DNA of 64,000 bases from Xiphophorus maculatus (taxonomy: Eukaryota > Chordata > Actinopteri > Cyprinodontiformes > Poeciliidae): contig NC_036460.1 in the NCBI RefSeq assembly GCF_002775205.1, forward strand, positions 18,132,402 to 18,196,401. The letters run 5' to 3'. Numbering within the stretch: the first letter of the stretch is position 1; every line of letters begins with the position of its first letter. Shown piece by piece: positions 1 through 64,000 of the stretch. A program made the translations under genes and the position numbers. Under the pieces are notes generated by a model. The model worked only from the letters and a program-made list of their open reading frames with translations. It did no database searches and had not been told where the DNA came from.

Positions 1-108
1 ACCAACAACCAAGTTCTGTTTCTTAGACAATTCCTCCTGGATTGTTTGTAAGTTTATATCAGGAGAATTTACTTGTCAGTCAAGCAAATTGGTCCACTAA
101 GCAAAAAT

Positions 109-444
109 TTACTTCTTTTCCTTCTTGGTCCATGCAAGATATTTCTGACGTCTCTGGTGCAGCAGGGGTTTAAAACCAGGAATACCAAAGTTATAGTCTG
201 CGTTCTGGATTGTTCTGTACCAGAACATGAACTGTAAATGACTTGCAGTGACTCTTATTTCTTTGTGTTCAACCTCCCTGTGGAGAGGCTCAGTAACTCT
301 CTGCTGTACAACTGTCAAGTCGGCAGCCTTTCCAATGATTTTGTCAGACATAATATTTTTATGTAATATATCTTTTTTGGTCTTGCATGATCTCTTAATT
401 ATGTGAGGAACTGAATAGGTTTCATTGCTTGTAATTCCTAACAA
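109..444 (-). CDS. Unidentified coding-like terminal exon
   Basis: An open frame on the minus strand runs from about position 440 to a TAA at 109-111. I do not recognise the protein. The C-terminal half looks like real protein: it has an aromatic cluster (FMFWYRT), then GIPGFKPLLHQRRQKYLAW and a lysine-rich tail. It could be the last exon of a gene lying to the right on this strand, with an acceptor at the TTGTTAG just before position 438. It could also be a short protein starting at the internal ATG near 350, about 80 residues long. The sequence upstream on the minus strand is a long A run, which is a poor polypyrimidine tract and weakens the exon reading. It lies 3' of lrrc51 on the same strand. 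A decayed gene or retrocopy is also possible. Confidence 0.4.
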   Translation of the reverse strand: MLGITSNETYSVPHIIKRSCKTKKDILHKNIMSDKIIGKAADLTVVQQRVTEPLHREVEHKEIRVTASHLQFMFWYRTIQNADYNFGIPGFKPLLHQRRQKYLAWTKKEKK

Positions 445-919
445 TCTTTTTTTTTTTTTTTTTTAGAAATAAACATTTAAAAATACAACACTCTCTATGT
501 AATAAATCCATTAAATATTTCAGGTTTACATGTCCTAATTAGGATTGTTGACATGGCATAACTGTTCAATATTATTCAACTTACAGATAGATGCACCTGT
601 AAGTTCAGAGACGTTTGAACTTAAACTTCATAATCGGTTAAACTCATATTCCATGCCATGATTAGATTTGAAAAATTGCAAGTTAATACTGGCTAAAATG
701 TGAAACGAGTAGGTTTCAGTGATGCTCTCAAACAAAAAAACTAAATCTCAGTTATTTTTCTATTTCCAGCACAGAAACCTCAAATTGTGACATTAAATTG
801 CAAGAAATATTTACAACACTAATTTCAGTTGAAATACTGGTAGCAAATGTGCATATTTAAAAATCTGTTTTCTTGCAGTGAAGCTTTTGAATTGAGTTAT
901 GATTTCCACACACTAGCAT
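445..919. other. Spacer 3' of lrrc51
   Basis: AT-rich sequence between the unidentified exon and the lrrc51 stop codon. It presumably includes the lrrc51 3' UTR. I see no coding exon and no clear AATAAA on the minus strand. Confidence 0.5.
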
Positions 920-3825
920 TCAGTGAAGGCTCTTCTTGCTGCTTCTGCAGCGGGAGTTGCTCTGATGCCACAGCTTAGCCAGGACTCGCTCCTGCTGTGT
1001 CACAGCACTGAAGTCCATCGTTTTTAACTGCGGCAATGCAGAAATCACACGATTCCTGCACACAGAAAACTACACACTGAATATTGCACTTGTTTTTACT
1101 TTTTAAGAGTTTCTAGCTGTGCCAGGTCTGGAAGCAGTAAAGCTAATCTTGCAAGTGTTGGATTTTGTGTTGAAAATCAAATGTAAAAAAACTGGACTGT
1201 TTAAAAAGTGATCACTGTTTTAACCAGCAGACATAAAAAAGACATCGTAGTTTCTTAACCGTGAATTGTGTGTGTGTGTGTTTAAGTGCTGTTGCTGTGC
1301 AGACCAGGAAAGGAATTTGATCCGTGTTTAAGCACCTGTTTGCAATGTCGTGCACATACGTGCCTGCACAACATTCAGGTCTAGAGTAATCCCTCCATTT
1401 CTGCTCTGTCTGTATCGGTGAACCAAAAGCACGTACTTAATCTCTGTACATATGTGTATTGTATACATAGCAACAAATGACAACAGTAGATGACTGCATT
1501 TCTGCAGTCATATAAAAAAATTTTACAAGTAAAGGACCTCCCTGTAATATTGTCTCAACTCGGTAAGATGTGTGTTAGAGAAATGTCTCTACCTGTAAGT
1601 CTTGTTTGTCTCTATGGGGTTTCCATGTAGAGTGACGGAGTGAAGATGGGGGAGCACACCCAACCTGTCCACCTCTGACAGAGTAGAAATGTTGTTTCCA
1701 TGAAGATATAACACGCGGAGTCCATGCAACTCGCACAAAACCTGCAAAATATTTGTGCGCAAGCTTTATTAATGTGACAGCCTATGAATCACCGGGTCTT
1801 TTTGAGTCCATATGTTGTTATCAGAATAAGGATGAGAGTTACGTTTTTGGACATTTTCTCTCTTTTTTTTTTAAACTGCTTTAGCCACATCAGACTGATG
1901 GAGAGAATATAACAGACATTTTCAAGTATTGCATCAGATTGTTAATTGCGATTAGGCTTGGACTTTGACAGAGCCATTCCAATACGGTACATGAATATGC
2001 AGCTGTGCATTGATAAGTCACTCCATTGCAGCTCTGGCTGCCTGTTTATGGCTGTCACCAGTAGCAAGTCTTTGCAATCTCCATTGATTTTGTGTTTCCT
2101 CACATTAAAACTCATCAGCTTCCCTTTTCCTGCTCAAGACAGATGATACTGACACAGCTATGTTTCACTGTGGGGATTGGGTGTGCTAATTTTCCATAGA
2201 TGATAGCATTAAGGTTTAGCTTGTCTTATCTAAACACCTCCTTCCACGTGTGTGCTTGCCTTTGTCCTCTACATAGCTGTGGACTGAAAATATGACTTCT
2301 TATGGTTCTCTTTCAACAACTGCTTCTCTCTCCTCCCTCTTCCATAAAGGGTCAGATTTGGAAGGACTTATGAAATGCTCAGTGAAATGATGAAAGATTG
2401 GGATAATATTTTATGATCAAAGCCGATTTAACCTACAACTTTGTCCCTGACTTTCTGCTGTGTTTCTTTATCTTCATTCTCAAAACAATTGAATACATAG
2501 GATTTCATTTAGGTTTATCGGAGTAGCAAGGGACAAATTCACATGTATGCCATCAAAATTTATCCGATATTTTTGAAAAGAGTTTTGAAAACCTTGTATT
2601 AATTGAATTCTCGTTCACAATTATAATGCATCACTTTGTGTTGGTTTCACATATAAAGACACTATAATTCCAGAGAACTAATTAAATTTGCAGATGTAAA
2701 AAAGACAAAGGTGTATGAAGATTTTTGCAAGGCGTTGCTGCACTGGAAATGGTAAATTAAACTTACCTTATCTATATGTGAGAGTTTGTTGAAGGAGAGG
2801 TCCAGCCAGGCGAGACTTGAGGGTTCAGCCAGGAAGTGGCTCACTGTCTGATGGAGGTCACACAGGTCAATGATGCTGTTGTTACTGAGACGGAGGGAGC
2901 AGCTAAGATATTTACTTTCTGAATTTTTTTTTAAAGGTCGAAGACCGCTGTGGGGATTCTCTGTCCAAGCGTCTAAAACAGAAAATACAAGAAAGGTAGA
3001 GAATTTGAAATACTGGCTATTTATTTTTATTACATTGTCATACTATTTAGGTTATTAAAGCTTTTGTCATGCAAATATTATTTTGCTACAAAAAACAGTA
3101 GAAATCATAAACAGACATGTTCATTTTTTGTTATTGACTGCATCACTTGCGTGGGCAACCGTACTACCTAACCTATTCAAGGATTCAAGGATTTTTTATT
3201 GTCATGCCAGCTTGGATTTGTGGTAAAAAATTTGTACTCAGAAATTTTACAAAATTTTCAACACACACAAAAATAAAAAGATAAATAATTAAATAAAAAT
3301 AAATAAATGATGTAAATAAACCTATGTAATGCAACTGAAGGTATGTAACTCATCATAACCTCATTCAGCTTCCATCCTCTTCTGCCCCTTTGCAGACACA
3401 CTTATACCTATTTGATGCAGTCTAAGGACTGATTAAGACATATTTATTTATCATTGAGGGTACCACTGCAATTGTGTTATGTTCCAGAAACATGATGATA
3501 AATAATAATAATAAAAAAAATCATGTCTTACAAGTAATTGAAGAGATTGATTGTATAATAAACATTTCCATTATTTTCATTTAAGAAAACACATCGTCTT
3601 TTCATTTTTAAAAATATAACTCAGTCAAATGGCATTAAAGCCCTATAAGACCTGCTGTTCATTTTCTATTTTCATTTAAGATAAACAGAAATGAAACTCA
3701 GTAATCAAGCTGATCATCAGAAAGTACGAACATTTAGAGAAACCATGATGAAGATCAGAACCTGTCAATCTGGTGAGACTTCTGAAAGATAAATCCACCG
3801 GAGCTCCACACATAATCTTATCCAT
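920..3825 (-). CDS. lrrc51: Leucine-rich repeat-containing protein 51
   Basis: Four coding exons on the minus strand: 3762-3825, 2767-2972, 1593-1741 and 920-1055. They join in phase to give 184 aa (human LRRC51 is 192). The N-terminus has the family's xPVDLSFRSL segment, followed by SGLRPLKK. The repeats read LAWLDLSFNKLSHID and LRVLYLHGNNI with SVTLHGNPIE, ending in the capping segment ALPQLKTMDFSAVT. The ATG at 3825 is the first in frame and matches the family start. A 5' noncoding exon with a donor near 3956 is likely. LRRC51 is a small cytoplasmic LRR protein linked to cilia and, in mammals, transcribed with TOMT as the LRTOMT locus. No methyltransferase exons are visible here, so in this fish the two are separate. 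It is head-to-head with numa1, as in mammals. Confidence 0.9.
1930..2225. mobile_element. Decayed Tc1-type interspersed repeat in lrrc51 intron
   Basis: The segment carries the teleost Tc1-family landmarks CTTGGACTTTGACAGAGCC, GCATTGATAAGTCACTCC and a late TTTCACTGTGGGGATTGG. These occur in the same order as in the remnant at 45060-45430. No open transposase remains. Confidence 0.5.
3175..3345. repeat. Retroposon-like tail with A-rich low complexity
   Basis: A short tandem ATTCAAGGATTCAAGG followed by TTTTTTATTGTCATGCC, then an AAATAAATAAAT-rich run. This form is common at 3' ends of fish retroposons. No family was assigned. Confidence 0.35.
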
Positions 3826-4029
3826 GAACACTTTCAATAACCTGCAGGATTAAGAGACATATATCATTTTTGTGAGATATTTAGCGTAGATGTCTTCATA
3901 TTTTTGACAATTAATCAGTGATATAAATCCTAAACTAACCAATAAAGTAAAGTTACCGTGTAATAGATGTTCAAATTGACGTTTCGGTGGGGCTCTTCTT
4001 TACTGAAGCAGCCTTTTCACACAACAATC

Positions 4030-4751
4030 TGATTCCAAGGTAACCAACACATGCATTCTGGGATTTGTAGTAAAGATAACTGGAGAACTAGTTTATAGGT
4101 AATTCCCGTAAAAAAAAGAATGCTGACTTTACAGGTTGAAATTATATTTTAGCCTATTAAGAAAACCTGATTGTGCAACCTGATATTAAATAACCAAACT
4201 TTTTATTAGTTTATTAAATTTTACTTTCCAGGCGCCAAGTCTCGCTTGACTACATAAAGCAAAGGCAGATTGAAAACAGAATTAAATCGGCGTGTCAAAT
4301 ATTAACTTTTGTGCGTGTTCCTCTCTTGTTTACTTTTTTGTGTGATTAAACCATTGATTTATAGCAGATAAAATACTTCCTGTTTTAAATATGCCCATGT
4401 TGTCCCTATGTTGTGGGTGGCATATTTGAGAAAACAGTGTCAAAATGCCAATTTCTGTTCTTTATATTTCAAAAGTAGCGCTGATAATATTACCGTCAAA
4501 AATTGTATGGGGTAACAACCAGTTAGTTGTAATACTACTACTACTACTACCACTGCCACGAAAATTATATTAAGAATGTTCACATTCACCCATACGTTTT
4601 ACGTAAAAAATAACTGAAATATATACAACGTAAAACTAATTCTATTTTTACAAATTAAACTAACTTTATTTAATTTGTTTTGTGCGAAACTTTACCAAAC
4701 ATGAGGTAATGGGTTGCCACTTCCAACATGGCGACGCCCCACCCACCCCTC

Positions 4752-4785
<34 letters not shown>

Positions 4786-4980
4786 AAGGCGGGGAAACGT
4801 CACAATTTTTACGTACCTACATTTTCCGGCTTTTAATCCAATCGCCTTGATCTGTTTTCACACGCGTCAATATGAGTACACCGATTGGTTGGTTCAATCT
4901 TCTAAAGGCAGTTTGAATTTTTTGTCGCGTTTCACCTGATGAAAACTCTCGTATCTGTTACTGTTTGTGTTAGAAGTTGA
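4030..4980. promoter_or_regulatory. Shared divergent promoter region of lrrc51 and numa1
   Basis: Lies between the probable first exons of two divergent genes. It contains a TTCCGG ETS-type core near 4825, a CCAAT box near 4836 and an inverted CCAAT (GATTGG) near 4882. All three are just upstream of the numa1 noncoding exon that ends at 5022. An oligo-A run occupies 4753-4784. The sites are seen in the sequence; their use is inferred. Confidence 0.45.
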
Positions 4981-5277
4981 TGTAGCATAAGAAGATACTG
5001 TCTAATAAGGAAGACAATTTAGGTGAGTACCTACTTGAAGGGAACATTTTATCTTGCCTGAGTTTTCGTGGAACGTTAATTAAGAAACGTTACTGTATTT
5101 ATCGCTTAGCTTAAAAAAACGATGATAGCATTGTTGCAATTCAAAAACTAAGAAATGCTGCAGAAAAAAAGGTGTTATTAAATACGATAACTGCACTGGA
5201 ACTCATATGAACTGAAAGGTTTTCACATTTGTTTCCCTCATAGTTTAAAATCCCTTTGAGATAAAGGGTCAACCAAG

Positions 5278-8200
5278 ATGACAAACGTGGGTACTAAGGC
5301 TCTTCTCAGCTGGGTAAGTTTAAGCTAATATTGGGTATCCATATAATAATAGAATGCCTTTTTAAATTTACTCATTTTATTTCAAATTATTGTTGTGCAG
5401 GTCAATAGTATCACTGCATTGAAAAGCGAGATACAGATCGATGATTTACAGGATGGGGTGGTCCTGGTGAAACTGATTCATGTACTGTAAGTTGGAGCGT
5501 TGAAGTTCTGTGTTTGTTTGTACAAACAGGGAGGTTTGCCATGTCTTTTTACACCTTACCCTGTTATTGGAGTAATAGCTGTGTCTGACTGAATCCCTTT
5601 TCACCCTTTCTCCTTCATTTGTTGTCCTAGTAGCTTCGTTTCTAATAAGTTTTTCCCACACAGTCTAAGTTGAAGTGTTGAATTACTGATAATTTTCCTG
5701 TGCTGAAATATTAATTTAATTAACTATAAGTGTTTAGATAATGTTTTCACAGTTCTTAAAAACTAAGGTATTTTCTGTCTTTGAACAAAGATCTGTCACG
5801 GATATAACTATTTTCTACATGTTTTTATGGCTACATCCACTGTGACATCTGGCTTATGGTGTATGCAATATTGTATTATTGATGGCTGTTTTTCCAACAA
5901 CTAAATATGCAAGGAAGTATTTCATTTATAACCACAAACATAGTATGTCTAAAAATTAAACATTGTAGTTTAATATAGTTAAATATTTTTGAAATTCCTG
6001 TCAAACAAAATAAAGTGAAAAGCAACGTAGTATTTCTTAATTTAAAATATAATATCAAGAACAAAACATAATATGCAAAAACCACTGCAATACCTAGTGT
6101 ATTGTATTCCCAGTGTAAAATATATTTACAAGGTATATTAAATTTCCATAAATGTAAATGTACTTATCGTCATGCAAAGTGTGTTAGCATAGCCGATCTG
6201 GTTTATTTGAACAGCTGTTTACCTTTTTAATTTAACTGTAATGACATTATAGCAGCTTATTTTTAATAGTGTTCCTTTTGGGTTCTTTTTTGATGCATAG
6301 ATACTACTGTATGTTTTCTTGTGCAGGATTGATATGTGTTTACAGTACACACGAGGAAACTATAAGTCAAATGTAAAAATTGGAGAGAACTCATGAAGTA
6401 TCAGCTTCTTATGAAAAGGGATTCAAGCTTTGTGTTTCATTCTTGATAGTTGATTTTGTCATTTTTGTGTTGTAACAGGAAAAAGAGGGAAATCCCCTGT
6501 TTCAGTGATTCTTTTGAGGATCGGGTTCGTTTCATTAGAGAGTTCCTGGAAGGTAAGCTTTATGTATTACTTTAAAATATGCATAAAATGTATAATATGT
6601 TACCTATTCCAACTTGCGAGAATCAAGTCATAACTTTGCCAACACTCGGCATGCAGACAAGATCTTCAGAATCCTGCTAGTTGAAACCAGCTCCTGAGGA
6701 TCCAGTGGGCCCAAATGTTAGTAATTCTAACTGGGAATTACTCTTATTTCCCAGTTAGAAATAGTATAAACCAGCCTACTTTTGCTGGACGACTGCCATA
6801 GTTGTAACAAAAAATTGCAAGTGTGTGAAGGAACTGACCCAACTTCAAAATTTATGAAAAGAAATTTGAGCAGGATCTCTATACAGTTAAGTACTATGAA
6901 CTTATAACTGAAATGTGTTTAATGTGTTATGAATTTACAAATGGCAAGCTATGACTGTAAATCAGCTGACTGGGAACTACTATAGAAAGAAGCCTAACTT
7001 GGGAAGTAATTTTTTGTCTCTTTTTTCCATCAGTAGCGTGCAAGTTTAACCCAACTAAAGGCACCCCTATATCATGGGACAGCATAAAGGACGGAAAGAA
7101 CCTAACGGTGGAAATTTCAAAGGTTAAAAACAAAGGAGATCAAATGTGGTGAAATGAATGATGAAAGCATAAATTTAAACCCATTCTGATTAGATTTTAC
7201 TTTGTTCTCAGGTGCTTTTGTTGCTGTTTTATCATGACATGATGAATGATCGCCACACGCTTAGTGAACTGGATTGTGATGCAGAAGTATGTTATAGTAC
7301 ATGATAAAAAAAAAATTGTATTTTGTTCACTGCAGTGCTTCTAATATCATGACATGGAATTGAATGTCCATATGTGTATATTTCTCTCTGTTAGCATGAG
7401 CTTGCCAACATGACCGACTGTTATGTGAGTGAGAAAGAAGGTTGTGTTTATCTGAACAAAACACTGGACACATACTTGACAAGGAAATGTAAGTCTAAAC
7501 CTTTAACCCCTAAATACCAATGTGTGTGAGCTACTGATTTGGACTGACATAGAAACTGCAAACCTGTTCAGATCTGCCTGTATCTCCACAAATCTTTCAA
7601 AATTCGTCATCCAACTCCACTTCCACCTCCAATCTGTCCACCATTTCCTCGGTCTCAGACAATGAGTCTCCAGTCTTTCTGCGTACACAGAAGGTCGCCT
7701 TTGTTGATCTGGAAACGGTGGCTTCCTCCTCTGTCAGGTATTGATGGAAATTTCAGTTAAATCCAGCTTGAGTTTGTTTAATTGGACCTTCTGTTTATTA
7801 TAACTCAAATTAAGCCTGTTTGTATTTAGATTTGCGAATCTCGTTCTTTAACTTTTATTTCTGCAGCAAATCTCCTCTGGCTGAGGTCATGAATACACCT
7901 AAGTTTCAGATGAGAAAAATGCGAAGACAGATGATCAAAGACAGAGAATACAGAGATGATTTGGAGAAGCAGCTAACTAGCACAGTTGCACTAATTACCC
8001 AGAAAGGTAGGACAAATAACTCGTTATGCAAGGTTTATTTCTCTTTTCTTGTTGCTGTCTTTTTTCATTTCTACTTTTGCTCCATAATTTATTTATTTTT
8101 TTTTAGAATCTTATATCAACCAGTTGCAGTACCGCCTAGATAAGGTGAACATGGAACAAAGAAATCAGGAGCAGACAATCACCGAGCAAATCACTGAGCT

Positions 8201-11200
8201 TGAGGCCAAAAACAACTCGTAAGTGTGCCAATATGATTTTAATAAATGTCTAAATCTATCTAATCCAATTCAGTATAATCTGAAATAAGAGGTGAGAGAA
8301 GTTTATCTTGATGGATAAATGTATATAAAGGTAAGGAAAAAAACAAACTTGTGATTCATTTTCTTAGGTTACAATTGCGCCTTAACGAGCTGCTAAAGGA
8401 AAACAAAGATTTGAAGAGTACCTCTATTTATATGGAGCGGAAGGTGGATGAACTTACAGGAGAAAATGGTGATCTCTCCTTCCAGGTAATTATGAGTAAA
8501 CTCTACTTTCTGTTAAATTCATTAGCGCTTGACATGCTCTGTGTGTATGCCAGTGTAATGCCATTGCTTTTATTGTAAATACGGTTAGGCACAGCCACAT
8601 AGTACATATAGATTTTGTCTGTTTTAGCCCTTAAAACTAGAAAATTAAATATTTATTGTATGCCTAATTCTAAAAGATGTTTGAATTATTGTCAGATGAG
8701 AGCTTTGTGTTCCAAGTTGGCCGTCTTTGAAGCAGAAAACAGCCAGCTGACACAAGCTCAAGCGTCTGCGAAGGAGGAGTGGAGAAACAAAACAAGCCAT
8801 TTACAATCAGAACTCAACCAAGCAACCACACAAAAGGTGGGTAATAGAGTCACAATAAAACTGTGCAGCACCGTTTTTATTTTGCTGTTGCTATTTTTAA
8901 TTCTGGTTCCTTATTCTTCAGGAACTCTTGTATGACCAAGTTCAGATCCTCCAAGGAAAAATCTCCTGTTTAGAGGAAGAACTAAACAAAGCCAACAAAG
9001 AGGAAGTTGGGGAAAATATGGGTCCTATAATGGAGGTAAGCAAAGGTTTAGTTTTATTTTAGTATTTTCCAAGTCTGGATTAAGATTGGAAGAATAGAAT
9101 AAGAATATGGAAATATATTTGTATTCCAGACTTTATTCCCTCTCTGATTGTCTAACTTTAATTCTGTACATCCTTTCTTCTTTGTGTCTGTCCTTTCTTC
9201 CTGGCTTTCTCTTTTGAGCCCTTCTTTATTTGCTTTCTGTCTCTTTTCTACAGTTACCATATTTGAAAACTATTCTCTGCAGAAATGTCTGCCATAAATT
9301 TGTAGAGAACTTTTGGATATTTTATTTTAAGATGATGATAAAAGAAAAGGCATAATTATGTAAAGTGGGGTCTGAAAAAATTTGGGAGTGTTTTTGCTTT
9401 TTTTTTTTTTGGCAAAGTGTGCAGGGACCATGTGAGGGTAATAGTTTACAGTTTATAACCCCTGGCCCTATTGCTGGGCTATAGAAATAAACTTATCCCA
9501 TGATAGAAATGTTTATTAGGTGTCTCCTCTTCTTGTATCACCAGAGAGAAATGTTGGAGACTGAAATTATCAGTCTGAAGAATGAGCTTGAGGGCACACT
9601 TTGTTCCTTAAGAAAGGCAGAAGAACAGATTCATACCATAACTCAGAAGTTGGCTGAATGTGAGGAAGAAATAACTCGGTATAAAGAGCTACTTAAACAA
9701 CAAAAGGCACAAACTGAACAAATGATTCAAGCCAAGGATGAAATTGTGGAGAAGCTGAGAAAACATCTGGATGAACAGAGGACGGTTCTTGAACAAAAAA
9801 TCAGTGATCTGAAACTTCAGCTTGAGCATGTTGAGCACCAGAAAACTGAGCAGATGACCAAACTGCAACAACACATTGAAGCTTGTGAACAGGAAATAAC
9901 TACATTAAAAGACTTAAAGAGAGAGCATGAAGTTCTTCTACATCAGACTGATGTACAGATGAAGGATCTGGAGATGAGGCTGGTGGCTACTACCACTCTG
10001 TTAGCTGATAGAGACCAACAAATTTCCAACCTCAAAGAAGAAGTCAACTTGTTTGCAGAAGAAAGTAAAATAAGCAAAGATGAAATTCAGTCCAAACAAG
10101 ACACACTTGATAAATTACTAGAGGAAAAATCACATGAAGAAGAAATTCTTCACAATAAAATCCAAACCTTAACAGTTTGTACGGAAGGCCTTAATTCATC
10201 CCTGAAACGGGCTCAGGAAGAAATCCTTTTTAAACAAGATCTGCTGGCTAAAACCCAGCAAGAGAATGCTGAAGAAAAGAAAATACTTCAGCAACAGATT
10301 TTAAGCTGTCAGGAGGATGTGCAGAGGCTAAAAGGAGAGATTAGGCAAAAAACTGAGGAACTAGTCTCTCTCAAGAATGCTAGCACTCAACATTCTCGGT
10401 CTCTTCAGCAAGAGATCAACAGTCTAAAAGTCCAAATAGAAAGTCTTAATCATGCTTTGAGAAAAGCTGAGGAAGTAGTTCAGACCCAGCAGGGCTTGCT
10501 TACAAAACTGCAAGAAGAAACGTCTCGCCAAACGGAGCTTCTGCAGAAACAACTGTCTGCTTCTGAAGAGGAGGTAAACAACCTAAACAAGTCAATCCAA
10601 GCTAAGGAAGATCGGATGCGGCTGATGGAAATCGAAAGTTTGGAACAGGCTAATGGTTTACGTCAAGAGATAAATGATTTGAAGTCTCAGGTTGAATGTC
10701 TTGATTCCTCACTGAAAGCAGCTGAAGAGAACTTGCAATGCAAGGAAAATCAGTTTGCAGAACAGAAACAGCAGAACACTCAGCAAATAGAAACCCTTCA
10801 AATGCAGATTAATGTATCTCAAGGTGAGATAAAGAAGTTAAAAGGAGAGATTGAGGCTAAAGAGGAGCAGATGGTTCAGCTAAAGACGGAGATGTCTACA
10901 AAATCAAAGTCACTGCAGCAGGAGATTGACACTCTAAGTGAGCAGTTGAAAAGCATCTCTAGTTCTTTACAGATTGCTGAAAACCAAATTAAAGTCAAGG
11001 AAGACCTCTTAGCCAAACAAGAACAGGAAAGTTCTTTGCAGATTGAAGAATTAAGAATAAGCAAAACTGTTCTTGAGGATGATTTGAATCAGCTGATGCA
11101 AGATATTAAATCTAAAGAGGATGAAGTCCAAACATTGAAGGCTGATCACTGCAAGGAGTCAGAGACCCTAAACAGCGAGTTGCAAACTCTAAAGAATCAG

Positions 11201-14200
11201 ATAGAATGTTTGAATCAATCTCTCCAGTCTGCAACAGACCAAGTCTTGGCTAAAGAAAACCTGCTAGCTCAGAAGGACACTGAAATTTCCCAGCAAAACG
11301 ATTCACTTCAAAACTTGAGGGCTGCTTCTGAAGAAGAAACATCAAGGCTGAGGGAGGAAATCCAGGATAAAGAGAAGGAGATGTGTTTCTTAAAAAATCA
11401 AAGTTCAGAGCAAACGGAGTCATTTCATAATGAGATAAATGATTTAAAGTCCCAAGTTGAATGTCTTATATCGTCATTGAGAGCAGCTGAGGAGAACTTG
11501 CAGTCGAAAGAGAATCAGTTTTCAGAGCAACAACAACAGAGCACTTGTCAAATAGAAACTCTGAAGATGCAGATGAATGCATGTCGAGATGAGGTAAAAA
11601 AGCTAAAAGCAGAAATTGATGCTAAGGAGGAGCAGATGGTTCAGCTGAAGACCGAAACATCAAATGAATCAAAGACCCTGGAGCAGGAGATTGACGCTCT
11701 AAATGAACATATAAAAAGCATCTCTAGTTCTCTGGAGACTGCTGAAAATCAAGTTAAAGCTAGGGAAGATCTCTTAGCAAAGCAAAAACAGGAAAGTTCT
11801 TTGCAGATCGAAGAATTAAGAAAACACAGAACAGTTCTTGAGCATGAGGTGAATCAATTGAAGCAAGACATTCAAATCAAAGTGGATGAAGTCAAAATGC
11901 TGAAAGATGATCACTGCAAGGAGTCGGGTGTCTTAAACAATGAGATCCAAACTCTGAAAGATCAAGTCCAATGTTTGAATGAATCCCTCAAGTCTACGAC
12001 AGACCAACTGCTGGCTAAAGAGAAGCTGTTGGTTCAGAAGGAAATGGAAATTTCTCAGCAGAAGGATTCACATCAGAACATCATGGCCACTTCTGAAGAA
12101 GAGAAGCAAAGACTTAAGGAAGTGATCCAGGCCAACGAGGAACAGATGAGACTCTTAAAAAGTCATAATGCTGAACAGACAAATGTTTTACATCAGGAGA
12201 TAAATGATTTGAAGTCTCAGGTTGAATGTCTTAGTTCCTCATTGAGGGCAGCTGAAGAGAACGTGCAGTCGAAGGAAAATGAGCTTGCTGAACAGCAGCA
12301 ACAGACCACTCAGCAAATCAAAACCCTTCAAATACAGATGAAAGCATCTCGAGATGAGCTAAAGAAGCTGAAAGTAGAGGTTGATGCTAAAGAGGAGCAG
12401 GTGGTTCAGCTAAAGACAGAGACGTCTACAAAATCAGAGTCACTGCAGCAGGAGATTGACGCTTTAAATGAGCAGATAAAAAACATCTCTAGTTCTCTGG
12501 AGATTGCTGAAAACCAAATTAAAGCCAAGGAAGATCTCTTAGCCAAACAAGAACAGGAAAGTTCTTTACAGATTGAAGAATTGAGAAAACACAGAACAGT
12601 TCTTGAGGAGGAGGTGAATCATCTGAAGCAAAATATTAAATCTAAAGAGGATGAAGTCCAAACATTGAAAACTGATCACTGGAAGGAGTCGGAGGACTTA
12701 AACATTAAGATGCAAGCTCTAAAGAATCAGATAGAATGTTTGAATGAATCTCTACAGTCTGCAACATACCAGGTCTTGGCTAAAGAAAACCTGCTAGCTC
12801 AGAAAGACACTGAAATTTCCCAGCAGAACGATTCACTTCAAAACTTGAGGGCTGCTTCTGAAGAAGAAACATCAAGGCTGAGGGAAGAGATCCAAGCTAA
12901 ACAAGAGCAACTTGTCAACCTTAAAGAAGAAGGTGCCACACAGTCAGATATGCTTCAGCAGGAAATTAAAAGTTTGCAAACACAACTGGATGATATGGCC
13001 AAAACAAAGAAAATCAGTGAAGAAGAGCTGCAGACTCAGAAGGTGGTTCTTCAGCAACAACTGTCGGCTTTTGAGGAAGAACTGAGGATGCTGAGAAGTG
13101 AGAGTCAATCCAAGGAAGAACAGATGGAGCTGCTGAAGGCTGAAAACGCAAAGCAGTTGAACTCGCTAAATCAAGAGATCGAAAGTTTAAACAAACAGGT
13201 GGAAACTCTCAGTGCCTTGATTAGAAAGACGGAAGAAGAAATCCACTCCCGTGAAGATCTTTTGGCTAAGCAACAAAAAGAAAACGCAGAACAGAGTCAA
13301 GAACTTGAGAGCTTACATGAGAATGTCCAACAGTTAAATAAACAGCTAGAACAACTTCACTCGCATGAAGAGGAGATTGAAAAATTAAAAGGATCCCAGG
13401 CTGAGAAAGAAAATGACCTCCTTGAAGCTGAAAGGAAGCTTCAGGATCTGCAGGCAGAGTTGTCAGAAGCAAGGATGCTCATTGCTGACAAAGATCAAAA
13501 TCTTAACACCTTGAATCAGGAGGTTGTGCTTCAAGTTAGTTTGTTGCAAACAGCAAAAGAAGAGGCTGAGGCTAGTGAGAAAATCGTGGCTGAGTTAAAG
13601 CTGGAGAACTCCAAGCAGAAAGATGTTCTTCAAGATGAGATACAGGAGCTTAAAGGAGAGTTGGAAACAATTTCTCAAAGACTTTGTGCCAAAGAGCAGA
13701 AATTACTTGAAACTCAGCAGGAGTCTGTAGAACTGGTGAACAATCTCCAGCAGCAGCTTCTCTTGGTAAAGGCAGAGCTTGACAACCAAAAAGAGGCCCT
13801 ATCTGCAAGTCTTCAAACAAAAGACGCTGCTCAGGCCTTACAGTTGACCACGCTGAAGGAAAAGGAGGTTCTTTTACAAGAAAACGAAGCACTCATGTCC
13901 AAGATAATTCAAGTAGAGAGGGACCAAAGAGCTCTGGAGAAACGGGTTGAAGATGCAGTCATTGAGAAAGACAGGCTTGCTCAAGTCAATCAGGCCATGG
14001 AGAGGAAAAATGTTGCCTCTTGTAAAGTGGAGGCTGATTTGCAAAAAGAGCTTGAAATTCTGAAAATGGCAAAAGAGCAACTTTTGAAGCGGAGAGAAAA
14101 AGCAGAAGAACTTGAGCTCATCAATGGAGAGCTGAAGCAACAACTTGCAGCAAAAACAGAGGCTGCTGAACACTACAAGGCTCAGGTTGGTTCAATGTAA

Positions 14201-17200
14201 CTGCTTTAAAAATTTCAAGTTGAATTTCTTAGTTGTTTTGTTTTGCTGTTTGTGTCATACCAAGGTGTCTGTTTGGTCATTTCAATCCCACAGATGGAGA
14301 AAGCTGTAAGCCATTACAACAGCAAGAAGCAGCTTCTCCAGAAAAGCGAAGAGGGAAACATTGAGCTTAAACAGGCTCTAGAGGATAAAGACAACAAACT
14401 CAAAGCAATTCTCCAGGATAATCAGATACTCCATCTTGACTTGGAGAAAGTCCAGACCAATGAGAAAAAACTCAAGGGTCAAGTTGCCAGTTTAGAGGCA
14501 CAGGTTGGTACTACACATTAAGTTAAGATACAAAACAATCACACCTTATGCTCTTGTGGTCTCTTGTGGCATCATCATCTTTTCATCCATAGCTGGCTTA
14601 TGCTGATCAAGTCCTGAGAACACAGAATAAGATCCATGGTGACGGAGGTGGTCCGACAGAGTCTGCTTACCTAGAGGTTCCCAGGAAGACGCGCTTGGGT
14701 TTTAGCACTACAGCACAGGTGAAGAGGTCCATGAGCTCGGACAGTCTGGACCAAAGCTCACTGGAGGACTCTCTTAACACTACAAGGTAACCTCTAAATT
14801 ATGAGTCAATAATTGTAAACCTTAAACAGAGTGGAAATGTTATAGATAATGGGTCCATTGCAGTCCTAAAATGTCTGATACTATGAAATGTAGTTTCACT
14901 ATCTTCCAGGTTTGGAAATGATTGGGTAATAACACAAAATTTGGAAAAATGTTTTGTTTTTCCACACTGTTTTTTATATTACTGAATAAATGCAGTAGTA
15001 TTCACTCTGATTTATTGATATGTCATGTATTCTCTGGTTTGTCTTAAAACACCTTGATCAGTTTATGGTTTTTGACTTATTGAATAAACACTAATTAAAA
15101 AATCTAGAAGGTCTATTTTACCACACATTTAGTCTCTATAGATGGCTTTAAATTTAAGTTGAACTGTACTTAAACTAGATATAAAATGCCAAATGAGTAT
15201 TGGAATTACTTTACTAAACAAACAAAAATAAATGTACTAAAGTTAGCAAATTGTGCTTTGAATAATCACATTTGGTATGGATGTTCCATATCTTATTTAA
15301 CAAGTCCAAGGTTAGACTTTAAAGTAAAGGGGATCAAAGTTGGGGCAATCTACTAATCAAGAATTACATTAAACATTTTGTTCTCAAGCTGTCAGAACAT
15401 TACAAAAATTATGAAAAAAATGTAGAAATGTTTGGAATTCTGCAATAAAAATGTTATTTTGTTAAATGTTTTTCTTTTTTAGGGTTTTCTGCAAAGAAAG
15501 TGGTAAAAACAGGTTAGAAATGTACAACCAGTTAAGAAATAAAATGCAATAGGTTCTCCTATTGCATTTTTAGTCCTGTATTTTAGTCTGTGACTGATCC
15601 TACGAGAATATCAAGGGATCAAATTCCATGATTTTCTCTTCTGTTTTTTTTTCTTCTTTTTCTTTATAGGAAACTGTCTGCACCTGGAGAATCAAGCACT
15701 CCGCTAGTTCGAAGCTCAGAACGTTTGGCAGCCAAACGTCGGGGCCTTCAGGCAGAGTCACTGGAAACTCTGTATTTTACACCCATCAACACCAAACGAA
15801 CTAGAAGGTAGGTTTAAGCTGTAATGAACATTACAGTGCTTGTATTAATAGGCCCTAAACTGTTTTCTGTATGAGAAATTAGACATTTTCATAAAATATA
15901 ATTGAATTTACTAGTTATATTAAAGTATATTAGCTTAGCCTTTATCACTTTATTTCCATTAAAAGTAGCATTAGCAAAGTCAGAAGGTTTGCACCAGTTA
16001 TCTGAGCTTTTCAGGGAGAAACCGTTCACTGCCGCTTGTCTTTGCCTGAACACATGAGACAGTTTTTGTAACATCCATGTTTTCATTTGAAGAAACTTGG
16101 AGGACTTGCATGATTTAACTGGTCTTGATCTCCATGCCTGAATACATGGGAGGAAAAATGAATAAATGTTGTTTCATTCCTAGGAATGACAAACAAAGTG
16201 ATGATTCTGATATAGAGCTGGACTCGACCCGAAAAAATCCAACTTCATCTGTAAAGAGACGCAGAACCACACAGGTCATAAATATCACTATGTCCAAGGT
16301 AGAGGAAAAGTCTTTGCTCTTAAATATTATGTCCACCCTGAGATTCTGCTGTAGTTTTGAGTCTCTTGCTTGTTTTCCATCTCTAGAAAACTCCAGGTTG
16401 CAGTGAAGATGAGACCTTTTACAGCCTGCATTCAGCTCGCTCCCAACCAAACCTCACCGGTGCTCATGCTGCACAACCCATGTCTTTGGACATGTTTAAT
16501 GCACCAGCTGACAAGACGAAAGCTGCCAGTGATCAGCTCATTGGCCTTCCAGGCTACAGACGGAGCGCTGTCCATTCACACAGTAAGTTCATATCTATCA
16601 GATCTGCATGGTGTTCAGAAGGTCCTTAGTTTGAAACAAAATTTGATTAAATGTTATCTGCTAACTTTCTTGAACATGCTGCATCATCTAAGCAGTTGTC
16701 CTGTGTCGCCTTTCTTCCAGATACCAGTACATTCTGTGGGGGCGCAGAGAACGAGCCTGATGGTGGGCCTGAGGATTGGCTGAGGATCGCAGAGCTGCAG
16801 GCCAGGAACAAGGCCTGCCTCCCGCATCTGAAAAGTAGCTACCCTGTGGAATCAGAGGTGTGGAAAAACAAACAACCTTCCTGCAGTAGACTCTGAAATA
16901 GTATGAGAAGTAAAGTAAGTATTTGTAGCAAGTAGATTTTTCATGAGATCCCTCTTGTTGTGTTCGTGTAGACTGGCCAGGGCAGTGCCTTAATTTTCAC
17001 GGACGAAGAGCTTCGCACTGGGGACCCATCAGATACAATGAAACGGGCATCCATGATGCCAGGCCAACTGCAGGACTCCCTGGTCTCCCATCGCTACTCC
17101 CTCATGGGCCACACGGGGGTTAGTACTCGGTCCCATCGTCTGTCCTTGATGCCAGGCCAGCTGCAATCAAGACCATCCCTCTCCTCTCAACTGAGAAGCC

Positions 17201-20186
17201 CAAAGAATTCCAAGCAGTCATCATCAACATTATCTGTTCACCAGATTTCACCTGAGGTGGGTGTGCAGCAGAATGTGCAGTAATGTTTTCTCAATTAATG
17301 TTTGAGCATAGTATTATTTAAAGTCAGGGCTAGTATTCTGCAAGTTTTAGATGTTTCCCTGAACCAACACACCTGAATCAAATTAATAGTTTATTAGTGG
17401 GGTTCTGTAGAGCTCGAATCTGCTTGTATAACATGAAAATAAAATTAAATGCTATTGGGTACATACATAGGTGCCGCGAACAGGATTTTCTTGTTTAATT
17501 TCGGATTTATTTTGAACTCTGACCTGGAATTTCTGATCTTGACTGTTTTTTATCCTGACTGATTATAAAACAAATCTTGCAATATTTATTTTGAAGGATA
17601 AATCTTGGAAATATGCGATGCAGTTTTTATTTGATGGATGATTGTTTTGAATCAAACAGGAAATGTTGGAATAACCCGGTTGATCCAATTTATGCATCAA
17701 ACTGAATGCCCCTGATCTTTGCTTGATTTTTAATTTTTTTAAAAATTAGATTGAAATCCTTTGTATTGTGTTGTAAATTAAAAGAAACCCTGCAGAAGTG
17801 AAAATTTTTGCATTTAGATCTCTGGATGAATGACCGAAATACAGATTTATCTATTAACATTGTCTTTAACCTATTAGTGTTAACCTATAAGATACTGTCT
17901 CTATCCTTGACAATTTTGAGTGTACTGTGCAAAATTTAACTGAACTATGGAAAAATATTGTTTTTTTTTTTTTTTGTTAAAACCAAAAATTTATGTTTCT
18001 TTATTTTTAATCTGAAGAAAAAGACAAGATCTAGCTGTTTCCCTCGTCCACTCACTCCCAAGAACAAGAATGTGAGCAGTGGACCATCCAGTGCTAATCT
18101 TCACCCCATCCTTAGTCCTGTGAGTAGAAACGTGAGTGGAACTGTCATGTTTCCTATTGTTATAGAGTATGGTGACTGTTATCTTTAAATTCATTTCAGG
18201 CCGATCGTCGGCAGTCTATGATGTTCACGATTGACAACACCCCAAAGAGCAACAACTACCTAAAGAAAGGGCTGAACAAACTGCGCAATTCCGCTCGAAA
18301 ATCTCCTGGAAAAGTTCTGAGAAAGTCACCGTCCCACAAAAATGCTCGAAAGGGTCTGGAAAACTCCCTTTCAGTAAATTCTCAAGCCTCAGTGGGACGA
18401 TCTGCGAAAGCTGGCAGCTTTAAGGCCCCACAGGTTACAGCTCAGGCACAGAGAGGATCTCAAGCCACTAGCAGGTCTGCAAAGTCTCCTGGACTCACTG
18501 CTAGTGCTCGCAAGGTAAACATGCACAAACACAATGCATAAAACCACCATCTGTTCAGACAGCTGGTGTTGCAGTTGTTTCAGCTAGAAACCTGTTAATT
18601 GTCCTTACAACTTTATGTTCTGGAATGTGCAGGGCCTTGATTGTGTTTCGTATCATTTTACATGTTTGAGCAAAAAAAAAAAAGTATATATACGGTATTT
18701 ATTCCCTGAACTTGACAGTTCTCCTGACTTGTCCATTTTTCCTCATCTGTACAGTCACTGTACTGTAGTCCATGACTACAGTACAGTCATGGACGAAGCC
18801 GTGTATTTTTTTAATATCTCAGATACGCCTGTTAGATCTGATTTATTACATAAGGTGTGGATGAAGACGCAGCTGATTTGCAAATGTGTGCTGTGAAGAA
18901 TAATTCTGTTTTAGAGGCTGAATAATTTTGAGACAATCACATATTGACATTTATAAAGTAGATGCTTCTTACTTTAACTAATGAGAAAATCACATCTACT
19001 GCAGCAACAAGTACAGCAAGAACTTTAACTCAGATTTGATGTCTTGTCTAACTGGTTTACGAGCTGCATTCCTCTCAAACAAGCTTTCCCTGCTGTTTTG
19101 AAACGGTTTTACTTTCCAGCAAAAGCAAAACAATCCACTTTATTCTTTGTAATTTATGCATGTTGTATTATATTCACTGAGTTGATGATTTACAGTAACT
19201 ACTGAAACAAAGTACCATAGAGAAAGTTTTGTCACTAATTTTCAGTAATTGCAAATTTAAAACTTTTTTCAGAAGCAAGACTCTGTAAAGGAAGAGAAGG
19301 TTTTCTGAGACCCAAGAAGGTTCAAATATATATTTAGTTTTTCTCATGGGTGGCTCTCACACTGGGCTTAGAGGTGATACTACCTAATAGGAACACGGGG
19401 TCCACACTTCTCTTACTGTTATTTTACTAACACAGGGTTTCTGCAAGACCTTAAGTTTTTTCTTAATATGCAGCCTTAAAAATGTTTATATACCCTATAT
19501 GAAATATCAAAAAGTTTAACATTTGAAAATGTGTTGTTTTTTTTAAAGAGTTGCACTGTTTTGTTAAAGTGTTGTGTTGTGAATTGTAGTTCTTGTTGAG
19601 GAATTTATTTATTTTACAAAACTTCATGATGCATAATACAAGAATAAATGAACCCTTTTGAAATTAATTCATACTTTTACACTTTTGCTTTTTCTGCAAA
19701 ACTTCAAAGTTTGTCTGCTCTTGAACCTTACTTGCAGTATAGTTAGTTTACTTATGTAATGTCATTTTTGATATACTCTCTCTTTTGTCGTTTTGGGAAT
19801 ATATTTGTTTAAATAAAGGGGTTTTGGTAATTGGCTGAAATCTGCCAATCACTGTCCAAGACGATAGTTGACAAAGTTTGGTGGTCAAGATGTAATGAAA
19901 TACTTGGGTCACATGCTGCAAAACACCAATTCAATTTAACAAACATTAGTTTACCTTGTTCTTAACAAAGTTAAATATATTTTCAATATTCAGATAGATT
20001 TTTTCTTTTAAATTATTACTATTGTGAAAGTTAAAGTCTGGCTGAAACTTGCAGGAACTCTGTTGTATAGGTGTTTGAATTGTAGTAACATAATGTATTA
20101 ATTTTATGGAAATTTTCTTCTTTAGTAAAAACAAAAACTTTTTTTCTCTCCTTTCTCCACAGGTTATGAGAAGGATGAAGGTTTAA
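5278..20186 (+). CDS. numa1: Nuclear mitotic apparatus protein 1 (NuMA)
   Basis: Twenty-three coding exons in continuous phase: 5278-5313, 5401-5486, 6479-6552, 7034-7122, 7212-7286, 7395-7488, 7572-7737, 7867-8006, 8107-8218, 8368-8485, 8696-8836, 8922-9035, 9545-14185, 14294-14503, 14593-14786, 15670-15807, 16184-16298, 16387-16582, 16721-16857, 16972-17256, 18018-18119, 18200-18514 and 20163-20186. The product is about 2533 aa, against about 2115 in human. Residues 1-150 form the NuMA hook-type domain that binds dynein adaptors. The rod is a long coiled coil. The tail keeps ESLETLYFTPI, RRRTTQVINITMSK, the LGN-binding-like DETFYSLHSARSQ (about 2190-2200), GLPGYRR, IAELQARNKACLPHLK, SCFPRPLTP (a Cdk1-type TP at about 2400) and DRRQSMMFTIDNTPK. 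NuMA organises spindle poles and cortical dynein. A noncoding exon ends at 5022 and another begins at 5244. Confidence 0.95.
9545..14185 (+). other. numa1: Giant rod exon of numa1
   Basis: A single exon of 4641 bp (1547 codons, phase 0 at both ends) encodes most of the coiled-coil rod. Acceptor CACCAG precedes 9545 and donor GTTGGT follows 14185. A large central rod exon is also known in mammalian NUMA1. Here it is enlarged by the internal repeats at 10160-12964. The composition is very rich in E, Q, K and L. The start and end of the exon, outside the repeats, resemble ordinary NuMA rod (for example AKTEAAEHYKAQ at the end). Confidence 0.9.
10160..12964 (+). repeat. numa1: Eleven 255-bp (85-aa) coding repeats in numa1
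   Basis: Units begin at 10160, 10415, 10670, 10925, 11180, 11435, 11690, 11945, 12200, 12455 and 12710, each exactly 255 bp. A shortened unit of 71 codons starts at 12965. The shared pattern is I-x-x-L-x-x-Q-(I/V)-x-x-L-x-x-S-L, then a (K/R)E-x-LLA-like block, a S-x-E-E-x-LK block, a KEEQM-like block and S-LQQE. Units 3-5, 6-8 and 9-11 form three 765-bp blocks of high mutual similarity, each block being types A, B and C. The phase of 85 residues (12 heptads plus 1) implies one skip residue per unit. Confidence 0.9.
17312..17415. mobile_element. Fragment of hAT-like teleost MITE
   Basis: Contains TTTTAGATGTTTCCCTG then CCAACACACCTGAATCAAAT and GGTTCTGTAGAGCT in a numa1 intron. The same family recurs at 30757-30940 and at 33510-33600. 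This is one arm only. Confidence 0.45.
18757..18787. repeat. Perfect 13-bp hairpin in numa1 intron
   Basis: Left arm ACTGTACTGTAGT and right arm ACTACAGTACAGT with a 5-base loop. It is unrelated in sequence to the other hairpins in the window. Confidence 0.7.
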
Positions 20187-20343
20187 AGGCTTCAAGAGTG
20201 ACCATTATTATCATCTACTCCTACTATTTTTTTTATTTTTCTCTTCTTGCTTTTCACTAAAAGATTTCAATTTTTGTCCGTTAGGATTCTGTTTTAAACT
20301 ACCTTTTCTAATCTGATTTAATAGACCATTAAAATGCCTGTAA

Positions 20344-20364
20344 AATAAAGTATAATAAAATAAA
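20344..20364 (+). terminator. numa1: numa1 polyadenylation signals
   Basis: Three overlapping or adjacent AATAAA hexamers at 20344, 20354 and 20359, about 160-180 bases after the numa1 stop codon. Confidence 0.7.
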
Positions 20365-20369
20365 GTAAA

Positions 20370-21609
20370 AGTTGCAGTGCCCTTATTTCACCAGGAGTAA
20401 ATTTGGGGTTCAGGTTGGAATCTCTTTCATTTCAGTGAGCATGTTTGAAATATTTAAGCGTGGATTCAGAGAAGTGGAAAATCACTTGTGACTGTATTGT
20501 ACTACAAATTCATCTTGAAAGACTTGTTGAAATGACACAATCAAAAGCAAATGCATTGCTCACATGAATGCTTTTTAAAATAATTTATTTAATCTCGCCT
20601 AATATTTACATTGAAATGTATGTAAAACAATTATATTATGGAAGGGGGTTTCTGTAAAGGTGCTGATGACTACTAAGACAAATTAATGTATATCACTTAT
20701 GTCATTCATTCACCATAAACTAGATTTTACTTTATGGGAAGATCTTCCACCTATGTCAAAGGACCAAAGCACTATTAATTTTACTGTTTACCAGCAGCTT
20801 AACAATTGACAAAACTGGATTAAGTCATGTTTATGTGTTCGCCAAACTCATTACTTCTGCACTGTTGTTGAGAGGTGAAGCAATACGGCGCATTCTCCAG
20901 GCTAGCTAGAACATTCTTGGATCATAAACTGTCGGTGCACTTCCGGTATAGAGCCCCAACCTTCAGTATAAGAGCTAAATGTTAGAGCGTTAATAATGTG
21001 ACCTGAAAATCAACTTGTGGTGGGTCTGACTAAGATAAAAAAGAACTATGTACTTTAATATAAGCTAGAGATAAAATAATTACTGACAACAGTAATGGCT
21101 CCATCTACAGATTCAAGTTAGGATCCTGACTGGGCCAGTCAAAAGGATTACTTATTCTTTTTAAATAAAGAAATAATTCTAAAATAAAAAAAGTGATAAA
21201 CTTAAAGATTACAGCATGATTCTGCTAGGAGCATGAAAATTTAACATTATACAAGAATAAGACAAGAAAATGAACAAAACAGCACCAGGTTTAAGTGATC
21301 TTGAACCTGAACTGAAGCTCTTATTCTGAAAATTAAGAGCCGGAAATTGTTCAGATGACGAAAGAAAATGATCTGGAACTGAAAGTTAGACACGGCTCTA
21401 GTCATAACCTTTTAAGTTTTAGCCTGTTTTGTCTGTATTATTTGCTAATGGAAGTGCATTTATTATACACCCCGTCGCCTTAGCACCGCTCGGTGTTGAG
21501 GTAAATACAGCAGAGAGGTTTCCAGACTGTAAAGTGAGGTAAACCGGGTGTTTTCAGTTTCATTTCCGCCCGTCTTAAACTCACCTGGCAAATACTACAA
21601 CCAAGAATC
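20370..21609. other. Spacer between numa1 and the NLR-like gene
   Basis: No coding exon seen. The last few hundred bases presumably hold the promoter and 5' UTR of the NLR-like gene. I could not pick out a convincing TATA box or CpG island. Confidence 0.5.
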
Positions 21610-24600
21610 ATGGACTCAGAAAAGTAGGTTGTGTTATGTGTATAAAGCAAATATTGAAGTTTGTTTTTAATTTTTTGGTATGAAACATTTCTTACATGTA
21701 ACGTAGTTCTACTTGTAAGCACCACTGTTACACAGTTTTAGCTTCTGCTAAAAAAAACCAAATCATTTGATCTGATTTGGCTGAAAGTACTTGATGATTT
21801 GGAATAGTTTTATAATTGTTGTTAATATGGTTGCATAAATGTTATCGCATTAGTTACAGTGCTTTGTAAAAGTATTATAGCACAGATATTACATGTCGTT
21901 CACACGCTCCTACTAAAAACTGCAACGTGTGGCGTGCTTTTATATCCACGCCCCCTTGCTCTTATAGCCATAAATAAAGTATATTAAAGCTTTTTTTTTA
22001 TTTCCACAGCAACCAAGCCGCAGGAAGTGATGTGGAATCGGACAATGAGACCTATGAGAGGCCCCCGTCCAGTTATGGTTCGATGAAGAGTGAATGTGAT
22101 GAGATGGAGAAGAGCGACGAGGAGGAGGAAGGAGGGGAAGGAATTGCTGAAGTGGTGTGTTTTGCAGCACCGGATCCTCCTGCTCCTCCAGTTGTTGGGT
22201 AATTTTGCACATAGTTGCACATTGTCCCAACTTGTCTGTGTCTTCTATGCATTTTGGTGCTTCAGAATCAGATTAGTTCTGTACTGACCTTTGCTTTGCT
22301 ATGTGTTTGGGCTGGTTTAACCTCATATCGGATTATAATGGTGTGAAGTTATATTACACCTTCTGATTGTATCACTACGTGGGAGAAAATATTTGCCATG
22401 TTTACACAAACTAGTACACACTGTTCTTATTTCTTTTGATGGCTTTTACTTTTAAAGTTAATTATATACACCGATCAGATGTATCATGACATTCTGACTA
22501 CGACTACATGGCTTCTTTGCTTTGGCCCCCAAAGCAGCTTCACCCAGTGAACAATGAGCTCCACTAGACCCTCAAAGAAGTTCTGTGGAGTCTTGTAGAA
22601 ATATGTTTACAGCAAATCCTTGAACTCTTTTAAACCGTGAGCTGAGACTTCCATGAATCAGACTTGTTTTAAGCTCATCACTAACCTTTATCTGACCCCT
22701 TTCTAACAGCAGTTTAAGTTGCACTAGATTACTTGTTGTGTCAGATCACACATTGCAACCTTCACATCCCGTTTACATCAGTGAGCCTTGGCTACGTAAA
22801 GCCCTCTGATCTGTTTTACTGCTATTCCTGTCATTGATTGTGTAGGATAGCCCCTGGTGGCTGAGAGCATTCCTTCAGAGCTTTTCTGATGTGCTCTAAC
22901 TGGTTGTCGAATCATCACTATTTACCTCTTACCAAACTCACTCAAATCTTTAAGCTTGAACATTTTTACTCCTAGGTTCTATGTTAAAGAGATACACATT
23001 ATTAGCAAGTAATCATAATGTTATACCTGATCGGTGTATAAGGTTTATACATTTCTATCATGCTTTTTTCAAAACAAATGCATAAAATTAACATTTTAGC
23101 AAAGGTGAAACATCTAAGCAATAACATATAGATCCTCTGATCCAGTAGAGTTGTGTAGACATTCAGTTCTTCAGGATATGAAAACTCAGTGGTGATTTCT
23201 TTGAGGTTTGTGCTCTCTCTTGGATCTGTTGTCAGTCCAAAGTTTATTGTTGGGTTTTACATTAAGAAGCTTTCCTCTTATTAAACGGGCCCACTGCAAT
23301 CCCTTCATCTTTGTCCCTGATACTGACCAAATGCATGTAAATGCCTGAATTCAAAGAAAGTTACAAGAAAAAAATTTTCTCGCATTTAGCAGATAGAAGT
23401 AATTTCTGTCATTCTAACTGACTGAAAACAAGAGAAGTTCGGTCTTATTTAACTTCAGACAGTGAGAAAAAAATGTGTTTGTCTCTTTCAGGGCTGTGTA
23501 ATTTTATCGATCCTATGATATTTATCGATATTTCTTTCCTCAAAAAGTATAGATTTTTCAACCGCGAGTATCGATACATTAACTATAAAAGCAGCAAAAG
23601 TCTAAAGAAAAACTCTGAAAGACCTCCAGAAAGTCAGACAAACTACTAACTGCATCCCTGGATTCAGCCTTGATACATTCAAGCAAAATGTACTAGTAGA
23701 TTGATTTAAAACTTTTGCACAACAAAGGTTTTGCCTTTTTAATGTTGAAGAAACCTCTGGTTTCTTTGATCCTTATAAGAGTTTTGTGTTAATCAGATGA
23801 ATATTTTGCAGGTCTCAGATGGGGCACTCTCTGTATACAGAGACACTCTGCACTGAAGCCACTGAGCAGACCAGGCCACCAGGAGGGCTGGTGATTGATG
23901 CCGGGTAAAGAAAACACAGACACACTACTATCATACAGATGGCTCGAATGTGGAGTTATCTATAACTTGACTTTCAAATGTGTTAATCAGAATAAATGTA
24001 TTTCTATTTTACACACACCGAAAAGTTTTAAATCAGTTAATTTTCTCTCTCAGCTCTGAAGAACTTGATGACATCGAAGATGCAGAATTGGATGACGACG
24101 ATGAACTTTTGACAACTTGTTCTCCTGAACCACCCGAGCCTCTTGAAATGGAAGGTTTGCCTCAGGAGGATGAGAGCAGCCAGCTAGGAAAACTAGACCC
24201 AGAATTGGATTTGCCTTATATATTCAAAGTTCGTACACATTTTTTCTACTGTTTGTTTTTGCTATCAAACAATAACCATCAGCTGTTTAAGATAAGGCTG
24301 CATTTTAAATTCATTTACCGGCTGATGATTTACACCTTCCTTACATCTTTTAACTAATTTTTCCAGTCGAGAGTTAAATTATTTGTACTCCTTGTATCTA
24401 AAAAGTTAACATTTGTCCATTTGTCTGTGTCTGAAGAGTATCCAGGAAGTTATATCCCGGCTCAACAACGATGAGATGTTCAAGTTTAAGATATGGTTTA
24501 AAAAATGGGAGCCGCTTGCCGTCTTGCAGGAAGTCCTGGACGGAGATGTTCTCGATTTTGTGGATAAGATCATTGAACTGTTTGGTAAGAAAACACTGCC

Positions 24601-27600
24601 ATGATGTGTGAGTGTGGTGGAGCTCAAAACTGGGAGTAAAGCAGATTTCTGTGTTCCTGTAGTTGTGTCATTGGAAGTAGTTTTCACATATTTGGAAGAA
24701 TCATTGTACAGCGTGTGCTTCCTGCTACTTTTCCATCAACTGCTTATTCGTCTGATTTTGCTTTTCATGTCCAGGCCAGGATAAAGCCCTGTCAAAGACA
24801 ATAAGCACGCTTGAAAGATTGGAGAAGACAGAGGAGATTAATGAACTGCAGACAAAGTGTGCGAAAGGTGAGACAAAGCCGAAGCATTTTGAAGAAAGAC
24901 CACAGTACACAAATCGTATTGTAAGCAGCTCTTAAAAAAACAGATTTATCCCATTCATAACTGAACATCTAGTACTTTATTAAATGAAGCGCATCTTCGA
25001 AATTGGCTTAATTTAACTCTTTATTCAGGATTCCGTTCATTTTTTCCTTTTTCTTTCTCCTCCAACAGCTATATTTCGCTTTTACCTGAAAGAGTATTTA
25101 TTTCGTAAAAGTCAAATCACTCACGAGGGGGTGCCTCAACCCGGAAAGCAGCAGTTTCTGAATGCCGTGTATGTGGCGCCTCAGATTTCCATCCGTGGCT
25201 TTGGAGGAGTTGACCCATCTCATGAGATCTTGGCACAAACCCCGAAACCTATCCAAGTCCCCAGTGAGGACTCGTTAGTTGCCTTGAACAATCTGTTCCG
25301 ACTGCAGAAAGATGACGGCTCACCGGTGAAGACGGTCGTAACCACGGGGATCCCAGGAGTCGGGATGTCTGTCTCTGTGTCCAAGTTCTGTCTAGACTGG
25401 TCAGAGGAAAAGGCCAACAGGGTGAGAACTGACACAAGCTTTCTTTTAGAAATCAGTAATCTGGGTTTTGATGCGATAAACCAGTGGTTCCCAAAGTGTG
25501 TGGAAAAGTGTTTCACTGTTTGTAGTGTGCTTTGTTGCAACCTGAATTTCGACATGAACTGTTGTGGCCAGAGCCACCACTGTACTAGAAGTAGTACAGT
25601 TTTTATTGTACTTTAGATTCTGAGACTTAAAAGTTTGACATAAAGAAGATTGCATTCTTTGTATTTACACAGAAATGACAGAAATCATAGCGTGTTTATC
25701 CAAAATGCACATTCAGTTAAAGTGTTGCTCAGGTGACGATATGAAGGCACTCAACGTTCGCTTTTCACTTAAAAGCAATCAAAAACACAACTCAACTACT
25801 CCAAAACACTCATGCAGACAAGTTGGGATTATGAGCAACTTGCAGAGCTGGTAGCTACACAGCGTGCGGTGGTTGGCGTGATACTCTAGCTTCACATGGC
25901 CGTTGGGATTTGACCTGCACTTTATCTCCGACCAGACATAAAAAACGCTTATCCCTCAGGATCGATATGTCGGAAAATTTAGTAATTTTGAAACCATAAC
26001 TTTTTCATATCATGTTATACCTTGAAACCAGTAACCAGCCCTTGCCTTGGGCCAATATAACATATTTATTACATTCGAATGTGATTTTATTTAAGGTCTT
26101 CTTCTTGAAGAGTGCATAACTGAGAGTGTCCCGTTTCTTCTTGACTCAGAAAAGTAGTCAAGAGGTTCAAGGTAACTTGTGGGGAGCTGCCGAGAACCAC
26201 AGCATGGTTGAATCTGTTGTCAGGGCAACTGTTAGTGGTGCACTCAATGAATCTGAGTTTTACGAAAGAATAGAGACAAAAGAGCCATTATTGCCCTACT
26301 TTAATTTTTTCACAACTAGACAGTGTCACATTTTTCTATTTCTGTGATGAACTGGTCTAGTCATCTATTAAACACATATTAATTACCTATTTTAGGTTTG
26401 CACCAGGACCAGAGTAACTAATTTCATTCCACCTCATGTTTTTAACATGTTTGAAACGAAAATAAATTCCTTGAATCCTTAAACATGCAGCTTTTATTTG
26501 AATATCTCATCAACTTTCCTCTTATTTAATTTTTTTCCCATTTCTGCCTGTTTTTCTTCATTCGTTACTACAGCAGTGTGCACCATTTGGTAACATTGTC
26601 ATTAATGTTTAATTTGTCATTATTGTCATTGAAATTTGATATTAATTTTTCACACTACAGATGTAGTTTATTGCAGTTTTGTTTGTTTGCTTGTATATTT
26701 TTATATTTTGGAAATTAAAGCTTTTCATTCCTTTTCGTTTCTGCTCAGGATATTCAGTACCTCTTGAAGCTTTCGTTCCGGGACCTGCGGCATTTCCGGC
26801 AGAAAGAATATGAGGAGGAAGGCATATCAATGCAAGAGATATTGGAGTATTGCCACGCTCCTATAAAGGGTCTGAACATACTGCAAGAAGAGAACGCTAA
26901 ATATGTCATCATAATGGACTGTTATGATTGCTACGAGGCGCCTCTGGACTTTCAGGTATCCCCTCTGCACACATTCGGGAGACTCTTCATCTAAAAATGT
27001 GTTCCTTATTCATAAATTCAAAGTTTTAACTATTTCTATTACACAGAGTGATATATTTCAAGAGTTCTTTTCTGTGAACTAATTATTATTGATTTGAGCA
27101 AATGGAAAAGCAAAATTTATGATTCTCAGAATATTTAATAGGATTGTTATAAAAAAGAAGTTGTCGATCAGTGTCTGTCCACAGGACAGCCGTCACGTCA
27201 GCAGTCTTGCTCATGACTATGAGTCATAAAATTGCCGTTCTAAATAGATTCCCTCTGTAGTGAATCTGTAATTTTCACTTTCAGAATTGAATCACTTAAA
27301 TAAATTAACGTTTTGCTGATTAACTGACATGGATCTGTTGACATGCTGGCCTGCATTTGGAATAAAGAAGTAAATAAGTAAATAAATCTAGGAAAATAAA
27401 AACAACCTCAGTAATAAGAAAATGTCTTGTTGAAAAAACAAGCTGTTTTTTTTAAAGGTTTTATGTTTTGTTCTTATATTCAGAAAGCTCCGGAGATTAC
27501 TGATAACAACACCAAAACACACATAGATACGCTGATTGTTAACCTCATACGAGGAAATTTGCTTCCGAATGCTCGACTCTGGATCCTGGGAAGACGAGCA

Positions 27601-30349
27601 GCGATCACAGAGATACCGTCTAAGTTTGTAGATGTTGTCGCTGAGCTGCAGGGTTTTAGGTAGGTGTTTTCTTTTATTTGTTAAAAGTCTCTCTTTCTAG
27701 CAGTTTGCTTTTTCTTTACCCTCTTCTCTGTGTTTTCCAGTGATGAGATGAAAGACGAATACCTGACCAAACGCTTTACTGACCCTCAGTTAGCAGCGAA
27801 GATTGTGAGACACTACAAGCGTGTGCCGATAATTCAGATTCTTGCTCGCCAGCCGTTTTTCACCTGGATGGTGGCAAAAATATTCAAGAGCTGCTATAAG
27901 CAGGGGAACTATGGAAGCAACAAGCCCAGAGTGACGCCGCTTCTCATCCACTTTATTATCATTCAGACGAATCGCATGCTGAAGTTCTACTTCAGAAAGA
28001 GGGATAATGAGGTGTGTACTGCTTTTCCCTGTATAAATGTTGTCTGTCCATTTCTTAATTTACGTGTTAGCGTTTGAAATGATTAGTTTCTGGCTTGTTT
28101 TCATGTAGAAATGGACTGACGTCGAGGTTAACTTGCTGAGAATGTTAGGGAAGATGTCCTTCAAGATGCTGGAGAAGAACACCAACGTGTTCACAGAGGA
28201 GGATGTGAAGGACGTGTCTCTGGAGCTGAACGAGGTGGTTATATTCTCGGGCCTTTGTACTGAGCTCGTTCCTACAGTCATCACTGGGAAAAGGACTTTC
28301 TGCTTCTCTCACTACACCATTCAGGTAAACCACCATGTTGTGTCTGTATATTACACCCAACTAATGATTTAGTGAGAATTTAACTCCTCACTAATGAGTC
28401 TGAAGTTTGCTCTTGATAAGGAATGTGGAATTGAAGCATTTTACAAAAACGAAGCCGTTTTGTGAGAATTTTATTGGAGATTTGTAAGAATAAATCTAGG
28501 CTTTAAAATATGAGAAAGTTGGTCCTAAATACTCCGTTTTTAGATAACTTTAGACTAAAACAACCAGGTTCTATACAAGTACAGTACATACCAAAAGTTT
28601 GGACACACTTTTTAATTGAATTCAATGAGAAGGTGTGTCCAAACTTTTGGTCTGTACTGTATGTCAAGAGGAATGTTATTTTGATGGTCTAATTTGGGCT
28701 TTTATGAGCTATTTTTAAAGTATGTGAGAAGTGTCAGAATGATACCAACAGAAAATCAACTGATAGAAAATCAGCCGATGTTAAATCAACATTCATTCAG
28801 AGCAAGATCCTAGAGACTTTTGAGCCTGATACGTGCGGTCGTCTGCAGCTTGAGCCCGGCTGTATCTCCACAGATATGTGGCAGCTCTATGATCGTCTCT
28901 CTGGCTTAGAGACACATGTCAGCATGGAGTCTAGTGCTGCTTCTATCTTGTTTGTTTGGGGAAATCACTTTTAAACAGGAAATGGATGGCTGTCTGGTCT
29001 TGTTTGGGATTCTGAAGTAAGTTGTTATTCCAAAGAGGTCTATGCAAAAAAGTTATGAAACCCTAAACACACAAATGACAGGATAAAACAACACAAAGAC
29101 TGATAGAGCTGCAAATTAGCAGTGTGTGATGCAAAACAATCCAAATATATTAATTGGTTATTTTTTGTGCTGTTGTTTCTAATTTAATTGTCACAGTTAT
29201 GTGATGCTCACGCTCAGTGAAATTTATCAATTGACTCTCAAACTAAGATTGGGATGAATGGCTTGTCTAAATTGCGCTTGGTCATGATGGTGGGTTTACA
29301 TTCATGATTGTTTTTCTTGCATGTCTTTTTGTTGCCCTTTGATGGACTGGTGCTTATGGGGGTCTAGGGGGGAACCAGGCCTCTCGCTCCGTTGCCTACT
29401 GGATGTACGCAGAATTAAGCAGGATGGAGAATGAATGGATTATTTGGGGAGCTGGATCGATAATAGTTGCTATTCCTTTGCTGTACAGCTTCTTCCCAAC
29501 ACCATTCCTACCCTTAAAACTGAGTATAGTTAAATGTTACACTGTAAAAGCTGGGCTCCTTTTAGAAAAATAATTATTTTATAACTTAAATTCACAATAT
29601 TTTCGATCATTATCCATCACTTGGAAAGTTTAAGGTTGTTTATCCTCTTCGGTGGAGGCAGAGTGATGAGCAGCAATGTCAAATAAAGTTTTTCTTTTCC
29701 ACCGCAATATTTCAACCTCTTAAAACAAAATGAAACACACTTTCCTGTTTATTTGGTGGTTTGGTTTTGCACTTTTATTGCACCAAATACCCCAGAAGTT
29801 GCTTCACGTTGCAGTTTCCACTTTCCCCCACAAGGTGGCGTAGCTGCTTGAGAGAAATGGAAAGCAGTGCGACGTTACAGCTGCCTGTTACATTTGTAAA
29901 CACTGTAGCTATTCACAAGCATAAACACTCCTAACCAATCCTTTAACATTCGCTGTTTCCTCTTCTAGGAGTTCATGGCTGCTCTGTACGTCTTCTTAGC
30001 GTTCTACCTGGACTCTAAGAACGTTCTGGAGAGTGGCTTCCTGCCCAGAGTCTTGTTATATAAATACAATGGCAAATCAGCTGCAGGCCTTGTGCAGTGC
30101 GCTGTGGCCCGGACCCTGGGCTCCAAGCTGGGACATTACGACATGTTCCTGCGTTACTTGTGTGGCCTGTTCTCCCTACACTGCCACAACAACCTGCTCC
30201 AGGGCTTCCTGTATTCACACGGCATGCCGAAGGTGGAAGGACTTGGGGAGGTGGAGCAGTTGCTGGAGCAGACCATCCAGACCGCTCCCGAAGAAAGGAA
30301 GCGGAATCTGTACGAGTGCCTTAGAGAGATGACCCAGGAAGATGAATGA
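21610..30349 (+). CDS. NLRP-like PYD-FISNA-NACHT protein without LRRs
   Basis: Twelve coding exons in phase: 21610-21623, 22010-22198, 23812-23904, 24054-24228, 24437-24584, 24775-24867, 25069-25421, 26749-26955, 27484-27659, 27741-28011, 28109-28324 and 29969-30349, about 771 aa. Residues 1-157 are acidic and disordered, with the SYGSMKS motif seen at the start of fish NLRs. About 158-237 looks like a pyrin domain (ISRLNNDEMFKFKIWF, then DFVDKIIELFG). FISNA follows, about 238-325. NACHT: Walker A is GIPGVGMS (331-338), with Met337 where Lys is expected; Walker B is VIIMDCYDCY (Asp412). GRRAA near 460 stands where fish NLRs have TRPAA. It ends after the helical domain (ERKRNLYECLREM) with no LRR or B30.2. 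ATP binding is therefore doubtful, and an adaptor or decoy role is inferred. The donor after 24228 (GTTCGT) is weak. Confidence 0.82.
26145..26300 (+). mobile_element. Tc1-type transposase fragment
   Basis: Reads like the Tc1 DNA-binding region (GGAGCTGCCGAGAACCACAG, then GTCAGGGCAACTGTTAGTGG, then GTGCACTCAATGAATCTG), with several changes. It lies in an intron of the NLR-like gene. No terminal repeats were seen. Confidence 0.5.
28576..28666. mobile_element. Palindromic MITE, intronic
   Basis: Two arms of about 31 bases: ACAGTACATACCAAAAGTTT onward and its near-exact inverse ending ACTTTTGGTCTGTACTGT, with two mismatches and a short AT loop. The GACCAAAAGTTTGGACACAC core is a widespread teleost element. 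Confidence 0.65.
29320..29455 (+). mobile_element. Retroelement 3' tail fragment
   Basis: TTGCCCTTTGATGGACTGG, GCCTCTCGCTC and a closing AGAATGAATGGATT follow the layout of a common fish non-LTR retroposon tail. It is short and decayed, in the last intron of the NLR-like gene. Confidence 0.4.
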
Positions 30350-30756
30350 GCTGAGTTTAGAGGACGGCATGTAATGGATGAAGGCTGTTTTGATTTCATT
30401 CAACTATGTTTTAAATAAGGTGAAGTTGGAAATAACTGAAAACTAACATTAAGAGACAATCATTAAAGCAGTACTTGCTTTTATTATGATGAAACAAAGA
30501 ATACTCTAGTGTTTTAGCTGCACCAGACGGCATAAAATGTTCTTTTATACATTCTAAAGGTAGACCTTTTACAGCACTGTGGTATGTGTATCCAGTCCTA
30601 CACAGATTACATTTAAAATACTCTGTGTCTCTGGTTTTTCTCATTTCATTTCGTTCTCCATTTCAATCTGGCGTCATCTTATTTTTGTCCAATCACTGGA
30701 TAACTTCTTCATTTTCCTAAGCAGAGAGAAATTACACTGGATTTAAGGTTAAGGTT

Positions 30757-30940
30757 TGGGATCCTCAAATCCAATCCTCCAGGCCCAGTGTCATGTTAGA
30801 TGTCTCTACTTCAACACACCTGAGTCAAGTAAATGAGGTCATTAGGATTCTGGAGAACTTGACGGCAGATGATTTAGCCACCTGATTGAGGTGTGTTGAA
30901 TCCTGGCCCTTGGGGATTGGATATGAGGACCTCTGGTTCA
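30757..30940. mobile_element. hAT-like non-autonomous element
   Basis: The left end (GGATCCTCAAATCCAATCC, then CCAGGCCCAGTGTC) and the right end (CTGGCCCTTGGGGATTGG, then TGAGGACC) are roughly inverted copies around a centre with TCAACACACCTGAGTCAA and GATTGAGGTGTGTTGAATCC. This is the standard layout of a frequent teleost MITE. Confidence 0.6.
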
Positions 30941-32238
30941 GATAATAAATGGAGAAATGATACAGAAGTGAACAGACTTTTGAGTGTTTGCAGAAGAAAG
31001 CAAAATTGAGAAAGAAGAGTCCAAAGATCATCTGCTGCCTTCTCTTTCACATTTCCTTAAACTTGGTAGAAGGTTGTTTTTTTTTACTTTTGCTTGTTTG
31101 AATATTTTCTTCTAGTTGTGTTGACTTTTCTAAACATTGTTATTGATTATGCTTGGTGAATGTAAGAGGGCATATAAAGAGTTTTTCTTACTTTAATATA
31201 ATATTTGATTGTCTGGATCTGTATTTTTTGGCATTATTCCTGAAGGTTAATTAAAATTGTCAGTAGCAATGAAATCCAAACACAAAGCTGCTGTTGCCAC
31301 AGCTGTGGATGTTTTCTAGAGAAAGATTCTCTTTTATATAGTTTTTTCTGCTTCTCCTACGTTCCAGAGAATGAACATCAATGTGTGATTTGACTCCCAG
31401 TATAAGGTTCCCATTTTCAAAAAGGACTTGACTACATTTACTACATTTGTAGTTTTTATGGTTGTTGTTTTACCCCATTTTCAATTTGTACTTTCTTAAA
31501 ATCAACACTAAATAAATATAGTCAAGCTCTTTTTGCATCAGAGCTTCAGATCCTACCAGGAAACTCAAGAGTTAGCTAATTCGGTTTCTCAATTAAATGA
31601 TTGCACAAGAAACCCTGATAAAATACACAATATTTGGTCATGACAATTAAAAAAATGTTCTTAACTTGTTTTTTATTGTGGGGGCTTGGAGCCTAAACTA
31701 CAGACGTAAACTCGCTGTTTATACATTGTTTAATGGTTTCTCTAACTTTCCATTACATTTTATTGAGAATTTATGTTACTTTTGGCTGCTTAACTGCTTT
31801 CTTGGTTTCAAGAAGTGGGAAACAGTTTTGTAGCGCATGTAGCGTGCATGGGGGACACTAGAGAGCACAGATAAAGAAGGTGGGGGGAACATGTCCCACA
31901 CATACCCCGCGTCAGCAGTGCTCATGCTGATGCAGACTGTTGTTTATTTCAGCCTCGGTAAGGTTGCACTTAAAGACATCAAATCTAGAGAAATCATGAC
32001 CCAGTGAGACAGGATTCCTTCAATGTTAGATAAAATTGGGTTCAATTTATTGTTTTGAACAGCAGATATTATTAAAGTATATATATTCTCTAAACCAAGA
32101 CAAGGAATGAAACTTTTATTTTAAGGTAGCTATTCTTCAACAGAACTGATAGTGAAATAGCAAATTGTAATAAATTGTAAGAACCTATGTATTATGCTGT
32201 ACAAAAGAAAAATATGTAAGAAAGGCAAAACACCAAAT

Positions 32239-32244
32239 TTTATT
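32239..32244 (-). terminator. Lectin polyadenylation signal
   Basis: AATAAA on the minus strand, 63 bases beyond the stop codon of the short last coding exon. It supports use of that exon. Confidence 0.6.
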
Positions 32245-32306
32245 TGAAAGGCGTGCGAGAAGTACACCAGCAGTGATTCAAAACAATCCTCCAGAGTAAG
32301 ATTAAT

Positions 32307-35300
32307 TTAGTTTTCAGGCATCACAGTCGTATCTGTAAAGGAAAGACATGGTTATTTTATTTTTTTATGTATTTTTGTTTTGTTTTTTTTAGTCAAATCT
32401 TGGTGTCCATTGTTTATATCAGGCTCCTCTTTAAAACATATTTGCAATCTACATAAATGTCATGTCAAACTGGACTCTACTGTGAACAGTTCACCTTGGC
32501 AGATGAAGGGTAATTCGTCATGGCAGTTGGCATCAAGCAGCTGGATGTTGTTTGACTGATTACTCCAGACAATCTTTCCACAGTGATTGTTGAGACCATT
32601 AGCCGGAAAACTGCTGATCCACTCAGGCTGTTCAGCTTTGGCTCCCGATGTCCACTGCCACTTTATGTTGGTGCCAAAAATGGACCGCTCGAGGCCGACC
32701 CAGACCCCTTTCTGCAATTCTGCCTTGTTTACCAAGATGTTCTTTAGCTCGTCCCAAACTGTCTGGTTAGTTATTTCGACCAGAGAGAAACTCAGTTGAT
32801 CGCAGTAATTCAAGGCTTCAATCCAACTTTTTGTTTCATTAAACAACTGCAGAGATGAACCTTAAACCAAAAAAACTCATATTCATTACTTTTGTACTGA
32901 AGCAGATAAGAAGATTGTTCTAGAAACACTTTCATACAGCAACCATGGGCTCTTTGTAGCTAATTTGCAAATATAACAAAAACGCCTGTGGAAAAGCACC
33001 TGTAGCCCCACCCGCAAATATAGGTAAATATACAGGCAAAACCAAAATTAGGCAAACAAACAAGAGGATACAACAAAACCAGTAAAGAAAATATAATAAT
33101 AAAATCTGTAGGACAGTGTAATCGTTTTGTGCTAAAGTACTTACTTGTTTCATCAAAAGTACTTTCAGTTTCAGACAGTTCACAGGTAGAATCCTTAATT
33201 TCTATTTTAACTGGTGAATCAGTTAAATTAAAGAATAACTCTTTTCTGTAATAGAAAAATATAGTTATCACAAACAATATTGGACATTATACATAAATAA
33301 ATGTGTGTGTAAGTGTGTGCTTGGGAAAATAACTTGAACAAATCGTTTCAGTAAAAATATTTCTAAAGTGCCTGTTGACTTACACCAGATGTCATTGACA
33401 AATCAAGTATTTCACAAATGCAGAAATGTGACACAAAGCCCATAAATTAGATTAGATGTAATAACAGTAAGCAACACAGGAAATGGATGTAAAGAAGGTT
33501 TTCATCCTCTGGATTTGGGTGTGTTGGAGCAGGGATAACTCCAAAAGTTGCAAGATAGTGGCACTTGAGGACTGAAGCTGCTGACCCCTGGCATACACAC
33601 ATGATTAGACAAGGAATGGCCCTGCACATCTTCCCAAAATAAAATACAGACATTGACTTCTGGATGTGGGTACATCACAGGTTAGAGCACTTGCTGCAAG
33701 GCAATCTCATATTACCAAAAGAAAGATGAAACCACAAATGTCCCATGACATTATTGATAAAAATCTGAATCTGAAATAAGGTTAGATTGTTTTCATACGC
33801 TAATCAACCCAAGCTCAGCCAAGAAAACCTTTACTTAGTCAATAACCCGACTGAAATATGGAAAGAAGAAAAGGTCATTTTCCTTATTCCTTATTTCCTT
33901 ATTCCTTACTGTTGCATAATTTCCCCCCAGTCTTTTAGATTTGAAAATGGCTTGTGAGGAAGAATGTGTCAGATTGCGTTCCTAGTTTCTGTGTCACCCT
34001 TATCAATAAGCATGATTTCAGTAAGCATGTTCAGTAGTTATTCTGAAAGCTATTCAACTTAAAATTTAGAATGTAATTTGGATCAATATCATCTCTGAGA
34101 GTATTATGTAGATTGTTACAAACATTTGCTATAAATTAAATGTGAGTAGCCCAATTAGAAGCATATTTTCTGACATTAACTTGTTCAATGCTTATTTCCC
34201 TTATGCATATGTTTAAAAATAATCACCACATGACATAATTACCTCTCTTTACAGTCCTTGCAAAAATTTGGAGCAGAGCATGAATGTTTTTGGCAGCATA
34301 TTTTGCACATTTTGTAAGTGTTTCCTAGAGCATAAAAACAAACATCTGAGTTATACAATATGAAAATATAAAGAATTCAAAAACATGTTCCTTTAGGCAC
34401 ATAATTCAGAGTTTAGTTTACAACATTTATAATCATGATAAAAACTAAGGCATGTAAAATATATCACCTTTTACCACAACTTCAAGGCACGGGTAGGTAC
34501 CGGCATTTGGCCAAGAACAATCCCTTGGTAAAGCTCTTAATACCAGTTTGAAGTTATTTTTAAAACGCGGACCACATGCAACTGTCAAAACGTCTTTGCC
34601 ATTAATTTTGTTGTCCTTGATTATCCATGCCTTTGGGCAACTTTGAATTGTGATTTCCTTTTTACAGGATGTTGCTGTAGCAGAGAGTGGCTGGATGGTT
34701 GCTAAAACACAGGGAAATAATGTGAGGGGTTATATATTCCATATTTTCATGGATCCACCATATAAAATGACAGAGTACAACAGTTTGGTGTTACGACTTT
34801 CTGAATATAATAACCAAAGGTTAAAGATTAAAGCTGGGTGTCATATTAAAACCCACCTGTTTAGGATAGTATTTGAAACCTAATCAATTACAAATTTATT
34901 GATGGAACTTGACTTAATGTCGTGTTTTGATTGTTGATTCTATCTTGCATTGTGTTTCTGTGTTTGATATGATGTAAAGCACTTTGAAATGCCTTGCTGC
35001 TGAAATGTGCTATACAAATAAAATTTGATTGATTGATTGATTGATTGATTTGGAAATTAAACAAGGAGACTTTACTGGTTTCAAAATACTTGAAATAGAT
35101 GGCTGGATGTGGACTTATTTCCAACAAAATCTTGATAAGCTTTATTATGTTTTTAAATGCTAAATTATATAAACAAGGAAGAAAACATAATGTGTGACTT
35201 TCAACTTGTAAAAATTTCATAGCACTAAAGTATCTGACAATTACAGTCCTCTGCTGCTAAGGTCTATTGGGTAGCTTGCTAAATGCCAAACTGCTTGATT

Positions 35301-35576
35301 AAAGTTTATACAAGACAATGTAAAAATGTATTCCTTTTTGTTGATGTACAACACTTCTGGACTTCTGATAAAATAGTGGCTCGATGAATGAAGCCAGACA
35401 CTTTCAACACAAAATTGAAATGAACAGTAGGTTTAGAGAACCAACATATGTGAGTAAATATATAAATAATTATATATTTTCTATAAAAAGAACAAAACAA
35501 ATATTAATTAGGAACACAAAATCGTAAAATATAGGAACATACTCAGCAACATTAGTAGAATGAGCCAATGATCCAT
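32307..35576 (-). CDS. Secreted C-type-lectin-like protein
   Basis: Six coding exons on the minus strand: 35543-35576, 34468-34701, 34243-34324, 33145-33245, 32495-32860 and 32307-32332, in phase, 280 aa. It starts with a signal peptide (MDHWLILLMLL..., cut near residue 21). Next comes a cysteine-containing segment of about 75 residues, and then a dense run with CKICC and CKDCK. A short acidic linker follows, then one C-type lectin domain from about 151. The domain shows SWIEALNYC, VWVGLERS, WQWTSG, NHCGKIVW and CHDELPFICQ. The calcium and sugar positions are weak: QPE occurs early, but the WND triad is replaced by LLDANC, so calcium-dependent sugar binding is unlikely. There are at least four N-glycosylation sequons and no membrane segment. 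If the last intron is retained, the protein ends instead at 32460. A defence or plasma role is inferred. Confidence 0.78.
33505..33600. mobile_element. Second hAT-like MITE fragment
   Basis: GGGTGTGTTGGAGCAGGGAT, then CCAAAAGTTGCAAGATAGTGG and CACTTGAGGACTGAAGC, one arm of the family at 30757-30940. It lies in a lectin intron. Confidence 0.5.
34815..35056 (+). mobile_element. LINE-type 3' tail with TTGA repeat
   Basis: Ends with GTAAAGCACTTTGAAATGCC, then TGCTGAAATGTGCTATACAA, ATAAAATTTGATTG and a (TTGA)n run. This is the usual 3' end of a teleost L2-like retroposon. The body is decayed. Confidence 0.6.
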
Positions 35577-35876
35577 GGCCTTTAACCTTTTAGAAATGAA
35601 AAGAAAGTTTAATCAAATGATTGAACAATGATTGTCACTAGGATGGTTATTGTTTTCTTTACATAAACAGAATTTCTGCTGCAGCTCAATAACTTTTATT
35701 GAACTGAAAAACTGCAAAGATTGTATTGATTACTGTTAATCCAGATTCTTTTCTCTGCCAATGCGTAAATCCCCGCACTCCTGTCCAGGAGCTCCATTAC
35801 CCACGTAATGTCTCCTTTTTCAAGTTTGAGATTCAAAAGTATCTCAGACATGAAAAATAAAAAACATAATAAAATT

Positions 35877-35964
35877 GGGTAAACGTCAAACTTTTACCCA
35901 AAGGTAAACCTTTGACGTTTACCTTTGGGTAACAGTAGGTTACCTTTGGGTAAACGTCAAAGGT
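35877..35964. repeat. Nested inverted and direct repeats
   Basis: The motif TACCTTTGGGTAA occurs twice direct and once inverted, and CCTTTGACGTTTACC pairs with GGTAAACGTCAAAGG within 90 bases. Confidence 0.75.
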
Positions 35965-36223
35965 AGTTAAGAGTCCATCAAACTTGTTAAACTTGTTCAT
36001 GTGCAGGGTATGAATGCATAACACTTAAAATGTAATATCGTACCAAATATTGCATTGAAGTAATCATTTACAGTTGTGATATTGCACACACTGATATTTT
36101 AAACATGATTGTGATTCAACATATTTTGCAGTTTACATCTATTTATAAATTACAGGGTAATTAGTCAAGATCTTGAATTTAAATAATATCTTGTATTTTG
36201 TCAATGCTTTATTGTAAACTCAC

Positions 36224-36320
36224 CTAGTGAAGCAGAACTTGCTGTTACAAACCAAAGCTGTCACAGAAGAGGCATAGATCTTGAGAGTGAACTTTAAAAA
36301 CATTTATTCTCTTTTTATGT
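36224..36320 (-). promoter_or_regulatory. Lectin noncoding exon 1 and TATA-like box
   Basis: On the minus strand CATAAAAAG (36311-36319) lies about 30 bases before a likely start near 36285. The transcribed stretch ends at CACTAG with donor GTGAGT after 36224. The ATG exon has a matching acceptor (CTAAAAG) about 10 bases before the start codon at 35576. Confidence 0.5.
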
Positions 36321-36614
36321 GACTGACCACACCTACATGACCCATTTTTCAGATGGAAAACAGCTATTTACATTTTCTTCAAAGATCAGCCCTATTATGG
36401 AAAGCAGGTAGGCCTGTGTAATAAAGCAGCCTTGTGACCCAGTTAATCCCTTATATTTGAGTAATGTTTACATTTTTTTTTAGCTCTCCTGGCTCCTGTT
36501 GAGATATAAACTTTTAACAGCAATTATAGCCTGAGAACCTACAGTTTCAAACTCTCAAATGTAAAATGTCAAGCTTCAGTGCATGGCTGTTTTCAGATGC
36601 GTTCAAAGATCTTA

Positions 36615-36729
36615 GTTGATATTTAAGTCTTAAATATCAACTTAAATATATTTAAGTTGATATTTAAGTGGTCTGAGTGGTCAGACCGGCCCATCAGACC
36701 ACTTGAGTGGTCTGGATGGGCCACTCAAG
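36615..36729. repeat. Second nested palindrome cluster
   Basis: TTGATATTTAAG pairs with CTTAAATATCAA and recurs. CTTAAATATATTTAAG is itself a palindrome. GGCCCATCAGACCACT pairs with AGTGGTCTGGATGGGCC with one extra base. Confidence 0.75.
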
Positions 36730-36897
36730 TACATTCATTTTACCCCAAAGTCCATTATTTTAGGAAGGTGTCCTTTGGTACCTAAATGGTGAAACTGTGA
36801 AGTGTGAAACAACGTTTCACATTTATGAACTTGTCTTTTACAAAAAGGGAAGTAAGATTATATTTGTATTTATGCAAAACACTGTACCAGAACTCAC

Positions 36898-36948
36898 CTT
36901 TGTTGAGGCCAACAACACAACGGCCCATGCAAATATTACACCTTTCAT
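36898..36948 (-). other. Orphan signal-peptide-like exon
   Basis: On the minus strand an ATG at 36948 opens a 17-codon frame, MKGVIFAWAVVLLASTK, followed directly by a strong donor GTGAGT. It looks like the first exon of a secreted protein. The phase (0) does not fit the lectin's second coding exon, and no partner exon was found, so it may be a remnant or chance. Confidence 0.3.
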
Positions 36949-37279
36949 GGGATTAACAGTTGCTTTACATGTAGGAATAAAACCTAATACAGATTCTAGT
37001 TAGGAGGAAGTGTCATGATACACTGTAATTATTACTTTTAGGTTTTTTTCTAGTATTTTCTTATTATGTTTAGTACTTTTCCATGTAATATTTCTCTGTG
37101 TTCAGCAAGGTAATCATGCGCATGGTATTTGAAGGAGATTTTTCCTAGATATTTAAGGTTCTTCTGACAATTTTGAGATTATAGGCATACAAAGCAGATA
37201 GTGAGAACATAGACTGAAACCCAACATTTAACTACTTAAAATTGGGCCTGTGCTTCTGACAAACAAAAGTAGCATTGAA

Positions 37280-37310
37280 ATAAAGTGTCATGTTGCACAT
37301 GACACTTTAT
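37280..37310. repeat. Perfect 14-bp hairpin
   Basis: ATAAAGTGTCATGT and ACATGACACTTTAT around the loop TGC. Confidence 0.8.
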
Positions 37311-38136
37311 ACTTGATAAATATAAACCATAAATTTGTCATAACTTTTAAATCCCATTTAATTTTACAGCTCATTAGTATAGCTTCAGTTAAATAGAGCA
37401 TATCAATGTTTGCATTGAAGTACTTCCTCTCCACGAATGTGGAACAGGAACAGAAAATTTATTATTTTTTGTCTATGTCTTTTGAGGAAGACAAATGAAT
37501 TGTGATATGTATAAACATGTCGATATTTACCAACATTCTTTGCACAGGTGATTACATGACATACTATTAGAAAGTGTCAGTGTTGGATATATGAAGGTTG
37601 TGCCCTCGTGTGTTGAATGTTGGTTCAACAATGATCCCACAGCTGGTCTGTTCAGGCAAGATTGTGAACTTGACTTTGAAGTGGAATGGTTAAAGAATTT
37701 TATAGCACCACTTTGATAATGGTCCTTTGATTCATTTAAAAAACTTCCCTACACCACCAACATTAACTGCTTGTGTTCACAGTACATATAAATAAATGCT
37801 TTTATGATACATTGATTCATGGGTCATTGCTATAGTGGGTAAATCTATAAGACTTAAATTTTTAAAAGCCACATAAATTTCTCCTTATTATGTGTTAAAG
37901 AAAAACATCAATAATTTGTTGTTTACAGTGTTTTTATTGTTGTTTCTTGTAACAAACCATTCATTAGAAACAAATAAATTTGCTTTTTGATCACATTTAC
38001 TGCACTCACCAAGGTCTGGAAAACTGACCTGATAAGCTGCAGAGCTTGATTAGTCTAAGTGTGTTGAAGATAAAAATATAGTCTCATCACATCGTGATGT
38101 TACAATCCTCTGATTTCTGTGCTTCAGACTGTGCTT

Positions 38137-41100
38137 TCATGCAGGTGGTGTCAGAGTCATGGCAGCAGCATGAACTGTGAATGCTGCTATGCTGATTTGC
38201 CGCTTAACTTCCCGCCAGGCCTTCTCTGGGTCAGCTGAGTTCTCAATGTCAAACAGTGCGTCGTATATCCCAGGAAAAGACTCCCCTGCATACTTGTTAT
38301 GGCTGCTGGGAGCGAAAATCACATGCCTGAAAAACAGAGTAGAGATGGGGGAGAAAAGACAGCACTGTGTTACAGGAGAGGAGATATGAGACAATATATT
38401 TGTGTATTCCTTGAAAACATGCTGAAATTAAACAGGAGAAAAGCTGGACATCCTCTGTAAAGCTCTAAAGCAAAATAAAGTAGTATGGCCTTGGATGAAT
38501 TCATGAAAGGCTAAGCATCAAACTAAAGAAAACATTAAAGAAATATGTATGATGTGAGGGTTTTCTTTGGATGCAGCAACAGTTAAAATTACTTAATAGT
38601 TGAGTGTAGCACAAGAATTATATAAGACAATTACTGAAATAACTGAATAAATCAATTTTGCACCTGAAAAGGCTGGTAAGTTGATCTACTCAGTGTTTTT
38701 TAAGTGTATAAAATTAGAATTTTGGAGCCAAAGTTTGTTGTAGATCAGATGGATGTATAGGAACATCTACATGGAAATAGGTGAAATTAAAATAATAATA
38801 TGGAAAAATATAAATGTGTTAGATTTAAAATTTTCCACTATGACGTTGGAAAAATTGAGTTTTAAAGCCCTCTCTGTAAATGTCAAACATTTTGTCATAC
38901 TATCAGCGTCCTGATTTTCATTCCTACTGACAGACACACTCATCTAAAACGTTATCTGGCAGATTAAACCTGGGCTCTTCTCTGCTCAGAAAAATGTGGA
39001 TACAAGGAATAATGGAGCAAACATTCATATAAAGAGCCAAAACAGTTACCATGTACAGTGGTGATAAGTTGTCAGAGTAATTAATATTTGTATTTATTCT
39101 GTAGAGCTGTTATCAAAGTATGAAGAGCACTAACCTGTAAAAGGGTCTGCCTGGCAAGCCAAGAGGATCGATGAAAGCTCTCTCAAGGTACATGAGTTGG
39201 TCATTCATGATTCGCACCTGTAAAGGACTAAAACAAAATACCACTGCACTGGAAATCACTGTTGAAAGGAACAACAGTTTCTATGTTTGCACAAATTAGA
39301 GTATTAAAGCAGTTACTTATTGTTATTTTCTGTTTAACCACAGATGTAAAAGGTTCAAGCTCTTACTCCTCTATGTTGAGAGTCTGCAGACGCTCATGGA
39401 AACCTTTGGCTGCATTCGTAAAGTTTTCCACTGCAGAAAACAGAGACTCTAGAAAAAAAACAAAAAACCTTAGAAAATACTTAACTCCAGCTGCAAAAAT
39501 ACGTCACCAAGCAGTAATGCCTAAACAGCAGTAGTGCCTAAACAGTATCAACAGGTAAAGGTGAACATGAGCTCACCGAATGACACTTTGTACGTCTCCA
39601 TTAGTTCTGTGTGTGTCTGTGCCAGATGTGCGATGCTGTCTGCGTACTTCCTCAGGGAGTCTGCGTACTCATTAGCATCGAGAGGAAGCACCTGGGAATC
39701 TGCCAACAGGAAGATGAGACCTCCTCTCACCTGAGCCACCGCCCGGAGCCTCCTGAAGGTCGGGTCGTAAAACTTCTCCACTATCTCAAAGGTTTCATAC
39801 ACACTGTGATAGACAGGGTAGCTACTGTATCGCTCTGTTTTCTGAATGGACACACAAACATACAGAGAACAGAACATTTCTGTTAGTTCTTAATATAATT
39901 ACCTCCTACAAGACTCAGCTCAGAGCCAAACTGTAGTACAAGGCTTTTCTTAAATATTACTAACTATTAGAAATTTGCTAACTTTTTAAAGTTGGCATGT
40001 CAAAGAGATTTTTCAGTGCAACATCAGCAGAGTAAGAAAGGATTAGAAAGCGCTACGTCAGTCAAACAAAGCACACCTCTACAGACTCACACTTTATAAA
40101 TTTAAAATATCCAATGTGAAGGAATATTATTGAATATGTTGGACATGTGTGCAGATCCTGCACTCACCTTGTTCTTGGTGTATCTGGCTCTGCCTGCCGT
40201 GATTCCCAGCCGGATAAAATAGGCCTCAAAATCACTGCCTGACCCAAGTTTACTGATCCTAAATCAAACCAGGAAGGAAGACATACTTAGTGATTTTTGG
40301 ATTTACATATATTTCCTTCCAAATAATTAGCTAAGAATAGACAACATATTTTAAATGGTTGCCTATTTTTCATCTGAGAAGTTATCACATAAATTTAATA
40401 GTTTGCAAAAAGGCATCACATTAACTTCTTGTCTTTTATAATCACACTTCATTGTTTTTCAGTTGATCTTAATGTAGATTACATTATTTTTTCTCCATCT
40501 GGAAGCATTCAAAACACAGACTTTTACAACAGTCTTTGGTGCAATAACAGCTGTGAAGACTTATGAGAGCTGGTTAAAAATTAATCAAATCACATGTCAG
40601 CGACTCTCGGAAAACAAGAAGCAAAATCTTCTTATCTGGCTAAAAAAGAACTCACGAATTGGTTAAAAGTACTTTGAAAAAATACAAAATAACAAAAAAA
40701 GGGATATATGAGAAAAGTCAAACACAAAAAGTATCATTGTTACTACTGACCAGGCTAACATGGTCAGGTAGTGATGCCTGCATCATCATTTCATTTTGTC
40801 AAAGAGACTGGGTGAGGCGATCCGAAGGAAATGGAGAAAATTGAAATCTGCTGTTTTAAGAAGTGCTCAGTACCTGAGAACTTCGAATCAAAACTCTAAA
40901 CCATATAGTTCACAAAACACTGGTGATATTAAAAAACAAAAACTTAAAGTCTATGATCTGAATTGATTTTGCCACAGCCTAAGTCTTTATACAACCTTAA
41001 GCATAAACATTTCTGCAAATAATATTAGAGAAACATATAAAATCCACATGCAGAGGCCAACACAAATATAGGAGCATTTGTTTTTACCTTAATTGAACCA

Positions 41101-44100
41101 GTAGGTGGCACTATTTTATGCTGTAATTTGTTTATACGCTCAGTTTAAGTGTGGAACTTTCTTACTGGTTACTGGTGGTTGGAAACACCAATTATTTACC
41201 GCTGCGCTTCTGCTTTGATACTGGACAGTGTTTGGGTGTGAAAGCTGCATTATGAAAACTGTAAATGTATAGTTACAAATGAATGTTTTAAGATTTGGAG
41301 GAAACACATTAAACCATACTATTTCAAAGTAGGTAGAGAGAAATTAGTGCCCATTTAGCACTTCAGCAACATCCCTCTAGGTTAATTATTCATGATTTGG
41401 GATTATTTTTGTTGACAAACATATACAGTAAACAACATTTAGAGAATACTTTTTCTTCTTAACTTGTTTGTATATTGCAGTTTGTGGTTATTCATATAAA
41501 ATCACAAGGTTTTATACCGGGGAGCATCACGGTCATTGGTCCAGTTGTCCCTCTTATGCCAACTCTCATACAGAGAGAATTCCTCCTCTCCTTCCTCTGG
41601 ACTTGATATCTACACAGAAATGTGGACAGAGAATCAAACCTGGACAAGATTTAAAAAACAAAACAAGAAGATAGGACATTTAAACAGAATTTGGACAAAA
41701 GCTTATAGACTTCCATCACGACTCTTACTGTTTATTGATTTTAATATTCCATGGAAACGGTTCCTTTTTGAAGGCTTAGACATTAAACAACCAATTTCAA
41801 TACATTTTAAAAGCATAAAATTGTACTTTTTTAAATTTAATACTCAACTGTTTCTCTATATGTCTGTTTAAAAGATCCTCAACCAGCTGTGGCTTGATAA
41901 TAGCCTATTAGCCACTAATGTCCTAGTATATTTGTGACTGTGTAGTTGAAACCAACAGAACAGAAATGGTAAGAGGAGAAATTTGAAGTTTTTCTTCTTT
42001 TTTTAAAGTTTATGGAAAGTTTTTCTTGCTTTCCTTGAATGAATCTGGCTTTTAAGACTTGTCTCTAAATTTCAGTAGGTTGAATATGTGAACTTTTTCA
42101 AAAGCTTAATGTAATTCTGCTTTATTCAATCATAAACCAGCTTTAATGTGTATTTGGAAACGTTGCCCTCTTTTACATATTTTTGTGTGGCAAGCTCTGT
42201 CCATCTGACACACGAACTGTCTCCTTCACAAATAAGTAAATGGCTTAAAGTTATTATGAATAAACTGAGAGTTGCTGGAAGAAAAATGTCACGATCCACA
42301 ATCCACCAGATTTCACATCAACGTGGTGTGAGATCCTTTTTTAACTTTATGTATGATTGTTGCATTATTAAAAACCCAAGATGGATATGATATTTATGAA
42401 CCTCATAAGTGAACACTTAACAGAACCAGATGTATCAGACAGGCTGTGCTCACCTGCTTGGTGAGGTTGTAGACTAACGTGTGCAGTGACGGAGTGCAGT
42501 CAACCCTCAGCGTGTACATACCTGGAATTTCAAAAGGAAAATTTAAACCAATCAAATCGACTATTTCTGACTGAGAGAACAGAGTCACGCTCTTTTTTGT
42601 TCACCCTCTATGCCAGAGTCTGCATTGATGTAGGCCACAGCTCTCTCCTGCAGTAGCCTGGCATTGTCCTGTTGGGATTGATGAAGTTCAGTCAGTGCGT
42701 CTACGTGTCAATAAGCCTGTATTCATGATTGCTTCTGTGCTACCTCGGCCCATTCTGTCGATCCCAAAAGACCAAACTCTTCTGCATCCCAGCTGGCAAA
42801 TATCACAGTCCTCCTCGGCCTCCAACCTACACCACGATCAGATAGAGATGACGAAAAACTGATCGCTGAATCTGTTATCTGTTTTACTCATTTGAGAAGT
42901 TGCACCTTTTTTGAGCAGCTTGCCAGCACTCCTCACTGTTTCATGAACCAGTGCTGCTCCGGACATCGGGTCGATTCCTCCAAACACCCAGGCGTCACGG
43001 TGCCCTCCCAGGATCACATGTCTGTCTGTACAATAGCAGTTCAAACCGCACTTTCTTATAAGTATATTGCCTTTTATGCCAAAAGTGATTTTCTTTTTGC
43101 TTAAATCACCTTTCGACAACAAAAAGGGGTTGGTTTTTCACTTTTGCTGAAATATGATTTAGGCCGTTATTTTTAGGAATGTAATGATGTGAGTTTAATA
43201 AACCGCTCTGCAATTTTTTTAATAATAGATTTGTAGCTCTGACACAAAACTTGCCCCGTCTATGCCTGCAAGCATCAGGCTATTCTGGTAGCAACTGCTA
43301 AGGAAAATGATTATTTAATGCTAAAAATACACTTAATCTTACAACATGTGTAAAGGGATAGCCAACACTTTATTTGGAACAGTTTTCTGTGGAGCATGGG
43401 GGAGCTCACAACAGCAGACATTCAAACAAAACAGGGCCTTTTCTTCCCCATTGACACAACAGAGCAATAAATTTGCATTCCAATGGGAGTGGGGGCTACG
43501 CAGGTGTCTGTGAAATCTCATCTTAGGACGTTTGGCTCCAGGGATCTTCCGTATCAGGCAGAGATGACCACGGGGTAGTCCGCCCTCTGCTTAGATAAAA
43601 AACAGGCACCTTTGCTATAAATCAGGGGGCCTGAGGGAGTTCTAATTGGACGAAGAACGGAGCGCCTTTTTTGCATATATTAAATAGGGAAACTCCTCTT
43701 CTGTTTAAAAACTCCAGGCCAGAAAACGGAGTTAGAGTTTTTTCCATCTTTTTACTCCACGTTGGGCGCCTTTGTCTGTCTTATGTGTTTTGTGTTTGTC
43801 TGTCTTCCCCTTGTGTGTTTTTATTTTCATGAGAAAATGCATATCTCTGTATCTCTGCAACTTTGTTGTCGATTGCTTTGTTTGAGATTAAAACTCCGTG
43901 ATCTGTGACGTCAACACGTTTTGTTGTTGTTTCGTTTTAGCAGCACGCGGTTGCAGGACGCTCGCGGAGAACCCCGCTCGACCCGGTTAACAGGAGGAAA
44001 AGGAGAGCCATGCTTTTCCAAAATTTAAGCTAACATAATAACTTTTCTCCTTAACACAACCATGTATAATAATAGACAGCAGGTTTCATGAGTTGACTTT

Positions 44101-47100
44101 AATTAAATAAGTACCGGGCTCCAAAGCTCCTCTGATCTTTCCAATGACGTTGTAGATCCTGGTTACCTGGTTGTTGCTGTAGATGTTCATTCGGACCTTA
44201 CTGCAACAAAACAGGATCCAAACAAAGATGAGAAATAAACACCAAAAGGAGCCAATGTCAAATTTAGCTCAACATTAAATGCCTGCTGCAAGGAAAACAT
44301 TTATTCTAGTTTCTAAGTGTGTTTGCTGTGCAGCATGCTGCTTCCATGCAGGGTTATGTGTGAAAACGAATGTGTGTCACAGACAAGAGGCACAAGAGGT
44401 AACATTGTGCTTCCACTGGCTGCTTGCCACCAAAGGGTCACAGGTTTGCAACAGAGCAACAAGAAACAAAGAGGGCAGAGTGAGGCACCTAATAAATCGA
44501 AACAGAGTGAAGACCGAACTGAAGTGGCAGACGGACAGTTTAACAGAAGAGATGTTGATTTTAACAAATGAGGGAGTGTGAGTATCATCTTATTGCTGAA
44601 TGATAACTTCAGTATCAGGAACACTTACTGACTCTTGAAGTCTTCCGTGAAGCCCGGTCCAGTCTTATAGGAGACATTCAGAGCTCCTTTCCAGTTGGCG
44701 GGTGGAACCTGTCCCCCCATGTTTCTGTTTCAAATACATCGTAAATATTTTACATAAAAAATTAAAGACTACTATACCTACAGCAAATATGCAAACAGTA
44801 CTTTGCATATTAGATGATGATTTGGACACTTATCATCGTCACCTAGTAGAGAAAATATGTACTTTAAGAGATGTATTGCATCGTGGAAGCCGATCGGATG
44901 AACTGGAATCTTAGGAAGTCCGACTCCTTCCTCCGGGTTGAGCCTGTAGGTGTATTCTGGACGAAAACACACAAGTGTGACAAGCTGTCCTATCTACTTT
45001 TCTTTGCTAATACATCCGTAACTTTCTCTCATTTTGTCAGTTTAAATTGATAGGAAAGTTTTTATGATTTTCCATTCTTCAGCTCATTTAGGTTCCTTTG
45101 ACTAAGCCATTTGAACACATGGATATGCTTTGATCTAAACTCTTTTTCTGCAGCTCTGCCTGTGTTCAGGCTAGCTCTCTTGCTAAAAGATAAACCTCAG
45201 CTATAACCTCAAGTCCTCTCCAAGCTTTCTACCCAGGATTCCTTTTTTAAGGTTTAATCCAGATTCCTATTGATAATGACCTGATCCCCACAGCATAATG
45301 TGGCCACCCCCATGTTTTATGGTGAAGGTGTTGTGTTCAGGTTCAGGTTTATGCTTTGTACTTTTCAACCACTTAAATAATTTTGTTTGCCGTTCAGAAA
45401 ACACAAATAGGTCACATCTGAACAGACTGTGTATTCTACAGGTGAGCTGTAGAATGACATGCCTGTTATTCCACAACATAACAAGTGTTTTGGAATAACA
45501 GCACTTGTTGTGCTGTGCTGTTATTCCACTGGTGTGTGGCGAGTTTGAAATTCCTGTGGCTTTCTCTGTGACTGTGACAAACCATGAAAAAGTTCAAGGG
45601 ACATCAACACTTTTGCTAAACATTTTATGCACTCATGCAGGCTATAGAAACCTTTTTAGCACACCTTTAGCCGGGTATCCTGGTGTGAGGGGATCTCCTG
45701 CTCCATTCAGGTTGAGAACATTTCCTCTCTGAGCTCCTCCGCCAGGCAGGTTCCAGCCGTCAGGGTACGGCTGTACAAAGCCACGATTAGTGACAGAAGT
45801 TGTCTTCTATCTATTTCCCACCACTCACAATGTCCCAGATGGTAAATAACAAGGGATCGAGAGAATGAATACTACATTTCTTACTGTTTTTACCAGGAAT
45901 GTGTTTTTTTTTAACTTTATATTAGGTTACCTTGACTCCTGCAGCCCAATAATCAACAGGATCAGAGAACATAATGATTCCCTTTGCTCCTGCTGACATG
46001 GCATTCTTCACCTTTGAGACAGAATGAGCACAAGAGAAAGTGCTTATTAATGTTAGTCATGTCATGGGAACTGACAAGGCAAATTAAATGTTAGGAGATA
46101 AAACTGTAATGTAAGTCCGTCGAGTTCAGATCACATCTTTAAATACCTTATTGCCTCTGAATATTTTCCCATATCTGACTATTACAATCTTCCCTGTCAC
46201 ACTGATGTTCATCTCTCTCTCTAACTGGAAAAAGTCCTCTGTTCGGCCGTAGTTCACGTACACCAAATCTCCCTAAAGGGACATGGAATAAAGAGGAACC
46301 ATATTTTGCTGCACTGCTTTCTGTTTCATCGTGAATGTGTGGATCTGAATGCACCTCTGGATGTCCCTTGGGAGAGTAAGCACTGTATGGAGGCACAATG
46401 TTGGAGACGTCCTCATAGCCGTGTGGAACTGGTTCAGCCAAGCTGGTGTTAAAAACCTGACAGAGCGAAGACATAGTGAGACCAGAATGACGTTAAGCTG
46501 AATAATTGAATCTGTTGCCAGCTTTTTGAAGTTCCTTGTGCTTCATATTATCATTATTTTTTTGATTTGACACGAAACAATGATATTTGACACAACCAAC
46601 GTGTAAAGAATACGACACAATCAGTTACACAGTAATACAATCTGATGCAACATATTGTGTGCTTTTAACTCATTTTGACTTTGATGCAATTACAATCTAA
46701 TATAATATGACACAATATGATACAAAGCACTACACACTACATAATACGTTACACAATTTCATGCAATATATTGCAGCATGGTACAATATAATAATAAACA
46801 GGGCTGCAGTTAAATATTATCTTAGTTGTCAACTTTTCTGATGATTAGTAATCGCAGTCGAGTAATCAGATAAAAACAACTCCAGATATCTTATTCTAGA
46901 CACTGAGTTTAGTTCATACAATGCCAAAAATACAAATAAATAATTAATTTACTTTTCAAAATAAGAAAATATAAATTTAATTGCCTAAAATGCAATGACA
47001 TAGCATTCCTTCAGTGTACGCTTGATCATTTGTAGAAAAGGATGCATTTGCAGCTAAAAATACTTCTAATAACATATGTAGATTATATATACAGACAAAA

Positions 47101-50100
47101 AAGGGTTTTATCTTAAATGCAAAATGTATATGTATATATTTTCTACAGTTTTGCCTTAATTACTGCTCACGATTAATCCAATTAATTGTTTCAGCCCTGC
47201 TTTACTATGTTGTCTGATTTGAAAAGACTCAATACAATAAACTTTATAGCCTCCAAGTAAATATGCATTTTGAACTCCACTATCCGAAACAAATAAAGGA
47301 CACTAAATATTTGTGCTTTGATCCACATACACAAATTAAAATATTGAGTTTTTTATGGCTCTCCATTTTGTTAATAAAAACTAACATAGCAATAATAAAA
47401 AAAATACTTTAAACAGCAGATCCAACTTATAACAAATATATAATCAAAAAACTTCATTTTAGTTTGCTTTTACACAGAATTGTTAATTTACTAATTTCAG
47501 GAGATAAGAAGCAGACTAACTAATTTAGACAATATTCTTTAAGTTTATTGGGTTTGTGGTTGCATTTTTTTTTTAAACTTTGTTACACTGTGTCACAGAT
47601 TTATTTTTACTCTGCCTTTGTGTTTTTCCCTTGTGTGTTTTTCGCATCACTTGTGTTCAATTAGTCAATCAGCTCTGGTATATTTTTGGAACAAATTTCA
47701 TGTTCAGCTGTTGGGTCAGGAGAGTTAGATGAACTGAATTTTACTGTCCATTTTGTCTCATTTGCATCTGACTTGAAGGTTGCAAACTGTTGCAACCTTC
47801 TGTTCTGAACTCAGTTTTATACACTGTTTGTAAATACAAACAATGATTCCAGTTATTAGTGGGGAAAAGTAATTACTCCTGTTGTGAAAACATAAATAAA
47901 CTGTGATTAATCTGAGTAATCATACTGAGTAAAGTGAAATGTTGATAGTGTGTTGGTGTGAGTCTGCTTTGCTGCTTCAGGACCAGGATCTGAGTTGCTC
48001 AAAGAAAAATAAATAAATGAAATTGAAATTTTGGAGTGGCCTGGTAAAAATGTATCTAAATCAAGCTGAGAAGCCTTTGCATTAATTTAAACTTTATACT
48101 TGAAAATTTTCCAATGTGGCTGAATTAAAATAATTTGGCAAAGAAAAGTGGGCTGAAAATACTCCACATTGATGTTATGGGAAACACCTAGTGACAATTG
48201 TTGCTTTTATTAGATTTAGAGGCAAATCACTTTTGTTTTTTTTCCTTCAAAATGAAACGCCACTTTAAATTTACATTTTAAAAGAAATATAGATTTAAGA
48301 GCAAACTTTACAGCACTGTAGCTAAGTCCAATTTAGATTTCCTGTGGCTTGCTTCCTTTTGGTATCATCTCTTTTTATAAACTAAAACATACAATTTGAA
48401 CAAAATATTAAATATAAAACTACCACAGTAAATTGCGAGAGCTTATTAAATTAGTGTTGATACATTGAAATCGTGATGAAAATAAAATAAATAAATAAAA
48501 AAAACAGTGACCACACATCACCTTTACTGAGCTGGTGGAGACTTAAACACATTTGGGATTTTATTACCATAAAATCAAACTTTCTCACTTTGTGCCTCCA
48601 GACATGGTGATCAAAAGTGGACATGCGTGTTGTCCAGCTGGACGTTTGTCAGCTGAAAAGTATTACTGAATTATCTTAAATGTAAATCCAAATTTTGCCA
48701 AAATTTCTTAATGCATCCCAGTACGCAGCTGGGATGCATTAGTCCCAGTCCCAGTTCTTTGTTGGCTTTGTGCTGTTTCATTATCTGTGTCATAAGACAC
48801 AAGCAGAGGTTTATCTCACAGTGAAACTATAAAAGGACCTTGGACCTGAGCTAAAACTTGCCGAGGGAAGGAGGAGAAACTGCCTGGAGTGTATGTGATC
48901 CCCACATGCTCTTCACAAACACACTCTGAGGTAGTTTGTGGACTGAATTAGCCTTGTCATTGAAATTTGTGAGAAAATCCACATCTTTTCACCCTATTGG
49001 GATAAATGAAGTGATTGTGGAGAATCTTCCTTCACAGTGCTAAAAACAGTAAATTAGGTTTGTTTCATTAAATGTTTTCCAGTCATGCACCATGAATGCT
49101 GTCAAATTAGTTTGTAAATGTGAGCGCCAGACATGGGGAAGGTTATTCTGAATGCAAAATGCAAGAAAACAAATGCAGTCTTCTGCTATACAAGTCAGTC
49201 TTGCTGCACATCTTGCTGGCAGCTTCCTTACCTCTTTCCCATTGTGATCCACTATGGAGATGTAGTTTGGCTCTGATTTATTGGGATAGGACAACAGGAT
49301 GTCATAGGGCACCATCTCCACTGAGTCCAATCCAAAGTCCTGCCACTCCTTCATGATCTCCTCTGCGTATTTAAGGTTCTGCTCCGTTCCAGCCAGATGG
49401 GGGAGACGGGTGAATTTCCTGTAAAGAGGACAGTTACTGTGACACTCATGTGGTCTTAAGGCTTGTGTCAGCTGTTCTTTTATGTCTGATTTTGAAATTC
49501 AAAAGTTGTGTCTTTCTCTGCCTGTTGGTACTGTGCAAGACGGAACGAAATTGGAAGCCAACGCATTCCTTTAATTTTTTAGGTGCAGAGGCACTTTTGA
49601 AAAGCCTCGTTTGAAATTGGTTCTTTTGTTTACCGGAGATGGTCTCTGATCAGGTCTGACTGCATTTCATCCAAAAACTCCACCAGGTATTTGCTTGAGG
49701 TCTTGTGGTTGTTCGTAGTTGCCTTTGAAGGTTTTGAGAACCATCCTAAAACACAAAATGTACAAAGCATACAGTCGGGATGTTTGAAAAATTAGCAGTT
49801 CTCATGTAGATAAATAATTATTTCTTATAAATCCCTACTTTGAAGACACCAGTAAAACAGTGAAAGATAAGGTCCAAATTATTCAGATCCTCCCATCTCA
49901 AAAGGAAACAGAAAAAATTAAAAGTATCAAACTAAAAACTTCTGCTTTAACTTTGATTTTAATAGGTCATAAAGATTATTTATACCCTTGTCAATAATCA
50001 ATGGTAAAATATTTATTAAGATTTCAATGATAAATCTTATAGTTTAAATTTTTTCCATGTTTCCACTGCTAGTTTGACAATATATTTGTTTGTAATGTAC

Positions 50101-51233
50101 TCCAGGTTTTTGACGTTCATTAAGCCTTTTTCCCCTCACCCTTATTTTCAGCTTCCCCCTCAGGTTCTCGGTCAGATTCAAATCAAAATACTGTCGGCAT
50201 CATTCCAAAAGCATTTATGTTATATCTCTTCAGAAGAAAGATGTTTAGATGATTAGGCTACCTTTAAATTTGTTACTAGTAAGAGCAATTTGAGGTTAAC
50301 CGCATATACCACTGTGCAAGTATTTTTTGCAATGTGGGGAAGCTTAAAATACCACGTTTAGTATGGTTCTAGCAAAGATCTGTCTCTTTTAGGTTTTTAT
50401 CTTCCAGTGGACACTTCAAACACTGGTAGCTTGGCTAATTGTTGCTAGCATTAAAGTTAATTTTTCAGTGAACACATATTAAAAAGTACAGAAGCAATAC
50501 AGTGAAATAGATAGTGGCAAAGGACAAAGTAAAAAATTCAATAAATAGATCATAAACAATGCCACCATTGCTACTTTTCTAACTTCCTGCAGCAGTTTGC
50601 TGCTCTGCAGTCCTAACTTAAATAAGCTCAAGCTTGCTTTGAGTTTAATCTTTATGTTTGATATCTGACATATACAACACTGCTACAGGTAACGCTGTTA
50701 GTATCTTTCCAAAGAATGCTACAAAGCTACAGTGATTCATTGTTTGAGGTTGCTTCTGTTTCATTTGGAGTTAAGTTGCTCAATCCTTCAAAGTGGGGGA
50801 TGGTCACATGGATGTTGGTCAAAAACACTTATCTGCTGTGGAGAATTACCAGCCTTAGCCAGCCTTATATTTTTAACACAGCTGTGGTTATAGGCAGTGA
50901 GTGTTACCCTGCTGTTAGTGTCAAGATATTGAATGAGTCAAAGTGGTGACAGTCACACTGAGGCTAAACAGCATCACAAATCCTGCACAAAATATAACCT
51001 CCTCGTATCAAGATTGTTAATGCAATTACAGTGGTTACTGAGCAAAAAACATGTGATTAAGCTAAATGTCTCCATAATACTGCGACATTTGAGTCAAAAG
51101 CAAACAGCCCCAAACATACACTTTGTGTTAGGCTGTGTTTCTGTGTCTCACCAATGCAGAAGCCCAACAGGAACAAAGCTGTCACAACCACAGTCCACCA
51201 GATCCAACGGACCAACCTGCTCTCCCGCTTCAT
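38137..51233 (-). CDS. naalad2: N-acetylated alpha-linked acidic dipeptidase 2-like
   Basis: Twenty coding exons on the minus strand, in phase, 739 aa: 51152-51233, 49634-49745, 49232-49418, 46355-46456, 46147-46272, 45931-46011, 45665-45770, 44863-44956, 44629-44724, 44115-44200, 42906-43025, 42744-42826, 42605-42668, 42454-42521, 41518-41609, 40168-40258, 39577-39841, 39367-39448, 39135-39227 and 38137-38326. It is a type II membrane zinc peptidase of the M28 glutamate carboxypeptidase II family, with a short cytoplasmic end and a membrane segment at about 9-28. It removes terminal glutamate from NAAG or folyl-polyglutamate outside the cell. Zinc ligands His366, Asp376, Glu414, Asp442 and His542 and the catalytic base Glu413 are present. 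So are the arginine patch GRARYTK and the glutarate-sensor [25 protein letters not shown] and [12 protein letters not shown] favour NAALAD2 over FOLH1. Confidence 0.9.
43340..44030. mobile_element. Possible solo LTR or non-autonomous insertion
   Basis: A stretch in a naalad2 intron of distinctly higher GC than its surroundings. It has AAATAGGG and ATATTAAATA runs, then GTTGGGCGCCTTTGTC, an ATTAAA, and GAGAACCCCGCTCGACCCGG near the end. The layout suggests U3-R-U5. I could not identify the exact ends or a target-site duplication. Confidence 0.3.
45060..45430. mobile_element. Decayed Tc1-type repeat in naalad2 intron
   Basis: Shows TTTGACTAAGCCATTTGAAC, then GATATGCTTTGATCTAAAC, CTCAAGTCC, CCCCACAGCATAATGTGG and CCACCCCCATGTTTTATGG. 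The reverse strand reads [11 protein letters not shown], matching the Tc1 transposase KYGGGSIMVWG type of motif. It is the same family as 1930-2225. Confidence 0.6.
45433..45528. repeat. Two adjacent perfect hairpins
   Basis: ATTCTACAG/CTGTAGAAT at 45433-45455, and a 14-bp arm pair TGGAATAACAGCAC/GTGCTGTTATTCCA at 45491-45528. They lie just beyond the Tc1 remnant. Confidence 0.75.
46560..46800. repeat. Degenerate ACAAT-type minisatellite
   Basis: Short degenerate words such as GACACAATATGATACAA, TACACAAT and GATGCAACATATT recur about every 15-20 bases through a naalad2 intron. Confidence 0.45.
46801..49231. other. Large naalad2 intron with no further gene
   Basis: AT-rich intron. Two perfect hairpins are present at 47775-47800 and 48709-48741. 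No coding exon was found on either strand. Confidence 0.5.
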
Positions 51234-54200
51234 TTCCAAGCAGCTCTAGGTCCCAGAGATCCACACAGTACTGGCTCTGCAGAGGCTCAGATAAAGAGCG
51301 TAATTTGCTTAGAAGTGCACAGTGGGAGAAAGGCAGAGTGAGATGGAGTGAGGCAAAGCGAGCAGGGAGGAGCTGAAAGTCTGTCTGCTAGAGGCGGTGA
51401 AAGAGAAGTTGGGAGAGGGAGCTCATTAGTGCTGTTCTTTGTCAGGGCATTTAATGTGCACCTTGGCCATTCATGTGCTGACTCAGTATTTGTCATTATG
51501 AGCACAGAGGGCCACTTTGAGGAGGCTATCTAATATCAGGACATGCAATACTTTCAAATTAGGGAAGGAGAGGGGAGACTCCCGACAAGATTAACTTGAC
51601 TCATGTTCCTCTTGAGGAAGCGCTGCAGAACTAACTTTGTAAAGTTCACAAAGCTGCAGAGAAGATCATAGGTAAAAAAAAAAAAAAATTTAAAAATAAA
51701 AAGCCAGAATAAATGTATTTTAAGGCTTAGACAATACAAAAACTTGATTTTAAAATGGATTAAAAAAAAACAACCAAAATTTAGTTTTAGTATTTCTGGA
51801 AAAATAGTAATTTTCATATTTAAAGTCAACCTCACTAGCAATGAGAACTTGGTTTGCAGCAATTTTTGTTTGGGTTCACTTGAAGATTTATGTTGGACCA
51901 CTCCTGTAAGCTGCTGTCAGAGTGGGACAGTCTTGGTTTTCCACACTGCAGCACATGTACTCCATTGTTCTGCTGCGGCCTCTCCTGGGTCTCTGAACAG
52001 CTGTGTGCCGTGAAGGATTTCCCTTTCATCTGATGGACTGGAGCATGAACTGAGCCTCTGCTCTCAGGAATGCAGGAAGTCAACACAGGTCACAGCAGTA
52101 CTTGTCCTCTGGGTGTTTTTTATCTGAGGCTTTTATTGAAACCCCTCCTTTACATTGTGTAAATGGCTGATTTTATTCTATTACCGCGGTTTTTGAGCCA
52201 ACCCTTTGCTATTGTTGGAAATACAGCAATTGACTATTTACACTCAGGTAGCTAATACTTTCAAGGACAGTTTCCAGAGTGTGTGAGGTCACAGCTTATG
52301 TTTGCATGCACGTAGTAAAACATAACAGGATGACAGTCTGTTATGGTGAAATTACTCACTTTATCTTTCCAAGAATTTGTATAATCACTATAAACACAGG
52401 TATTTTAAAATACCATGCGACTGAAGCGTAAAAAAGCACATGTGCTCAGTAAGGATCCTTCCTAATCTGTAACTCAAATACTGTCCCTGTGATCAGATTT
52501 CTGCAGACGCATCCTGGTTTTCCACAGCAATCTGGGAAAACAATCACTACTTAGCTTTAAAACCAGGGCGTAATGATCAGACTGTCTCTGAATGGGAAAA
52601 CATGCATGATTTCAAAAGAATGGTCTCTTGAAGGCCCCTTTAGAGTTTTTCACAGTCACTTTGGTGCATTTCTTCAATAATCCTTGACATTTGCAAAGCA
52701 GCAAATGCATTTCTCAAAACAATCTGTACAAATAGCAAAACATTGATTACCTACAAAAGCGAGTCTTTTCCTCAAAATCCTTAATAGTTAATGAACATGT
52801 CAGTGCCATCAGAGTGATAAGTTCTTGTTTCATTGTGTATGGCTAAGATGCTATATTACATATTGACAACATGTTTTATCATGCTGTCAATATAACTATA
52901 CTCTTGAGGGATTTTCTGTTGTAAACCTTTTCTAAAGTTTTGATGACAAGTATTGTAAACTATAATTGTGGGAGCTCAATGGAAAGAGACTAGACAAGAT
53001 TCATATACACTCTCATTGTAATTTGTTGGCAAATTACAATGTATCGCATGTCATTGTGATACAGAAAGGAACTGACAATACTGCAGAGGACAAAGGAAAA
53101 AAACAAGTTAGGTAAAAAGGCGAATATAAGACAATCTCCTTAAGGAAATTCGTACATGCAGTGCTGCAGAAATTACAGTGAAATCTTCCTGCTTTCCTTC
53201 TTTGTACTGAGATAATTTAGTCAATGGGGTTAAAGAATGAGGAGTAGAGTGAAAAGAACTCCATCAGCATCTTGTTGTGGGTCACTCTTCACGCTGGCTG
53301 GTGACCTTGTCCAAATCCTTGTCCTTCCATCGTCAGAAATGTAATTGGTTGTTCATTGGTTGATCCAATGCTTCAGCCCTTTACCTTCTGTGGAGAAACT
53401 CTGGATTCACCTGGGAACGATTTACCAATTCAGGACAGTTTTGGACAAAAACCGTCTGATGGAAAGGCAAGATGACATATTATTACAACTTGTTTTAAGC
53501 CTTTTGCATGTAAAGAATTATACAACAAAGCTTTATGCATTTTGATCAATATGACATATATATTAGAAAATGCAGTGAACAGCAGAGAATTGTACATAAC
53601 CTCTTATATAAACATACAAAAGCATCTGTAACTTATTCACAGAAATGAGGAAATGTTTTTGTGATCTGCAGAAGGGACAATGATTTGAATATTGAACGAG
53701 TAGTTTTGAGAATTTCAGTTCTGATAAATGTACCAAAGTGACTGAGGGAAGCTGTAATAACTTATCTTCCTCTAGCTGATGGGACTGAAATGAAAAGAAC
53801 AACTAAAAGACAAAGTCCCAGTAATATTCTGTCTAATGAAAAATACAAAGCAATGAATCAACATGTGAAAGCATCCAGTTGTGTAGCATAAATATGCAGC
53901 TCACAAACACATTTTGTTATATTGGCATCTCACATAAGAGATAAATACGTTAAAAACGTCAATACAAAAATGTAAAAACTATGAGTTTGGTAGGTGCGTC
54001 CTGGGTTTGAAAGGTCTCTTAGTACGCTCTTGGATCATTTGTCCAGATGGACTGACGTTCTCTATCCTTGGCAATGGTGATCTAATGATTGCCTATTGTC
54101 AATTTTGTTTGACATCAAAATAGACTGAGAGGCTCCTGACTAAGGAAGAAGCTCCTACTTCTATACTGAAGTCTTCAAGCTCAGTTAGAGTTTAGATGGT

Positions 54201-55559
54201 CACATGGACAAGTCAAATGTCTGCAGAAGATATAGTTTTATGGTCAGGAAAAAGATTCAGCTGTATAATATTGCAAGTGTTGTTGGAAAGGCGGTGGAAC
54301 AATGAAGATAAAGAATTACCTATGTAGTATTTATTCAATACCCCACCAAAAAATAAGACAACAAAACAGGCACATTATTTTATTTTATTTTTTTGCATGT
54401 TTTTAAATTGCTATATGACTGTGCATATTTTACAAATATCTGGATTACATAATGCCAGGTTACCCCCTGGAAGCAAATACAACTGAAGTAAACTATACCT
54501 GCTAAATAATAAAAAAGCATGACCAAATATCCATCATGACGTCATAGATAGATACAAAACGTTTGTGGTTCTTTTTGCAACGAACCAAAACACATTTCAC
54601 CAAATATTAATTTAATATTAATATTAAATATTATATTATCAGTGTATAAATTTGAGCCTGTATCTAAAATGTTTTACTTGGCCAGCCACTCCTCCCCCTC
54701 AAAATGAATGATTTTAAGAGCCCCAAATCAATATGGACTTCATGTAAATGATGCATGTTTACATGGCTAAAATTGTAAATAAATAAATGAATAAATAAAT
54801 ATCTTTATTGCGTTCTGATTTATGATGCAATAGCAATTGTTATCCATAGTGTTGTCTCTGTATCTCATCCACTCAATGCGTTACTTTTTAAGTTACCAAC
54901 AGGCAGAAGCGGATTTACCACATAGTAGGAAACTCCCCGGTGTCCCCAACCAGTAAGGGGCCCTGCTCATTGGAGGTCCCGAACATGGGCCCTCCGTTAA
55001 TAATGTGTGTTTGAAATTAAGTAGGTATATTTAACAATGAAAACATTAACAAAAACGAAACACAACGCACAAGCCACTTTTAACTAAACCTAAAAAAAAA
55101 AAAAAGGCTTCACTTAGACATTTTGGTCTGTGGCTCCCTCTCGTGGCGGAAAGAAAAGGCGAGGAGCAATGAAGCGATGTTCATTGTTCTGCCTGCTGAT
55201 TAACTTTGTCAGCTTCTGAATTTAGTAGTTTGTCATTTTAATTTTCTAATCTTTATTGATCAGGCTTCTGTACGTCAGTCGTGCAGAAAGATAAACTGAG
55301 GTTGTGATGCAAGTACAGAGGCGGTAGTGTGGGGTTTCAGCCGCTGGAAGTTTTTTTTAGAGAGGGGGGGGATGAAAAGTCAAAACGCGTTCAGAGCAGG
55401 GAGGGGGAGTACGGTCTGTACGTATCGGAGCAGACACCGGTTAGACAGACACAGACAGAGCTGCAGGGAGGACCGAACTCCGACCTCTTGACCGGACCGG
55501 AGCGTTTGTGGAAACCTGGGGCAGCTCCAGCAGGCAGCGGCGGAGACCCTGAAGGCACC
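51234..55559. other. Divergent spacer between naalad2 and nox4
   Basis: Holds the upstream regions of two divergent genes. A GA-rich stretch at 51320-51430 lies just upstream of naalad2. A perfect hairpin is at 53014-53041 and an AAATAAATAAATG run near 54777-54800. I found no coding exon between about 51300 and 55300. Confidence 0.5.
55120..55559 (+). promoter_or_regulatory. nox4: nox4 promoter and 5' UTR region
   Basis: GC content and CpG density rise sharply against the AT-rich flank and continue into the first coding exon. It contains a run of G (near 55363) and several CGG/CCGG words. No TATA box is clear, as expected for a CpG-type promoter. Confidence 0.4.
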
Positions 55560-58500
55560 ATGGCTGTGTCGCTGCGGAGCTGGGTCGCCAACGAGGGAGG
55601 GAAGCACTTGGTCCTGGTGGGGGAACCTTTGGGACAAATTTTTAAACAAACCCCCCTTGGTTCATGTCTATGTCTGTTCTTCTGCTTGTCTTTTGATTTA
55701 CATGGCTGATGTTCACTTTTAGATGCGTTTCATGTTTTTTTAAAGAATGCCCAGCTGGTGGACAAACCATAGAGATTGTTGTTAATCATGTGTCCTTAAC
55801 TTGTCACATAAATGTAGAGCATCAATAAGGTAAAAAGGAAGGACGAGTCATTTTTAAGAACCTTTGCCATCACAATTTTCTTTCTGAAAGTGAATTTTAG
55901 ATTACTGTAAATATAAACTCTATGTTAATTGTAATCTATACAGTATGTTTCTGTGTGTGCCCAGATGCTGTGGCTGGGAGCAAACACCTGGTTGTTCCTG
56001 AACACTTTCCTGCTGTTCTCAACAGGGCAGCAGTACCACTACCTCTACAAGATGCTGGGGGTGAGAAACGTACTGTTTTATGCTTCTGACATATTGTGGT
56101 AGTACATAAGATTTTAAAAGTGATCTTTTTAAAAGTTCATCAAATATTTTAAAAACTAATTCGGCAACTAAAATTATTTTCTTTTTCGCTACAGAAGTAT
56201 GCATATTTGTGCTTGTGGTGGACCACTGCAACTACCAAGCAATGGAGAGAGCTTTTATTGAATAACAAGATTTTTGAAAGATTTTTGAAACGAGTCATTA
56301 CAGTTATTTAAACTAAGCCCACCTAGCTGAATTATAGAAGTGTGGACTACAACGGAGAAGATGCAAGCATTTAGACAGAAAGATGTGAGTGTGATGATGT
56401 GGAGGCTGCATGAAATGCAAAGGCCTTTTGTGGTTGATTTCCTTTTGACAGACCGAAATGCTCAATGGTGAGGTGACTTCTGATCTCCATGCTTTCTCTG
56501 TGTGCCATTTCGGTTTAATATGATAGATGATCTTTGGTTTAGTTTTCATAATAGCAACAAAGAATATAGAAAAATAGACCCTTAAAAAGTTATTTTAAGA
56601 GATCCAGATATAAATTTATGTAAAAAAGTTGCTTTTGTCTCCTGGTTCAATTTTGCACATACAGTGACTTGCAAAGATGTTCATCTGCCTTTAACTTGTC
56701 CACATTTGGTTATTTTACAATCACAAACTGTAATACATTTTATTAGGACCTTATTTGATGGAAAGAAAATAAATGGTTTTCAGAATTATAAAGCACGATT
56801 ACAAAATAAAAATATATCCCAAGGTTTCAACATCTTTTGTTGTAGAATGGCACAACTGCCAACCAGCCAAAAATGTGGCTTTCCACCTCAACTGACAAAC
56901 TGACCAAGGTGAACATTATTCAGAGAAGCAGTCAGGACCTCCGTGATTACTCTGGAGGAGCTGCAGGGATTAAAGCTCTGGGGGGAAAAATCTGTTGACA
57001 GGACGACAGTTAGTGGTGCACTGTAAGTCTGTCCTTTGTAAACAACGAGAAACTAAAAAGTTATCAAATGGAGACACGGTAAACATCTGGAAGAAGTTGT
57101 TCTGGTCTGATGAGACCAAATTTGGTATACAGGCAAAACTTTACGTTTAGGGAAAAACCAGCACTGTGCATCTCAAAGTGTTGTTAAATCATGCTGTGTG
57201 GAAGGGTTTGGAACTACTTACAGATAAATCCTTTATGTACCTAGTGTGACTTTAGTTTGCATCCAATTATTTCTCATAAAATAAGAACTGAATTAACGAT
57301 TTCATTTTTACATGTATTTTACATACAGTAATATTTGCACTAAGACTGGATCCTATGAAAGGGCAATGTTGCTAAAGAGAAACAGTAAATACACCGTATT
57401 TGTAAAAGTCAGTTTTCAAACCATCAGAAAGGCAGCAAAGTTGCAGAAAACCTACACAGGGTAAAATGCGTTTCCTCAGAGCAACAAGAGGCAATGAGAA
57501 ATGGCAGCAGACAGCATGTGTGAACTATTGCACTGCCTGTACAGTGGGAGGCAAAAGGGGAGAAAAGGGGCAAGTGTGGGCACGCCACTTGTTCCACCGA
57601 ATGCCTCACCGGAGGGCTTAAGTTTATGTCTATCTTTATGTGCACGAGTGCGAGTGCGATGTGTTTCCAGAGCAATAATACTTCAAATAGCCTCTTATCT
57701 TGTTCACCTGCTAGGCAGGACTGTATGGGGTGTCAGAAAGGAGGGTATCAGATCTCCATCTGGTGGTTTTTGACATCAGCTGCCTTTCTTTAAGAGGCTC
57801 TGCAGAGAGATCGTGGGTGTGCATCTGTTTGTGTGTGTGCGTATGAAGTTTTTAAGAATTAAAGGATCAAAATAGAGTTTGCTGAGGTTATCCTTAAGTT
57901 ATATTTAGGTTCAAGCAATGCTCTGTTCTCCGCATCATTCTTACATTTCAACACTGACTTCAGTCAGCTGTGCAGACAATTCTGATTCCTCATGTCTGAC
58001 ATGTCCTTTTCTTTACCATCAAACTTTTTCTCGATAGACTGCAGATTAAAGCTCTGGTTGTGCCTGCTTTTTTTTTTAAGCAAATTTCCTTGACTTTGTT
58101 GAATGTCTTAGACCAGAACATCTTCACAGGATGGATTCCAGTCTCGCTTTCTTGTTTTCTTTGATCTTCACAGCTTCATCTTGTTCTCTACACACTCTTC
58201 AGTAAAGTCAGAGTTAACCAGAAGTGGCAGCACACGCAGAGCACAAAGCTCCCAACAAATGTGCTGAGTTTATGAGATGCTAGAGTGCGCTCAGCATTTC
58301 TGACTTTAATTTGATTATTGAGCTACAGACTGAGACGTATTTAGTTAGATTATCCGTCTTGCTCACACATTACTCCAGCTGTGTTTCCCTGCGTCACGTG
58401 TTGGTGTTCTGAGATGTTGCACCTCACTTAACCTCCAAAAAATAGATAAGTTACCGTAAAATCTTCATGCTTGGCCCTGCAAAATTATGTTTACCCCTTG

Positions 58501-61500
58501 TATTTTATTTGGATTTGTCTTGTGATGCCCAAACACAAAGTAGGGTGTAATTACAAGCTGGAAGAAAAATGTTTTTCTTTGTTCAACATCTTGGCGTGCA
58601 TTTGCGTTGGCAGATGTATTGAAAATAAAATCAAGTTCACCAGTTGCCTTCAGAGCTCAACCTTCTCTTGTGTGTAGTTTCATATCGTTACAAATGCAGC
58701 TGTTCTGTGAAGGACAAACATCATCAGTACACCCAATGCTGTAGTTGTGATGTTTAGAGCAGTTGTACGTTAATAAAATGCCAACCCCGGAGCGTCTCTT
58801 AGAGCACTGCTCAATCTATCATCTAAAAATGGGAGGAGTATGGCACAATTGTAAATATACTAAGACGTGTCCTTCCACCTAAACTGACAGGCTGACCAAG
58901 GGGGCATTACTCAGAAACAAGTCTGAGTAATGTAATGGTAACTCTGGAGGAGCTGCAGAGATACACAGCTGTGGGAATCTGATGAAATGACAATTATTAG
59001 TTGCATACTCTCTAAAGCTGGCCTTCAGGAAAGAGTTGGAAAAAAAGCTTATGCGTCTGCAGGACAACAACCCTAAATGTACAGCTAGAGCAACAGTGGC
59101 GTGTCTATTAAGTCAAAGCCTAATTCAGAATATGTCATTGTTTGCCAAAATCTTCATAGAAGCTATTTTTGCAAAGAAAAATAGACAAACAAAACTGATC
59201 TTTGTAAAAGATGCTAAGTATTGACTCAGGGAAACCTAATACAAATGCACATTGAGTTTTATTTCTAAAAAAAAAAACGATGTATATTTGCATCACTACA
59301 TTGTGTTGGTACACAACACACAGTAAAATGTCAGTTTGTGTTTACAATCTGATGGTGGAACAACAAAAAAAATCTAATTTCTGTAATTTCTGTCTTTATG
59401 AGACAATCTTGGACTTGCCACTAAACCTCCTGCCTTGTGTATTAGTCCTGGAGTTACTGATTTATACCAGCATGGTCTCAGCTGATTCACAACCTAATTA
59501 TTAGTGGGCTCAGACCTCCACTTTGTGAAAGACAAAGGTGGTTTGCTGTAAACCTCTGTGTTGCCTCAGGCTCTCAGTTGCCCTTAATTACATAAGCCCT
59601 GTTTGTCTGACCGTGATCCCTTGTGTGTGTCTCCCTGAGGTCGGAGTGTGCATCAGTCGAGCATCTGCCTCTGTGCTCAACCTGAACTGCAGTTTGGTGC
59701 TGCTGACCATGTGCCGCTCTGTGCTCACCTTCATACGCGGAACGCACGTGGTAAGACTCACGCAGGAGATGAATGATTCCAGTCACAAGGGGATCAAATT
59801 CAAAACTAAAATTGCATTTGGTTTCTAAAGCACAACAAATTTCCTGGTAAATATTAGTTCTGGGCCTAATCCTTGCACAGTCCTGTTTTCTTTCCACAGT
59901 GATTTTTTGTCTGTATTGCATAATTATGCAGGTATCCAGCAGGAAAACGCGCCGGCTGCTGGACAAGAGCAAGACCTTTCATGTTGCGTGTGGCATCGCT
60001 GTCTGCCTCTTCTCAGGTAAAAAGCCCACTCTTTCTCACCCCAGTGAGCTTTCCTTCATTCCTTAATGCATCCCTGCTACACTCTGTGCGTATGTAAAGT
60101 GTGGATAAATTGATCCATACTGGTTTTGCATTCCTGGTAAACCATCTGGGAGATTATTTTGCCTGTTTCATCAGCCCATGTTGATATTTTTTCTCTGCAC
60201 TTATGACATTGTGTGAGCCTCAGACAGCTGTGCATTTACCAGGACGCAGGTTTTTCAGACTTCTTCCTCTGACTCATCCATGTTTTGCTGCAGGGTTTTT
60301 CTTTTTTTTTTTTGAGAAGCTGGCTGGCATTAATTTATCTAGATCTTAGACATAAATAGCGACTAAATGGAGCATTCTGTATTTAAAGCTCCCTGCTGTG
60401 AGGGTTTTCTCTGCTGTCTTGATTTTGTTTAAACATCTGTTGACTGAAGACTCTTTGATTTTGGTAGATCATTGTTATCAAGGCAGCAGAATTCTTCCTC
60501 TGCAAAATATAATGTATATGGCACAACTCTTCATAACTGTAAGAGAATTTATAACTTAAGGATAATTGAGTTAATAAAGGCAAAATTTCTACTCTGGCAT
60601 TGGATAATAGCTGCTTACATTATTAGATTAAAAACATAAACCTGGCATAAGGAACTAAAAACATGTCAAAAAACATTTTAATAGTGAAATGGACATAATT
60701 ACTCAGAGGTGAACAAACTTCATTCTCGCCTCCAACATGATGTATTACACTTCCCTGAAAGCGGGTGATTCATGTGAGAAATATTTTAATCAGAATCAGA
60801 CCTTATTCTCCAACATGTAGCCTCTAGAGTGTTTTGCATATGCACGTCCTTTGCAGATGCAGTCTGATGGGTAAAAAAGGCAGAACTTTTAAACCCATTC
60901 ACCCACTTTATAGGCTTTATGTTGGAATTGTGAAGTCGAAAAGTTACGTGTGGCTTGTACATTCTTCATGCTTACTCAAGCTTAAATCGATTTCGGCAAG
61001 CGGCTGGGTGGAGTGACCCGCCGTCACCAAACTGGAAGTAAACATGGGGAGCTTGATTTATGAAGGAGAGCAGTTTATAGGGTTCAACCCAAAGCTGACA
61101 CAGTTCTTTGGAGTCATAGTGAAAAGTACAGCAAATTTCTTAAACCTGACTAAATTTAGAAAGATGCTCTTCCTCAAAGATGCAGTATGCAACTGTTATA
61201 AAAAATATTTTTAACATATTTGTTAAAATTGTCATCATGTCATGACAGTATGAGACAGATAGTTTGTGAGAAAAAAAATGCTCCTCTGTCCTCTCCAAGT
61301 GCTTCCAGTGCTAACAACCAATCAGAGCCAGGAGGAGGGTCTTAGTTCTGTCAAACATTCTCATGTAGGTGCTGCTCCACCTCTCCCCCTCTTGTTCTCT
61401 GCTACGCTTTCTGACAGTAGAGCTTGCCATGAATACTCAGACTAGTTAGCATGATGGTAGATAAACAGTTTTGCTGTAATGGTGAGTTGTTTCTGCACCA

Positions 61501-62836
61501 GTTGCACATTTAGCAGCTGGTACACAAGTTTGATTGACAGCGCTAAGACCTAACTCATAGCTCTGATTGATTGTGATTGGGAGTGGTGCATTCCTTCAGA
61601 TGGAAATAGTAGCACTTGGAGGAGGTGCAGGAGCTCGATCTTTTCAAAGATTATCTATCTCATAACACGTGATGTAGATGTAGGACACTGAATTGATGCA
61701 ATCAGTAACTTTTATTTCTCAACATAAGAAAAATGAAAATGAATTTCTAGTTCAGGTGTATAAATTTGAGCAAAGTACCATTACAGGGTCTTTGAATGTT
61801 ACGACTTATTCTTACGTCATAAGCATACTTGAAAAGGGGAATTTCACTTCAATCACAACATTTAAAAGTGATATTCATAGCAATTTATTTAATTATCAAA
61901 AATATTAATACCACAGTGAGAAGCAGAGCTGTACAATATATCAAGTTAACAAAATAGTATATTTAGTCTGTTGGTTGGAGTCCTATTTATTTTTTAGTGG
62001 TGGTTGATGCTAAAGCGCACAAAGAGTGGTGAGGACAAGAAAGTAAAGAAAGAAAAGAGCCACAGAAATACTGGTAATTAAGATTTGACGTCATCATGGA
62101 AATATTCAGCAAAAGGATCACAATTACATGTTCCCTGCTATCATGCAGCCCAAATTTGAAGTCAGTAAATGACTGACGCGAGTTGTGCAGTACTGAATGT
62201 TTCTGTCTGGATAATTGACCTTTGACCTCCAGCTAACAATTGATGCTTCAAAAAAGTTAATTTGTTTTCTCCTTTCTTTTTTTTGTTGCTGTTACATCAT
62301 CTGTAAGCTTTTCCCTCAATCAAAACCATACACCTCTTCACTTATTATAATAACACACACATTCACATAAGCTCTGTATTCTCAGTTGACAAATGACACT
62401 GTGGACAGAGAGTCAGCAGGATGGAGGAGAGACGAACTGTGAGAACAGACAGAAAGAGGGGGTGGAAGGCAGTGGCAGTGGGAGAGGATATATGGGAGAG
62501 GAAAAGGGCCCTTGTGTGTCATGACTACAGTCTCTAATTCCATCAGCTGTTCAATGGCTGCGTACTTAGCCTGTGATGTCAGGAAGAAGTGTGTGTTTAA
62601 GCTGCTCTGCCTTTTTGCTGAATGGACCTCTAGCAGTTCTTTAATTGAGTTTTGAAGAGGGGAAAAAAATCCTACATGTGCAACTTGGTCCTATCACTAA
62701 AATGTGTTTTATTTTTTATACTTTCTCTTCATCTGCAGTTGTGCACGTTTCGGCCCACATGGTAAATGTGGTCAACTTCAGTTCGAGGTACTCAGATGAC
62801 TTTCCTGCTCTCAACTTGGCTCGCTACAGAGGAGAG
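55560..62836 (+). CDS. nox4: NADPH oxidase 4, N-terminal exons only
   Basis: Five coding exons in phase: 55560-55616, 55965-56060, 59640-59750, 59932-60016 and 62739-62836, about 149 aa. The rest lies beyond the right edge. It starts MAVSLRSWVANEGGKHLVL, almost the human NOX4 start. It continues with QYHYLYKMLG and CISRASASVLNLNCSLVLL, then RTRRLLDKSKTFHVACG and HVSAHMVNVVNFS. Exon lengths of 19 and 32 codons equal the human ones. Residues 1-149 cover the first two membrane helices and the start of the third. His105 and His119 are the probable first haem ligands. NOX4 with p22phox makes hydrogen peroxide in intracellular membranes without cytosolic activators. The first donor (CTG|GTGGGG) is weak, but the phase and protein match support it. 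Confidence 0.93.
56640..57195 (+). mobile_element. Decayed Tc1 element in nox4 intron 2
   Basis: CCACCTCAACTGACAAACTG, then CATTATTCAGAGAAGCAGTC, ACTCTGGAGGAGCTGCAGGG and GACGACAGTTAGTGGTGCAC follow the Tc1 paired-domain order. Further on, TGGTCTGATGAGACCAAATT matches a catalytic-domain landmark. The frame is broken many times. Confidence 0.65.
58800..59130 (+). mobile_element. Second decayed Tc1 element in nox4 intron 2
   Basis: CCACCTAAACTGACAGGCTG, GTAACTCTGGAGGAGCTGCA, GAGATACACAGCTGTGGG and GGACAACAACCCTAAATGTAC match Tc1 order, with a deletion between the DNA-binding and catalytic parts. A 10-bp hairpin (58905-58932) interrupts it. Confidence 0.6.
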
Positions 62837-64000
62837 GTAGAGTTACTTAAATGTGTAGATGCTGCAATAGGACATTTGTTAAGCAATTAGCAAACACTAT
62901 TTTTTACATGTTGATATCAATTCCTGGGTGATGTCAATTTCTCTTTTACGGGCTGTAGGTAAAATCAAAATGTATTTTATTCTATCTTCTAGATACTGTA
63001 TATAGTCCTAACAATAAATCCATTTATCAAAATGTAGTGTGTGGTTTATATCAGAGCACATCAGAGTTTTTTCTACGTCATCATTTGAAAATAGATAACA
63101 GCTGTGTCCAACTCGGTCTTTCGGGAAAAAAAAAAATCTCTCTAATTTACTGTGATGTGAGATAGTTAAAGATTTTACTGCCAGTATTTTTCAGAACGAC
63201 AAAAAAGAACTTCTGGTTCCTGAACATTTTTTCTCTGGAAACGTAACATTTCCAAACTTTTTTATCCACTTACGCTGTTTTTCTGTGTTTCCCTCATGAG
63301 GTGAGAAAACTGGGCCCAATCAGGTAGATTACGCTCCTGATACAGATTAGATTCTTTTTGTGCAGGAGTGCTGCTGCGATCTGAAGACACAAAATCTTCT
63401 AGCTGCAATTTTTGGGGTAGATTTTTAACCTCCTTTGACAGATTTGGCCCTAGTTCCAGCACTGGAAATATTAGAGGGAAAAAAAATACCCCCCAAAAAT
63501 TGCTAGTCTAGTGTAAATCATGTGATTTACTCATCATGCATCTCCACTTACATGCGTTGCATCATTAAATCTGAAAACAGATGTGCCTCAGCATGACATT
63601 TACATATGTGATCAATGAATCAAGATAATGCTACACAACGTTTTACTCAATTTAAGGGTGGTAAATCTTATGAAAAAATAATATAAAAAATATTATTTCT
63701 ATTAATTAGGTAATGAATATTTCCAAGTAAATTGAAATTGAAATTGGTGAATTAAAGCTTCACCCTCTATTTAAATCTAATTTACTTACTATATGTTTAT
63801 CAAAGCCAATTTGATGTTGTCTTTATTGTTTTACTTGAAGTCTACCTAGTTTAACTTGCACACAGAGAAAGAAATTTAACTCTGACATTGATTTCTGGAA
63901 TAAAGTCTGCAGACTGTTTTCTCCTCAAAGTGCTGATGTTGCTCTGTTGTAATTCAAGGTGGATAGCACAAGCATTAATGTAGATAACAGAATGATGAAG
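62837..64000. other. nox4 intron 5 to window edge
   Basis: AT-rich. I looked for the next nox4 exon (the membrane helix region after RYRGE) and did not find it, so it must lie beyond the window. Confidence 0.55.

Follow-up and report, generated by a model that had tools for sequence, protein, structure and literature searches.

How a very long coiled coil is built, and whether its length matters, are the questions raised by a gene in the window, the 64,000-nucleotide stretch of Xiphophorus maculatus DNA analyzed here, on whose plus strand all features described below lie. The gene model occupies 5278..18541 and comprises 22 coding exons encoding 2531 aa (2533 in the preliminary description), with the end of the last exon uncertain; its introns are GT-AG in 21 of 21 cases and its reading frame is open from start to end. 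The Hook domain of the NuMA N-terminus (Pfam HOOK_N_NuMA, PF21670, E 6e-50) and matches of the predicted protein to the NuMA chains of 6qja (E 4.8e-07) and 9hhl (E 1.3e-05) identify the gene, as judged from its sequence, as fish numa1, as had been proposed. For the C-terminal LGN-binding region, the only hit was weak, to the NuMA chain of 6hc2 (E 0.032, domain 0.23); neither a Pfam search with the C-terminal 499 aa nor, at a limit of E 1, a PDB search with a single C-terminal exon returned a match. Between these ends lies a very long central coiled coil, with a heptad pattern that was learned and decoded across residues 212-2045. Most of it is encoded by a giant exon, exon 13 (9545..14185; 4641 bp, 1547 codons), which produced five Pfam matches, every one under its cut-off, and none in the PDB at E 0.001.

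Our findings highlight an unusually strict internal repeat that is contained entirely within this exon. The main array (10160-12964) consists of eleven open, gapless units in register, each exactly 255 bp (85 codons) long, without a single indel among them. Units 1 (10160..10414) and 2 (10415..10669) belong to no type, while units 3-11 form three 765-bp blocks of A, B and C units: block 1 at 10670..11434 (units 3-5; A1, B1, C1), block 2 at 11435..12199 (units 6-8; A2, B2, C2) and block 3 at 12200..12964 (units 9-11; A3, B3, C3). This is the arrangement that the preliminary description had outlined, and two results agree with it: in the unit tree each of the three types groups together (support 99/98, 100/100 and 98/98 for A, B and C), with the order within A and within B left unresolved, and identity at lag 765 climbs from about 60% to 80% at ~10660, in agreement with a block start at 10670. 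Like units share 69-87% of their DNA sequence, and the close likeness of block 3 to block 1 ends at ~12885. A self-match of the DNA from 9500 to 13500 has its top lags at 765 (57%), 1530 (53%), and 510, 255 and 1020 (all 44%), the mean being 28%, so that the expected off-diagonals at 255 and 765 bp are both present.

The limits of the array proposed earlier, 10160 and 12964, do not hold as boundaries of the repeat, as diverged units lie outside them. Upstream, a diverged 85-aa unit at 9566..9820 (residues 423-507) scores 1.1 bits against the gapless profile, a value reached by 0.3% of 1000 shuffles, and 18.5 bits by hmmsearch (residues 425-499); a unit-profile search of this flank gave two further, weaker partial matches (8.5 and 9.3 bits). 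Directly downstream is a short unit of 71 aa (12965..13177; hmmsearch 25.3 bits, profile positions 23-85), which is 85 minus 14 residues, i.e., two heptads fewer. It is followed by diverged units at 13178..13432 (residues 1627-1711; gapless 11.1 bits, 0 of 1000 shuffles as high; hmmsearch 29.4 bits) and 13502..13756 (residues 1735-1819; gapless 3.6 bits, 0.1% of 1000 shuffles as high; hmmsearch 13.0 bits). A gapless match of 10.1 bits at residue 1542 overlaps the last part of the array and is consistent with the short unit being read 14 residues too early; it was excluded from the shuffle test of the flank units.

Any interpretation of this array must contend with the tendency of coiled coils to match themselves at many lags, which could make the periodicity a mere product of heptad bias and low-complexity composition. 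Indeed, the 11-unit profile matches six PDB sequences from unrelated coiled coils, all chains of viral fusion proteins (E 0.0004-0.006), which we read as shared heptad bias. Within the exon, however, the mean BLOSUM score is 1.53 for a lag of 255 residues and 0.88 for one of 85, far above the maximum of 0.18 in 300 shuffles that keep the local 7-residue phase (lags 20-599), and DNA identity is 0.42 at lag 255 and 0.53 at lag 765 against a maximum of 0.353 in 200 codon shuffles at frame-keeping lags. With their own type left out of the profile, units read in phase reach 41.1 to 81.0 bits, whereas the best out-of-phase position within the array scores -10.2 bits. Together with the DNA identity of like units, these shuffle and phase controls refute composition as the source of the main array, an explanation to which we attach almost no probability. 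Adjacent homologous units thus recur above chance, making this a tandem-repeat protein. Tandem Repeats Finder listed nothing here, which we ascribe to the divergence of the units; in addition, a period of 765 bp exceeds the maximum that it handles. That the array is an artefact of assembly might be suspected from an exact 59-bp tract common to blocks 1 and 3, but the blocks differ at 214 of 765 aligned sites, the frame through the array region is open for 1569 codons, and a search that scored 30 of 579 candidates located the exon a single time in an assembly of 704,300,149 bases in 101 contigs. We consider an artefact very improbable, because like units are no closer in DNA than the identities given above. 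The register within the unit is a separate matter. The preliminary description had read each unit as 12 heptads plus one skip residue, with one local change of pitch per unit, and this has some logic in its favor, as 85 is 1 mod 7 and the net register change per unit is therefore one residue; moreover, when emissions are taken from outside the array, the decoding gives unit 4 a single one-residue skip, at position 53, in three of four settings. When templates were compared with these emissions, one extra residue per repeat was nevertheless not the best register: two 4-residue stutters scored 201.6 nats against 27.0 for one skip, albeit with one free position more, and were preferred in 11 of 11 units, narrowly so in unit 4 (17.8 to 13.8). 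Isoleucine, leucine, valine or methionine occupies 166 of 264 a and d positions under two stutters versus 137 of 264 under one skip. We regard the single skip as highly unlikely.

The sequence register of the 85-residue unit is thus 9 heptads plus 2 hendecads, only narrowly so in unit 4. Among all two-break templates that close the register, the search selects 4+4, with breaks at positions 38 and 73. In free decoding after training on the entire rod, every break in the array is a stutter under the strictest setting (22 of 22), and 21 of 23 are stutters under each of the remaining three. When the emissions come from sequence outside the array, non-stutter breaks number 2/21, 1/22, 3/23 and 4/25 in the four settings, and some stutters are placed elsewhere in the unit. 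The short unit keeps two stutters in its decoded register. By the recurrence of these stutters, the array can be assigned, at the level of sequence register, to the heptad-hendecad coiled coils. Lamins, too, contain four-residue stutters inside a heptad coil, but as isolated events, whereas the fish array has two per unit over 11 units. AlphaFold2 modeled one block as a single helix over residues 2-253 (mean pLDDT 93.1), in a monomer model from three rows with a pTM of 0.36 and low confidence in the last 20 residues. Splitting the unit into half-units of 39 and 46 residues gives a circular correlation of hydrophobic positions of 0.59 at both lags. Homology between these half-units is only suggested and remains unproven: p is 0.027 when the lag-39 alignment is taken in full, 0.060 when it is restricted to positions 8-39 and 0.30 at lag 46, and the p of 0.0024 for stretch 15-39 belongs to a stretch picked post hoc.

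The reading that we favor, and hold to be probable, is that the giant exon grew through nested in-frame tandem duplication of register-closing units, yielding a continuous spacer rod with its length under selection; it rests on one fish numa1 sequence throughout. In a first step, an 85-residue unit would have been copied repeatedly; in a second, a three-unit A-B-C block would have become three blocks; later, the outer two blocks may have been made more alike via further copying or gene conversion. The block distances are consistent with such a history, with dS values of 0.31 for blocks 1-3, 0.96 for 1-2 and 0.74 for 2-3, and block 2 is the odd one out at 111 of 765 sites compared to 54 for block 1 and 32 for block 3, though the B units show this closeness only faintly (dS 0.30 vs 0.37). 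Stutters recurring every ~39 and ~46 residues would close the register once per unit, so whole units could be added without breaking the coil, and length changes that are not register-neutral would be selected out. The product, as a dimer, may be a continuous, evenly underwound spacer linking the N-terminus, which binds dynein, to the C-terminus, which provides anchorage and binds microtubules. Its fully coiled length would be perhaps ~270 nm, where the same calculation yields ~220 nm for the human rod and the average published for human is ~207 nm; it may thus form a longer rod at the spindle pole. The protein is constrained, with dN/dS of 0.20-0.42 between blocks and 0.14-0.51 among nine like-unit pairs (values without a significance test), although omega cannot tell whether it is the length or the coil-forming residues that are constrained. 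An alternative keeps the same origin and register but treats the length itself as without function: the copies would be chance products, retained since any coil-forming sequence is tolerated. We consider this possible but doubtful. Human NuMA functions without the array, NuMA sequence has been termed enormously divergent among vertebrates in published work, and an omega that stays below 1 and peaks in the youngest pairs (0.37-0.51) could stem solely from constraint to form a coil. Against this stands the lack of any indel over 11 units despite saturated synonymous sites between unlike units (mean pS 0.84), and the sole length exception adjoining the array, the short unit, departs by exactly two heptads, a single case that could be chance.

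Comparison with human NUMA1, of the same family by its Hook domain and likewise with a long coil between dynein-binding and C-terminal parts, bears out the expectation that the human rod lacks this period. Its lag-85 signal is absent (z 0.9) in the human sequence used, of which only residues 209-681 were checked against PDB chain 9hhl and are identical at the 473 of 473 positions shown. The best domain among the matches listed for the unit profile in this human sequence reached 5.5 bits (i-Evalue 0.0033). At lag 39 the human rod has a z of 2.9, and higher values at lags 21, 35, 42, 49 and 28; a spacing of 39 residues is thus no special feature of the array. The rod measures ~1834 residues here (hand-set limits) versus 1487 in human (213-1699), making it ~350 longer, so the net gain of about 935 residues that had been attributed to the array did not materialize. 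PMC5082667 terms NuMA length almost invariant among vertebrates and hence critical; yet its Table 1 gives the human protein 2115 residues and that of zebrafish, also a fish, 2446, with a zebrafish coil (212-1985) that is 287 residues longer than the human one. The zebrafish protein is named as NP_001316910 in PMC6037482. The difference between 2531 and 2446 is 85, one unit, but this match may be chance, because the coils differ by ~60 (1834 vs 1774).

Published passages describe the central coil of NuMA as dispensable for pole focusing and needed for cortical pulling, with human residues 706-1699 required for proper pulling force; another paper has it contribute to NuMA accumulation at poles, and NuMA lattice spacing is described as varying with coil length. 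Titles and abstract openings among the matches listed, from open-licence PMC papers only, report no internal repeat in NuMA. The repeat-built fish rod may offer a natural test case for the role of rod length in cell division: units that each close the register would provide natural length variants and a means of removing whole units without disturbing the coil, and therefore make the idea of NuMA as a spacer directly testable. It is conceivable, if on balance unlikely, that the number of units in the giant exon of fish NuMA differs among species or individuals in whole-unit steps of 85 residues, tuning cortical dynein reach or nuclear NuMA spacing, in parallel with yeast Num1. According to PMC6297085, Num1 is not homologous to NuMA in sequence; its thirteen 64-residue repeats are not described there as a coiled coil, but Num1 is a cortical dynein anchor whose tandem-repeat middle lies between dynein-binding and membrane-binding ends, as here.

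Our findings place the eleven 255-bp (85-residue) units at 10160-12964 within a giant exon of numa1 (9545-14185; 4641 bp), all 1547 codons of which are open. The gene model, built from visually selected exons and with an uncertain end to its final exon, comprises 22 exons from a start at 5278 to a stop at 18541, encodes 2531 residues and has GT-AG boundaries at all 21 introns. The N-terminal 330 residues match the Pfam family HOOK_N_NuMA (E 6e-50), and residues 1-151 give matches to two PDB chains that carry the name nuclear mitotic apparatus protein 1, 6qja (E 4.8e-07) and 9hhl (E 1.3e-05). A C-terminal part of the product weakly matches the NuMA chain of 6hc2 (E 0.032), and the C-terminal 499 residues gave no match to Pfam. 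In the genome assembly, which comprises 101 contigs and 704,300,149 bases, the giant exon was found once when 30 of the 579 first-look candidates were scored. The repeat proposed in the preliminary description is real and free of gaps: protein scores at lags of 85 and 255 exceed those of all 300 shuffles that preserve local 7-residue phase, and DNA identities at lags of 255 and 765 exceed those of all 200 codon shuffles. From unit 3 onward, the A, B and C types recur in three blocks (block 1, 10670-11434; block 2, 11435-12199; block 3, 12200-12964), and on a tree of the eleven units each type forms one group (support 99/98, 100/100 and 98/98, respectively), with long branches for units 1 and 2 and the branching order within A and B not resolved. 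Of the 85 residues, like units share 50-65 and unlike units 23-38; the corresponding base identities are 69-87% and 44-57%.

The coiled-coil register of these units was decoded at four settings after heptad emissions were learned by expectation-maximisation. With training on the whole rod, the strictest setting gave 22 breaks in the 935-residue array, all of them 4-residue stutters and located at positions 36-43 and 73-81 of the unit; the three remaining settings each gave 23 breaks, of which 21 were stutters, and split the second stutter of unit 2. When training was restricted to residues outside the array, the share of stutters among breaks was 19 of 21, 21 of 22, 20 of 23 and 21 of 25. Some of these stutters occupied other positions within the unit, and three of the four settings decoded unit 4 with just one skip of a single residue. 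One skip residue per unit had been the initial reading, and it did not survive a template test with the outside-array emissions, in which the best two-stutter template scored 201.6 nats against 27.0 for the best one-skip template and stutters were preferred in all eleven units, though narrowly in unit 4 (17.8 versus 13.8). On sequence grounds, the 85 residues are best read as nine heptads plus two hendecads (11-residue repeats), with 24 core layers. By arithmetic, the mean supercoil pitch of such a unit would be 325, 243 or 177 Å at 3.60, 3.62 or 3.65 residues per turn, compared with 187, 157 or 126 Å for pure heptads. For the human rod (sequence confirmed at residues 209-681 against PDB chain 9hhl), the four settings gave 15-23 breaks, 8-13 of them stutters, with uneven spacing. 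Each unit may itself consist of 39- and 46-residue halves with one stutter apiece, for which homology between the halves is suggestive at most.

Although the eleven units stand at 10160-12964 as described, they are not the full extent of the repeat, as a profile built from them shows related units filling more of the giant exon. Full-length gapless units, all on the forward strand, begin at 13178 (residue 1627; none of 1000 flank shuffles reached a maximum as high), 13502 (residue 1735; 0.1% of 1000) and 9566 (residue 423; 0.3% of 1000), while the next best flank position is not convincing (12.8% of 1000). A short forward-strand unit of 71 residues (12965-13177) separates unit 11 from the unit at 13178; its deficit of 14 residues equals two heptads, so even this exception in length is register-neutral. 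Gapless profile scores in the human rod peaked at -21.3, below the -10.2 of the best out-of-phase array position.

At synonymous sites, unlike units have diverged to saturation (mean pS 0.84), which marks the 85-residue level as old. Among the blocks, dS (phase 10595) is 0.96 for 1-2, 0.74 for 2-3 and 0.31 for 1-3; this closeness of the outer blocks is clear in A and C units and slight in B units (0.30 for 1-3 versus 0.37 for 2-3). Of 765 sites aligned across the blocks, 551 are identical in all and 17 different in all, with block 2 odd at 111, block 1 at 54 and block 3 at 32. Such closeness of the outer blocks is not what plain duplication of adjacent copies should give, but would be expected from gene conversion or from copying of two blocks with subsequent loss. 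Blocks 1 and 3 have in common a 59-bp exact tract (11297-11355 and 12827-12885), directly past which their identity drops abruptly from 96% to 40%, a possible gene-conversion or duplication breakpoint. Growth was confined to one exon, where 255- and 765-bp steps preserve frame. Over the nine like-unit pairs dN/dS is estimated at 0.14-0.51, highest in the closest pairs.

With a rise of 0.1485 nm per residue, the coil here (residues 212-2045, limits set by hand; 1834 residues) would be ~272 nm long and the human rod (1487 residues) ~221 nm; the measured human average is ~207 nm (PMC8047419). The rod thus exceeds its human counterpart by only ~350 residues, so the 935-residue array cannot be read as a mere insertion, and the addition of ~935 residues first suggested is not supported. 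For zebrafish NuMA, Table 1 of PMC5082667 lists 2446 residues, 1774 of them in the coil; the total here is exactly 85 greater, to which we give no weight because the coils differ by ~60. The 255-residue block is modelled as one helix (monomer, three rows, pTM 0.36). A continuous rod with regular stutters would provide a longer spacer joining the dynein-binding and anchoring ends, and register closing once per unit would account both for the addition of whole units and for the single length held by all eleven. In human cells, according to two reports, cortical pulling requires the central coil and pole focusing does not, and nuclear lattice spacing varies with NuMA coil length (PMC8047419, PMC6037482); a separate study describes a contribution of the coil to accumulation at poles (PMC12669695). 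Yeast Num1, with a middle of thirteen 64-residue tandem repeats whose deletion lowers spindle penetration (PMC6297085), parallels the array-bearing NuMA in function and layout, though not in descent. That rod length is instead neutral in X. maculatus seems to us the less probable reading, albeit one with an appreciable chance of being correct.

Elsewhere in the window, a forward-strand open reading frame at 25017-25613 has a FISNA domain (fish-specific NACHT-associated, Pfam; E 2.1e-07) and, from its sequence, probably belongs to an NLR gene downstream of numa1. Upstream of numa1, a reverse-strand frame at 2665-3042 weakly matches leucine-rich repeats (E 0.0078, below the Pfam cut-off). A C-type lectin domain is encoded at 32463-32861 (reverse strand; E 3.6e-11) and a transferrin-receptor-like dimerisation domain at 38140-38427 (reverse strand; E 3.3e-16), the latter perhaps one exon from a gene of the glutamate carboxypeptidase type. 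By motif, we take the reverse-strand frame at 45270-45593 to resemble the end of a Tc1-like transposase.
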